Shown in pieces: positions 1-64,000 of a stretch of DNA of 64,000 bases. The stretch is from Conus ventricosus (taxonomy: Eukaryota > Mollusca > Gastropoda > Neogastropoda > Conidae), in the NCBI GenBank assembly GCA_018398815.1, contig CM031595.1, forward strand, positions 138,972,559 to 139,036,558, read 5' to 3'. The notes beneath the pieces were generated by a model, which made no database searches, had not been told where the DNA came from, and saw only the letters and a list, made by a program, of their open reading frames with translations. Both the position numbers and the translations under genes were made by a program. Within the stretch, counting starts at the first letter, position 1; each line of letters begins with the position of its first letter.

Positions 1-997
1 TCACAAGGAGAAGAGTAGAAGACCAAGGAATTCTAAATAGCAGAAGGCTGAAAGATGAGAGAGCAGTCAGTCCAAAGTGTGTGTCCACAGGAGACTCAGT
101 CAGTCAGTATCTTTTTTATTGAACATGAGGGGTGGGAATGTAGGGGCTAGGGTCAGTGGATGGTGGGGAGGGTGATACAGAGAAGATGCTGACATGGTTA
201 CTGTTCCACATAACTATTAGCCCCAGAATTGGCTAGATAGTGAGGACATTGACAATATGACATGCCTGCTAACATGACATGTAACAAGCATTCTGGCCAA
301 ACATAAAACCATGGAGTGTTTTTCCTTCATGGGTAATCAGCAGTTGAGGTTGGGAGTTGACAGTGAGGAAGAGACAGATATTATGGGCAGTCAGGGATGT
401 TCCCGTATGTGTATGTGTGTATGTGAATGGGGTGGGTGTGTGGGTGTGTTTTCCCCACCTGCCAACTCTCATCAGTTACCAATATTTATTTGCCATGTAT
501 TTTTAATGCCATTATTTGGTCTTGTGAAAGGTGCAATAGAAATTATTTTACATCGCTGCTGTGAACTCTAATCAGCTTTAATTAATAAGATATTGATCTG
601 CTTGCTTCTTTCGCTTGGTCTTTCTCTGTACAATTGGCAGAATACCTGTTACTTTTCTTCTCTTTGCACATCCACTCTCTCTTTCCTGCTGTCTCTGCAA
701 CTTGTTCCTTCTACTTTAGTGTACTATTATTTACTTTTACTTTTATTGCCAATTACATTATACCAGGTTGAATTATCAACCAGCCGCCCTGAAAGGAACA
801 GGATGTACAGCTGATCGGAAAAACTAGTCTATTGATCAGTGCAATCAATATATTTTCCTGTTTTAAATTCTGTTTTCTTTAGTCGATGGTTGGCATGTGC
901 TGTATAAAGTGTTGTGCCAGATCAAGCATGATCTGTAGAGCATTGGCCAAATTCATGTAAGCAATGCAAAAAGAGTCATTAATCATGAATATATGCT
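1..997. other. Non-coding DNA, nothing recognised
   Basis: No reading frame here resembles a known protein and none has convincing coding character. The frames present are short and their translations are low complexity or lack motifs. There is a short GT-rich stretch around 408-450. I see no RNA gene, terminal repeat or tandem array. This could be intergenic sequence or the untranslated part of a gene lying outside the window. Confidence 0.5.
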
Positions 998-1068
998 GGG
1001 GCCTGGTTGACCAAGTGAGAAAGGCATTTGGCTCTTGTTTCAAGGCCCGAGGTTTGATTCCCACTGGA
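998..1068 (+). repeat. tRNA-derived SINE head (pol III A/B-box-like)
   Basis: This is a tRNA-like stretch of about 70 bases. A B-box-like GGTTTGATTCC lies at 1051-1061, and an upstream A-box-like segment around 1003-1016 reads TGGTTGACCAAG. The arrangement fits the tRNA-derived head of a SINE. The bases after the B box (CCACTGGAGAAAG) are also familiar from molluscan SINE heads. No full cloverleaf with a paired acceptor stem can be drawn, so it is not called as a functional tRNA. The downstream body diverges quickly, so this is a decayed or truncated copy. Confidence 0.5.
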
Positions 1069-3894
1069 GAAAGACAGGTTGGAAGAGATGTTTTCCTTCA
1101 AGTCAGCATATTATGCAGACTCCAATTTCCTACCTGTCCTTCAGATATTACTTTGAACCAAAGTCACGAGTGTGAATATATGCATAAAAGATCTTGTACG
1201 CATGTAAAATCACATTCCACCTTCCACAGAAGAATAAGCTATCAATGAAAATAGAACACATGCACACAACTTTTGCGTTTAAACATTACCCCCAAAGAAG
1301 GAGTTTGGTTACCTGAATTAAATTGGAATTAAAGCCCTTTACATGGAGGCAAAATGTCACCAGTTGTTGGTGAATCTTGGAGTTAAAGTTGAGGAGTAAA
1401 GATAGAAAAGAGAGAGACAAATATATAATCTATAGAAACACTGCTTTCCGTCAAAGATTTTGATGAATTTTTGCTTTGTAGTCTTGACTAAGTTTCGACA
1501 AGACTGTATGTGTATCTGTTCGACAATGCTTGTCCGTCATATGAACTTGGCTATGTATTACCAAGTAAGTTACAAAATCTAACTAAACATGTTTTCCTTG
1601 ACATTTTTGAAGTAGCAGTTTCCATTTAGCATCTTTGATTTCTTGAGTCTCTAAAGGTGAACATTTGAAGAGGATTTATCTTGTAGGCAGTTGAAGTGAA
1701 AAAATCACATGCAAATAACTGATGGAGTTATTTTTCAATGTTGATGTAAATATTTTACTGTACTATAAACAGTTATGTATAGATGTTTGTTTGAAAGTCA
1801 GTAACACTTGCCTTACTACTTGAATACTAATACAGGCATAGTAATGTTCACACCATATTTCCATTTTACTTTCATTTTTCTGTTTTTTCAGTAGTCCACT
1901 ATTCAAGTGATTAAAGTTGATACATTTGAGTCTGTTCATCCGAAAAGCAAGATGTCTGTCTAAAGGTTCTGCTAGCACACACTGATTTTGCTTGTTTCCT
2001 TGCTCAAAAAAAGAACTGTGTTTCAGTCCAGACGCAATTGCTGTCCTAAGTTTGCATTACACGCAATGAAAATTCTGGTAAAGTCATTAAAACAATATCA
2101 GAAAAATGACCTTATATATCAGACTGGTGAATATGAGAGGCATGATGCATGTGCAAGAAGTATGACTTGCTTCTCATCAGTTATGTCATGCTATGTATGA
2201 TTTCTTTACAGTTTCGTAACTACTGTGGTGATTGAAGTTTGTCCATTTCAATTTAGAGTTAAACATTTTGGCTGTAATTCAAACAAGTAACATTGATGTT
2301 TGAAGTGCTAAGCGCTTGTCTGATATATGATTTTCTGTGTGGAGTATCAATGTACTGGTTGTACTAGAGTAAGTAGCTGAGTCTTGACATGTTCAAAATT
2401 AATGTTGTATACTTTGATCCTTTTAACATTTGTGCTTTAAACTAAGCTTCATGAGGACTCATTCAGTAATGCCAGTTTTCTGCCTTCACTTTCCTTCAAG
2501 ACTATGCATTTGTATGCATTCCTTGACAACAACAAAAATATTGCAGAAAAGAACATTTTTAGTCTTGCACAATGTGAAAGGAATACAGTATTTTGCAGAT
2601 AGGTATTTATTTTGATGGAAGAATGTAGACCACTTTTGCACATTACAGACCAGAAAAAAAAAATTACATCAGAGGCAACCACATCATTATAACAAAAAAT
2701 GTAAAATCAAACAGTTTCTTTCTTTACACTGTCATTTGACTAGGAGGAGATAACTGAGCAGTTTCATTTTCAGGAGCACATATCTGCACTGTCCTGCAAA
2801 CTCTTAAAGATCTGGTCCACCCAGGCAGAAGTCAGAGCAAAACCAATCTGTTCAGTTGATCTAGATGCTTGTACAGAGAGACGTAGTGATTAGAACGTTT
2901 CTTCGTGTATTTTTAAGCTTTCTGAAAAATGCATATGTATTTAAATCTAGACAAACATGCCATTTGTATTTCATTCTTTTATTTGTTCAGAATTCAACTG
3001 TCTATCAGCTTATCCAGTGACAGAGCACCAGCAGCTTGTTCAGTGAGGTATATCAGAATGACTTACTTAATATGCTTTTGATTTAAATATCAGTTGCTGA
3101 ATGTGCATCATGCATTCACATTGCCCCTGAACATATTTCCTAGCAAAGGAACAAAATGTAAATTACTGCTTGGCTCAGGATCAATATTCAGAAATCTATG
3201 GTTGAAATGTATTGGCATTTTGCCCCATGCTCTTACACTGTTTTTTTGGTTGTTGTTGTTGATTTTTGTTTGTTGTTTTCTTCCTTATCATGTAACAGTT
3301 GAGGTCAGGCTTAGAAACAGATGTATAAGGTCATGACCACTGTCACGTGATCACACTGGAACGTCTATTATTTGAAGGATTGTCTCATTAATGTTGTTGG
3401 TGACATGTCATGTTTATTGTTGTGAAAAGACCCGATATCTGGGTTATCTTGAATCCTCTGATATGACTCTCCTGCAGATATATAACTGTAAATCTGTTTC
3501 TATATGTTGCATTATTTTTAATTGTTTCAAATTGCTAGGTAATGTTGAGGTATCACCTGCAATTTGTCATATCCATTATTTAGTTGTTTACTGTGTAAGT
3601 GTGCTTTTCATTCTGACTTGTCTGTTTTCAGATATAGATGTTTCTGTTGGAATCTCTACAAAAGGGAAAGATGTTCTCACACCTACACATTTGAATCTGA
3701 TTACAACCCCCCACCCCCCCCACCCCCCACCAATTTTTTTTTTAGCTTTCTTTTTTATAGGATTATGTTGATATTGTATTCATGTCTGTGCATAATTATT
3801 ATCAATATACAGTTTGTAGCGACAACAAATGAACAACAAACAAACGCTGCTCTAATTCAAACCGGCACATTCTGGATGGTTGTGTGCCTCAAGG
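1069..3894. other. Non-coding AT-rich DNA
   Basis: About 2.8 kb without a supportable gene. It contains poly-T and poly-A runs and a C-rich run near 3706-3730. Open frames are short and look random on both strands. I see no inverted terminal repeats or tRNA-like folds. Confidence 0.5.
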
Positions 3895-4322
3895 TTAACC
3901 CTTTTACCGCCAAACATTCTATTTTGCATAAATCCCCATCACCAGCCATTTTTTTAAAAAAAAAACCTTATTTTATACCAGCATATGTGAAACACGGATA
4001 TCTCTGGAACTAAACAACCAATTCTCATACTATTTTTTGTAAAATGGAGGAGATACACTGTACTTTTATTATATCATAACATGTTATTAATGGTTAGTCA
4101 ACAACAGTTTCAAATTTTTAGTAATTTCAAGTGAAAAAAAATTCCAAATAAAAAAATGAATGTTATGTTCTTCTAAATGTAAAAAATGAAGAAAGAATGC
4201 CAACAAACTCTCAAACGAGGGAGGAAGAATGCTCCACTCACAATTGAAGACCAGAAAGTTTGGTATATCCAACAGGAAAATGGAAGAAACAGCCACAAAT
4301 ACAACTACTCCAATAGCAGGGA

Positions 4323-4339
4323 ACACACACACACACACA

Positions 4340-4383
<44 letters not shown>

Positions 4384-4426
4384 ACTGACTGAAACCAATT
4401 TATTGTCAGATTAACTCTCGGTTGTA

Positions 4427-4489
<63 letters not shown>

Positions 4490-4542
4490 TCTTATGCCTA
4501 ACTGGTACACATGTAAGAAAGAAAAAGGGAACACACACACAC

Positions 4543-4595
<53 letters not shown>

Positions 4596-4610
4596 ACACA
4601 CACACACACA
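4323..4610. repeat. Three (CA)n microsatellite blocks
   Basis: Long perfect or near-perfect CA dinucleotide runs lie at about 4323-4380, 4430-4488 and 4532-4610, separated by short unique spacers, all inside the piggyBac-like element. Open frames read through them as alternating Thr-His or Val-Cys and are artefacts of the repeat. Such tracts are likely to vary in length between alleles. Confidence 0.95.
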
Positions 4611-4978
4611 TCCCTTTCACTCTCACTGTTGAAAGGAATATGTTTTTATGAACACAAAGTCATTTATGTGCCTGTTGGTCTCTGAACCCTTGAGAGCCAT
4701 TCAGCTGATCATAAAAGCCACTCAAACATGTCTGTGCTGCTCACCTCTCATGTGTCAGTCGGCCACACTCCCTTCAACCTCGACCAGCAAGAGTCGGCCC
4801 ACAGCGTGTGTTCATTGCCTAAAGTCTTAGTTCGCTCCCTCACATAGTCGGTGAACAGTCCATCAGTGCTGGCTGGCTCAATGCAAAAACACTGGGGCAC
4901 ACGCAGTAAGCCGGCATCTAGTCATACCTCTCATCAGCTGTCTCTCCCAACTATTTGGCCATGGTCCAACGCCTCACG

Positions 4979-5131
4979 TCAAGTCCTCACTATCATTGTT
5001 TCCTCATGACTATCTGGGTCTTCTTCATCTGTATTAGGAACAACTGACCGTCTATTCAATATTCCCAGCACTTGATCTGTGGTAAATGTACGGCAAGGTC
5101 GAGTACGTAAAGTGCTTGGTGGTGATGTCAT
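4979..5131 (-). pseudogene. piggyBac-like transposase, N-terminal remnant
   Basis: About 50 residues open from a methionine at 5131 with an MTSPPSTLRT start. The segment TFTTDQVLGIL is followed by an acidic stretch with DEEDPDSHEE. In piggyBac-derived transposases (PGBD4-like) the N-terminus has this layout: a basic or serine-rich start, an F-[ST]-x-E/D-x-[VA]-L-x-[ML]-[IL] segment, then an acidic low-complexity region before the catalytic domain. The frame stops right after the acidic segment and no DDD core follows. The call depends strongly on the TTAA-flanked terminal repeats around it; on sequence alone it would be weak. Confidence 0.5.
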
Positions 5132-5373
5132 AGTGAATGGAAAAACAATCAGAATAAAGTCGATAAAAACACTGAACTGAATAGTGTTCTCACAAAGCAA
5201 ATGGCTGTGAGCACGGGCCAGACCATCCCCCAACTATGACGTTTATTGCTGGCTTTCTATTTCATGAACTTGGATCGTGAGAGTATCGGGAGTTAGGTAA
5301 TCCTAGTTAGTCGCCTTTTGGCGACGTCGGCCATGTTGTCACCAAACGGCGACGTCGGCGGTGTAAGGGTTAA

Positions 5374-5838
5374 GCCACCTTGTGGTAGATGTCTTGGCTA
5401 TCACACCTGTTCTAAACTGGGAAATTTAAGTCTAATGAAGGTCACGTTTGTTCTTTTCTGACCAGATCCAGATGGAACTCTTTTCATCTGCCTCTGCCAT
5501 TGCCCGTGGGGCTCTGGTCCTTTTCTTAACAGAAATTGAGAGCTGTATTATGAGATCATAGGCAAATGACCCCACAAACCCTCTTGTTCAACCTCTGTCA
5601 CAAGGACTTTGGCTTGGAAGTCAGAATCTCTCAAGCGGCTGGCTAGACTGACGTACTTCTCCGTCTTACAGATATGAGTAACTCCATTCTGCTTGCATAT
5701 GGTACAGTGAGTTCAATCAGTTAGATGTTTTGATTAACTTGTGTAGAGTTCTGTATTTAGTCTCATGCAGCTGTTCCTGTTTATCTCCTGATGGTTTTCC
5801 ATATATGGAAAATGTACTGTGTTCTGCTGGTATTCCAC
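5374..5838. other. Non-coding DNA, nothing recognised
   Basis: This interval runs between the TTAA at the right edge of the piggyBac-like element and the next LINE fragment. No supported reading frame, repeat array or terminal repeat was seen. Part of it may be 3' sequence of the minus-strand LINE fragment that follows. Confidence 0.45.
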
Positions 5839-6393
5839 TCAATACAGTAAATCCTGCATCTGTGCTGTAAATGTCATAGCTGTTCCAGACCATGATTTCT
5901 GTCCTCTTGTCGTGTAGAAAGTTGCTGGAGCTTCTAGTGGCATGGTGTGCTTAGTACTGCTTTGCATGAACTCAAAGGATGTTCCACTGTCAGTTTCCCT
6001 ATGCCATGCAAGATCATCTGATTTTGCCCATTTCACCAGGCTTGTTGCAGTAAAGAACAGGAGGACATATACAGATCTTAGAATGAAGCTGTTCCTAAGA
6101 GGTGTCATATGCCATATGTCATTCCAGCTGAGACTTCTTAGGAGTGTGCTTTCCCTTGCTCCTGGTCGGCTATGCTGGACTGCCTTCTGGATTCTTTGCA
6201 CCTTCTTCTCTTCTCCTTCAGCTCTTGTATTACCATGTGTCTCTTTGCTTTCTCGTATCCCATTGACCACCGCTTCATTTTTGTTGATCCCGGTCCTTAC
6301 CTGCGATTTTCTTGATTTTTCATTTTCTACATCCACTGCCTCCCTAACTTCTATTTCTCTGTCAATCTTCAGCTTGGTTTGAATTGATCTCAC
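5839..6393 (-). pseudogene. Non-LTR retrotransposon ORF2 C-terminal fragment (RT zinc-binding region)
   Basis: An open frame of 184 codons on the - strand. Residues 88-120 contain SLSWNDIWHMTPLR, then NSFILRSVYVLLFF and later LVKWAKSDD. This matches the layout of the region after the RT domain in many animal LINEs: a W-[ST/N]-D-[LI]-W motif, then an R-[ISL]-x-F-[LI]-[LI]-R-[AS]-[VI]-Y-D-V-L-P stretch, then a W-G segment before a Cys-rich zinc-binding box. The expected cysteines and the DVLP core are lost. The frame continues past the motif in a way that suggests a frameshift near residue 110. No catalytic RT motif remains. I infer a dead, 5'-truncated LINE piece. Confidence 0.55.
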
Positions 6394-7763
6394 ACCTTTT
6401 TCTCCTAAAACTCAAGTATGGTTTGTAACTTTTTATTTTGCCACTTTGTACTCCTTTAGAATGGACTTCAGGGGTAGTTCTGCTTTGCTCACAGATAGTA
6501 GAATGCAACATCAGTGGGACCAGGTGGTTCACTGTCCATTTCCTGACCTACGTATTTTGGCCTGTATTGATTCCACTGAGCTGGTGCTGATATTATAAAT
6601 CAGTAGAGGCTAGAGGACCTTTGGGATGAGCATGAACCTTAAGCTCCAGACTTTGCATTTGCCAGGGAGGCCACACTAGTCTACATTTAGCGAACTTTCT
6701 TCAACTGTTAGCTTGGTTTTGTTTCCTTTCTTTCTGTCTTACCAGGAGTTGCCCACCCACCTTCCAAGGCTCTTGACTCGTTCTGTCACTGCTGAAATGG
6801 CTTGGTTGGCTACAGTGGCCATGTTTAGCTACTTTTCCTCTTTCCAGGGAGAGTTCCATGATTCCTTTGGTTTGAAATCCATCCTAGATGAAGCGATGAA
6901 CTTGTTTCACAGCCTTAAACACATTAGCATCTGAAAGAGCATGAACACTAGACTACACTCAATCAAACTGCCGCTGCTACAAGGATTCAAATCTATGCGT
7001 TGAGCATTTTTGTCATTTTGGTGTTTGAGAGAAGTTGACAAGTTTTTTTGTTTTGTTTTTAGAATTAATGTATACACTCAATTTGCAAATCAGGTTTATT
7101 GGATGTATTTCTTTTTACATATGTATCTTTAGCATACTTTCCCAAGTTTATATTGTAATTGCTTTTACTTTTTTTTTTAATAGATTTTTGCTATATCTAA
7201 TCAGTTGTGTATTGCAAATGTCTTATCTGAAAATACATACATTTTTATTCTTAGATCTAGTCAGATGCACTTGTATTGTTTTAGAATGGTCTTTCTTTAC
7301 TTTTCTGATTTGTTTTGTCATAACTGTATAGTAAGTAAATTATGATCATTGTGCGCAACTTGAATATTTTTAAAATGATAACCAACTAATTGTGTGTGTG
7401 TGCAGTGACAAAGCCTGATTGTGTCACTCATTGCAAAGGTCAACAATGTAACTCCCTTGTAATTGTTGTTGTTTTGTTTGGTAATTCAGGTGCAGGAAAG
7501 TAGCTTGAATATTGACTAATGAGGAAAAGAATTCTGAATATGTGTTAATTTCTGACATTCGGGCATACATCAAAGTAAAAGGATGTCAGGTTCAAAGGTA
7601 AGCAGAAAAGAAATGCATTTCACACACTAGAATGCACACTTTTCTTTTCTTTTTTTTGCATACACACATGACAGTTCCATGCTTTTCTAATACTTTTTAT
7701 TTGTCATGAAAAACGAGTCTGATCATTATCTGGTCATTGTGACTTCAAATTATTGTTTCCCGT
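6394..7763. other. Non-coding AT-rich DNA
   Basis: About 1.4 kb without a supported gene. Open frames such as the one at 7035-7331 are rich in Phe, Leu and Ile simply because the DNA is T-rich. No domain motif, splice-flanked coding block or repeat structure stood out. Confidence 0.5.
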
Positions 7764-7765
7764 TT

Positions 7766-7805
<40 letters not shown>

Positions 7806-7825
7806 TTCTTTTCCTTTCTTTTTGT
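7764..7825. repeat. (CTTT)n microsatellite
   Basis: About a dozen tandem CTTT units in a T-rich context, becoming imperfect (CTTTT/CCTTT) at the right end. It is a polypyrimidine tract with no coding potential. Confidence 0.9.
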
Positions 7826-8414
7826 TGGTTGGTTTTGTTTTTGTTTTGTTTTATGTTTTCATCATGAGCTCAAAGTATACCTCAATTTTGGCACAGTTTC
7901 AGATTTAAAGATTTCAGGGTTTGTTGAATCTTCTGTAATTATGCTTTCATCATTTAAAAGTTTGCTCCTTTTCATAGTATAGACAAAGCAGCATTTTTGT
8001 TTATATGTATATATATACATATATATGAGATTCAAAAGGTTCACAAACAATTGGCTGTGTACACTCTTTTTTGATGCAGAGATTCTAATTTTATCTTGCA
8101 CTGTGTTGTTTTATTCCAACATAAATCATATATTTTTGGACACAGCGCATGCTGTTGTGCAGTTCTATTGCTGTTAATTGTATGTGGTTTATGTGATTGA
8201 AGTTCAGTGTTGTATCAATAAACACATGAAAGACAAATGAGTTTACATGTATGGTTTTAGACATAGTTTTTTGTTTTGTTTTTGTATGATTCTAGCGTCT
8301 TGAATTTTTGTCTCTACTAGGATGATTGGTGGGGCCCTTAGTCAAAATTTGACATTTTATGTTTAAAGTATTTACCTGCAGAGTTGACAGTTGTAAGTTG
8401 ACAGTTGTGACTTA
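7826..8414. other. Non-coding AT-rich DNA
   Basis: T-rich and TA-rich sequence including a short TATATACATATATAT stretch near 8008. No gene or mobile-element terminus recognised. Confidence 0.5.
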
Positions 8415-8615
8415 CAGGGCTTGATTTTTATGGCTTTAAACCCTCTTTGTTCACCCAGCAGTGACTGGGTGCCAGATTGCGGTCAGGTAAGGTTAAAGCT
8501 GCAGAAAGAGAGAGATGTGGGTTCCATCTTCTATAATGCTGTGCACAACACACAGTGAACCACTAGTAGTTCTCTGTCCTCGTAGCCATAAGGCTTTGAA
8601 CTTGAACCTAAAACT
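8415..8615 (+). repeat. SINE body fragment (molluscan-type)
   Basis: The segment contains GGGTGCCAGATTGCGGTCAG, a purine-rich AAGAGAGAGATGTGGGTTCC block and then GCCATAAGGCTTTGAACTT near its 3' end. From memory these three landmarks, in this order, match the body and 3' end of a SINE family common in gastropod and cephalopod genomes. No intact tRNA head precedes it, so the copy looks 5'-truncated. The assignment rests on recall of the consensus, not on a search. Confidence 0.45.
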
Positions 8616-8627
8616 TTTTTATCATTA

Positions 8628-8640
8628 CACACACACACAC

Positions 8641-8713
<73 letters not shown>

Positions 8714-8799
8714 CACACACACACACAAACACACACATACACACACACTTGCGCACACACACACACTTGCGCGCACACACACACACACATGCACACACA

Positions 8800-8860
<61 letters not shown>

Positions 8861-8862
8861 CT
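8628..8862. repeat. Compound (CA)n-(CT)n-(CA)n microsatellite
   Basis: A short CA run is followed by about 70 bases of almost pure CT repeat (8641-8710). About 150 bases of CA repeat follow, interrupted by TTGCGC, ATGC and ATAC. The frames across it on both strands are repeat artefacts. Confidence 0.97.
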
Positions 8863-8888
8863 CTCTACGCCGCTGATTAGATAAAAAT

Positions 8889-10390
8889 TGTCCTTGGACA
8901 AGAGGTATTTTTTAGCACCCCTAATTATTTACTTAAGAAACCTCAAAGCATAGATTTCAAGGGTTATAAGCTTGCTCTTGGTGTGCCTTTTCACGCATCA
9001 ACACTTGGAACTTATAAAGAAATTGGAGAATTGCCTTTGGACAAATACCGAAGTCTTGCATGCACTGAATACGTTCTTAGAAGTTCGACAAGTAACAACT
9101 TTTCCTAAACAAGCTAAGCAAATATCATCATTGAAACCAGTTGCCACTTACATATCAGATCTACTCAAAAGGTCTGATATAAATCTAAGTAATATTGACA
9201 CAAATCAAGCGGCCTCCCCTTGTCCTGCTTGGGAATGAATAAAGCGCAGTTTGATATCAATTATACTGACATGAAGAAAAATGAGAATCCAAACATTATG
9301 AAAAGTGAAGTCCAATTACATATACAGAACACTTATCCAAATCATTTAAAGATATATACAGATGGTTCACTCCTAGAAGATCACCGGGCAGGTTCAGCTT
9401 TTGTAATACGAGCGTTAAAAAAGGAAAAGTCATACTACATTGGCAGAAGTTATCCATCTTTACTGCTGAACTCATTGCTATTCTTATGGCTCTCAATTAC
9501 GTAGTTGATTTTCCATTACAGTTTTTTCAAATCTTATTTTGTGTAGATTCTCAATCAGTACTCTATGCTTTAAGATCATCAGATTACAAGAAAAAGGCCA
9601 AAATGATCTCAGAAATCAGTCAATTAATTCATATCTTAACTTTAAAAGGGGCCGACTTTTCCTTCTGCTGGGTTCCTTCACATCTTGGATTTTCTTCAAA
9701 TGAGTGGGCTGACAAAGTAGCAAAAAAGGGCGCAAGGCAAGGCACAGAATCCACTGAAATTCATGTTCCTTTATCCATTCAGGAGGGTTATCACTTGCTG
9801 GAACAAGCAGTATGGAGTAAAGTTAAAGGCTATACCCAGAGAAAAGATAGACTCTCCAAGAATATGTATATCGATTCTCGTGGTTTGGATAACAAATTAT
9901 ATTTGAATCATACTGGCGTAATCAAATTCAGACAGATTAGTTCACTATTTTACAGGATAAAACTTAATGCGTTCATCACAAAATACAGCAACAATGTTAA
10001 ATGTTTATGTGGTGAACAAATTTCTACCAAACACATCATTTTTTAATGTCAGAGGTTAAGGCCTATCTTACCAGTGATTTCTGAAAATTGTATTGAAGGC
10101 GTTTTCAAAATGCTACTAGTTTGTATAATATTGCGAAATGTTTACTTCATAGTCCTGTAGGACATTTGTTATAGTCTAGCTGATTGTAATTTTTGTTAAT
10201 GCTCATTTTTCTGACTTTTTTAAAATTCCTTAGCCAAGAGACATAAATACATATACACACAATACGGTCCCCCTCCCCTCCTCCTCTTCCTGATCCCCTC
10301 CCCCCCCCCTCCCCTCCCACCGTCTAATATCACTATGTGGATAGACGTTAAATTGAAGACAACGACAACAACAACGACACACACACACAC
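8889..10390 (+). mobile_element. LINE A: I/Nimb/Jockey-type non-LTR retrotransposon 3' end
   Basis: A 5'-truncated non-LTR element. Its coding part (8930-10046) has the post-RT region and an RNase H domain. The non-coding part has a C-rich stretch (10265-10320), then a segment containing CTAATATCACTATG and TAGACGTTAAATTG, and a tail of AAC triplets running into CA repeats. A short 3' UTR ending in a simple A-rich repeat is typical of elements made by target-primed reverse transcription. No endonuclease and no RT catalytic motifs remain. A frameshift near 9480 splits the RNase H. It is dead. Confidence 0.75.
9220..10046 (+). pseudogene. LINE A RNase H domain, frameshifted
   Basis: RNase HI of an I-clade-like LINE, which would remove RNA from the cDNA hybrid. 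Four acidic landmarks can be read: D in IYTDGS (about 9356), E in a TAELIA-like segment read in the shifted frame (about 9467), D in CVDSQSVLYAL (about 9546) and D in NEWADKVAKK (about 9705). WVPSHLG precedes the last of these, as is usual in LINE RNase H. The reading frame changes near 9480 within the second motif, so the protein cannot be made. A Cys-containing segment CLCGEQ near 10005 may be the remnant of the terminal zinc knuckle. Confidence 0.75.
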
Positions 10391-10699
10391 ACACACACAC
10401 AGTGCTGTGGCAAGCTTGGTATTTTGGAATCTTCATCACTCCCACCATTGTCAAGAGTAACATCAATTACAGACTTTCGTTTTTTTCGAAACCAAACCTT
10501 CAAATCGTCAAACCAGGACTTGATTGGTGGTCCTCTAAAAGACTCGCTCCACTGTATCATGTGGAATAGTTCTGGATAGAAAGTCATGTTGGGATACGTT
10601 CCTGTATCAAACAAACTTGTGGCATCTAAAGCAATAAGGAGAGGTTCTTGCTTGTAACCATATATTCGATGTCCGACGTAGAGAATGCCCGTAAAAGAG

Positions 10700-11345
10700 A
10701 AAAGAAAGTTCTTATTGTCTTCGTAGACCTGACCAAGGCCTTCGATTAAGTATGGAAGGCAGACTGCTCCTGAAGCTTCTCAACAAGAAAGTGGATGGGA
10801 AAATGCTCCGCTGGATTCGCGACTTTCTCCAGTACCGAACTGCAAGAGTGAATCTGGATGGAAAAATCAGCCGCCATGTCATTCTCCAACAAGGAATGCC
10901 ACACGGAGAAGTCATCACCTCCCCAACCCTTTTATCGTTTTGATTGATGACATCGTTGAAAATATATATGTTGCCAAGGCCGTCCATGATGACAATTTTG
11001 CTGCCATGAATGCTGCGGAACACCTAACATCCGCTGGCCACAGAGTGCAGGAAGCACTTGACGGCTTCGGAAGATGGGCATCTGACTGGCGTGTAGATAT
11101 CAACAAGACAGTTACATTAGCCTTCTCGCTGTCACCAGTACCAGAAAAGACATGCCAACATATTTGGCTGTGAAACTGGACAAACGCCTTACCTGGAACC
11201 CCCATCTCAAGGACATTGAAAAGAAAGCAACCAGGAGGCTCACCATCACGAAGAACCTAGCCAGAACCTCTTGGGAAGCAAACAGCAACATTCTGCGGAA
11301 GGTTTATTCAGATACTGTCAGACCAACCCTAGAGAACAGCATATC
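10700..11345 (+). pseudogene. LINE B reverse transcriptase remnant
   Basis: The motif A region reads FVDLTKAFD (about 10718-10745), with the catalytic Asp present, but is followed at once by a stop codon. After it come the MLRWIRDFLQYRTARV segment and a QQGMPHG block, where active enzymes have QG[VI]PQG. The motif C box, normally [FY]ADD, reads VHDD (about 10990). Further on, WASDWRVDIN and LDKRLTWNPH match conserved post-catalytic motifs of LINE RTs (W-x(3)-[WN], K-x-L-x-[LW]). At least two frameshifts and a stop break the frame, so no active polymerase can be made. Confidence 0.7.
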
Positions 11346-11579
11346 TGCTTAGGCGACAGCGTCGAAAACCAAGACAAGTCGCCTGAGCAGAGTTCAAAAT
11401 GCAGCACTGTGATTGATCACGGGGGAGGGGGGGGGATGAAAACAACGCCCATCCAGGCTATGGTCAAACATACAAGTCTCCTCCCCCTTGAAGACAGACG
11501 TGAGGAGAAAGTCCACGTCCATAGAGAGAAACTCCTACTATGCCCCTACCCCACCCCCCCCTCCCCAATGCATGCCTAA

Positions 11580-12090
11580 CAAAAGAATCCCATCAAGAAC
11601 AGGCTGAAGCGGAAAAGTTTCAATCTCCTCTCCAAAACCTATACAGCCGAAATGAAGACCTGCTGCTGACGTCCTCAACTGAAATGGAAATGCTTCCCGA
11701 CTTTGAGAAGCCAGACTATCCCCTAGAAGAAGTCTTATTCATCACAGAAGTTCCAGCCATAGACAGGAAGGATTGTCAAGCCCTTCACTTGCTGAAAGCT
11801 TTGGTGCTGGAGATGACTGATGACCAGTACAACCTCAGTGAGTGGATGCACATGTTCACAGATGGATCCTCAAAGGGAGCAGTGAAGAACGGAAGAGCAG
11901 GCACCTTTATCAAACACACTGATGGGAGACTAACCCCCAGAGCCTTTCCGACTGGAAAATTTTCCTCCAACTTGAGAGCAGTGTCAGCAGCTCTCCTCCA
12001 TGCTGCACGAGCATTCAGCAAGTCTAACAACCTACCACCCAAGATTGCTTTCTTCACTGACTGTAGATCCCTGCTGCCGGGACTTTAGAG
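11580..12090 (+). pseudogene. LINE B RNase H remnant
   Basis: The first catalytic Asp lies in MFTDGSSKGAV (about 11852) and a second in FFTDCRSLL (about 12050). The RAVSAALLHAARAF block between them (about 11970-12018) corresponds to the segment that normally carries the catalytic Glu. Here the Glu position is occupied by another residue (V-S-A instead of x-E-[LI/A]), so the active site looks lost. A stop follows the second motif and the C-terminal part runs on in other frames. Confidence 0.65.
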
Positions 12091-12640
12091 CAACAGAAGC
12101 GAACGGCAGCTGGTAAAACATCAAAAAAAGCCCTCCGCCATCTTTCAAAACGATCCACCATTGTACACCAATGGAATCCATCCCACTGTAGGATCACTGA
12201 GAATGAGAAGGCTGCAGCTGACGCTCTTGTCCAAGGCATACAGCAATATGGAGCAGTTCAGCCACCCGGTGACCTACACAGAGGCCAAAACTATCATCCG
12301 CAACCAGTACCAAAGTAAAAAATGCTCCCAAGTCTAAGAATCGGCCACTGCCAACTGCTGAGCCACCTCAGCCAAATTAAGAGTGCCCATACAGACGAAT
12401 GTCCGTGTGGCACTGGATCTCAGACCCCAGAACACATCCTCCAATAAGATGTTCTATGGTGTTAAACCCGGCCACAGGGTGCAGATGCAGCTTTGCGGCA
12501 GCCATCAAGACCTCAAGAAGACTGGGATTCATCATGGCGAAAGGACTGAAGATCTGACGCAAAAAAAGAAAAAAAGATCGCAGAAGAAAAAGAAGTGTGA
12601 AGATGGACTTCTCTTTCATAAACGTGGAGAAGAAAAACAG

Positions 12641-13014
12641 AACAAAGCAACAACAACAACAATCTACCTTTCAGGGAAAAGACAAACAGAAACCTCTCCG
12701 ATTCATTGATGATTGAAAGGCAGCAAACAGTAGATTAAAAAAGGAGGGGGAAAAAAAGAGGAACAGAATGAGACCAGTATATCCCAACCTCTCTGCTTGA
12801 AGTGTACCAAAATTTGGTGTTAACGTGTAAAACATGTGTTATGGAAATCCCGGGTGACGAATACAAGGAGATGAGGAAATGGACTGAAGAGGCGCAACAG
12901 ACGTGACGTGCTAACAGCCGGCCTTCTAACCTGGTGTTGGGCTCACATACTCGCCCAGGACACCCACACATATACTGGTCACAGGCACGTAAGTCCATTG
13001 TTCAAAGACAAGAC
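12641..13014. other. Non-coding DNA between LINE B and LINE C
   Basis: A purine-rich stretch continuing from the LINE B tail, then unremarkable sequence. No gene or terminal repeat seen. Confidence 0.45.
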
Positions 13015-13432
13015 AGGTTTCACAGAATCACAGAATCACAGAAATGAATGGCTATAGGCTAATAGCCTTTTGCCCTCATAATCAGTATCCGTTTATGTGC
13101 TTTTAGATCACTTTCTCGTGAAAGTCCCATGGCTTAAGTCTGGCATAGTGTATACTACATTTATCATCATCTTAATAAAGATCCAACTCAGTGGAAAATA
13201 CCTGGTCTTTAAACTTTTTGTCAATTTGATTTTTAAATGCGTTTACTGATGGCGCGTTGATAGTGTCATCGGAAAGGTTATTCCACAGATTAATGATACG
13301 ATTAGTAAAAAATTTGCGAAACTGGTTAGTTGCAAAATTAGTTTTGGTTATTTTTAAGTTATGTCCTCGAGTCTTTTCTTACAGGAAAAGGATGAGTCAA
13401 CTTCTGAGAAATTGAAAGTGGTCAGATGATGA
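13015..13432 (-). mobile_element. LINE C: CR1/L2-like 3' end, minus strand
   Basis: On the - strand the frame ends at a TAA at 13172-13174. It encodes the last 70 or so residues of a LINE RT protein: TRGHNLKI, then FFTNRIINLWNNL, then APSVNAFKNQIDK. These motifs (RGH/N-x-x-K-[LI], F-x-x-R-[IV]-x-x-x-W-N-x-L-P and F-K-x-x-L/I-D) close the ORF2 of CR1-related families. Upstream residues FSEVDSSFSC add to the match, with one frameshift near 13375-13385. The 3' UTR has a hairpin around AGGCTATTAGCCT, and three tandem TTCTGTGA units form the tail (13021-13045 on the + strand). The same ending is seen in LINEs D, F and G. Confidence 0.75.
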
Positions 13433-13960
13433 TAATAAAACTCCAGGAACGCCACAGGGATATCTGGGGCGAATTACCGAGCTGCCAGGAGGAGGTGAAG
13501 CTCTGGTAGAGTTTAGTAACCAGCTGAAGAATACTCACACCAGACACTAGCTTGGCATAATTATGGGCTTGGTAATCATCCTGCTGGATGCATTAAAACA
13601 GTACGCCACAGAAATAACTGTGCTGAGACACCACAAGAATTTGTGATGGATTGTGTAAGTTAAAATGAAAAACTATGTATAATTTCTTTCTCTGTTCATC
13701 ACTGAAAAATACATACAACTTCAGGTGTCCTAAACACTGAACACTCTGCTGACTTAGCTCTTCACTACATTGATTCATATTAATTTGAAAAAGCAATCTA
13801 ATTGCGGAGCTGTTCAAATGGTCTCACAACAATATCTGACATTAGAGAGAGAGAAGAACTGACATTTTCACCTCATGGAATAGTGAATTGTCATGAAATT
13901 GAAGTGATGCTGTTGGTGTATTTGGCTTAAGATGCATATGAAAGAGAGAGAAAGAGGGGG
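13433..13960. other. Non-coding DNA
   Basis: No supported gene. It may include further decayed sequence of LINE C upstream (minus strand), but I could not trace motifs beyond 13432. Confidence 0.4.
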
Positions 13961-14160
13961 GAGGGGGAGACAGACAGACAGAGACAGATGGACTGTAATG
14001 GCTGCAATTCAGATGAACATTTTACCTTTAGGCTACCACTCTCCGTTCTCCTTTCCGGAGAGAGAAAGGGGGGGGGGGGGGGGGGAGAGAAGACAGACAG
14101 ACAGACAGAGACAGATGAACAAGTGGACTGTAATGGCTGCAATTCGGATGAACCTTTAAG
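13961..14160. repeat. Imperfect direct duplication (about 135-bp period) with GACA and G-run repeats
   Basis: The block GTAATGGCTGCAATTC occurs at about 13995 and again at about 14130. Both are preceded by GACAGACAGAGACAGATG and followed by GATGAAC. The spacer between the copies has an 18-base G run (14069-14085). I read this as a short tandem duplication around a GACA microsatellite. Confidence 0.75.
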
Positions 14161-14326
14161 CTACCACTTCCCCTTCTCCTTTCCCTTCTCTTCTTTCACA
14201 CCTGTTAACACAAAGTGGAAGGAAGCTAGTTTTCTGTACCAGGAATATGTAATCCCGACAAGTGAATGGAGTTTCACTTGCCGCGTGTGTAGTGCTTTGT
14301 AGCAGCACTTTACTCTTGCTGTGTGC

Positions 14327-14700
14327 ATTAATTGTTAGACTCAGCAGTGAAATCTAGTAAACATAGCATAGTGTGACACGCATGCAGACTTCACCAGCAC
14401 GGTGTAATTGATGAATAATGCATATATGCTTTTAACCACTAATAATATCGTTTGGTTGAAAGTTTGTAAGTTATGTTGTTGAGATAAAGGCACTAAAAAT
14501 AGATGTTTGGACACTTAATTATTAGACTCAGCAGTGAAATCTAGTAAACATAGTATAGTGTGACAAGCATGCAGACTCCACCAGCACGGTGTAATTGATG
14601 AATAATACATATATGCTTTTAACCACTGATAAAATCGTTTGGCTGAAAGTTGGTAAGTTATGTTGTTGAGATAAAGGTACTAAAAATAGATGTTTGGACC
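14327..14700. repeat. 187-bp tandem duplication, two units
   Basis: TTAGACTCAGCAGTGAAATC starts at about 14335 and recurs at 14522. The two units then run in parallel to AGATGTTTGGAC at about 14511 and 14699 with only scattered substitutions. The period is 187 bases. No reading frame crosses it. It is a recent local duplication or a two-unit satellite remnant. Confidence 0.88.
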
Positions 14701-15789
14701 GATAAATTAAGGTTAAATACTCTAATTTGGAGAATGTTTGTTATAAGAAAATTTCATACTGACCTAAGTTGGGCAGCGAAGATCATGTGCACTTAAACTG
14801 CAAACAGATGTAAGCAGCAATTTCAGTGTGATGTTGAGCCAGTCTCCAATATAAAGTTCATTGAAATGGACGGCAAATATGCTCACTGCGAGTTGGCATA
14901 GCTGGAGTCACCGAGAGAGAGGTGACAGATTTCTCTTGAAGGACGTCGAGGCGACAGATCAACGTCAGGCAATGCAGTTACCCTCCATCCACTATGGGTT
15001 ACAGCAGGTTTAGCCTGTATTGGTGTGGGAGAGCTCCTGGAGATGTGAAGTGGATCGGCAATTGAGCACTGTCTGAATGTAATAATCAAGTCTTGGCAAA
15101 CCATGTTTTGGGACGACACGGTGAGCATCTCCTCTGGGCATTAGGCTGAAACATTGCCCTCTCAGCCAGAGTCAGTGAGGACCACAGGAAGAGAATCATG
15201 CAGCACTCCCGCAACGTCTGTCCTGCCCCCTCTTTGAGGCGGCCTCACATGGCACAGGATCCATCGCCACCTGAGCATGAAGAAGGTCAACCAGTACCCT
15301 GAACACACAGATGGTTACCAATAATCACCATCGGCTGCCCAAAGCCACAGGAAGGAATCACACAGAACCAGAGCCAAATGCTGGACACGAGTTCAGCAGG
15401 AACAAAAAAAAAGGACCGGACTTCAGAAAATTGGACAGCTTCTGTCCACACCCAGTCCCTAGACCTCTGCCTGCAACCAGACATTCTGCCACCAAGAATG
15501 TCGACTATGGTCTGGGAGTTCCTGTCCTTAAGAGCATCTGGCCAGTAAGATGAAAGCTCACCATTTGCATTGCATTGGACAGCAGACTGAAAAAGTGTAG
15601 TCTGCCATGGCCGCACAGCCTACGAAATTTGTTTGCAGACACGTACATATAATGTGTTCTTGTTGCCTTGTGTTCCAACCAATGTCGTCAACAGCTATGT
15701 CGTCCTCAGACGCCCAGTGGTTGACTGACGCTGAGTACTCTGATTTGAAGAATTTTACGCTCGGAAAGTTCCACACAGATCAAGATAGG
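14701..15789. other. Non-coding DNA, possibly old repeat
   Basis: Several short frames exist on both strands but none shows a recognisable motif. The base composition is more even than in the surroundings, which hints at an old mobile element, but I can name none. Confidence 0.35.
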
Positions 15790-16059
15790 TAGCAAAGACC
15801 TCTCCCTCTTCCTCCTTTAACTCCACGTGGAGTCACTGGGGCACGAAACTGGAGAACAGTTTACCAGGTTCCTCGACTGCTGTCGGTTGTGTGCCAAGGC
15901 CTAATGCTTTCCATGTGCATTGTCGCCAGCTTTTGTTTGTTTGTTTTGTTGTTCACTTCAATCTCCTCCTTCAACAGTTCCCTGGACTGTTTAGCAAGCT
16001 CACTGGATCTTGGTGAATGGCCATATTAAAGTAGTTTTCTTTTCCTCACTGATGTCAGT

Positions 16060-17488
16060 AGATCTTGTGTGCTGTGTGCTGTGTAAGACGATGGAAAAGC
16101 TGATCCGTGAGAAAATGATAGCACAACTACAAGACAACAATCTAATCAGTAGACGGCAACACGGTTTCACCAAAGGACGCTCATGCATAACCCCTGGAAA
16201 CCCTAGATATCTGGACAGAGACCTTAGATGCTGGAGGTGGCATCAATGCCATCCATATACATGGATTTCATGAAGGCTTTTGACAGCGTCCCATATCGCC
16301 GATTGATAGCTAAAGTTGAAGCCCATGGAATAAAGGGTAAAGTCCTTCAATGGATCCAAGATTTCCTGACCAAAAGAGTGCAGTGCGTCAGTATCAACGG
16401 AACAAAGTCAGGCCAAGCAGATGTGACCAGTGGCATCCCACAGGGCAGTGTGTTGGGACCTGTTCTTTTTTTGTTGTACATCAACGATTTGCCCCAACAC
16501 GTCCAGAGTCATGTTGAGCTTTTTGCTGATGATACAAAAATCTTCGCCCGAAACGACAATAGTGACGCACAGCAAACTCTCCAAGAGGATCTCAACCGAC
16601 TCCAGAAGTGGTCAACCGATTGGCAATTAAAGTTCCACCCTAAAAAATGCAGTGTGATTAGGCTTGGTAACCCCAAAACAGAGGCAACATACTGTATGAA
16701 CAGCAAAAACTCTGAGAGTGAGGATTGCACTATCAGACTGGAAGAGAGTGAAGTAGAGCGAGACTTGGGAGTGTTGGTGGACAAGGACCTTAGTTTCAAG
16801 AACCATGTGGCACAAGCAACGGCAAAGGCCAATAGGATCCTTGGGGTCATCAGAAGGTCCTTTGATCACCTTACACCAGAAACCTTTGTCCAACTCTATA
16901 AGTCCCTTGTGAGGCCAATCCTTGAGTGTGGTCACGCGGTATGGCAGCCAAGATTCAAAACCCTGTGTGCGGATCTGGAGGATGTTCAAAGGCGAGCAAC
17001 AAAACTCATTGGCCCCCTGAAAGAAAAATCATATCCAGAGCGCCTAGCAGTACTTAAGCTGCCAAGCCTGGAACACCGCAGAAATAGAGGCGAAATGATT
17101 GACACTTTTAAGTTTATGCATGGCTTATATGACACAGACAGACCACAACTCCAGCTCTACCAAGGTAGAGACACTAGAGGGAACTCATTAAAACTAGAGA
17201 AAGGACATTGCAGACTAAACATGCATTCTAACTTCTTTGCTCAGCGAGTGGTGTCCACATGGAACAGTCTTCCAGATAGTGTTGTGACGGCCCCGAGCAT
17301 TAGTGCCTTTAAAAGAAGAAGACTGGATGCCCATTGGGAAAGTCTGCCAAACAAATTTGACCCCAGCTGTTACAACTAGACTGCTTTTGCCATGCCACGC
17401 ACGCAAGTCTAGTTTGAACAGGAGTGGTGAACAGGCCTTGTAAAAAAGGCCTCAAACACCCAATACATCAAGTATCAAGTATTAAGTA
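16060..17488 (+). mobile_element. LINE D: CR1/L2-like non-LTR element inserted in LINE E
   Basis: A 5'-truncated element starting in the RT N-terminal part (LCKTMEKLIREKM near 16080) and ending in a 3' UTR. The UTR has a hairpin, AGGCCTTGTAAAAAAGGCCT (17433-17452), and a tail of AAGTATC-like repeats (17468-17488). Directly outside both ends lies minus-strand LINE E sequence, so this is an insertion into E. Its long open RT frame makes it the best preserved LINE in the window and probably the youngest. Confidence 0.8.
16228..17379 (+). CDS. LINE D reverse transcriptase, partial, frameshifted at its 5' end
   Basis: RNA-dependent DNA polymerase of a CR1/L2-like LINE, which would copy element RNA at a nicked chromosomal site. 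The open frame runs 383 codons. Residues 10-30 hold motif A, MDFMKAFDSVP, with the catalytic Asp. GIPQGSVLGPVLF follows at about residues 69-81, and motif C LFADDTKIF at about residues 97-105, with both Asp residues intact. Conserved C-terminal blocks follow: W-S-T-D-W, LGVLVDKDL, VQRRATK, and VVSTWNSLP near the end. Residues upstream of motif A (from about 16084) lie in another frame, so a frameshift near 16200-16230 separates the fingers region from the palm. With no endonuclease domain and this break it is not autonomous, though the catalytic palm itself looks sound. Confidence 0.82.
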   Translation: MLEVASMPSIYMDFMKAFDSVPYRRLIAKVEAHGIKGKVLQWIQDFLTKRVQCVSINGTKSGQADVTSGIPQGSVLGPVLFLLYINDLPQHVQSHVELFADDTKIFARNDNSDAQQTLQEDLNRLQKWSTDWQLKFHPKKCSVIRLGNPKTEATYCMNSKNSESEDCTIRLEESEVERDLGVLVDKDLSFKNHVAQATAKANRILGVIRRSFDHLTPETFVQLYKSLVRPILECGHAVWQPRFKTLCADLEDVQRRATKLIGPLKEKSYPERLAVLKLPSLEHRRNRGEMIDTFKFMHGLYDTDRPQLQLYQGRDTRGNSLKLEKGHCRLNMHSNFFAQRVVSTWNSLPDSVVTAPSISAFKRRRLDAHWESLPNKFDPSCYN

Positions 17489-18041
17489 TCTTTATATGGT
17501 AGTATGTGCTTTCTGATAGTTTGATGGACTTGTTGATCGGTGATGTGATTAGTATCTCGTTGTAACCATTCTTTTTCATGGCCTGGATTTTTTTTTGTTC
17601 CAGATTTGCGTTAAGGGTCCATGTCTTGCATGCATACAGGAAGATGGAATATACCAGCGTAGGCAGGAGCCCAGTGTTGTGTTTTATGGAGATGTTTTTA
17701 TCCTTCCATGCAGGCTTTAATCTTGACAGTGGTGTGGTTGTCTTTGCTGCTGTCGAGAGGATTTCTAGTTGTTGTTTTTTTCAATCCCTTATTGTAAATA
17801 ATGGCCCAGGTAAGTAAACTTTTGAACTGATTCTAGCTTCTGATCTCGGACGAATATCAGTACGAATAGTGGTATTGTGGCTGGCCATCAAATTCGTTTT
17901 GTTAACGTTTCATCCAGCTGATCAAGAAGCTTAGCGAGTTCTTGTTCACCACTTGCGAGGCCATCACTGTTATCTGCAAATTAAAGATTTGAGCGTGCTG
18001 ACATGATGTTCAAGTGCATTAGTCATGATGCGTTCCGTTGA

Positions 18042-19194
18042 TACTGACATGTTTTAAACTGGATCAGAGGTTTTCTTAAAGGAAGGTCACAGTTAGTGAG
18101 AGTGGGAGAAGAGAGATCCAAGACATCTGAGGTCCTAAGTGGAGTTCCACAGGGTAGTATCCTAGGGCCCATATTATTCACTGTGTTCATTAATGATTTA
18201 CCGGACATGACTCAAACCACATGCAAAATATTTGCAGATGACACAAAAATATATGATAAGGCAACAAATAGCACAAAGATCCAACAGGACATAAACAAGC
18301 TACAAGAATGGTCAGATGAATGGAACCTTTACTTCAACGTAGCAAAATGTAAGGTGATGCACATTGGCAAAAAGAATAAACAGTTTGAATATACTATGAT
18401 TGTGAATGACGAATTGCAGAAAATAAATACATGTGATGAAGAAACAGATCTGGGAGTAACCTTTGATAAAGATTTATCCTTTGATCCTCACATCCAGAGA
18501 GTGGTGAACAAAGCAAATCAGATGATGGGACTCATCAGGAGAACTTTTACCTTCCTAGAGAAGGAGACATTTATCAAGTTATTTAAAGCATTTGTTAGAC
18601 CTCATCTCGAATACGCTAATGTAATTTGGAGTCCCCATCTCAAGAGACAGTCAAAAATGATAGAAAATGTACAAAGGCGAGCTACTAAAATCCTGAAAGA
18701 ATGTAGGAATTTAAACTATAATGAAAGATTGCACTATCTCCAATTACATTCACTGAAAGGAAGGAGGATCAGAGGAGACCTGATCCAATTTTTTAAAATA
18801 TTCCATAATTATGATGATGTCAATGTGCATGCGCTTTTCAAATTCTCAGAAGTGGATTGCACAAGAAATAATGAAGGCAAGATTTTTATTAGGCATTGTC
18901 ATACTAACAAAAGAAAGTCTTGTTTTACCTTGAGAATTGCTAAATATTGGAATGCACTGCCTACTAACACCAAATATGCACCTGATATCAACAGCTTTAA
19001 AAAAAACTCCTAGATGAAGACCCTAAATTGAAAGATGCTTTCTATAGTGTGGATTGAATATAATGTTATTTATGACAGGCATGCAACCAGACCGAACTTA
19101 AATTGAAAAATAATGAGGGGACGCAAATAGGCCGTAAGGCCTAAGGCTAAAAAAAGCCGGTCCCTATTACTACTACTACTACTACTACGACTAT
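18042..19194 (+). mobile_element. LINE F: CR1/L2-like non-LTR element inserted in LINE E
   Basis: A 5'-truncated element beginning inside the RT domain. It ends with a 3' UTR carrying AGGCCGTAAGGCCT and GGCTAAAAAAAGCC hairpins (19128-19160) and a TAC-triplet tail (19166-19190). Both sides are minus-strand LINE E coding sequence. A candidate 5-bp target duplication, GTTGA, lies at 18037-18041 and 19195-19199. It is short enough to be chance, so the exact ends are provisional. Confidence 0.78.
18048..19013 (+). pseudogene. LINE F reverse transcriptase fragment (lacks motif A)
   Basis: An open frame of about 320 codons, continuous from HVLNWIRGFL to a stop at 19011-19013. It contains GVPQGSILGPILF and motif C IFADDTKIY with both catalytic Asp residues. 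LQEWSDEWNLYFN, LGVTFDKDLSFD, VQRRATK and YWNALPTNT follow. Motif A, which supplies the third catalytic Asp, lies upstream and was never inserted because the copy is 5'-truncated. The frame is therefore open but cannot give an active polymerase. The predicted protein is close in layout to those of LINEs D and G. Confidence 0.75.
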
Positions 19195-19335
19195 GTTGAA
19201 AAATGACGGAGCTAGAGGGCAGCCATGACGAACTCCAACTGGTGTATGTGACCATTCCCCAATAACACCGTGTGAGCACTGCACGGTCACTTTGGAACAC
19301 ACGTGCTGGATGGTATTGATAAGCTGGCCGATGAG

Positions 19336-19418
19336 CAATCACTTATATTCATCCAATTCGGCGCACGAGTAGATTCAACGCCTATTCTTGCGCCGAATTG
19401 GATGAAGATAAGTGATTG
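19336..19418. repeat. Long hairpin: 30-bp inverted repeat around a 23-base loop
   Basis: The left arm (19336-19365) and the reverse complement of the right arm (19389-19418) agree at 29 of 30 positions. The arms contain CATCCAATTCGGCGCA and its complement. The hairpin starts exactly where recognisable LINE E sequence ends (read on -), so it may mark an insertion edge or belong to a separate element reaching to about 19500. The sequence after it has a CCTGAAGAAGAC ... GTCGAAACG pattern. Confidence 0.88.
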
Positions 19419-19499
19419 TTGGTTCATTTTCGTTGTCCTGAGTGTTGTGTTTCTTGCCTGAAGAAGACACAAGAGGTCGAAACGCGTCGTGTTTTGTCT

Positions 19500-19752
19500 T
19501 GTGATTCGTTTATCTACGTTTTTTGTTTGTTTGTTTTGTTTGTTTTTTGGGCGGTGCGTGAGTCTTGTCAAGCACGTTTGTAAATGTTGTATTAAAAAGA
19601 CACATTAAAAGATAGATCCGGGCCTTTTAGAGACGCAAGTGCCCTCCTCCTTTTCCGTTTTGTCCCACAATTCTTTGGAAAGCCCCTGAGTGTGTGACAT
19701 ACGATTTCATAGAAAACACTCGGTGGTGTCATCAAATATTTTATCATCAGTC
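19500..19752 (+). promoter_or_regulatory. SRSF2: Putative SRSF2 promoter / 5' UTR
   Basis: This is the interval just upstream of the SRSF2 start codon. It contains a pyrimidine-rich CCTCCTCCTTTTCCG (about 19643) followed by TCCCACAATTCTTTGGAAAG (19662-19681), features plausible for a housekeeping initiator region. No TATA box is placed convincingly. The transcription start cannot be fixed from sequence. An in-frame upstream ATG at 19690 would add 21 residues. The ATG at 19753 is preferred because it gives the conserved MSYGR N-terminus of the family. Confidence 0.4.
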
Positions 19753-20084
19753 ATGAGTTACGGACGCGGCCCCCCAGCCATCGAGGGTATGGTATCATTG
19801 AAAGTCGACAATTTGACTTACAGAACTACCCCTGAAGATCTTCGGCGTGCCTTTGAAAAATATGGAGACGTGGGTGACGTTTACATACCGCGTGATCGTT
19901 TCAACCGGGAAAGCAGAGGCTTTGCCTTTGTGCGATTTTTTGATCGTCGAGACGCAGAAGATGCGATGGACTCAATGGATGGGGCGCTTCTGGATGGCAG
20001 AGAATTAAGGTGTCAGATGGCCCGCTATGGAAGACCAGCCGAGCCATTCAGACGGGGACCACCCCGTCGCGGTGGCAGATTCAG
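19753..20084 (+). CDS. SRSF2: SRSF2 (SC35-like SR splicing factor), exon 1: RRM domain
   Basis: Serine/arginine-rich splicing factor 2 is a nuclear RNA-binding protein that binds exonic enhancers and promotes spliceosome assembly. This exon gives residues 1-110 plus two bases of the next codon. It starts MSYGRGPP, and the RRM covers about residues 12-90. RNP2 is SLKVDNLTY and RNP1 is RGFAFVRF, both with the aromatic residues needed for RNA contact. The linker ends [11 protein letters not shown]. The exon closes AG|GTAAGC, a strong 5' splice site. The phase (two bases of an Arg codon) fits exon 2 at 42370. The RRM length and the MSYGR start match animal SRSF2 closely. SRSF2 paralogues such as SRSF8 are vertebrate-specific, so the orthologue call is firm. 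Confidence 0.95.
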
Positions 20085-20254
20085 GTAAGCGACACCGGTT
20101 GCAAGATTAAGATATCCAAGACACAGGGACGTTGTGCGACAGTGTGTGCAATTATTGCATTTGCGTAAACCGCCGATGTAATTTACTCCCAATTCTACAT
20201 TGTTTCTGACTACTGCAGTCTGTTTTAATTTTCACTGAAATATAACATGATATA

Positions 20255-20935
20255 AGGCTAATGTTATATATTTTTAGCTATATTAAGGCTAACAGAATGA
20301 TTGGAATAATAAAAAGAACTTTTACATTTATAGAAAAGGACACTTTTTTTTTACAGTTATATCAGACACTAGTTAGACCTGTTCTTGAATATGGAAACAC
20401 TGTATGGTATCCAATGCGAAAGAGACGATCAGAAGCTTCAGAACAGGTACAAAGAAGAGCAACCAAGATTATTCATAATATAAAAGATTACTCATATCAG
20501 GAAAGATTAAAATATCTACAACTTCCAACACTTAAGGCAAGAAGAATAAGAGGAGACTAGATTCAAGCATATAAGAATGGAATTGATGATGTTGATAAAG
20601 CATGCTTTTTTTGTACTCCGCAGAAAAATATTACAAGGAACAGTGATCTATAAGATATTAAAACAATATTCAAGAACTAATTTGAGAAAATGTACTTTTA
20701 CTAACAGAGTAACCAATTTTTGGAATGAACTAACAGTTAACATCAAACGTGCACCAAGTATGTTTTTAAGAACCTCGTAGATAAACATGAAGTATTAACT
20801 AAAATAAAATATGAATTTGATGGATAATAGGACTAAGCTAGCCTACGACCGGACCAACGGTCACAAAAAAAAGAAGATATATACATGTATCCAGAAGGGG
20901 CGTAAAAAGCCTAAATAGGCTAAGTTGTTTTTAAT
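20255..20935 (+). mobile_element. LINE G: CR1/L2-like 3' end inside the SRSF2 intron
   Basis: A decayed C-terminal RT segment. KANRMIGIIKRTFTF, LVRPVLEYGNTVW, VQRRATKII and LKARRIRGD read in one frame to 20560. A stop follows at GD-TAG, then FTNRVTNFWNEL in another frame near 20700. The 3' UTR has the GCCTAAATAGGC hairpin (about 20909-20923) shared with LINEs C, D and F. No catalytic motif is present. It starts only about 170 bases after the SRSF2 donor site. Confidence 0.75.
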
Positions 20936-21042
20936 ACAATGCCCATGATCCTGATATATGCAATTTGCTTGGAAAGAGAACAACCTAGATCTCAGACTTA
21001 AAAACAGCTCTTGAAATCGCAATTTTTTTTTTTCTTTTCCAG

Positions 21043-21085
21043 ATGGGGATGTTTAACCTGCCCCGTGCTCGCAGTCTTCAAGTAG
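21043..21085 (+). other. Candidate cryptic/poison exon start in SRSF2 intron
   Basis: A 13-base T run and TCTTTTCCAG form a textbook acceptor ending at 21042. Joined to exon 1 in phase, it would read 14 codons and then a TAG at 21083-21085, which would truncate SRSF2 before the RS domain. SR protein genes are known to regulate themselves through such nonsense-inducing exons. No clear donor site follows, so it could also be a chance polypyrimidine tract. Confidence 0.2.
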
Positions 21086-21549
21086 ACTATTATGGCACAC
21101 AGGTTGCATGCATTGTGTATTTTCGTGTAGCCGGTACTCACCCGTCTTAGGACATGAGCATCGGGATCTTTAGAGTCCGTGTATGATCTTTAGTGCATGT
21201 GACACAGACTAGACCTCGGTTTATAGTCCCATCCGAACGACTATTGTTCCTGTTTGAGTTTGTAACAAAAGTTCTTGTGACTCCTTGAGTTTGTAACTTA
21301 AAAGTTCTTGCGCCTAATGGTCTTCTCCCATACCAGTGCTGAGTTTTAAACCTAACAATGGGCATCACAAAACATTCATGAACAAGTGACTGCACTGAAC
21401 ATTTGACAGGCTGACTGTGTGTGTGTGGGTGATAAGCATGCAAGAGGTATGTTTAGTCACCTTTTTACCTATTGCATTTTCTTTGGTTAATATTCATTTG
21501 AAGATCCGAATTTATCAGTACTGTATAGTAGTCAAGAGTGTGTTCTTAC

Positions 21550-22375
21550 AGGGCTCCCCCTCAGCTGCTGGTGAAGAGAGTGGGTTCACTCCGTATCTGA
21601 AATTCTAGAGGGTGTTTTCATCCTCACTTTCAAACTTTAGAGGGTGATTTTATTAAGACTTGCCGCAACTTAAACAATATCTACAGCATACTCTTGGTGA
21701 CTGGATTTTGCTTGTACAGATTAGAAGTCTGATTTCTGGCTTGCTGTCGTGCACACTGTGCAGATAATTTTTGGTGGAGTACATAATGGGTCTGATTTGA
21801 GCCATGGAAACTCTTGAACCTGTGCTTTTCTAAAAGTTCCATGATTCTTTACGATCTTCTTATCTGTCATCTTCTCCTCAGTTTTAGATTTTTTCTGTTT
21901 ACTGCCACGGTCTTCCTCTGTTTTGTCAGGATTTGGTTTTCGTTTCAACCACTGGTGAAGTAGAGATGCCATCTTCGCCGGTCACAGTAAAAGAAGCCAG
22001 ACTCTTTGAATGAGACGGTGCCAGCATTATCTTAGGGGCCAGATAATTGACCAATGAAAAACACGCATCTAAACTAAAGCGATGACGCGCAGCTTTTTTT
22101 ATTGCAGTCTGTTGGTCAAAGACTTTGTGGTCTCCGTTGTGCGGAATGGGCAACACCGACACGCTCGACGCAAAGTGAGATATTTTTTACTGCAGTCGGT
22201 CTCTTGTGAAACTTGCCGTTCACGCAGAGCACGGCCAGCCTGAAAAAAAAAACCCCCCCCAAACAGCAGAGGTTCAACGAAATCTTAGAGGGTGATTCAT
22301 CACTCCAGATTTTAATTTTCGAGGGTGAAGCTCATTGCGTGAAACACAAGTCCTAGGGGTAAAACTAGAGCTCTC
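21550..22375 (-). mobile_element. hAT-like fragment with transposase zinc-finger region
   Basis: The left edge begins CAGGGCTCCCC, the CAGGG start common in hAT elements. The right edge ends near GAGCTCT (about 22370), a possible decayed partner. Subterminal blocks with TAGAGGGTG occur at both ends (21606-21650 and 22286-22335) in the same orientation. In between, on the - strand, is a hAT-type zinc-finger coding remnant. I could not find an 8-bp target duplication, so the boundaries are tentative. Confidence 0.4.
21721..21972 (-). pseudogene. hAT-type transposase / ZNF N-terminal zinc-finger remnant
   Basis: 83 residues starting MASLLHQWLKRKP, with a Lys-rich linker followed by TFRKAQVQEFPWLKSDP and then ICTVC. 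The pattern [TF]-F-x-x-x-[WV]-x-x-E-F-P-W-L-x-[YS]-D followed by C-x-x-C is the TTF/BED-like zinc finger found at the N-terminus of hAT transposases and of host proteins derived from them. The rest of the finger and the catalytic and dimerisation domains are not seen downstream. It could be a first coding exon of a captured gene or simply a truncated transposon. Confidence 0.5.
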
Positions 22376-24654
22376 TAGTGCGTCGTGTGTAGCGCAAGAA
22401 TGCCTCGTCATGGGGAGACCTGTTCTTAAGTGGAATATGGTGGCATTATGAAGCAGTTCTGGTTATTGTCGATTGTAAAGGAAACGTTTCTTAATTGCCA
22501 AGGACAGCATAAGCTATAAGTTTGCATGTTATTAGAGGTAAAATGGACTACCGAGAATCGTATAAATGCCGACTCTACCCCACTTTGCTCATCCACCATG
22601 CTTTTGGGAGAAAGTGACTAAAATCAGCATATTACTGTTCTCTGACAAGTAAAGACTTCAAGAACCCAAAAATAACGATTATCTACAATCAAACATACTT
22701 GCAGGGAGTTATTCACGTTTTCAATACTAATTTATAAACTTTCTCAGAGAGTAGGTAGGGGAAAGGTAGCCAGGACTGAACACGCCCATAGTGTAACGCA
22801 CGGCGGAAAAGCTGTTTTGGTGGCTGAAGCGCCCATTACACGGTTTGGGTGCACCAGGCTATCGATTACTTTGCGGTATGTTAATTACAGCGTGGGGAGA
22901 GAGAGGAGAAACCCTGACAAGTTAAGGTTAAGTTGCCCTCAGAACAGACAGACAGAGAAGGAGAGACAGGAGACCAGACAGACGACAGGAGGCGGGCACA
23001 CACAACACACACAACCACACACCACTCATGGCCAGACAGACCACTCTTACTCGCCGCGCCTCCGCGCGCGCCTCACGCTGCGACAAAACTGAGAGGCTTA
23101 ATAAATCAATACTGCCGCCCGCTCCTCCCCTCACCCCACTCCTTCACGCTGGCCTGCGCATTTCAATATATTTCATAGCTTTTTACTCTGCCGCATGAGG
23201 GCGCTGTTTTAAAGCGCTCACATGGACCAAGTTTCTAAACACCGGTTTCATCATTCTTCTACTGACTTCCGGAACTTGCAAGGGACGCTTTTATGCGCTG
23301 AGTACTGTGTTTGGTGTGTTATTCTAAAAAATGGCTACCGGTTCACTGAAGAGCAGGCTCTCGCCATTGAACTCACCACAAGTTTTAACCATACTTGCTT
23401 GTCAGAGTATTTGTTTGAAAAACGAACGGGGTGAAGCCATGTCGTTACGCCCTGAAACCGAAAACGAAGTATTGCAATTTCCTAGAAGGAACAGAAAAAG
23501 AAAAAATTGGAACGAAAAAATGCTTTGGAAATGGACCGGACTATCTTAAAGGTTTGTTGGTACAAGGGAAAATTGAAACGTTGAAGCAATTATTGTGAAC
23601 AATATATAGCCCAATTTCAATCATGTGTTTGACTATCGGTGAGATGCGTTCACTCATTTAATAAATGGCGTGCATTGTTGAAAAGCCGGCCAACAACAAA
23701 GCAAACAATCCATCACGCAGTGATTGTTGGGCGTTTGGCTGAGTCAGCCAAGTCATTTAAAAAAAAAACAAAAACGACATCAAACATGCGTTTATTTCTT
23801 AAGACGCAGCGTGAGCAGCAGTGAACATGTCTGTATTCGTATGCTAGGAAACTGCATTCAAATTTCTGTGTGTTTTTATAACGATCCTAAATTTCCACAA
23901 GTAGAAATCAGTATAAATGACTGTGTAGCAAACGCAAGACCATTATTAAAACCTTATGCAACTGGATGGTGATTTCCGAGGGGGTTCTGGCAAGAAGTAT
24001 GATAGGGCTAGGCAGACCTTAGTTACATCCTACCTGTATGGAGAGGGAGTGTGTGTGGCCCAGCACTATCATCATATAAATGCTCCAAATATACAATGAA
24101 GGATGTACTACTACTTGGCGATTGAGCGCCATAAAGCTCGGCTACAGCAGCTAATTGCTGTAAACTCTGCCATAGACAGTTGCAAGCTGGTTGAGAATAA
24201 GAGGCAGCAGAGCAAATAGGCCATAACAAACCCTTGTGTTCGCTTGCGCCAATGACGTCAGCACCTGCAAAACGCTCGTGGCCATACTAGGTCCAAACGA
24301 CACCTATGTGATCGCTTGGACTACAAAGGCGGCAGCACCAGCAAAGAATCAGCGGCAAACTAGGCCAACGACCCTATGTGATCACTTGGGGTTGATTGGA
24401 GGTTAAGGTTGGCGCGGGACACAGCCTGGTAGTTCACTTTTGTTTATCTTTTCTTTGTTTGTTGGTGTTGTGTGTTTTGGCCTAACCCACGCACGCACGT
24501 CCCTCAACCCCACCCCTGGACTGTTTATTGTAGTGTTTGTTTGATTTGTGTGTTTGTAGTTTGTTTTGTCTACCCACGCATTGCACACCCTCCTACCCCC
24601 ACTCCAACCCACCGCCCCACCCCCCACCCACGCATGCACACACTCAAGTTCATC
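22376..24654. other. SRSF2 intron, no gene recognised
   Basis: 2.3 kb with a GACAG/CACA-rich stretch (22945-23030) and C-rich runs (24505-24630). An open frame of 72 codons at 23331-23549 (start MATGSLKSRLSP) is rich in Lys, Arg and Asn and shows no domain I know. Given the surrounding repeats it is not called as a gene. Confidence 0.4.
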
Positions 24655-24960
24655 TAAGTTTTTAACTTAAGTTTACCCCAAAGTAGTTCCCTTACTCAAG
24701 TTTGTCTGTTAGTTCATCCTTAGTTATCCTCAAGTCTTACTTAAGTTAACTTCTAAGTTTTTTAATTATTAAGTTGCCCCAGGTTCTTAATAAGTTTCTT
24801 AAGTAAGTTCTTAAGGTAAGTTCTTAATACAGTTATTGATCAAGTTCTTGATAAGTTCTGATTATGTTATCCTTTTAGTACATCAAGTTCTTATTAAAGT
24901 TATCTTTTAATTATCAAAAAAATTACAATCTATGTTTTTATCTTATATATAGCAGATGTA
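24655..24960. repeat. AAGTTCTTAA-type degenerate repeats at Polinton 1 left end
   Basis: About 300 bases with more than twenty AAGTT/AAGTTCTTAA/AACTTAA variants at irregular 10-20 base spacing. Polinton terminal regions often carry short subterminal repeats. The block stands immediately outside the small-ORF/integrase module, as expected for the integrase-proximal end. A related AT-rich AAGTTAG/AAGTA tract lies at 62960-63250 next to Polinton 2. Confidence 0.65.
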
Positions 24961-26320
24961 TAATATGTACACCACACGCCTCAAAAACGCCTGTCATCGT
25001 TGAGGATGTCCTTGCTCAGCGTTCTCGGCATAGTTCTTAAGGAAGGTTCTTACATCCGAAGCACCACCGCATTGATTACAATTTGGTCTATGGAATGCCT
25101 TTTATGACTCCATGTTCCTTTTAATTTATTGACACATCATTTTATAATAAGCCATGATCTATTTTTATTAAAAAATTTATAATTAAGTTCTAAAAATTAT
25201 TCATTATAAATGGATTACAAAATGATGCTTTGTTATTGGCGGTTTGGCGTGCAGTTGTCTTTTTTCTGCATTTTAATGGTTCAGATTTTTTGATTGCTCT
25301 TTGTTCTGTTGCAATTGTGTATCATATTTTATAGCAGCATTAAACCTGCCCCCAAACGCAGCATATGGAAGCCAAAAAATGCGCAAACAGTTTTAGTTAA
25401 ACATTCTTGAAGACTTTGGGGCCCTTGTATCACATGGAGTGTTTATAGCTGGCATTGAATCACTTTGTATCTGGCCCGTTGGCGGGGGTTTTGTTTTCAT
25501 GACTGAGTTCATATTCTGTAACATTATATAATTTTTTTTTTGTCTGTTCCACTCTGCTAATTTTCTTCCTGCTTCAACCACGCCAGGATTTTAATGGTCT
25601 CCAACTGATTCAGGGTTATCTGCTGATTTTCTGGTTGGTTACTTTCTCCACCTGTTTCAGTGTTTCTGAGTTTGCTGATTTTCCAGATCGTTACATTTTG
25701 AAGGGAAACAAAATCAAATGATTAAACAGTTATCTAATCCCATGATTAATGGCGATAACAATGTTCCAAATCTTAGTATAATCCACACCCTAGAGACTCT
25801 AAGACTTTGTTTAAAACTGGATCTGCGTCTATATCATACGAAGATCTTGTTCAGAATCAATGGGGAGAAAATCTACTGACTAGTTTAGTCGTACAAACTA
25901 AGAACGTTCTGCCCCACACTCTTTCACCATTCTAGACCCCAGCTGCGCTTCATACTTTTATGATACTTTAAATGTCCTTGCCCGGCGGCATCTGTTTGAA
26001 TCCTCGTTCTATGCTGGAAATCAGTTCCGAGGAAACTGTTTTTGTTTCCCACATGTGCCAATTAATACAGCCTCTCCTTTTGGGCTAATAGCTTGACTCA
26101 ATCAACTTGGTCATTCATAAGTTCAGGAAGGTTAGGCTGCCTTTGTTGCTGTAGGAGAATCATCGATCGTTCATGTTTTTTATTAAATTATAATTATATA
26201 TTTTTAAAAAATGAGCACGACAAAAAAACTATTGCCAATCCTTGTATTACATTCTGTGTTATTGGGGGGGGAGCCTTAGTGGGTTACTTCAATGCTCGGT
26301 AAAAGCTTGTTAAGAATTAA
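24961..26320. other. Polinton 1 left arm, no certain gene
   Basis: This part is non-coding or too decayed. A Gly-rich hydrophobic stretch (VIGGGALVGYF, about 26250-26290, + strand) could be what is left of another very small membrane ORF, but the evidence is slight. Confidence 0.35.
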
Positions 26321-26455
26321 AAACCAGCAGATATTGGCAAAACTAGCTTTGAGGATTCAGCAAAGCTGATTGCTATCATTGCAGCTTCGGTTGCACGAAA
26401 GGATTTCTAGTTGAGCATAGGAATAATTCAAGGACAATATATATTATGTAAGAAA
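26321..26455 (+). pseudogene. Polinton 1 copy of the 43-codon membrane ORF, broken
   Basis: The relic reads KPADIGKTSFED and then a hydrophobic segment LIAIIAAS followed by RKDF and a stop. The intact counterpart in Polinton 2 (60408-60539) has PADLG, IEDVVK, a hydrophobic core and SQDF at the same relative positions. No start codon is left in frame and a TAG follows RKDF. It sits directly before the GSN-motif relic and the integrase, as in Polinton 2. The function is unknown; a single short membrane segment is the only visible feature. Confidence 0.6.
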
Positions 26456-26473
26456 AAATACATTTATAAAAAC

Positions 26474-26690
26474 ATGGCTTCACTCGCAATAATGAAGGCG
26501 GCGGCATGTGGTGGATTGCGCTTGGCTTTAGCGGCAGTAATTTTGCATGTAGTAAATGGGGAATGACGGCGAGAGAAAAGACATAACAAAGGTACTAGAG
26601 GAATCTAGGACAGCTGCACAGACGCCTATGAAATGGCAGAGACTTGAGCAGTTAGATTTTAATATGACAACACTGAAAAGAAAGCGGGCA
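26474..26690 (+). pseudogene. Polinton 1 copy of the GSN-motif small protein, broken
   Basis: In the shifted frame the relic reads ALGFSGSNF, then KRHNK and later DAYEMAE. The better preserved copy in Polinton 2 has ALAFSGSNY, ERHNKA and DAYEKR at the same spacing. Frameshifts follow the ATG at 26474 and the FSGSNF block, and at least two stops interrupt the rest. The homology is direct between the two copies in this window. From memory, similar small proteins with a GSN-[YF]-[LM]-FS motif occur in Polintons of other invertebrates. No function is assigned. Confidence 0.65.
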
Positions 26691-26944
26691 TGCAGCTTAC
26701 ATATTTACTAAGATGTTGATAAAGCAATAATACAATATTATCTATTAACAGGCAAACCGGTCCAGCTTTGCCCCACCAAACTTCAGGTGACTTTTATTCA
26801 ACCATCGAAAACAAAGATGCAAGATATCGCGTTTATTGTCGTTTGGTATGTCTGTTGTGTATTTTTGTTGCGCATAATATCAGCTGAATTAAAAAATGAA
26901 CAACAATCTATTATTAGTTCACCAAAAGGATATTGAAGGGAATA

Positions 26945-27870
26945 ACAGAATTAAAATAGCTAGCCAGACAGCTGGAGGCAGTGAACCAAACAGCAAAAGA
27001 ATGGTTATCTAAACAAGCGATTTGGCAAAATTATTTACCAGCGCCCAAGACGAATACAGAGAACCCAAACTTTGTGTCTATACAACTCAAACGACACCAA
27101 TCAAATGGATCTTCTATATTTTACCTTCTGTTAGGATTAGACGAAAAAGATTTAAGTACGCACTCTCAGTAATGACATGGCTTCAAGATACAAAGAGATG
27201 CGGAAGCCATTAACAACAAACGAGTGCTTTCTGCTGTTGCTGTCGCTATACAACTGATATACACAACGAGGGCAACTAACTTATCTCGCATGATTCAAGT
27301 GGACGATTGGGAAAAGAATATATAAGGCCAAGTGAATCAATTATTGTTAAAACACAGTGTTACTATTGAGTGGCATTCCGGGAGTGCAACAGATCACAGG
27401 CTTTAGTTGAAAACTTTAACAACACTGGTTAGCCGAAAGATTTTCTCCTACCTGTATACAGAGAGCTTTATTGGACAATTCTGCAACTCAGAATGGGTTA
27501 GAAGACTGCCCTCAGTTTTGCGCGCAATGATAATGAAGATTTAAAAGGGTTAAAACCAGTACAGCAAATCAAAAAACAAACTATAAAAAGTTGCTGAAGG
27601 ATGAGTTCTTCATCGGCAAATATTACCGTTTGGTTTAAAAGTAAGGTACCTTATTTCCGGGCGGACAGCAAGAAGGGGACACTAGCATAAGGGCAAACCG
27701 ATCCAATTTGGAGTATTGATCCATATGAAATTAAAAAGACTTGTATAGATGAATCGCCCGTGTATTATTTACGAGAAACTGACACAACACACACAACCAT
27801 GCTCCTCAAAGATCTTTTAGTGAAAGAAGAACTGCTGATAATTCCGCCAGACACAGTTCCGCTTAATTAA
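26945..27870 (+). pseudogene. Polinton 1 integrase (rve family), broken
   Basis: The enzyme would join element ends to chromosomal DNA. The relic has AKEWLSKQAIWQNYLPAPK near the start, then RRKRFKYALSV, MASRYKE, MIQVDDW (second catalytic Asp region, about 27290), LVEN-like residues (about 27400) and SPVYYLRET near the C-terminus, ending at a TAA (27868-27870). All these blocks recur in Polinton 2. The first catalytic Asp segment and several others lie in different frames, and at least five frameshifts or stops occur. It is dead. It ends about 80 bases from the end of the convergent polymerase gene, a tail-to-tail arrangement. Confidence 0.8.
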
Positions 27871-27952
27871 TTTACGGTTCGCCAGAGCCCAATTTGCAGA
27901 TGAAAACTTGGATTAACCAAACACCCGTTTTGTGTTTGTTCTATATAAGACT

Positions 27953-30900
27953 TCACCCCCCTCTTTGTCTACAAACTGTTGTGTTGATCTCCTGTAGATT
28001 TCGATAGCGTTTTACGTTGTCATGATGAAAAGATCTTATTGCCAAAAACAATAGCTTTTTGTAGTTGTCATGTGATATGTTTGACTGCACAAATGCTGCA
28101 GAGATATCTCCCTTTGCTTCGTAATGATTTCTCCTGGCTCGAAAATACTGTACTTTTTTGACCTTAACCCCATACTCCTGATCACCTTTCAGATAATTCA
28201 TCCTTCATTTTCCTAAAACCTTCCGTATTAGTAGTAATGAATGCAAAGGCGAACTTACTAGGGTAATCAGATGTATTACCATACCGCGTGTCTTTACTAT
28301 TCTATTTCCATGTCTTTATAGATGTCTTCAGTGGGGATATCTTACTAAACTGTCTCGGATCTGTGTAAAAGTACTCTGGACTCAGCATACGAGGCCTTAA
28401 AGCAGTCTTAAAGAAACTCTAAATCAAAGCTTTGTAATTCATAAAACAGTAAAACCCAATAAATACAGGTTTGTATAATTTGGACTTTCTTTTTTTCATC
28501 TTTATGCCAAAAAGATGATCATGAAATCTTCTGAAAGTCCTGATTATTAGGTTTGAAGTCAGCTTAATTGCTTCATTCTCTCTGGTGACAATCTGAAATC
28601 TTTGCGCTCTGTGCGGATTCTCCTTAGTCTTTCCATAAACAAGTGTTGCTCATTTCACTGAAAAATAAAGTCATTTTTCTGAAGCAATTGTGGATTTAGT
28701 CTGAGATCAGTTTCTTCATTGATGGATGGTTTCATGAACTGTTCTGTTCAAAAGCATTATACGAGAACTGCTGTCAACTTCAAACCATGTCTCAAATCAA
28801 AAATGTAGAAGTCTGTAATTGGCCCCCCGACATTTTTAATTTTTTTTTGCACTCAGAAGATTTAGGCACAAGTTTAGGTGGTTCTCTTGGATCCATCTTT
28901 TAGACTTTCTGCTGCTAATGGGTAGTCATTATGCAGGTCATGGAGTTCACTGAGAGATTCTAGTCATCTTCTAGAATGAAACCACGCTGTTGATCAGGCC
29001 GTTAAAACTGCCCCCAACCTCTTTAATGCCTTTTGAATATTATTTGTACCTCGTGTACATCTTTGATGTTGCGTAATGGCAAGCGAGTTGACGCATTTGC
29101 CCATCTCATAAGATTGTTTGCATCTAAAATAACATAAGATAGTTAGGCCTTTTACTCGGATCATAATTCATCTAGGTATTTGTTGTTTGCTTTACAGTAA
29201 TGATGCGGACGGCATACTAAATTCATCCCCGCAATCAGTATTCAATCATCCTGAATCATTGGTAAATCTGGACAATAAATCAATCTTTACTCCAGTATCT
29301 TTTAAGAAAGCGTCCCCCCAACTCATCCCGGGCGCAGAAATATAATGAGCAGGACTCCAAGCTGTAATGTTCATGCAGGGTCTTCCTATAATTTCTAATG
29401 ACGTCGCCAACAAAAAATACATCTGCCATTAATAGTATGAGTCATGATAGGTCTCCAATCAGTTTTACACTCTGACTTCGCACACGGGCCGCCATCTTGA
29501 GCATGTTTGGTAACTCAGAATCGCTGATTGATGTCTTTCCTCTAAGACTAGAAAAAGAACGCGCCTTTAGGAGGGGAAGAGTCTCTTTCGTCAAAACCTT
29601 TCCCCAACTGGTTCACTGTATCATAAGCGGTAAACCACCCTTTCTAAACAAGCGTTTTGAGTCAAAATATTCTTCGTTATTGGGCAGGGGACTTTAAAGG
29701 ACATAGCAGTGCCTCTAATGAGCCCATCATGTGTTGCATAGAGCGTAGACAAGACATGTATACTTTAAAGTGAAAACACATGTACTTTTATGATGACTGT
29801 GCAATGCATGTACCTGAAGGCGCTGGTTATGACTTGAAATATAAGATCGAGAGTCGTAAACATCGCAAGTTATGAAAGAAGATGGCGCAGCTTCCATGTT
29901 CTTTGGGTTCAAAATTTAGTGAAGGATTGCATTTACTGTGCGCTGCTCCTCTGAACTTTCGTAATGTGTCATGGTCTCTTACTGTGGGGTTTACACTCTT
30001 GGGCGTTAGCTCTAAAACCGCAAAATATCCATACAATGCGTGAGCTGAGTCACATAATGTTGTTGGTCTTCAGGCGTCAATTATGATTTCAGATATGTTT
30101 AGATTATTAGAACAGGCGTTACGCACTTGCTGCATGCGTTTTAGAATGTTTCTGCTCAGCATAATGTTCATCTATTTATTCTGGCTCTGAATAAACGCCA
30201 TCCGAACCCCTAACAATAAATGAAGGCAAAGGAACAAATCTGACAATTACTCATTAAGAACTGTTTTCGTAGTTTTGTAGTTGCTGGCCCTTCATAAGGA
30301 ACCAATCAGCGACTCGAAGTCTGCGTAAAACTAGTATGGACTTGTTGCAGCCCGACTTCTTCCAGTTTTAACATACCTTTAGATCTGGAGGGGGCGTACG
30401 TTGTTAGTTCTGTCTTACAGTCTACAGAAACTTTTACAATGTTTTCTATGTTCAAGCGACGGCTTCGATCGGTTGGAAATTTTGTTAACATTTTCTACAG
30501 AATTCTTGTTTTATGTTCATGTTTTGAAGTATGCGCTAATAATTGCTCATTGTGCGTATAAATGTGTAATGGGGGCAGTCCCTGTCTGGCGAAAAACATT
30601 AGAGTAATGTCCACATGACTTTTGGCTGGTTATCGCCTATTTTCGGATGTTCTTGGACACTTTAATTGGCACCAAATTTGTTTCCTCCATCCCATGTGTA
30701 TACATTATAACCGTTATATGGTTTGTTTGTTCTTCAATGCATCAATGTGGTCTACAATAAAGGAAAGGATTTCATCAAAGTTAAGATCTTTGGTGTAATT
30801 GCCGATATATTTAGTCACTCTCCTACTGCGTGTTCGCGGACCATGATGCAGCCTGCAAGAACACACCACATGACAAAATTTGTAGTCCTGAATTCTTTAT

Positions 30901-31050
30901 GGTTTAAAATTGCTCTCTTAAAACCAACTCCCGAGGTGCGGCAATGTAAGCCTCTGCCTACAATCGCGTGCACATACTTGCCCTGTTTGATAATCTTTAA
31001 TCCTCTAGACTTCGCCTCTGCACCAACCAGCAGCCTCTCTTTTTAGCTTC
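27953..31050 (-). pseudogene. Polinton 1 protein-primed DNA polymerase B, broken
   Basis: A family B polymerase that would replicate the element from a terminal protein. Landmarks read on - from 31050 down are listed here. An NFVMWCVLAG block (about 30860) matches the N-terminal KCFMWSVLA motif. CPHYTFIRTMS lies at about 30560. A zinc/HNH-like box, TVRDH ... FRGAAHSKCN, is near 29985-29925, followed by IFFHNLR. SPAHYISAPGMSW (about 29340) is the motif A-side block. KNDFIF ... ERLRRIRTERKDFRL (about 28680-28590) is the motif B side. FYTDPRQ (about 28360) stands where active enzymes have TDTDS. ISHDNYKKLLF is near the C-terminus (about 28060). The span of about 3.1 kb matches the usual 1000-1200 residues. 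Frames shift many times and motif C has lost catalytic Asp and Ser residues, so no polymerase can be made. Confidence 0.85.
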
Positions 31051-31560
31051 TCTGCACGGCACAGCGTCAAACTGTGTAAGCAGTTCGTACCTGCCCCAAC
31101 CGGGTGGTGTTAAGTATGGTGAGAAAGAATCGTTCTGTTGTTTTATGTCGAGAGACCCAGACTTCTAGATTTTCTTCATTTATTGTTACATAGTCGATTA
31201 CAATCAGCTAACATTACTTTAAATGGACGGGTCTATTGTTAGTTTGCACCTGAAACTTGAGAAATAGCATGAAACAACGCTTGACTGTACGTTTGTTGGG
31301 TCAATGACTTTCTAAATCAATATCATTCAGTGTCTTGATAAAGCTTCTTCGAGCATCCTTACAAACAAATTCGTCTTGTCTTCATATATCTTAGCATGCT
31401 GTCTTTCTTTTTCTAGCCAACATTATTTATTTAAATTAAAAAAAATACACACGGCGTAATCAGAATCAACTATCAACGGTTTTTTGCGCTTGGACTCATA
31501 ACTAATGTATATAAAACAACCTTTTGGTGTTGTTAATGTGAGCTGTTTAGAACAGAGTTT

Positions 31561-31776
31561 ATGTCTCGTTTACTTTTTTTTAAGCATTCCTTTTTTATCT
31601 GCTCAGGGGTTCTGGTGTTGAGAAAAATTGCCCCCCTCGCCCTTCTTTCTTTGAAGATCATAAACTTTAGTCCATTTTGTAGTCGGTCAAAATCGGGCTG
31701 TAAACGAGTAAATTCTTCATCCGGGTGTGTTGAGTCGCTGTGTTTATTTATTATCAGCTTGAAAGAACTAGTTTAG
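31561..31776 (-). pseudogene. Unidentified ORF remnant between polymerase B and capsid genes
   Basis: On the - strand about 70 codons stay open: HPDEEFTRLQPDFDRL, then MIFKERRARGAIFLN and a Lys-rich end. Its charged, helix-prone composition is unlike the T-rich random frames nearby, and its strand agrees with the flanking polymerase and capsid genes. I do not recognise the family. A small virion or packaging protein would be plausible by position, but that is only inference. Confidence 0.3.
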
Positions 31777-31899
31777 CTGTTCTTAGTGATCCATTCAGAT
31801 GTGTGCTTTTGGAGTTTAGTTTTTAATTTTTTGCCAGCCGCACCCTACGGCTAATGAACACAGGCGAGAGCTAAGACAAACATCACTAGAAGGTAAAGC

Positions 31900-33471
31900 T
31901 GGGTGCGCCTATCGCCCCTTGCTAAGAGACCTACACTCGTCCTGTGATAGAAGCAATTATAGTCGATGCTCCAGTATTAACATAAGTAACAGCATTAAAG
32001 AATGCAGAATACCTTCGTTTGGTTTTGCTTGTATTTTGAAAGGTCCTGCTCTAGTATTTGTTGCCATTTGTGTAATTGTTTGTTAATCTGAAGGTTTTTA
32101 CTTCAGGGGTTTCTATAACAGGAAGAATTCGCCTGCTATCTCTTCTTTTGGCGCGCTGTAGGCACTTTTGGATATAAACCTGAACAGACATTTTGCTTTT
32201 TTCTAAAATGGAAAAATAATTTAGTAAATTACAAATTTTTAATCTGTTTTCATCAATATTTCTAGATGACGAATCATATAACTAAAAACAAATGTACATT
32301 AAGCGGTTTATCGGCTCGTATTATTTATCAATTTGAATGTTTATTACGTCTCTCACGTTTCTCCGCTTCCATACAATCTATCCTCTGTTGCCCTTAGGTC
32401 AATCCATTAAACCGTATTATCGTTGTTAAAATAATTCATCAAGCCTAACTTTGTGAGAATAGTAAAAATCTTTAGACACTCAGACGTCTGCTTGTTTGTT
32501 GGATTTCTACCCTCCCACCCCAAAACAATTTTATTTATGTCGTCAAAATGATTGATAAGGTCTTAAGCCCGCTAGCGTAGAATTTGGTTAGGACTACAGT
32601 CAATTGTACATTGCAAACTTTCGTTATTTTAGGATTTAAAACTTCTTCACTTGCTCTTTGAACGGTTCTTCATTTTCACACAGCAATAAATACGTGTCTT
32701 GCTGCGACGGCTAAAAATAAATTCCATATAGTGTCTGCCTGCTTCTTGGATATGTTGTATTGGATGAATCACTCTTTCGTAATATATTGGTAATTTTGAC
32801 TGATATTGTTGTTCAATCAGCCTTGCTAAGTGAAGGTTGCTAACGACGTCAAACTCTAACGAGATGTCTGAAATGCTGTACTTTGCTTCGGTGTTGTGAT
32901 CTGCTAACACGTTTGTAGTCATTAAAGTTAGTTGGTATGACTATCTGTTTTAAAATGCTACTTTGTGAAAATGTTTTGGTGCATGCGACCTTTTAAAACT
33001 CAAATCTAAGGAGGGAATGAAAAACGATTTCCATACGGCAAAATTTAAGCTAAAGCCCTTTTGTTCTGCTTTTAGCACATGAGTCGGGAGTTTTTCGGGG
33101 GGGGCGTCTATTCTAAGCTTTAGTGCTTCTTCATTTTCAATTCTGAAACGAAGATCGCCCTTTCCGTTCCCGGTTAGCCATAGATCAGAATAGGTTAATA
33201 ATATGTCTGCATTATGTAAAGATAATATCTTCTTGCCCCTCAAGTTTTATAGAAATTTCTTAACAGATCGCCAGCCCCAGATTTGCACAATGTCCTGTTT
33301 GGGTCGGTTGTTGAATCGAGCGTATTTGAAAGTAAGACGCGCAGAGCATGGCACAATCACTTTCATTCCGCTCCTAGGTCCTGGAAATTTGACAGTAAGA
33401 ATTTGATTCTGCATCAATAGTGATGGTTTATTTGGAACAGTAATATTCCGCTTATTTCCCTTCACGTCCAA
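31900..33471 (-). pseudogene. Polinton 1 double-jelly-roll major capsid protein, broken
   Basis: This would form the icosahedral shell. On -, from 33471: VPNKPSLLMQNQILTVKFP and VIVPCSARLTF, then SVKKF, LSLHNADILLTYSDLWLT (about 33220-33165), LEFDVVSNLHLARLIEQQY (about 32850) and YYERVIHP. Further on, PKITKVCNVQLTV ... FYASGLKT follows in another frame (about 32630-32560). These blocks, in this order, match what I recall of the Polinton/adintovirus hexon-like capsid protein. The segment LARLIEQQY-x-YYERV matches the DLAR-x-IA-x-[EQ]Y-x-YDRV pattern of the second jelly roll. At least three frameshifts break the gene. The C-terminal end is an estimate. Confidence 0.7.
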
Positions 33472-33568
33472 AGGGCTCTTTCAGTTTCTTTTGCGCCGGT
33501 CAAGAATCGAGCCAGTACTTGTTCTGGGCATTTTTATGAAGCAAAATAAAAGTTATTTATTTAAAAAC

Positions 33569-34809
33569 ATGGCAGGACTTGTTGATGAAGAAGATTATGA
33601 TGTTATGATCGTTGGAGACGACATGAGTGAAATCGGATCCCCTTTTGACACGGCATCGCTCAATTCTCTCAATGACAGCGTGAATTCAACAGAAAGTACG
33701 GTCGGAGCATTTTACAAAGTTTAGGTTCAAGAACCTCCCGAATTTATAGACCTCCAAAATGATTTGAAGTAGAAGTGGTCATTTGTTTGTACAGCGGGCG
33801 ATCAAGTGCGCAACTTGTTCGGCTTACTACTAATAACACAGCCCCATCAAAGTTATTTAGCCTAAGAGGACAATTATCACAAAGACTCAGTGGTGAAAGA
33901 TACAATTTACGCCACTTGGTCTTGTTAGACCTAAATTAAAGGGCGGAGGCAGTTTCTAAAACTTCAACACTCCTGCTGAACTCCCCCAACAGCCTAACAA
34001 ATAACAAAACATGGAACTTGAAGAATTAAATCAAATGACAGATGAAATATAAACTGAATATAAGCAGAAAAAACCAGTTTTTCAGAGATACAGCGTTAAC
34101 AAACAATTAATGATTCCCCATTGCTATGCGAGAAGTACTAACAGGCCTTGATCATGACTTTAAGAACCATTAGGAGGCGAATTAACAAACAATTTTAGCA
34201 AAAACAGCGTGAACTAGTGAGCATTCTAAAAAGAGAAAAAGAAAAACTCGTTGAGCTGTATGAGCCAATTAGGAATGATATTAAAGAAATGAATAGCCCA
34301 AAGACTAAAAGTTCTTGAACAAGAGAAGATCAGCAAAGACTAGAAGAGGCTGTCTACTAACCGAAAACAATTACGAACCTCAAGTGAGCAGATAAGAGAA
34401 AACATATCCAAAGAATTTTTATGATGACACGACACTAGCTGGTAACGAATACGACACCAACTGTTTTTAGAGAGCAAGGAGTCTCATTAGTAAGCGGTTA
34501 TAACAGCTTCGGATTGCAATACATACACTAGTGATGGCTATTACCAGGCAGCGGTGCGAGGTCAAAGTTTAGTGCCTCCGTCGCCATCACACTTTCCACC
34601 TGATAAATCCTTGGAGTAAAAAAACAGCTTGATCATCTTGCGAATTATTAAATAAAATTAGCCAGTAAAGCTATATAGACTCTTTACCCGGTATTATTAA
34701 GGCGGTATTGTCAGTGGTTTTGTCTACTGCAAGCAAAGTAGTTGGCTTTTATGGCGAGCATTTATGGTCATTAGTTATCGTAATATTTTGGTTGGGTTTT
34801 CTTATTTAA
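33569..34809 (+). pseudogene. Polinton 1 coiled-coil, membrane-anchored protein, broken
   Basis: It starts MAGLVDEEDYDVMIVG at 33569 and stays open for 51 codons (to 33724). After frameshifts a long Lys/Glu-rich helical segment follows (RELVSILKREKEKLVELYE near 34210-34265), then LVSGYNSFGLQYIH (34492-34530). A hydrophobic C-terminus, SKVVGFYGEHLWSLVIV (34730-34780), ends at a TAA (34807-34809). The architecture is an acidic N-terminus, a coiled coil and a C-terminal membrane anchor. It is transcribed away from the capsid gene, about 100 bases from its start. I recall similar proteins next to capsid genes in other Polintons, of unknown role. Confidence 0.55.
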
Positions 34810-37800
34810 AAAAATTTTTTTGTAAGGCTAAAGACCAAGTAATCCTAGGCAGTTAATCCAAGAACAATGCGCTGTCTTTTCATATCATGGTCATCGCGAC
34901 AGAGTCATGCGAGCTTTCGCTGATCCTTCAATGACTTGGGGGTTTGGGACTTCAGGAATTGATGACTTAATCTTGTAGTGTTTGTTTACTGCTTGTAATA
35001 ATACTGATCAGAATTTTGTACGTTTTTCCCAACCTTCTGTTCATTGCCTGCTATAGGAATTTCAGTATTATAGTTTGTTATTATTCATACCTGAGAGTCT
35101 GAGGTCAGAAGGCGCATGTATAACCAGTGCCAAACAGGAAAAAGTTCTACTTTCGATCTTGCGTATTGTAAAACATTTTGGATCTTTTATTTACTGAAGG
35201 TAACATCAACGTAGAATTAATGACGTCCTCTTATATTTGCTAAGTATTGTTTTTGCCGTCTCAATAGCCTGTAGAATCGGGATCAGTTATGCTCGATCTT
35301 GCCTGTGCTTGGCCCCTAGCATACACCAAAAGTAAGTACGAATAGGAGTCGTTTATTCGTTCTATTCCGCCCTAGTTAGGCCCTTAGAAGTGTCTAAGAT
35401 AAATGTCTTGTCCTTGCTGTGTTGTGCTATTGCTCTATGGCCAATGGTTGAAAAAGCGTTGCGCTTGAAGCGAAAGATGTGTAAGGAGGATTCCAGTCAT
35501 ATTTAAACCTTTCTGTGCTATGCCCCAAAAATAAGGGGTGCCTAAGCCATGAATTAAGATCCAAATATGGTCTAAAGTCTGTCTTGGTGTTAATATCGAA
35601 TCGTTACAGATCCTTTTCAAAAAGCCCTTCTGTCCCTATTCGGTTGATGAATGGAGTATTAATAAAGGTTTGTCATTTGGCAAATGGCGCTTGCAATTCA
35701 GTTCAAAATAACGTCTGCAAAGGTGTATTAAAAAATGAAATCTGTACAATGACCTCACCAAAGGATCAGATGATATAAATGTTCAGCATTACGAACATCT
35801 CCCACACTCCAGTTGGATGCACCAAAACACGGCAAGTTTAAATGGTTCTGGAAAACTGCATCGGATGACTTAAGCCACGCTTTCGCGATGTAGTCTTTTT
35901 TAATAGGAGGGTTAAGAATCTGTTTAATGGAGTACTTACCTTTTTATGATAGGTGGTCAGTCAGGGTCACAGAAATTGGTCGAGGGTGCCAGTTGTTATA
36001 TTTTTAAGATATGTAGTGCGGCCCCCACACAACAAGACATATTTTGCATCAGTATATTTGAATGCACTCATTTTTAATTTGTTTTTAAAAAATGTTTGTA
36101 CAATAACAACCAAACGGACCGACCTTCGTTTTTAGAACATGCTGTAAGAAGATTGCGGAACCAAAATGGTCGCACTCCATGAAATATTCTACAAAGTCGT
36201 ATGGTTTCTTAATATAACTGAATCCCGGAAGAATAACCAAGATCTAAAAGTTACAAAGGCAGAAGGTCCAAACAGTTAGCCAGTTAATAAATACCTGATG
36301 GTTATTACGGGTTTTGTCGCTAAAAGTAAGCAATGAGTAAACTTTTGACATTACTCTCAACTTAAACAAGGCAAATCTAAAAAACAATGTTAACATTCAA
36401 GCCTGAGAAGTAATCTTACTTTTTTTGATGGAGCTTAGCTAAAATGTTTGGCTTTACTAACTAGCAATCTACCCAACTCATGGTTTTAGTGCGAGACAGA
36501 CAAAACAACTTATGAGGGGAGGACAAATTCCATCCCCCCTCCCCCTGCTCGATCTTGCCTTTCCATTGATTACTCTATGTTCATTTGGATGAGCTCCAAG
36601 CATGATGAAAACTTATATGACGGTAGGCCCTCAACTGTTTTAAGAGTCCTTCGTCAGGAATAGCTGCATATTGGATTATGAAATTATACAATTCCCTAAT
36701 ATACAGTTTTAAAGATTAGTTTGTGGGAGGGTTGGATAATTTAATATAAAATCAAAGACAAAGCGGGGAAAGTTTTGTTGAAATGTGATAACCTGGACAT
36801 TGTTTTGGTAATAAATTAATAAACTGTACTAAAAAGTGTGCGCGGGGGCCAGAAGAAACCAGGAGTTACATTAGATCCTGTGAGACAAGTGTATAAGCTT
36901 TAGATTAAAAGACACTTGCAGAAGTTGCGGACTTTGAAAAGAACGGTGAGATAAGGCGATTGTATGGTTTTGAGTAACTTAAGATGGTGAATAACTCGCT
37001 ACATGTCTGATGCGTGTCATGAAAAAATAGTGTTACTACTTCCTTTCTTCATGCCGACAGCAAAATGTTTCCTAAACTAGAACAAACCATGCGCAATCTA
37101 GAGGGCAAATAATGTTGGCCAGTATGAATATAATTAGTTCGAAAGCCTGACCTCAAATGGCACTGTAGAAGACCATATATATGATTGAGGAAATAAATTT
37201 GAATTCATTAAGCCCATTTACATATTTTAGCCGTCAAAACGTTTCAGAAGAAGCATTCAACTCTGGCCCTGTACATGTTAAGTTTTTGCCGGACGACAAT
37301 AGCCGAAAGGAAAGATTGAAATAACGCCGTATGGGAAAAAACAGTACATCCTACACAGAAAAGAAAACAGTTGTAAAAAAAGCTTCTACTAAAATTACTG
37401 TTCTTTCCAAGCAGGAAAATTAGGAGGCACGTTCACAAAGGATATTTGTAAATTTATGTCTTTAAAGAATGTGGAGAGGGATGGGGTTTGGGGCCGTTAG
37501 TGACGACCTTATAAAAGGAATTAATATTAGCTGGCAAAACTTTGACGTTAAAGTCCTTAACGCTTACCATCGTCGTTCTTCACAAATGGCGAGGATATTA
37601 AGATCTTAATCTACTAAGCAACAAAATCACTGTTGACTTAAATGAAACAATCTTACAGAACTAAATTGGATTAATCTTACACTTTAGGTCTTTGTAGGGT
37701 TTTTTTATACTGAACAGGTTTTTTAACGAACGTTGATAAATATAAATTAAATAACTGGATTAGATTAATTCTTCTATAAAACCATGGTGCAGTTAAAACT

Positions 37801-39060
37801 TTATGACAAGACTCCTCATTGCTAGTGATTTGTGGGCAGGGCTGGTTGTGGAAATAAATATTTGTCTAGACCTATACAAACAGTTTATCGCTATAATTTT
37901 TAATCATATTGTAGTTTTATGTCCGTCAATTAATAGGATACAAAGGCATATCATGATAGATGGTTTATTTGGACAGAGGATGAAATTTATGTAGTTAATT
38001 CCTAGCTATAATACTGTACGGTGAGTGTTATAGAACAGTTTTATAGCTGTTTGAAGGAACGCATAACACTATTATTATAGAGACTGTCCGTACGGCAGAA
38101 AGAGACATAGTTAAAAAAGAGAAACACTTTGTCCAAAATGCTTTCAGTGGAAGGCATGATGGGATAAAGTGTGTGGATTTTATGCCAGAAATTTAACTGG
38201 TTTTAAAAGACTTTAGAGGAACAGTTAAAAGGATTGTAGTGGTTATTTCACATGAAAAGACAGAGATCATTTGAAGATTGTTTGCGTGAAAATGATGTTA
38301 TTGAATCGATCAGGAAAAAACACGGGATTAAGCAAAACTTTAAATCTGAAAAAGTTTAGTAAATTTAGTATTGAACACGGATAACCCTGCCAGTATGTTT
38401 GTTGTAGATAATCGTTATATTTTAGTTATTGAAGTCCTTACTTGTCAGAGAACAGTAATATGCTGATTTAGGTCACTTTCGCCCTGACAACTCGCGTGGG
38501 AGCAAGTGGGGTAGAATACGGCTTTTATACGTTCTCTACTACACTAAATGTGAAGCCAAAGACAGAACGAAGCTTAGGGGGGGAAACGTACTGGAGGTTT
38601 ACCCACTAATCTTAGGATTAAACCTCGATTGCAGTTATTGAACCTGCGTGATCTAGGATTATACCTCGATTTGCAGTTAATTGGAAACCTGCACATTATG
38701 AGTCTTCATATGTTTCGTTCTTCTTTTTTTTCCTCATCTGTGTTATCTAAGACACCCTTTTATGTCATGTCGGTTTCATTTATTAAATCCAAGCAAGCAG
38801 ACCTCTATCAAGGCATGAATAGTTCCATGGATGGGATATCAATGTAGTGTACACTATTGAATGATAAGCAAGCGGAAAACAGGATTTTGCCTGTGATAAC
38901 TAGATTAAATTATTTGATAAAATGTGACAGGAAGTTGCACTTTTGTTTTTCATTTCGTTTTTCAATAGAGAACTTAAAAGGGAATCTGTTACCAACAAGG
39001 GCGAGAAGGGGAGGAGGCTTGCCTATTTCTTTTAAAAGACGCATGCTACTATAGATTTTA
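34810..39060. other. Right part of Polinton 1, genes not resolved
   Basis: By position this part should hold the minor capsid, cysteine protease and packaging ATPase genes. No motif is convincing. A VVRPPHNKTYF string at 36012-36045 (+) vaguely resembles a decayed Walker A loop (GPxxxGKT). A 35-codon ORF, MKRQRSFEDCLREND, sits at 38252-38359. A 36-38 base direct repeat with CTCGATT ... TTGCAGTTA occurs at about 38610-38690. Stops are dense in all frames. Confidence 0.4.
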
Positions 39061-39819
39061 TAGAGATGAGAATAAACGCATGTTGTCCTTAGCGGGTTGC
39101 ACCACTCCACGTCGGACATCGGACATAGACCGATTGCACATGCAAAATGTACCCGATTTAACTGGCAGTGTTACTTGAAGAGGCAAATGTCCCACTTTAC
39201 TTGCGGAAAACGACGGTCACTTCACGATAGCTTTCCGCATGCTCAACAGACATAGGCACCGGCTTTAAAGATCATACCGTTTATATCAAGACCGCATAAT
39301 TATTTGAGTGTGCCGGGACCGTCGTACAGAACTCAGTCTGGTAAATTTAGTGTAGGCTAAGCCAGTGAAATCACTTAGGCTATAGGCCATAACTGTTACT
39401 AGTCCCGTGTGCCACTGGCCTTAAGCTTGTGGCGAGCCGTGTGCGGTCTATTTTTAGCTCGTTGGCTTGCAATCTGCCTCCTCTGCTCGCAGAGGACTGA
39501 GCAGCAGAGTACGACAGTGAAGAGCTTCGCAGCCAGCTTGTGTCAGGGTTATTTTAGCGTAAGCAGCTTAAAGTGCTTGTAAATTGTTATGTGATTGTAG
39601 GGCCAGGTAGGCAACATGTTGCCAGCTTGCCATCACCCTGCCGTCCATACAGTAGATGAGATAGTGGGTTCATGCTACTCAGATTTTGATTTTTGACAAG
39701 TAAAGGAACAGATTGACAGCAGAAAAACCATGGCCATGCTGTTGCGGGTGCGACTGGATGGAGCAATGATGTCAAGGGGGGAATCAGGAATGGGTGTTCA
39801 GGGTGACAGATAGGTAATC
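39061..39819. other. SRSF2 intron, non-coding
   Basis: No gene recognised. Composition is more balanced than in the Polinton relic, suggesting host intron or another old repeat. The boundary with the Polinton is uncertain. Confidence 0.4.
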
Positions 39820-39964
39820 GGAAAAGAAGTCAACGGGAAAGAAAGTCAACGGAGGGTTGGGTTAGGAGTCAGGGTTAGGGTTAGGGTCAGGGTTAGGCTT
39901 AGGGTTAGGGTTAGAGTTAGGTTACTTTCTCTCCGTTGACTTTTTTTCCGTTGACTTTCTTTCC
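39820..39964. repeat. Foldback flanking telomere-like TTAGGG repeats
   Basis: The left arm (39820-39854) and right arm (39931-39964) are inverted repeats of 35 and 34 bases. Each holds two copies of AAGTCAACGG or its complement. Between them (39855-39930) lie about ten GTTAGG/TTAGGG-type units, several perfect and others with single changes (GGGTCAGG, TTAGGCTTAGGG). The animal telomere repeat is TTAGGG, so this is an interstitial telomere-like tract enclosed in a hairpin. It lies in the SRSF2 intron. Confidence 0.9.
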
Positions 39965-40272
39965 TACAATCGACAGAAAAGTGGGGAGAGAAAAGAAAAA
40001 GAATGCTCTTCAACCAAAAAGACGACTCCAAATGAATCAATATTGTACTTGAATACTAGCATTAGCAATGAATAGTGATTTAGGAAAGACACTGCCTCTG
40101 TGTGTGGTGACTGTGTGTGTGTGTGGACTAGTAATAGTATGTTTACCAAACATGACTTCCCACTCTAGGAATATAGTCAGCTTTTGTAATACCATTTTTG
40201 TGTGCATGATAAAACTTAATATACATTCAATCTGGCTTGCGTTCAAAATGTCCGATTGATTTTGTTATGAAG

Positions 40273-40318
40273 AGGACAAATGTCCTATTACTTCAGGGTG
40301 GTCCAGGACATTTGTCCT
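40273..40318. repeat. Pair of self-complementary AGGACA..TGTCCT boxes
   Basis: AGGACAAATGTCCT at 40273-40286 and AGGACATTTGTCCT at 40305-40318 are reverse complements of each other, and each is nearly palindromic. They could form a small hairpin. No function is implied. Confidence 0.7.
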
Positions 40319-40437
40319 ATAGATACTGCTAAGGATGTACAACCCTGCCATAGTTTGTTTCTGTTTTGGGACTTAATTTTTTCAAAGCAGGTCATAAAGT
40401 GCTTCGTCTTATGATGCAAGCATTGTCACTATAGACA

Positions 40438-41718
40438 CAGGGTTTGTACGCTCCTTGAAACTCCTTGAATTCTGACGGGAATTTCAAGACCTTGAAAACC
40501 TTTGAAAATCAATAAAATGTGGTTCTGTTGGCCAAACCTCCTTGAAAACTTTGAAAATCTAGCCATTGGCTCCAAAAATCTTTGATGTGGCCAAAAAAAA
40601 GTGGCATTTTGATTTTTCTGCGTTCAGGTTACTGAAAAATTATTTAAAAACAAATTTTTACAAACATCGTCGCGGTACTGGTTATTGTCGGCTATTTAAC
40701 CAAGGGAGATATTTTGTAACTTCATCAATTTTGATGAAGTTACAAATTATCTCCCTTGGTCGAAGATAATCCAGGATCGTGACGATGTTTGTAAAAATTT
40801 GTTTTAAAATAATTTTTGAGTAACCTGAACGCAGAAAAATCAAACTGCCATTTCTTTTTTCAGTGTTTACACAAGTAGTATAGCCTTCAGGGAGAGGAGG
40901 CACGAAAATTTGACCATTTTCTTTCAAAAATCATGTTATGTGTTTTTGTGCTCAAGAAAGTGTTGAAACCATCTGTGGTGTTCATTTTGGGTATGTTCAC
41001 ATTTTTCTTAGTAAAAATGACTTTATTTGAAGGAGGTGTGTGTGAAAATTGCTTAACTTCTTTACTTTCAAACGCTGTTTCTCAAAATCACTTTTTTCAA
41101 AAATGGTTGATGTGCAAGGTGTACAATATCTGTGGATCCAGACTAGCTAGCTTGGTAATTTTTTTTTTATTTGACCAGAAATGACTTCCGCATGCAATTA
41201 CATTTTGTTTATAAGTCAAAACATATCATTTGCTATTTCTATTGGAAAAATTCAAAAGCAATGAAACGTGAAGTCTGATTGCCACCATATGGGGAAAAAA
41301 TATTGAAAAAAAGCAGTTTAGATATATAAAAATCCTTTTGTAGTTGCATTTCTATAGCTCAGCAAAACAATATATAAAAAATCCTTTGTAATTGCATTAC
41401 TATAGCTCAGCAAAACAAGAAAAGCCATGTTTGAAGTGCTTAACATGTCTGCTATGATACAAATACAGTTCTTGTCATGAACCTTTTTTTATATTTTTCA
41501 TCATTTTGCCCCCGTTCGTGGTCCCCAAATCACACAAGAGCTTTGAAATCACCCAGATATGTTTTTTCCATGTTTTTTTAAAACATAAAACAATAGAAAA
41601 AAATGAAGTTTTAAAAGAACAATGGTTTAATTTTTGTGCCACCTCTTGCCCTTGAAATGGAATAAACGCTCCTTGAAAACTCCTTGAATTTTGTTCTTGG
41701 GAGTCTGTAGGAACCCTG
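40438..41718. mobile_element. hAT-like non-autonomous DNA transposon, 1281 bp
   Basis: The left end is CAGGGTTTGTACGCTCC. The right end, read on the other strand, is CAGGGTTCCTACAGACTCC. The CAGGGTTC[GC]TAC start is one I associate with hAT-type families. TAGACA directly flanks both sides (40432-40437 and 41719-41724), a 6-bp candidate duplication; hAT elements usually make 8 bp, so two bases may have diverged. CTCCTTGAAACTCCTTGAA-type blocks near both ends are in direct, not inverted, orientation. No transposase frame is present. Inside are a 280-base hairpin and a 57-base direct duplication (about 41315-41420). Confidence 0.72.
40594..40868. repeat. Large near-perfect hairpin (foldback MITE-like)
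   Basis: Two arms of about 135 bases meet at 40729-40730 (GTAACTTCATCAA / TTGATGAAGTTAC). The outer ends carry AAAAAGTGGCATTTTGA on the left and its near complement around 40855 on the right. Small indels interrupt the pairing. It is nested in the hAT-like element, so it is either part of its structure or a foldback that inserted later. A transcript through it would form a long double-stranded stem. Confidence 0.88.
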
Positions 41719-41724
41719 TAGACA

Positions 41725-42369
41725 AGTCAGCCTTAACTGTTATTGTCATAGAGATTAAGATTTGTTTGCCAACTTTGAGCTGGAAGAAGATGACTCTAAT
41801 GCTTTATAGATATTAAATTGAAAACTTAGCTACTGTGCTTTGTTGCCGTTCTAACAAAACAATTGAAAATACCAGAATCATGTGCCCTGCTTTTTAGTTT
41901 TTGTTTTTGTGTTTTTTTTTTAGTGCTCAGAGAGGGGCACAGTTGTTTGTGTTTATAATATTAATCCATGTTAGCAATAACAGTGGCATTAGTTGTTTTT
42001 TTTTAAGCATTTCAACTGGCATGGTATGTGCAGCCTTTAAGTAATACAGGAAATATGTTTATGGTAGAAATAGTTCCATAGAAAATACACCAGTTCTGAA
42101 CTGACTAATAAACATTGCCACTTGGATGGATGATCAGCAACATTTTCGACAGTATTGTTAGGTTGTTTTAAAGAAAAGAGAGGGGGGGGGGGGGGGGGGG
42201 TGGAAGGGGAGTGTGTAAGGCACACCATTATGTCCTCCTTTGTGTGTACATCTGTATATGGATGTGTGCATGATATAAGATTTAATGATTTGGCCTAGAG
42301 GGTACTGATTATTCATTTACATTCGCATTGAATAGGTTCTTTTGAGTTATAAATGTATGTTTCCAACAG
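41725..42369. other. 3' end of SRSF2 intron, non-coding
   Basis: T-rich sequence with a 20-base G run at 42182-42200. It ends in the acceptor TATGTTTCCAACAG at 42369. The polypyrimidine tract is short and interrupted by purines, so the acceptor looks moderate and may depend on enhancers in the RS exon. Confidence 0.6.
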
Positions 42370-42595
42370 ATCAAGATCACGCTCCAGGTCTCGAGACCGT
42401 CGTTATCGCCGAAGAAAGTATTCCAGGAGCCACTCCCGAAGCCGATCAGAGAGCCACAGCAAAAGTAGAAGTCGCAGCAGAAGCAGAAGCAGAGACAGAA
42501 GGGATCACAGTCGATCCGGGTCCAAGTCACATTCTCGGAGTCCTGCCAGATCAGAGGGATCTGGAAAAGATGGCCAGCAGGAAAATGGAGACTGA
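42370..42595 (+). CDS. SRSF2: SRSF2 exon 2: RS domain
   Basis: This exon completes an Arg codon begun in exon 1 and encodes about 75 residues of Ser-Arg repeats: SRSRSRSRD, YRRRKYSRSHSRSRS, SKSRSRSRSRSRD and a final SEGSGKDGQQENGD before TGA (42593-42595). The RS domain is phosphorylated by SRPK and CLK kinases, drives nuclear speckle localisation and contacts other splicing factors. The total predicted protein is 185 residues, shorter than the 221 of human SRSF2, mainly through fewer SR dipeptides and a shorter linker. A small skipped exon between the two cannot be ruled out. Composition (AG/CG-rich codons for Ser and Arg) contrasts with the AT-rich intron. Confidence 0.93.
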
Positions 42596-43100
42596 GCGTT
42601 TGGTGGTGAACTGTTGGTGCCTGTCACAACTTTGTCAGTAGTATGCTGAGGTGACAGATGAACTGCTACAGAGCAGCCAGCTTGCCTGAGTTAACAGGTC
42701 ATTGTACAGTTTTTGACTTTGGAGCTTCTGATAGGTTTTACGACAGTTTTCAGTGCTTTTTCTTAATCAGATGCTTTGGTTATCTTCAGTAACATAGATT
42801 TGAAAGAAAGATGTTTAGTGGTTTTCATTGACTTCAGTGCTTTTTTGTAACTCTTGATAATAATGGATGTATTTTTCTGATTTGGTTTCATTTTGTCTTT
42901 TAAATTGGACATTTGATTTTTGTTTTTATAAAGTAAATGGTTATGTGTTGTTTTTGTTTCAACATTTGTTTATTAAATGATTGTCTTCTCAGTTTCTGTT
43001 TTTAACTAGTTTTTTTTTTATCACAAAATTACAGATTTGTTGAGTTATTATATTAAGATATTTTCTTGAAATAAAGAAATGCCTAGAGCAAGGATAGTAA
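42596..43100 (+). other. SRSF2: SRSF2 3' UTR
   Basis: T-rich untranslated sequence after the stop codon, with several poly-T stretches and no competing reading frame. Its length is inferred from the first good polyadenylation signal at 43070. Confidence 0.55.
43070..43075 (+). terminator. SRSF2: AATAAA polyadenylation signal
   Basis: A canonical AATAAA about 475 bases after the SRSF2 stop, with TG-rich sequence downstream. A further AATAAA at 44519-44524 could serve a longer transcript form. Confidence 0.5.
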
Positions 43101-46100
43101 TTTGTTCAGAGGTGGAGTGATTTGAATGTAGGACTGAAAAGAACTGCAACCAACACAGACCATTGCATCAATAATTAAAGAAAAGAATAAGTGACTGTGT
43201 TTTTTAATAGTAGTCTTCTTAGCTTTTTTTGTACCAAATGTAAACAAACTTAGTTATGCATGTTTGTTTTGTAGTTCTTAGTTTTAGAACCTTTGTGCTG
43301 AAACTTTGTTTTGTCATTAATCGTTATGTGTGTGAGTGGATATGTTGCACACCGTGATTAACACATTGTTTTTATTTGCCCACACTGTAGGAGGGGTATT
43401 AAGGCAGTGCTGCTGTTAATGTGCGGGGAGGTGGAGAGCGGAGGGGTACCGTACCAGCTGCCAGTGCTGTTGCAGTCTGCAGTGCTGTGCGAGTTGTGGC
43501 AGTGCCTGACTTTCTGTGCCCAAACAGCGGCTGTCTGCATCAGCAAGCAGTGAGGTGGCTGTACATAGTGGACTCCGAACACAGGCAGTTGTCAAAGAAA
43601 TAGTAGTCTGCTGTCTTCAGTGGTTTTCTCCAAGCTGGTAATGGTTTTCTACGTCACAGAGTGGATCGGGTAAATCTTTTACAGAAAGAAGAGAATATAG
43701 GATATCATTTTTTTTTTTTCCTTATCTAAAAATCCAAGTAATATGGTAGATGAACATCTTCAGCAGCACTAGTGTCAAAAGCATTTGAAAGGCAAATGTG
43801 TATGGGGTAATGCAGAACAACTTAACAGAACAAAAATTGGTGATTAAGAAAAACAAAAACACACTTTACATTGATGTAAAAATGAAGACAGGTACAGATG
43901 CAGTGTACTGCGGTCTTTCAGCACCAAGTATAAAAATTTTCATTTTATCAGAGATTGGCAGTGTTCATTTAATCAAAGGTAGATTGGGATTTTCCTGTAG
44001 TTACAGTCCTTCAGTATATTTATGTATGCTTACTGCACAGCATTGCACCAGTCCTACTAGGACAATGTAGACCTCTGTATTCCATAAACTTCAGAGTGAT
44101 ATCTTTCAGATGAAGTCCAAAAAGTCTGTTTCTTTGGGACTTAATCACACTGTTAGTATTTGATGGTGTGAAAGAATCTGATAACATCACAAAAAATTCT
44201 CATAACTGGTAATTTGTTTCTGATATCACAGCGTGTACCAAATGTGTGCGTGCATTTACAGTATCGCATTGTAAAAGAAAAAAATGATCCTGATGAATGT
44301 GTATACATATATACAGTTCATTCTTACATTTACCATTAGTATTACTGTACACAGAGGCATACATGGAATGCAAAAATGCCATACATATTTATGAGGAACT
44401 GCCAGTGTTCCACTGACTTTCATCAGTTTATCAACTTGATGATCTGACATGTTATCACCATGAAGCTGGTTGTAATGGTTTATAACTGCTCCATTGTGTA
44501 TATGTTTAGAGTACTTCAATAAAAACTGTTAGTGATATTCCAATAAATGAGAGAACATCTGATTATTTATCAGTAAATCCACTGATTCTAATGGTGGACT
44601 TGCCAGTGGCCGCCATACTGTCCTTATTAAGAACTAAATGTGGCCGTCAGACCATCATATATGTGTGTTTTTAAAGTTTTGCATTAAGTCTTTGTCAGTG
44701 TGGTTTTCAGGAACATTTCAAGAAGCCATGCAATTTGTTGTAACCTGCCATCTTCATCAGTATCAAAATAAAGTTTGGGAGAAAGTCTGCGTTTTTGAGG
44801 AGAAGAAAAGAGTTTGGGTGATGTCTGACATCATGTGAGTTTAGCAAGTTCACTCCAGGCAAGATGTTCTCAAATAAAGGCTAGAGCATTGCAGTAGCAC
44901 CTTGGTGATTCAGCCAGAACTACTTTTCCTATCCTTTATTGTTTTTACCCACCTACATATTTTGGAATATGTGTCCAAATAAAAAAGTGATTTGAGTGTA
45001 AATATATGTGTATTTTAGCAAGTGATTAGATGCCACACAAGCTGACTTTCCTTCCAAAGCCTCTGCTTCCAAAGCCAGTTGATCATCATGACTTGAAAAC
45101 TCTGACAGTAACTACCAAATGAATTTGCAAGAGTGTCAGGAATTTGTGAAACAATTTCTGAAGTATTGTTTTAACCTCTTCTTGAACCTAAAAACCTGCT
45201 TTGAATGTGTAGTTCACTTAAAATTAAAAACGAAATTTGATGAGAAAAAATTAAAAACGAAATTTGATGAGAAACCCTGTTCAGTCCACCCAAAGGAATC
45301 TATTCTTCCCCATGTAAAGAATGCAGAATGACCTTGGCACCATTTATGATTTGTTGAGATTACTAGATGATCCACATTAGACTCTCCACTTACCGGAGGT
45401 CCTTTTTAATTTCACCTTTTATCACATGGCTATGTTCTAAATTTCTCTCCATTTAAGAAATATTTACTAGTGGTTCAAATTAGAGGAAGAAGTTGCGTGT
45501 GTTTTGCAGCTCAACCATTCCCTCTTAAAAATGTTCAAAACCGCATTCCCAAAAACAGTTGTTTATACATTGCTGAGCTTACAAGGTGAGTCCTGACAAT
45601 CTGAATGGTCAGTAAATTAAACGTAAAGGGCTTTTTTTTCTTTACTTCCTTTTTGCTCTAAAGCCATTGCTGGCTGTAGCCTCAAGACTTGTGTTTTTGT
45701 TGTTTTGTTTTTTAATCTGTTCCCTGAAATCTGATGATTACACAACATAGTTATTGCATGTGTTCCCAGGGATGTTGGTGTTGCAGGCAGTGAGGTTGCT
45801 GATCATATTGGCAAGAATCCCAAGAATAAGGAACCATGCAGAATGTCTACACATTAACACTAATACCCAAGCATCACACTTGCGTCAGTGGCCTCATACT
45901 AGACTACACGGATTGATAACTAACATTTTCAAATCCATCCAAACCTTAGAAAAGTGTTTACTGTCTGCCACTGATGGCCGTCAAGAAGAAACAGGTTTGT
46001 GCTGCTTATACAGAACTCTCTTTTTACACCCATTCATATTTTTCAAAGGTGAAGAAGTTCTATAGTGCATTCCAGATGATGTATCACTCGCCATGAAATA

Positions 46101-47205
46101 TGTTTTATAGTTTATGCAAGGAAGATTTTTTTTTTCTCGTGTTTTTAACTTAAAAAAAAAAAACACCCATTGGTTGCTTGAGAACTGTTGACCTTTGATC
46201 TAAATGCCAGATTAATTTGATAGCTGAACTTCTGTTTGATCCCTCTGCATTGAGATTAACTCACAGAAGAAGAAGGGGAAACAAACAAAACAAAAGCAAG
46301 CTAATCCAGAAGTTGTGTAGACAGATCGGAGATGAAAGGTTCATCTATTATTCTGACCTCCAAATAGTTACTTGGTGAATAAAATGATCACACCTGCCCT
46401 CAATGTGGGGTGATGACCTATCTACCCCTTTCCTCCCACACCAATGCAAGATCAACTTCCACTGACCATGTCACTCAAACTGCCAGTAACTTAACTTCAT
46501 GGCAAATACATTTGAAATGCCCATTTTGTTCAAGGGTACAGAGAACTGTGATCAGACTGGATCATAGCCAAAGATTGACCATGGCTGACAAGAGGGGAAA
46601 TGGGTCTCGATCACCAACAGGATTAAATCATGCAGCAGTTGGGGCTACTTGGTCATGTATGAAAACTTTTCTGCCATCTTTGCTGTAATGTTTTTGCATC
46701 TCCATAAAAAATTGTCTATGCTGAAGAAAGTATGGAGAGAAAAGCATGGACGAGCAGAAACTGCTGCTATCTCAACCTTGCCCATTGTTGCAAATGGCAT
46801 AATTCTCGTTCTGCTTTTCCCTCTCATTCATCAACATGGCATTGACTCGTGATTGAGTGAAAGTCCTAGCGAGAGTTTGCTGCCATCAAGAAGAACGAAA
46901 GGAAAGTATGCAAACTGAGACTTATGTCTAGTGATTGCAAAAAGAGGTGCATGCCTGTAAGGTTGGTGGCGTGATCTGAAAGCAAGTCGGACAATAAATT
47001 GGAAGCGTTTTGGAAACCTTGTCAGAACATGTTTACTCAAATAAAGTACTTTCAGCCTCGGCAGTCCGCATCATGCTTTGCCGCAGTTCAATCACCAAAT
47101 GACAAAGTGCTGTGATCAGAACCTGCTATAATCAAATAGATTGTATTGCTGTCTGAAAGGAGATTCTGCCTTGGAAGGTCGGCTTACCAACTCAGAGTTC
47201 CCCTC
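43101..47205. other. Non-coding DNA downstream of SRSF2
   Basis: About 4.1 kb with AT-rich composition and no supported gene. The first 1.4 kb may be extended 3' UTR, given a second AATAAA at 44519. A 25-base direct duplication (TTAAAAACGAAATTTGATGAG) lies at about 45223-45275. Short frames near 46410-46850 have no clear domain. Confidence 0.45.
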
Positions 47206-47208
47206 AAT

Positions 47209-48734
47209 TGTCACGGTCAAAATTCAACACAACCGAAGTGTGGTCAGTCGTCGGCCACTCCAACTGGACATAAGTCCAAACTCAAACATTCTAGGCGTCA
47301 GAAAGACGGGCCCACAGGTCGGGTCCGGCCAATTAAGCATAGGGGAGAGGCTCCACAGAGACGTTCTGTCCCGCCAGACGACTAAGCGGCTTTGACCGAC
47401 GCCTCGATGTCTGCCCAGACGAGTCTCAGTGCCTGGGCCAGCCTTATCCGGCCAATTTGTGGAACCAACGTCATTGTTAGTCGGACGTCGCAGGTTAAAG
47501 CAGGAAAGGGAGAGGGAGAAGGTAGTGTGTGGTGGGGGTGAAATCTAGCTAATCAATTAAATGACCAATTGACCACCACAGAGAGTAAGGCGTGTAGACG
47601 GGACTGTCATGATTTGAACATCCAATGGAATTAGAGGGGATAACTTCGGGTGTCAGGGCGGTAAAAATACTGACCAATGGTACTGGCCCTTGGACACGGG
47701 GTTAGAGCATAAAGGAATGTGTGAGGGAGAGAAAGGGACAAGGAGGAGGAAAAAACGAACAGACAGAGAGAGAGAGAGGGAAGTTCGGGAGAGTAGGCTC
47801 TCGCCTACAGGAAGGCAGGGAGATGAGAACGAACAGAGACAGAGAGATGAGGAGGTTTTAGGTGTAGTCTCTGCACGAGGGAAAAGGCAGAGAGATGAAG
47901 AGAGGAGAGAACGAGGGGAAGAACGAACAGAGAACAGAGAGAGACAGAGAGAGGGGAGGTTCTAGGTCTGCTTGAGAGAGAAGCAGAGAGATGAAGGGAG
48001 GAGAGAAGAGAACCAAATTGTAGCATTGAGCACCAGAGATAGTCTGCAGAGGAAGGACAAAAGAGAGATGTGGAAAGAGAGAGTTGTTAACTAATGAAGA
48101 GAAAAAGAAAGAAAAGAAAAGGAAAAGAAAAGCAACCATGTCCATTTAATAGAGCAGACTAGGGGAGAGAGAGAGAGTGCAATGCGTTAATGCAGGAAGA
48201 AAGAAAGGAGAACAGATCGATGTTGATAGTCACTGTTCTATCTAAACCGGGGGTTCGACCTCATACTTGGCCAGCGCCACTTTCATCGGCAGTCCAATCT
48301 GACCAACGCCAGCAGTCCAGCCGGACCGGTGCCGACAGTCCAGCTTGACCGGTGCAACCAGACCAACACCAGTGCCAGCAGTGCGTCGTGTTGTGAAAGT
48401 GACAGTGAGAAAAAAAAAGAAAAGAAAAAGACAGTGATTCGTGAATAGTTAAGATCACCTGGCCAGGTAAAGTAGAAATCTATTTATACCCGGGTTAGTT
48501 AATGATGTTTTAGATAAATGATTTTGTGAAGTTCAAGGAAAGAGAGAATGTTTTATTTTGTTTGATTCTATATGCATTGATGTTCTTTCTATGATCGTGT
48601 ATAGTAAAGTTATAGACTTTACTAGTGGTTTGATGTGACGAATGCATGATATATGAATGAGATTGTAAGCAAGCTGTGAGTGTGTTTGGGCTGTGCGCTA
48701 GTCCTTCCTCCACTGACATCACCCGAGGTTGACA
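47209..48734 (+). repeat. 5' LTR
   Basis: It begins TGTCACGGTCAAAATTC and ends CCCGAGGTTGACA. It is collinear with the 3' LTR over its whole length, with only scattered single-base indels, many in homopolymers. Frames inside (for example 47690-47965, Arg/Glu-rich) come from GAGA-type purine repeats and are not genes. The near identity of the LTRs points to a recent insertion. Confidence 0.95.
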
Positions 48735-49137
48735 ATTTGTTGGCGAGCTTGCCAGGATATTCTGGCCCATTTATTATAATTGTTCAACTTCTCAGAGAGG
48801 AAGCTGGGTGGGATTCAAGTATTGTAATCCTAAGACAAGGGGTTGTCTTACTGTATGTTCCCAAGATAGTTAAATACTAGGCTTGGCATTGCTTCCAAGA
48901 TAGTTAATACTAGGCTTGGCATTTCAGCCCCAGAGTACTCATTTCGCACAGATTGCCTATAATTCGCTCTCATAGTTGGGTCAGGCGCTGGGCGTCTTAT
49001 AAAAACTAATTACGTTGTCCCAAGCTAATATTATCATTCATAGGATTGTGCTATTACGTCACTCGTGTCGGTAACCACCAGTTGGCTGTCGTAGTAATAA
49101 AATCTTGTTCAAAAAAAAAAAAAAAAAAGAAGTTACA
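48735..49137 (+). other. LTR element leader (primer-binding region to gag)
   Basis: Untranslated leader. TTGGCGAGCTTGCCAGG starts four bases after the LTR and is the likely primer-binding zone, since tRNA-primed sites start TGG. I cannot name the tRNA with confidence. A 17-base A run (49110-49127) lies just before the gag start. Confidence 0.55.
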
Positions 49138-50427
49138 ATGGCGGAAGAAAAGAACACCCCTATTGAACAACTTGTGAGCGTCGCTCGTGATCTAGGTTAC
49201 TCAGGAGATGAGTTGCGTGCATTCGTTGAAAACCAACAAAAGATGGAAAGAGATGAGCGAGCGGAAAGACGCCGTATCGCAGTAGAAGCGCAGGAAACAG
49301 AAAGAATGAAGCAGGAAATAGAAAAATTAAGGATTCAGGCTAATGATAATCAGGCTAGGGAAACGCAGGAAACAGAAAGATTAAAGGTTCAATTAGAGTT
49401 AGAGAAAGTGAGAATACAGAGGGAGACCACCGAGGATGGGAGTTCAGTTTCCAGTGACTCTGTGCGCAGTTACGCTCCCCGACCCAAGTTGCCAAAATTT
49501 TCTGAAGGAACCGATTCGATTGATGCATACATCAGTCGTTTCGAAACGTTTGCGACCAGTCAGGGTTGGCCTCCAGAAGAGTGGGCAGTCATTTTGTCAG
49601 CGCTATTGACGGGTAAGGCATTGCAGATTTTCACTGCATTGCCAGCAGACACCCAATCTGATTTTTGTGCTGTGAAGGAATCATTGATGAAAGGATTTGA
49701 CCTCACAGAGGAGGGGTTCAGGAAGAAATTTCGTTCAGCTAAATTACAAGCAGGGGAAACGTACACTCAGTTTGGTGCACGTTTAGATCACTATTTTGAA
49801 AAATGGTTAGAGTTGAGTGGTACGAAGAAGGAGTTCGCTGAATTGAAAGAGCTAGTTATGAAAGAACAGATTTTGTCAGGTTGCGGCCCTGAGTTAACCA
49901 TACATTTGAAAGAGAGACAGCCAGAGACAGCAGGAGAGTTGTTGAAGTTCGCAGAGGTGCATAGAGAGGCACGTCTGGGCACTAAGGTGCAGGAGAAACA
50001 GGTGCAAGGCACAGGTGAGAAGAGTGCAAGGAGACCAGGGGAGTTTTCTGCAAAGTCTGCAAACCCAGTGGTGGGGCAGAAGGAAGGGCAAAGGGACATT
50101 AGGTGTTTCATTTGTCACAAGAAGGGACATGTGGCGAGGGATTGTCGCATGAGGTTCCAGAAGGCAGCAGCCTGCAAGAGGTGGATAAGGGTCGTCAAGG
50201 GAAACGACCTGCAGTGGAACCAAAAGGGATTCAGTCGGAAGAGGGTAGAGTGCAGCCTATGGCTAGCACTGGACAGCAGTAGTGTCGGGGAAATGGAGGG
50301 CACTAGGCTGAGTGGTTCATTACCAGTGGAAGAAGGGTGGATTGGCCAGCAGAGGGTGAAAGTGTTACGAGACACTGGTTGTTCATGCGGGGTAGTACGA
50401 ACAACGCTGTCGATAAAGGGGATTTGA
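49138..50427 (+). CDS. Gag polyprotein with start of aspartic protease
   Basis: A structural protein of the retrotransposon particle, 429 codons from the ATG at 49138. The N-terminal 110 residues are highly charged and helical (EAQETERMKQE, coiled-coil-like). Residues about 125-290 hold the retrotransposon gag core (PKLPKFSEGTDSIDAYISRF ... YTQFGARLDHYFEKWL). Residues about 321-335 form the CCHC zinc knuckle CFICHKKGHVARDC, which binds RNA. At about residue 410 the frame continues into LRDTGCSCGVV, the DTG active-site loop of the protease, and then stops at 50425. The protease is therefore truncated. The ATG at 49138 is preferred over the one at 49105, which only reads through the A run. Confidence 0.85.
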   Translation: MAEEKNTPIEQLVSVARDLGYSGDELRAFVENQQKMERDERAERRRIAVEAQETERMKQEIEKLRIQANDNQARETQETERLKVQLELEKVRIQRETTEDGSSVSSDSVRSYAPRPKLPKFSEGTDSIDAYISRFETFATSQGWPPEEWAVILSALLTGKALQIFTALPADTQSDFCAVKESLMKGFDLTEEGFRKKFRSAKLQAGETYTQFGARLDHYFEKWLELSGTKKEFAELKELVMKEQILSGCGPELTIHLKERQPETAGELLKFAEVHREARLGTKVQEKQVQGTGEKSARRPGEFSAKSANPVVGQKEGQRDIRCFICHKKGHVARDCRMRFQKAAACKRWIRVVKGNDLQWNQKGFSRKRVECSLWLALDSSSVGEMEGTRLSGSLPVEEGWIGQQRVKVLRDTGCSCGVVRTTLSIKGI

Positions 50428-51600
50428 CAGGGCAAATCCAGACCTGTACTCTAATCGATGGCACTGTGAGGAGTTTCCAGTTGCTAAGATAGAAGTACGT
50501 ACCCCTTACTTCTCAGGCGAGTTGTCTGCGTTGGTGATGGACAAACCCCTCATGATTTGATCATTGGAAATATTCAGGGGCAAGGGATCCAGGGGATCCT
50601 GAGTTGTTGACTGCTACAGGGGCAGCAGTTCAAACACGGAGCAAGAAGGAGGAAAAGGTTGTTAAACCGTTAGTGTTCCAGGAAGGAAGTCGGCAATAGA
50701 TGTGTCCGCCTGATGAGTTTAGGGCTGCACAGGAACAAGACCCTTCGCTCGTGAAGTCTTGGGAGTTGGCAAGAGGTGGAGAGAAACAGGTGGTTAGAGG
50801 AGGTGAGACTCAGCACATAGGCGCAGCAGCAATCATTGATGAGGTGAAGGAGACCCGCAGAAGAAGTGGAGATTTTGTTGCCTGAGTTTCCCAGGAGAAG
50901 AGTCATACAGGGACGTGTCACTGTATGAAGGGCTAGACAGTAGGAGTTCCTAGGTTTTGTTGTCGGAGGCGACACAAAGCAGCCAGAAAGGGGAAAGGTG
51001 GAGAAGATGATGAAATTTCAGAGAGCCCAAAAGACCAAAACAGAAGTCGGGAGTCTGCTAGGTTTTATTGGCTTCTATAGGGAGTTTGTTCCAAATTTCG
51101 CAGCAATCACGAGTCCTCTCAGCGATTTGGTCAAAGCAGGGAAACCGGCAGGGGGTCAAGTGGTCAGACGCTGCAGAGCAAGCACTGCAGACGGTGCTGG
51201 AAAGACTAGGTTCCCGTCCCATCTTGAAGCTACCAGATATGTCCAAACCATTTTTGTTGCGGACAGATGCATCAGGCGGTGGGATAGGTGCAGTATTGTT
51301 GCAGGAGCATGAAGAGGTCGAGTTTCCTGTGAGGTATGCAAGCAGGAAGTTGACAAAGTGTGAAGAAGGGTACGCAACGGTGGAGAAGGAGTGTTTAGCT
51401 GTCGTGTGGGCCGTGCAGAAGTTCCACAAATACTTGTATGGGAAAGAGTTCGTGATAGAGACAGATCATCAACCACTCAAATTCCTGCAGGAGGCGCAGT
51501 TGAAAAACAGCAGAGTGCTGCGTTGGGCAATGGCATTGCAGCCCTACAGGTACCGATTTGCAGTACATTCCCGGTCGACAGAATGTCGGAGCTGACTATT
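50428..51600 (+). pseudogene. Deleted pol: protease tail, RT thumb and RNase H remnant
   Basis: Fragments lie in several frames. A linker with FRAAQEQDPSLVKSWELA is at 50716-50770. LLGFIGFYREFVPNFA (51056-51103) is the conserved RT connection. LLRTDASGGGIGAVLLQ (first RNase H Asp, 51255-51305), YATVEKECLAVVWA (catalytic Glu) and IETDHQPLKFL (third Asp, 51456) follow. Ty3-type pol normally carries about 600 bases with the YxDD catalytic box before this, and an integrase of about 400 residues after it. Both are absent and the sequence passes directly to non-coding DNA. Internal deletion explains this better than point decay, because what remains is well conserved. Confidence 0.82.
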
Positions 51601-52189
51601 AAGTCGCGTAGTCTAGCAAGCTGCAACTCAGAGGAAGTCAGTCATATCCGGGGTGCTTTGTTGATAATATGTGTTGATCACAGTTATGTTGTTTGGGATA
51701 TGGGTTCATTCCCAGTTGGCTATGGTTCATATTTTTTTTTTGTGTGAGACTTGTTCATATTTTCTTTGTGAGACTGTTCATGTGAATGTAGTTATGCTTG
51801 GAGCATACAGTCGCTTGTGTAGTGATGCATTATTTGCAATAAGTGAGGATGGAGATTCCTCAGTGAAGTGTCATGGATCGTGATCATATTATATTGTGCT
51901 TTCCATAAGAATTGTGAAAAGAAGATGTGGCAAATCCGCAGGTAGGGGAATGGCATGGGTGCGCACAGAGGTCGTTATAAATGATTGAAATAACGCAAGA
52001 CGCACGTCAATGATAACTCATTGGAGTGGTATCCACTAATGGTATATTTTATCATTTAAAAAACCGTTGTTGTAAAGTATTTTTTTTAAACTTTGCGCGT
52101 GTAGCTGTGTGTCAGCAAATTCGGTTGTTGTCTTTTTTGTACCGTTGTTTTGAGACAATGCGGTGCATAGTCTTTTGCAAGGGGGAAAT
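51601..52189 (+). other. 3' untranslated region of the LTR element and polypurine tract
   Basis: No coding features. It ends in GCAAGGGGGAAAT (52177-52189), the polypurine tract used to prime plus-strand DNA, immediately before the 3' LTR. Confidence 0.7.
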
Positions 52190-53718
52190 TGTCACGGTCA
52201 AAATTCAACACAACCGAAGTGTGGTCATCGTCGGCCACTCCAACTGGACATAAGTCCAAACTCAAACATTCTAGGCGTCAGAAAGACGGGCCCACAGGTG
52301 GGGTCCGGGCCAATTAAGCATAGGGGAGAGGCTCCACAGAGACGTTCCTGTCCCGCCAGACGACTAAGCGGCTTTGACCGACGCCTCGATGTCTGCCCAG
52401 ACGAGTCTCAGTGCCGGGGCCAGCCTTATCCGGCCAATTTGTGGAACCAACGTCATTGTTAGTCGGACGTCGCAGGTTAAAGCAGGAAAGGGAGAGGAGA
52501 AGGTAGTGTGTGGTGGGGGTGAAATCTAGCTAATCAATTAAATGACCAATTGACCACCACAGAGAGTAAGGCGTGTAGACGGACTGTCATGATTTGAACA
52601 TCCAATGGAATTAGAGGGGGATAACTTCGGGTGTCAGGGCGGTAAAAATACTGACCAATGGTACTGGCCCTTGACACGGGTTAGAGCATAAAGGAATGTG
52701 TGAGGAGAGAAAGGGACAAGGGGGAGGAAAAAAACGAACAGACAGAGAGAGAGAGAGGGGAAGTTCGGGAGAGTAGGCTCTCGCCTACAGGAAGGCAGGG
52801 AGATGAGAACGAACAGAGACAGAGAGATGAGGAGGTTTTAGGTGTAGTCTCTGCACGAGGGAAAAGGCAGAGAGATGAAGAGAGGAGAGAACGAGGGGAA
52901 GAACGAACAGAGAACAGAGAGAGACAGAGAGAGGGGGAGGTTCTAGGTCTGCTTGAGAGAGAAGCAGAGAGATGAAGGGAGGAGAGAAGAGAACCAAATT
53001 GTAGCATTGAGCACCAGAGATAGTCTGCAGAGGAAGGACAAAAGAGAGATGTGGAAAGAGAGAGTTGTTAACTAATGAAGAGAAAAAGAAAGAAAAGAAA
53101 AGGAAAAGAAAAGCAACCATGTCCATTTAATAGAGCAGACTAGGGGAGAGAGAGAGAGTGCAATGCGTTAATGCAGGAAGAAAGAAAGGAGAACAGATCG
53201 ATGTTAAATAGTCACTGTTCTATCTAAACCGGGGGTTCGACCTCATACTTGGCCAGCGCCACTTTCATCGGCAGTCCAATCTGACCAACGCCAGCAGTCC
53301 AGCCGGACCGGGTGCCGACAGTCCAGCTTGACCGGTTGCAACCAGACCAACACCATGCCAGCAGTGCGTCGTGTTGTGAAAGTGACAGTGAGAAAAAAAA
53401 AGAAAAAAAAAAGACAGTGATTCGTGAATAGTTAAGATCACCTGGCCGGGTAAAGTAGAAATCTATTTATACCCGGGTTAGTTAATGATGTTTTAGATAA
53501 ATGATTTTGTGAAGTTCAAGGAAAGAGAGAATGTTTTATTTTGTTTGATTCTATATGCATTGATGTTCTTTCTATGATCGTGTATAGTAAAGTTATAGAC
53601 TTTACTAGTGGTTTGATGTGACGAATGCATGATATATGAAGGGAGATTGTAAGCAAGCTGTGAGTGTGTTTGGGCTGTGCGCTAGTCCTTCCTCCACTGA
53701 CATCACCCGAGGTTGACA
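52190..53718 (+). repeat. 3' LTR
   Basis: The same sequence as the 5' LTR apart from a few indels and substitutions, for example GTCAGTCGTCGG in the 5' copy and GTCATCGTCGG here. It begins TGTCACGG and ends GGTTGACA, followed by CCCTC. Confidence 0.95.
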
Positions 53719-53723
53719 CCCTC

Positions 53724-56470
53724 CCTTTTTTTTTTACTCTACATATTTACACAGACACATTTATACTCTTTCTCTCCTCTCCCCCCCCTCCCCCCCCACC
53801 TCCACCCTCGCACACACACACACACATGCATTTAATCACTTGCACACACTCATTCTCTTTCTCTGTCGCACACGCACCCTTTTTTTTTTAGTTTTTGATT
53901 TTTGGGGGATAGAATTGGGGGGAAAAAGTCTTCAGCCTCATAGAGCTTCACCCTCTGACCCCTGCAAGGGCCTTGTCCTGGATCCCTCTGGAGGTCTCTA
54001 GTGCTCCCCAGGCCTCCAGCGGGTTTTTTTTTCCAATTGTTTTCATGCTTTATAGTTGCTGTAGATGGATCAGCTAGCTGACGGAAGTGCACTGGAACAC
54101 TTAGTTTAGAAATGGTGCGACAAAAGTGCTCTGTACAAATCATGTTTAGAAGCATCTGATGATGCCAAAACAGCTACATTTTATGGCACAAACAGGCAGT
54201 CAATGTTAATGGAACCTGCACATCCAAACCACTGCAATTTGACTTTGTGTAATGACCAAATTAATTTGTGAGATGGTTATAAACTTATGAAATCAGAGTA
54301 TAGTTAAAAAAAAATGTTCAGATTGCTTCAGATTTTATTTAGAAAAATAAAATACTAGAGCAACACTTATCATAAGGCAGCACAATTGGAGGCCTATTAT
54401 GCCTGCTTTTAAGATTTGACACTTCGATGTTATAAATGTGGGTCACAGTATTGTACAGATATCTGAAACATTTGTAAAGATATTTTGAACATTAAAGATA
54501 GATCAATCAGCTTCAAAACTTAAGCTAAATTTGGTATTGCTATTGAGATACTGTAAGCAGTAGGGTTTTGGAGACTTGAATAACTTGCGTTGCAATATTA
54601 TCACTTCTGTTTGCCTTAACAACCCTTTTGAGATGGTTTCCTTCCAGCATGAACAATTATCATTATATCTCAACTCATTGCTGGCTTGGTTAGCAAATAT
54701 GATTGACTGAAATGTTTGGGAGATATGCTTGAAGAATTGTACTCAATTATAAGAGACAGTGAAAGTATTGATGCCATGGGTGGGAGTTTTTCAGTAAAGA
54801 TGTGAATTCAGTATAGGATATTTCTACCACAACCGGGCGTGAACCGGCTCCTACCCAGAGTTAAGTTTGTTATGGGCTCAGCTGGGAAGACTAGGACCAC
54901 ATAGCCAAGTTTCATCTACTTAATGGATGCGTCTCTTGAGAGTGTTGCGCAGATTTCGTGACCAACACTGCAGGTGTCTGTATCTCGGTTGATACTGGGA
55001 TATATTGCGAAAGTAAGCGTAGAGTACAGGCTACAGCCCTGTTATCCACTTTCAGACCAGAATGAAATTCCCTAGCATCACCTTCATTCTAATCCTCATC
55101 AATCAGCATTGAAAAAAAAAAAAAGGGGTCAAATTCTGTGACCCGACATGTTCTGCTCTCGCTATGACAGTTTTGATTGCCTCTCCATGTCTGTGGCTTT
55201 GGTTTGATTTTGTTTGGGTTGCCAGTAATAGCAAATTAATGGGGGTTAAATTGATAGACATGGTGATACCGTCTGGAGGGAAAGCTCACTCACTCAGGCT
55301 GACTCCACAACTGTGTGCCCATTGTTGTCAATAGGGGGGTTAGTACATAGGTGGTGTCCTATGTATGTTGGATCAGAACAGGCACCACTGAACACCACCG
55401 AAGTGACTCGGCAGCAGTACAGTGTCTCCTGTGGTGGGTTGCCTCATGACAACTTGACATTGACTGCTCCCTGTGGAAAGCTGTGGCGGGCCGGGCCAGA
55501 TTGTCATTTCTTTCTGTCTTTGTCTCATTTGATTTTGGTTGTAAGTCCACAAAGGATGATACATTTTTACACAGATTTGAAAAAAAACTACAGAACCAAT
55601 TTTAGTGAAATGCAGAAGAAAGAATATGGTCCCCAAACAAAGTCAAATTTTTGGCGAGATCGGTGACCAGTGTCAATGTTCTCCACAATGCTTGTCTAGT
55701 TTGACCTGTTTCTATTTGTGTAAGCAACATGGAAGAAAAGAATACTATGTGCACTTTTATGAATAGGTTAAAATAGGATCTTTTTCACGTCTAAATGTAT
55801 ACAATTGACTAAGGGCTGTGCACAGATTCTCACCAATCTTTTTTTCAGTATAGTTAAAAACTGTTTGCTCCACCCAGGAGCGTTGCAACAGTTTGCAAAT
55901 TTGATTAAATATACAGCCATCAGTTGCGGATGTCTTGAGTCCATTGGTGACTAATGGAAAAGAACTCAAATCAATTTTTTTTTTTTAATGAAAAATAGAT
56001 TCTGAAAATAGGTAATTGTGTTATAGAATTGAATGATGTAGATCCCACCTTGAATGTTTGGAAATCTTCTTTTTTAAGTAAATAAAGTCTGCCGATTCAT
56101 TTTTTTTTTATCAAAGTTCTAACGTGCTTAAATGTAGATGGTCTCTTTATCTGCTTAAGTCCTGGTCTTTCTTTTACAAAACTTTCCTGTGTGAATTGCA
56201 ATTGCTTTAAAAAAAAAAAAAAAAAAAGGGAAATGTAGAAAGAATGAAAATAAAACAGAACATGAAAGTTACCAATTACTGAATTAGTAGATGGAGGTGA
56301 TTACTGTCCCGAAATAGTTGTATTGGTTATGGGGAAAAAGGTAAAGAATTAAGATGGATGGGCCATCCGAGCATTACAGTTGTGGAGGAGAGTGAATTTT
56401 AAACCATTGAACTATTTGCTAGCTTTGAGAAGCAAATCAGAATGTGTAAGACCAGTATAGCTAGATCCTA
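53724..56470. other. Non-coding DNA with low-complexity tracts
   Basis: It starts with T-, C- and CA-rich tracts (53724-53890). A block around 55290-55500 (CAACTGTGTGCCCATTG ... GTGTCCTATG) looks like an interspersed repeat on recall, but it has no terminus or coding motif I can point to. Frames nearby, including 55313-55666, show no domain. Confidence 0.4.
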
Positions 56471-56536
56471 ATTCTGACAGCCCTGATGTGACCCTTTGCG
56501 GTCGCTGGGCTATAAGCACATTATCTTATCTTAGAT
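56471..56536 (+). repeat. Truncated retroposon 3' tail with TTATC repeats
   Basis: CTGATGTGACCCTTTGCGG, then CGCTGGGCTATAAGCAC, then TTATCTTATCTTA. The ending is a short conserved 3' sequence plus a TTATC tail, as in short LINE/SINE 3' ends of molluscs. Only the last 60 bases are present. Confidence 0.5.
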
Positions 56537-58578
56537 CATGAATTCTGCCTTCAGAAAAGAACAGGAAAAAGAAGAGATCAATGTCGTCACAACTTCAGGA
56601 AATGATATGCCTTGAACGAGGACACCAGCTGGACATGCTTCGTAATAAGAATTGGTAGGTATCTGACCATTCATATTGTCGATCTGATGTCTCGTATTTC
56701 ACCACAATAATTCATTCAGACTGATTTCTTTTTTTTTAAAAGCCTGAAAAATTTTTTTTTTCTGATTTTTCAAAACACACCCATTCCCCTTTTTATAAAA
56801 GAAATATGAAACTTATTTTGTTGTGCATGTCGTTGAAGTATGAAGTTGTACATGACTATCATTATTTGTATCCCAACCCTACACAGATTCTGTCTGGGCT
56901 CATCCGTTCCACCTCTTCGTTTGAAGTCGTCTCATTTTGATCTTTCTAACTGCTATGTCTGAGTTTTGGTCACATTGTGAATTGGGTTTTAATTAATTAA
57001 AAACGCATTAACAAGTGACTTGTCATTGTCAGATTTTCTGTTGCAATTTGTTATAACGAAGTAATCAAATATATTTTGAAAAACAATATGTATCTTACAA
57101 CGTATAGTCTGGACCAGACATGTGGGAGGAAGATGGTCGCTTTCCTTTACAACCAGTTCAAGCAGTTGTTTTTTTGGCTTTACACTGATTTGAAATTTAA
57201 TTCACCAGATTTGGACAGTTGTCTGAGATGCACTGGTTAAGACCACATGCTTGGAAAAGAAGAAAAAAGAATGAATTTTAGATTGCAGATTCTGAACATT
57301 CCAGTGTGTTGGAACTGTTTGTTTTTTATAGTAACTTTTAAGGGAAGGAACATTATTCAACACTGGTTTTGACAAACCCAGCTTCTTCTGCTCACGAGTG
57401 TTTTATTAGCCAACAGTCATGATGCTGTTCATTCTGCTGAATGAGAATCTCTTGGGATTGATTGTTTTGAACAAGTGAAAATGGGAATGGATTGAAGTGA
57501 GACCCTGATAAGGATGATGATAGACATGGAGATGCTTTCAGTGCATGAGGTGAAAGACCACAGTAGTAGTGTGTGGTGCATCATGTGTATATGACATCAA
57601 CTATGTCTAGGGTGTTGAAGGAAAAAGTTTAAGCGCCCGCAAAAACATATCCTCTCTCTCTAAATGTGGTTAGGGTTTGGGAACGGGTATCATGATGAAG
57701 TTGTACTTGATAGACAATGTTCGGAAATCTTAAAGTGAGGTAATCTGTGTTAGACATAGCTCATTTTCACTAGTTTCAGCGAGAGCGACCCAGCTGTTCT
57801 CATAGTAGAGATGCTGTTAGTGGGCACGCCCTAAACAGTTTTACCGTAATAGTCAACTTGGCCACAAAGAAAATGCCAATCCACGGGTATGCATCAGTTT
57901 GCCTGTAATGCAGAGGATGGATATCCTGATTCCTAACCTGGCATGCGCTTTAAATGGTTTAACTCTCTAGATCTATCTGCTTGACCAATAAACTAAGAAA
58001 AGGTAACCATTTGCAACAGAAAGATGGGCATTGTCTTCCCCAGATAATTTTTTTTTTCCAAGTTAATCAAACCCAATCAATGGTACTAGTGAAACATAAA
58101 GCACAAGTTTCTGGTCAAACAATTTTGAGGGGTTCAGACTGATTTTTCTTATTTCAAACTTCTGGAAAAACATAGAAAACAAAAACTAACTTTTCCAGAC
58201 CCGAACAGTTTGTGTTGACTGCTATATTCAGTATTAAAACATGCTTGTTGGTTTTCAATGTCTTGTTGATTGCTAAATCAAAAGATGTAGGATGCCTCCA
58301 AATGCTCGGATTTTGTTTGTTACAGGTACACTTTCAGCTAAAGAAGCTTTTGCCCCCCTGTGCCTGACAAAAAGCTCCAATCCTTGACCAGGCAGGGGGC
58401 CTTAGGCAGATCCGTGGATCTTCTGCCTTCCTGCTTTTGAGTTTGTATTGATGACACCTATGAAGACGGCCGCAGTCCTGTTTCTTTGCATTTTCATAAC
58501 TACCACTAGTACCAGTTGCAATTTGTTTTACGCACATCAAAATTGTTCCAATGAGGTCATTTTATGGCTTCTAGGGTA
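56537..58578. other. Non-coding AT-rich DNA
   Basis: About 2 kb of T- and A-rich sequence. No coding motif, terminal repeat or array was recognised on either strand. Confidence 0.5.
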
Positions 58579-58700
58579 CAGGGTTCGTACAGAGTCCTGG
58601 AAGTCTGGAAAAAGTATGGAAAAATGAAAAAAAACATTTCCAGGGGTGGAAAAGTCTTGGAATTTTGTAATTTGTGGCCATGGGTCTGGAGAGAATATCT
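58579..58700 (+). repeat. Solo end of a hAT-like transposon
   Basis: CAGGGTTCGTACAGAGTCC followed by TGGAAGTCTGGAAAAAG. The terminus resembles both ends of the element at 40438-41718 and the CAGGGTTCGTAC family start. No opposite end was found before Polinton 2, so this is one truncated end. Confidence 0.55.
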
Positions 58701-59001
58701 TTATACGGGTTCAAGCTCACCATATCTTATTTTGCACGAAAACCCCCCTTTTCACATACAAGTCACGTCCTTCTCATATGAGTTTTGGCTAAAATTAACA
58801 CCTTTTGTAAGTTTTCACAAACAAGATTAACACACAAAAACCTCTAAAAATTGACGTAATCGTTAATTTAAAACGGGGACTTGCGTGCAAGATAAGATAG
58901 GGTGATCGTGAACCGTATAAAGACATTCTCTCCAGGGACATAAAAATTAAGTTTAACAAAAAAATAAGTTTAGCAAAGAATAAACACTATTTTTTGTTAA
59001 C
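58701..59001. other. Junction between hAT-like end and Polinton 2
   Basis: 300 bases with no gene. By comparison with Polinton 1, convergent polymerase sequence should start here but is absent, so Polinton 2 is truncated or interrupted within about 100 bases of its integrase stop. Confidence 0.5.
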
Positions 59002-59949
59002 TCACTGTGTTTGGCGGGACAACTTGCAGCTCTTCACGAACAAAGGATCTTTAGGGGCAGGCTTTTTAGAAGAGAGAGTCTCTCTTAAATAATATACAGG
59101 AGGGGTTGTTTTCATGATTCTTTCAACTTCATATACGTCTACGCTCCATATAGGATCTGTGGCTCTAATTCTAACATCGCCCTCTGCCTCTCCAGGAGCA
59201 TACAAGTATCTTACTTTTAGCCCAAACGGCAAGAGTTTTTGAGTCCCCTGCACATCTTCAGTAATGCTAATTTTTTTTAATTTGATTGCGTTTACTGGTC
59301 TAAGGCCTGTTGCTTTAAATTCTTCATTGTTCATAGCACGTAAGACTGCTGGCAATCTCCTAAACCCATTCTGTGTTACGCGTTCTGTCCATAATTTCTC
59401 TGTGATATTGATAGGTAAACAGGCGTTCAGCTAGATTCTTATTAAAGTTTTCTACTAGGGCTTGTGATCGATGGTTGCCTGGGATCCCTCTCTTAACTGT
59501 AACGTGATGTTTTAAAAACAGCTGGTTTACAGAACCTTTAAACTCTTTTCCATCATCAACCTGGATCATCCTTGGATACTTTAATGGACCTCGCATGTAT
59601 ATTTGTTGTAAAGCCACAGCCACAGCAGTTGAGCTTTTATCAGTTAAAGGTTCAGCGTCTTTGTATCTTGAAGCCATGTCTACAACTGTCAGAGCATACT
59701 TAAACTTTTTTCTTCTAACTTTGTCATGTGGAAGATACAGCAAGTCCATTTGGTGTGTGTCATTTGGAACTGAGTTAACAAATCTAGGCCTTATTATTCT
59801 TTTTGGGGCAGGCAAATATATTTGCCAAATTGCTTGTTTTGAAAGCCAGTCTTTCGCATCCGATTCAGACACTCTAGCAGCTTTACTTAGTTTTTCAATA
59901 GCAGTCTTTCCTTTCCAATACCCTTAGGAGAATAATATGTTTTGTTCAT
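59002..59949 (-). pseudogene. Polinton 2 integrase (rve family), two frameshifts
   Basis: A retroviral-type DDE integrase that would insert the element. The start is at 59949. WLSKQAIWQIYLPAPK is near residue 40. The triad is readable: Asp in THQMDLLYLP (about 59755), Asp in IQVDDGKEF (about 59560) and Glu in ALVENFNKNLAER (about 59450). A C-terminal domain with VKRGIPG, RVPA-type and PVYYLRET blocks runs to the stop at 59002. Two single-base frameshifts break it: one about 25 bases into the gene (C/A run) and one at about 59358 after NTEWV (T run). Both are in short homopolymers, so either assembly error or early decay is possible. Apart from these it looks complete at about 315 residues. 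Confidence 0.85.
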
Positions 59950-59977
59950 ATTTTAAATGCATTTTATTTTACACAAG

Positions 59978-60372
59978 TCAGTGAGCAACAAGATAGACTG
60001 AGGTCATGCCAACTGCAATAAAAACTATCTCTGCAGTCTTCTGTTCCTCAGACGGTTCATAAAAGTCAGACAGTTCTGGTGGTGGCGATGTTAGAAACTT
60101 CTTTCCTGTCACTAAGTAATACTCATTCATTGCGTCATCAACGTCTGTAAATGTGTGCTCTGCATGTCCCTGTTCTCTTAACTTTTTATTAATAAAGTCT
60201 GAGCAATTCGCCTTTTCTCATAAGCATCTCTTGCCTTAGCTAAATCTTCTATTGCCTTATTATGACGTTCTCTCTCTTCATCGGACCGCAATTTACTAAA
60301 CATATAATTGCTGCCAGAAAAGGCCAATGCATTAACAATAGCTCCTCCCACCATTAGAACCAATCCAGACAT
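59978..60372 (-). pseudogene. Polinton 2 GSN-motif small protein with C-terminal membrane segment, one frameshift
   Basis: It starts MSGLVLMVGGAIVNALAF at 60372, then GSNYMFSKL, a charged helix (ERERHNKAIEDLAKARDAY) and a frame break near 60195. In the next frame KLREQGHAEHTF, YYLVTGKKF and LSDFYEPSEEQKTAEI follow, ending in a hydrophobic segment before TGA (59978-59980). The total is about 130 residues. Both parts match what I recall of a small conserved Polinton protein. The break is a one-base change. Features are a Gly-rich hydrophobic N-terminus, a central amphipathic helix and a C-terminal membrane-like segment. It stops 28 bases before the integrase start. Function unknown. Confidence 0.65.
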
Positions 60373-60407
60373 CTTTTTATAAATCAATATTTTCTAGATT
60401 AATCTTT

Positions 60408-60539
60408 CTATGTATTAATATTTTCTGGGATAATCCCCTGTGTAACAAGAAAGTCTTGTGACGCAATCCCTGCAGTAATTACAACTATAACCTTAACAAC
60501 GTCCTCAATGTCTAACCTTCCTAGGTCAGCCGGCCTCAT
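60408..60539 (-). CDS. Polinton 2 very small membrane ORF (43 codons), intact
   Basis: An uninterrupted frame from the ATG at 60539 to TAG at 60408. It starts MRPADLGRLDIEDVV, has one hydrophobic stretch (VVKVIVVITAGIA) and ends GIIPENINT. It lies 35 bases upstream of the GSN-motif gene. A clearly related but broken copy sits in the same place in Polinton 1 (26321-26455). Conservation of sequence and position between two divergent elements argues that it is a real gene despite its size. A single-pass membrane micro-protein or a small capsid-associated peptide would fit; nothing shows which. Confidence 0.6.
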   Translation of the reverse strand: MRPADLGRLDIEDVVKVIVVITAGIASQDFLVTQGIIPENINT

Positions 60540-60560
60540 TTTAACCCTTACACTGGTTAT

Positions 60561-61300
60561 TTAACAACGTACTATTAAGTATGTTGTCTGGTGAATTTCC
60601 AGAAGGAAAGTTTTAAAAGAATAGTTACGTTTGTATGATATGCATAACTTTTCAACGGTTAGTATTTGAACATGACATGCAGAATAAAAATTGTTAGTAA
60701 TTGAATAAAGAATAATATAAAACAGAACTGGGGTGCTTGTGAGTGTTTGATTAGGTGCTGACCTGTCCAGAATGTGAAAATAACAGGTGAAAACAGGTGG
60801 CACATCCTGCTTGTCATTCTCACGAGCTTGTTCACAAATAATCCAGTCTATGGTGTTCCACACTATCCAGAAATAAGTCATAGCCTTTTTCAAAGGAAAG
60901 TCAGTGTGGATTAAACTGTCTTTCATGCAGGTAATTCAGGTAAGAATGAATAAGGTACAGTTCAGTTTTCACATTGAAATCGTGTGCTGCTAACACACAA
61001 AAAAAAACAAAAATGGTCACTATCAACAAATGTAATAGTCAGCCCACACTGTCGTCATTTATGTTTGAAAGGTTTAGGATCATCTGGAAGCGCTACACTG
61101 AGTTTTTCTTCCCCACTGAATAGCATCTTGAGATTCCCCTCACCCTTAGGCACTCATCCAGTCACTGTCTGTGTCGATCTCAAAATCACGATTGCATGGT
61201 GCTTGATCTAAATCAAAACTATCACCCATCACACCAGTTCATTCAAAATGTCCATAACTTCTTCACCCCCTTTTTCCACAAAAAATTTTCAGCAAAACAT
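60561..61300. other. Polinton 2 right arm, no certain gene
   Basis: A - strand frame of 121 codons (60561-60926) has no motif I recognise and a Thr/Ile/Tyr-rich composition. Another - strand stretch at 61050-61215 reads EIDTDSDWMSA in one frame and LSVALPDDPKPF in a second, so it may be a frameshifted small gene of the element. Confidence 0.3.
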
Positions 61301-64000
61301 CTTAAACAATTTTTTCCTAATTTATAAAGTTCGCTTCGGGCGCTGCCTTTTTTTGGTTCCCCAAAGGACGAGTGGGTTGGTCGCACTATGCTTAAAAGCG
61401 TTTAACCAAAATCTAAGCTAAAACATTGAAATCATGTTGGGGGCTCGCTCAGTCCCAGGAAAAATTAGTTTGTCACTGACCCCATTTTTTCGTTTTCGGG
61501 GTTTTGTGTCTTTTGAAACTAGGCTCGCAAGGCTCCCCCTAAGGGGAAAAACTTTTGTCGCGAAAACCAGTGTGGGCCCATGAGAAATTGGGCGTTTTTT
61601 GTCGGCCCCAGCGAAAGGGGTTTGGTTTTTTTAAACATTTTTTTTGTAAACACTTATAGCCTTATATTTAAAGACCCCCAAATTTAAAGGGCGGGGAATG
61701 GAAAATTCGTATTGATAATTTTTTTATCATCTTTTTAAACTAAAAAAAAATTTTTAAAAATATTTTAATCGAAAGACGTCTTTGTGTTTTTTAAATTTGT
61801 GATTTTTTGGGTTGTTAAAAAAAAAATATTTGTTGAAACTATTTTGGGCGAATCTTTATTTTTCCCCATTTTGGGAGGGTTTTTTTTCCCTTTAACAAAC
61901 ATTTTGAAAGGGGTTTGAATAAAAAAACCCCAACGAAAAGGCACTGCTTAAATTTAAACCAGCGTTAAACTCGGGTTTTTTTAAAAGTATTAAAATTTTT
62001 TTTTTATTGTTTTTTTTAAAAGGGATTGTGGAACTATTAAAGTGTGAGGAGAAAGCAGACTACTCAGAGCCCATTCCCATAAAAAAAGTTTATACTCTCG
62101 GGGCTGCGTGTGGAAAAAAAAAAACCCAGTATTTAGGCCCAAAAACTAAGTATTAAAACAAATCAAAAAAATTTTCTACTTCAGCTTTGGGAAAAATTTT
62201 ACTACGCTAGGTACGAAGGCAGTTAGGGTCAAAAAGGGTTTTGATCGGTTGGGGCGGGCCCAATGATTAGCCTTTTTGCTAAGTTAGAAAAGAAAAGGAT
62301 GGCCCCGGTTTTTGTTTTCAGTTTGAAGATTTAAAATATGACTTTTCCAAGACCCGGTTTTAAAAAACAAGTTCCCTTTAGAAACTTTTGCAGTAAATTT
62401 TATTAAAAGTTTTGGGGGAGGGATGTTATCCCAAATTCTCAGGGATTAATTATTTTTAATCATTTTAAATTTTTGTCTTTTTAAAATTTTAATCGCAAAA
62501 AAAAAAATGAGGGAAAGCCCCGCAGGACAGTAGCAGGAGCGAATGAAAACCACAAGTGAATGCCCCACAAGTGTTTGGAAACCAAAAGTAAAGTAATGTT
62601 ACTAAGCCAAAAAATTTCCGGGGGCGTGTTGAGGCAGGGCGAAAAAACTAGCGGGAAGGGAAAAAGATGAAAAAAAAGGCCCCCCAAATTTAAACAAAGA
62701 AAAAAATTTTTTTAGATGTAATACAACTCGCCACCCCCAAACAAAAAACCCCAATTAAAACAAAACACATCAAAAACAACGAAAAGATGTTTTATTATGT
62801 ATTTGGGCTGTTTTTGGGTTGGTGGGGGAGTTTTTAGATAAAAAATTGTCTAACGCCATACTTAGCAGCAAAGCCCAAAAAAACCCCCAAAAAACCATTT
62901 TAAAAGAAGAAGGGGTCAGCTTCTGCAAAAAAAGTAAACCCCCCTGCTGTAGCCCAAATTTTCTGGGGAAAATATTTTTTAAGAACTTTTTAAATTTAAA
63001 ATTTAAGAACTAGTTAAGAAACAATTTTAAGTTAGTTATAGAAAGTATTTTTTAAATTTTAAGGAAAGTAAATTAAAATTTAAGTACCAAAAAAAAAATT
63101 TTTTAAGTTAGTTATAAAAATTTAAATTTTTTAAGTTAAGGGCAAGTAAAAATTTCAAGTAAAGTACAAAAAGAAAAAGTTTTTGTTTTAAGTATAGGGA
63201 GGTTTTTTAAAAAAGTACTAGTTAGGTTTTAATTAAATACAAATAAATCCGGCAAGTTAATCTTTTAAAGTTCTCCCAAAGTTTCCCACAGCTTTTTAAA
63301 ACCGGATTGACGTAAAGTTTTGTTTTTGTTTAGGACTAGTGATTTTTTATTAACTGAAATTGGGGTTTTCTTGATGAAGAGTAAAGCGAGATTTAAAATT
63401 TGTGTGATTAAAAAAACTTTGTTTTCAAAGGGGGGTTGCTTTGTTGTTATGTTTAGTTATTTTTTTGTTTACAAACTTCTTTACTTATGCCCTTAGCCTT
63501 CTTTTATTACAGAAAATCTGGCTGGCAAGCTTTTACTTTTTTGGGCCCCCCAAAACCCAAAATTTCTTTTATAACTGCCCCCTTAAGTTATCCTTTATCT
63601 TTCCAAATTTCTTTTTTGTTCACGGTTTAAAGTAAAGGACTGTCTTTTGGGTTTCGATTTTTGGGGTACCCCCCTTTAAAATCCTTTAGCTATTTTGTTT
63701 TTAATTTCCCTTTTTGAAGTCTTTGTGGGGGGGCGTTTAGAAAAAAAGAGTCGTTTTCTGTGGGAAAGGACTCTTGCTTTTTGGGTTTCAGTGGTTTTTT
63801 AAAATAGTCGTAAGAAATTTTAACATCAATAACTTTGACAACTTAATACGGTTTTTAAAGCCGGAAAAAAAACCGGCTTGTCCAATTTAACATCCCTTTT
63901 TTTTATCTTAAAGCCAACCAGGCTTGTTAAAACTTCTAAAGTCTTGATTTGTTTGGGGTTTTAAAGGGAAACCCTTTAAATTTCTTGGGTTTTTTTTTGT
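61301..64000. other. Homopolymer-dominated, low-reliability sequence
   Basis: Runs of four or more A, T, C or G occur every few bases (for example TTTTAAAGGGAAACCC and CCCCCCAAAACCC), unlike the rest of the window. Frames are broken everywhere. The pattern is that of unpolished long-read consensus with homopolymer length errors. At 62960-63250 a tract of AAGTTAG/AAGTA repeats may be the Polinton 2 terminal region. No gene can be supported. Confidence 0.55.

Follow-up and report, generated by a model that had tools for sequence, protein, structure and literature searches.

The window (the whole 64,000-nt stretch of Conus ventricosus DNA that was analysed) contains an SRSF2 gene whose exon 1 ends at position 20084 and whose RS-coding exon starts at 42370 (Table 1). 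SRSF2 is an essential splicing factor. The RRM exon had SRSF2 as its top PDB match (2lea, 8.4e-51), the intron carries the donor GTAAGC at 20085 and the acceptor CAG (last base 42369), and the reading frame passes unbroken from the RRM exon into the RS-coding exon, both exons being open. The placement in an SRSF2 intron, as proposed in the initial annotation, is borne out by these features. What is almost certainly a Polinton/Maverick-type element occupies 72% of this 22.3-kb intron.

Table 1. Features of the SRSF2 intron and of the element that it hosts (positions in the window)
Feature	Position	Strand	Basis or remark
SRSF2 intron	20085..42369	+	22,285 bp, GT-AG; hosts the Polinton element
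Left target site duplication, ACTAC	22547..22551	+	
Whole Polinton/Maverick-type element	22552..38537	+	15,986 bp; terminal inverted repeats, 5-bp target duplication; relatives' cover
Left terminal inverted repeat	22552..22748	+	83.6% vs. right repeat, 201 columns
Decayed gene, 289-aa relative	25679..26471	-	tblastn 3.8e-34
Decayed small gene, 124-aa relative with hydrophobic start	26500..26844	+	tblastn 9.1e-18; hydropathy
Decayed rve-type integrase	26935..27864	+	tblastn 1.3e-43; collinear relative matches PF00665 3.7e-10
Decayed type B DNA polymerase	27873..31395	-	tblastn 1.9e-74; collinear relatives match PF03175 1.9e-15, 6e-15
Decayed gene, 224-aa relative	31536..32219	-	tblastn 2.4e-29
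Decayed putative major capsid protein gene	32237..33637	-	tblastn 1.8e-85
Decayed coiled-coil/membrane protein gene, 404-aa relative	33557..34800	+	tblastn 4.8e-25; strong hydrophobic segment in relative
Decayed gene, 310-aa relative	35091..36083	-	tblastn 1.2e-30
Decayed gene, 280-aa relative	35928..36745	+	tblastn 3.2e-31
Decayed gene, 161-aa relative	36831..37366	+	tblastn 1.9e-27
Decayed gene, 143-aa relative	37336..37765	+	tblastn 2.6e-14
Decayed genome-packaging-type ATPase	37769..38329	+	tblastn 9.2e-38; collinear relative matches Pox_A32 1.4e-16
Right terminal inverted repeat	38345..38537	-	
Right target site duplication, ACTAC	38538..38542	+	

The element is bounded by terminal inverted repeats (TIRs) of ∼190 bp and by a perfect 5-bp target duplication, and its ends were set by comparison with other copies. 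The TIR pair scored 254, against a maximum of 92 among 200 random pairs, and the left TIR gave 40 scored matches across its own genome, itself counted. The target duplication was 5 bp in all three copies read at both ends. The element had been placed at 24655..39060; the gene order and strands given for that span hold, but its edges missed ∼2.1 kb on the left and took in ∼0.5 kb too much on the right. The initial annotation mentioned neither the TIRs nor the target duplication, and it lacked the ATPase and the relatives.

Relatives dispersed in the same 3.5-Gb genome align to 15,036 of the 15,986 bp of the element (94%), and this cover ends at the element edges, with a collinear DNA alignment of 10.5 kb at 85%. 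When the open frames of relatives were used in tblastn searches, all 12 proteins tried mapped inside the element, whereas no match at 1e-2 appeared in six controls, five of them block-shuffled windows and one a reversed window. The order and strands proposed for integrase (+), polymerase B (-), capsid (-) and coiled-coil membrane protein (+) were recovered by tblastn, together with eight further genes, the packaging ATPase among them. The open frames of the relatives matched rve, DNA_pol_B_2 and Pox_A32, each over its cut-off. For DNA_pol_B_2 (PF03175), the matching parts of two collinear polymerase copies scored 57.2 and 55.5 bits (cut-off 25.8); the family was seen with the matching part only, and was unlisted for full-length polymerase frames of relatives. 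The rve and DNA_pol_B_2 assignments thus hold by profile on collinear relatives but not on the decayed pieces of the window, where the proposed profile check found no relevant Pfam family in any of 20 stop-free pieces (3 from the integrase region and 17 from 27.9-35.8 kb). The relatives in the same genome settle the Polinton identity; significance was reached through them alone.

From its position and size, we take the gene at 32237..33637 to be a putative major capsid protein gene. It is conserved, one piece matching 149 further places in the same genome. No Pfam, PHROG or credible PDB-sequence match was found for the putative capsid, proposed in the initial annotation to be a double jelly roll, with relatives' frames, their alignment or the pieces, and a single-sequence model of the window piece (mean pLDDT 37) was of no use. 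Sequence searches of the PDB found nothing better than E 0.6, whether they started from a piece of the integrase or of the capsid, from the capsid or the polymerase of a relative, or from the capsid alignment. Searches of a protein collection found no homologue for one capsid piece and one polymerase piece, and phage records gave no match for the capsid DNA. Viral-contig scans were fruitless with three pieces of the element, one piece of a second element (see below) and the relatives' capsid alignment. None of the several conserved genes of the relatives matched a family of the single-jelly-roll penton protein, no protease family was found in their frames, and scanning for the His/Gln/Cys motif of a protease was uninformative.

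The genes of the element are broken. Frameshifts were found in all seven genes examined and stop codons in six of them, and 243 of 276 indels were not multiples of three, although pairwise alignment may inflate such counts. Private polymerase changes of the element were distributed 92/87/68 by codon position, whereas the 11 least-changed of 15 other copies together gave 37/42/118. The two TIRs differed at 36 of 189 positions, vs. 4/192 and 1/192 in two other copies. The between-TIR difference per site was 0.22, or 0.29 with another alignment, of which about half falls to each lineage; the terminal polymerase branch was 0.26, with low support within the polymerase tree. Noise in the alignment, together with divergence that predates the insertion, is the probable cause of this approximately two-fold disagreement. 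At assumed neutral rates of 1-5e-9 per site and year, which are not specific to this species, the TIR difference would correspond to tens of millions of years. Because of the frameshifts, stops, flat codon positions and TIR difference, an old insertion in neutral decay is supported, and the broken genes and old age claimed from the sequence alone stand.

That the element is still close to full length within a splicing-factor intron could also be read as retention of some part for a host function, e.g., as a regulatory or structural piece of the SRSF2 intron. We consider this highly improbable: a protein role is ruled out for all seven genes that were checked, and domestication at the protein level was rejected on their frameshifts and the flat polymerase codon positions. 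Three other copies (L019, L022 and L024) are equally flat elsewhere in the genome, and therefore no special fate is needed for the SRSF2-intron copy. That the element is intact or young, with breaks that are assembly errors, would fit the excess of indels out of multiples of three, as in raw long-read errors, but is scarcely credible. Among the polymerase matches listed in the same assembly, a list that favors the best copies, 46 of 54 had no internal stop, and several frames exceeded 1,000 aa; such stop-free copies, the TIR difference and the SRSF2 exons open in frame led us to reject it. Chance motifs, or pieces of unrelated transposons (a Gypsy integrase, a LINE) joined by eye, would account for the 20 pieces lacking a relevant Pfam family and the two empty protein searches, but this has next to no probability and is refuted by the collinear relatives and bounded ends, with all 12 proteins mapping inside and clean controls.

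With animal Polinton/Maverick elements the element shares a size within 15-20 kb (PMC4028283), TIRs and AG-rich ends, and also an rve integrase, a type B polymerase of the organellar/viral kind, a packaging ATPase and a central capsid-like gene. Protease and penton were not identified here; a Ulp1/adenain-type cysteine protease is identifiable in 74% of Polintons (PMC4028283). Vertebrate Mavericks, as described in PMC8097293, have a 6-bp target duplication, in contrast to 5 bp here, and a two-module gene plan, in contrast to another gene order here. We regard the 6-bp duplication as characteristic of vertebrate Mavericks, and not as defining the whole family. The capsid and packaging genes of PLVs and virophages are likewise those of a small DNA virus, but PLVs are mostly without pPolB and RVE integrase (PMC11071308), both of which the element has. 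Ginger elements share an rve-type transposase and TIRs; Ginger1, however, is ∼2.6-7 kb with 4-bp duplications (PMC2836005), whereas the element is 16 kb with 5-bp duplications and has polymerase and ATPase genes. Mavericks are reported from all genomes analyzed in one mollusc-centred survey (PMC10294476), and Maverick fossils from vertebrates (PMC8097293).

A second Polinton element starts near 59 kb. Past the end of the window, the genome (L032) continues with polymerase, ATPase, capsid and other genes as far as a window position of ∼72 kb, and the ends of this second element were not found. Because this gene set continues past the window, one second element with a different gene order is the simpler reading, and we dropped the polymerase at 63.4-64 kb as a third element. 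A search of phage records with the integrase of the second element gave five weak matches (best E 0.3).

The TIRs, target duplication, cover by relatives, mapped proteins and relatives' profiles bear out the Polinton/Maverick identity, and from this sequence anatomy we have little doubt that an element of the polintovirus type inserted whole into the SRSF2 intron and then decayed. Its own retroviral-type integrase would have made the insertion, a role suggested by the anatomy, while the duplication itself is observed: a 5-bp staggered cut would leave the ACTAC copies that flank the inverted repeats. In working members of the family, to judge from the gene families, copying of the element would fall to the polymerase, and packaging to capsid proteins and the ATPase. 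After insertion, this copy was apparently not kept working, and it has gathered frameshifts, stops and substitutions at all codon positions. The host gene presumably still splices the element out, given the observed splice sites and exon frame, and its present effect would be a longer intron and nothing beyond.

These data indicate that (i) the element is an old representative of a known kind and leaves the current picture of Polintons unchanged; and (ii) with about even chances, it may belong to a Polinton lineage that has 5-bp duplications and a gene order of its own and that is still, or was very recently, multiplying, which would fit the stop-free state of most listed polymerase matches and the hardly differing TIRs of two other copies. 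The genome would then preserve successive stages, from open copies to deep fossils. The element is a clean, fully bounded case of virus-like decay in a splicing-factor intron, its own TIRs provide a relative age, and many relatives are available for comparison.

The window was compared with itself, and an inverted repeat pair (22553-22748 and 38536-38345) was detected with a local score of 254, against 92 or less in 200 random stretch pairs from the window. Comparing these terminal inverted repeats (TIRs) with those of other copies set the element ends at 22552 and 38537, with ACTAC on either flank. An element is present, as the initial annotation had proposed, although the TIRs and ACTAC replace its limits of 24655-39060. 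Bounded copies on two further contigs are likewise flanked by perfect 5-bp repeats, ACATT on C15 and AGCTG on C4, so that all three copies read at both ends indicate a 5-bp target duplication; in contrast, the available part of one study reports 6 bp for vertebrate Mavericks (PMC8097293). The left TIR was found at 40 places in the same genome, its own copy counted, among those scored of 1,289 candidates. A short telomere-like tract of TTAGGG type (39853-39918) lies a little to the right of the element.

Twelve proteins from open frames of same-genome relatives, and two polymerases of another lineage, were mapped by tblastn. All 12 relatives' proteins map within the element, and at 1e-2 zero matches were obtained in five 9-base-block shuffled windows and one reversed window. 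The strands and order first proposed, on short motifs, for integrase, polymerase B, capsid (here putative) and coiled-coil membrane protein were borne out.

Features of the element, its host gene and the second element
Feature	Position	Strand	Evidence or detail
Gene 1, 289 aa		-	tblastn
Gene 2, small, hydrophobic start		+	tblastn
Gene 3, integrase		+	tblastn
Gene 4, polymerase		-	tblastn
Gene 5, 224 aa		-	tblastn
Gene 6, putative capsid		-	tblastn
Gene 7, 404 aa, coiled-coil/membrane		+	tblastn
Gene 8, 310 aa		-	tblastn
Gene 9, 280 aa		+	tblastn
Gene 10, 161 aa		+	tblastn
Gene 11, 143 aa		+	tblastn
Gene 12, ATPase		+	tblastn
SRSF2 exon 1 end	20084		GTAAGC directly after
SRSF2 RS-coding exon start	42370		CAG directly before
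Second element integrase	59003-59923	-	187-aa open piece, rve 1.2e-11

Among the relatives' frames, Pfam gave rve (3.7e-10) and Pox_A32 (1.4e-16), both over cut-off. DNA_pol_B_2 scored 57.2 and 55.5 bits (cut-off 25.8) in two collinear copies when the corresponding segments were searched by themselves. With full-length polymerase frames of relatives, Pfam returned only a sub-threshold endonuclease VII match and no DNA_pol_B_2; an endonuclease VII-like stretch lies inside the polymerase protein (residues about 420-477 of copy L026; PHROG 2e-6; Pfam 0.0023, below cut-off). Some integrase matches carry the name Elysia marginata and others come from Thiodiazotropha bins, symbionts of lucinid clams, which suggests a molluscan host. 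The capsid protein had no family match and no credible PDB-sequence match (Pfam, PHROG, PDB), so its name is one that we presume from position and size. None of the 20 stop-free window pieces that were scanned gave a relevant Pfam family, and protein-collection searches with one capsid piece and one polymerase piece were empty; on these searches alone the polymerase and capsid families first named would have been rejected. According to one description, Polintons measure 15-20 kb and encode pPolB, RVE integrase, ATPase, protease, DJR capsid and penton (PMC4028283).

The genome (3.52 Gb, 12,740 contigs) was searched for relatives. A capsid piece of the window had at least 149 further places among the best 150 scored of 8,916 first-look candidates (nearest among matches listed, 74% identity, 1.2e-23), and a polymerase piece at least 149 among the best 150 of 18,008 (nearest listed, 68%, 5.7e-25). 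A PF03175 profile search, with 91 of 3,955 candidates scored, gave at least 54 places; the window copy is absent among the 54 listed, and 46 of them have no internal stop, a share that does not estimate the proportion of open copies because scoring prefers the best ones. Copies on other contigs are collinear with the element: L025 (85% over 10.5 kb), L028 (84%, 6.9 kb), L029 (84%, 2.5 kb), L030 (82%, 3.5 kb, reaching the right end) and L031 (80%, 3.0 kb, left part). Within the same lineage, single long matches are 76-86% identical; three copies from another lineage (L001, L002, L005) show 68-70%. Relatives cover 15,036 of the 15,986 bp, leaving 22813-23099, 23177-23578 and 23692-23951 uncovered; outside the element their cover (>30 bp) is confined to 4372-4428, 19371-19520, 58686-58955, 59004-60457 and 62367-64000.

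The proposed location inside the SRSF2 intron holds. The frame at 19690-20088 encodes an RRM domain (PF00076, 3.5e-22) with SRSF2 as best PDB match (2lea, 8.4e-51), and the split codon across the splice sites keeps the reading frame, giving an intron of 22,285 bp that ends at 42369. LINE reverse transcriptase pieces lie upstream of and just within the intron (18048-19013, RVT_1 2.1e-16; 16228-17379 and 20246-20560, called by eye from frames). Also in the intron, at 40593-40859, a near-palindromic pair of 89 nt (91%) has a 30-nt pair nested within it and resembles a foldback or MITE element.

Pairwise alignment of seven genes, each to one relative, confirmed that they are broken: 276 indels were counted, 243 of them of a length not divisible by three, 42 codons became stops, and frameshifts occur in all seven genes and stops in six. 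Across 1,762 polymerase sites near-invariant in other copies, 247 changes are private to the window copy and fall 92, 87 and 68 on the three codon positions. Fifteen other copies were compared, and pooling the 11 that have changed least gives 37, 42 and 118, as expected if selection is purifying; of the four outside the pool, L019 (43/31/35), L022 (60/50/50) and L024 (20/22/12) are flat like the window copy, and L003 has 33/17/57. In the polymerase tree, built without L032 (the stretch past the window end, which gave no match), the window copy's terminal branch is the longest in its lineage (0.26 vs. 0.02-0.17), with low within-lineage support. Between its two TIRs, 36 of 189 sites differ, compared with 4 of 192 (C15) and 1 of 192 (C4).

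A second Polinton, of a different lineage, lies in the region 59003-64000 and continues past the window end. Its integrase is less decayed than that of the first element and 67% identical in DNA to the latter's integrase region. Polymerase pieces at 63.4-64 kb run on past the window end into L032; pieces of the 224-, 143- and 161-aa genes come next, then ATPase, capsid, 404-aa and 310-aa genes, and a small membrane gene is also present. These genes, traced as far as roughly 72 kb in window coordinates and in an order unlike that of the first element, we infer to be one element, its ends having been sought and not found. The frames between two direct repeats of ~1.5 kb (47206-48734 and 52187-53718, 98.4% identical) match SCAN, zinc-knuckle and RT RNase H. 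This unit is probably an LTR retrotransposon of Gypsy-like type and young.

A mollusc-centred survey, in the part available, found Mavericks in all genomes analysed (PMC10294476); the accessible text on vertebrates describes mostly degraded Mavericks and orthologous insertions that must be at least 3-95 million years old (PMC8097293). A literature search for Polinton together with SRSF2 returned no paper, the sole basis for regarding the locus as not in print.

We show that (i) the region 22552-38537 is a real Polinton/Maverick, complete in extent and decaying neutrally in the SRSF2 intron; and (ii) from its codon-position, branch and TIR divergence, the insertion is therefore old within its element family, a relative age and not an absolute date.
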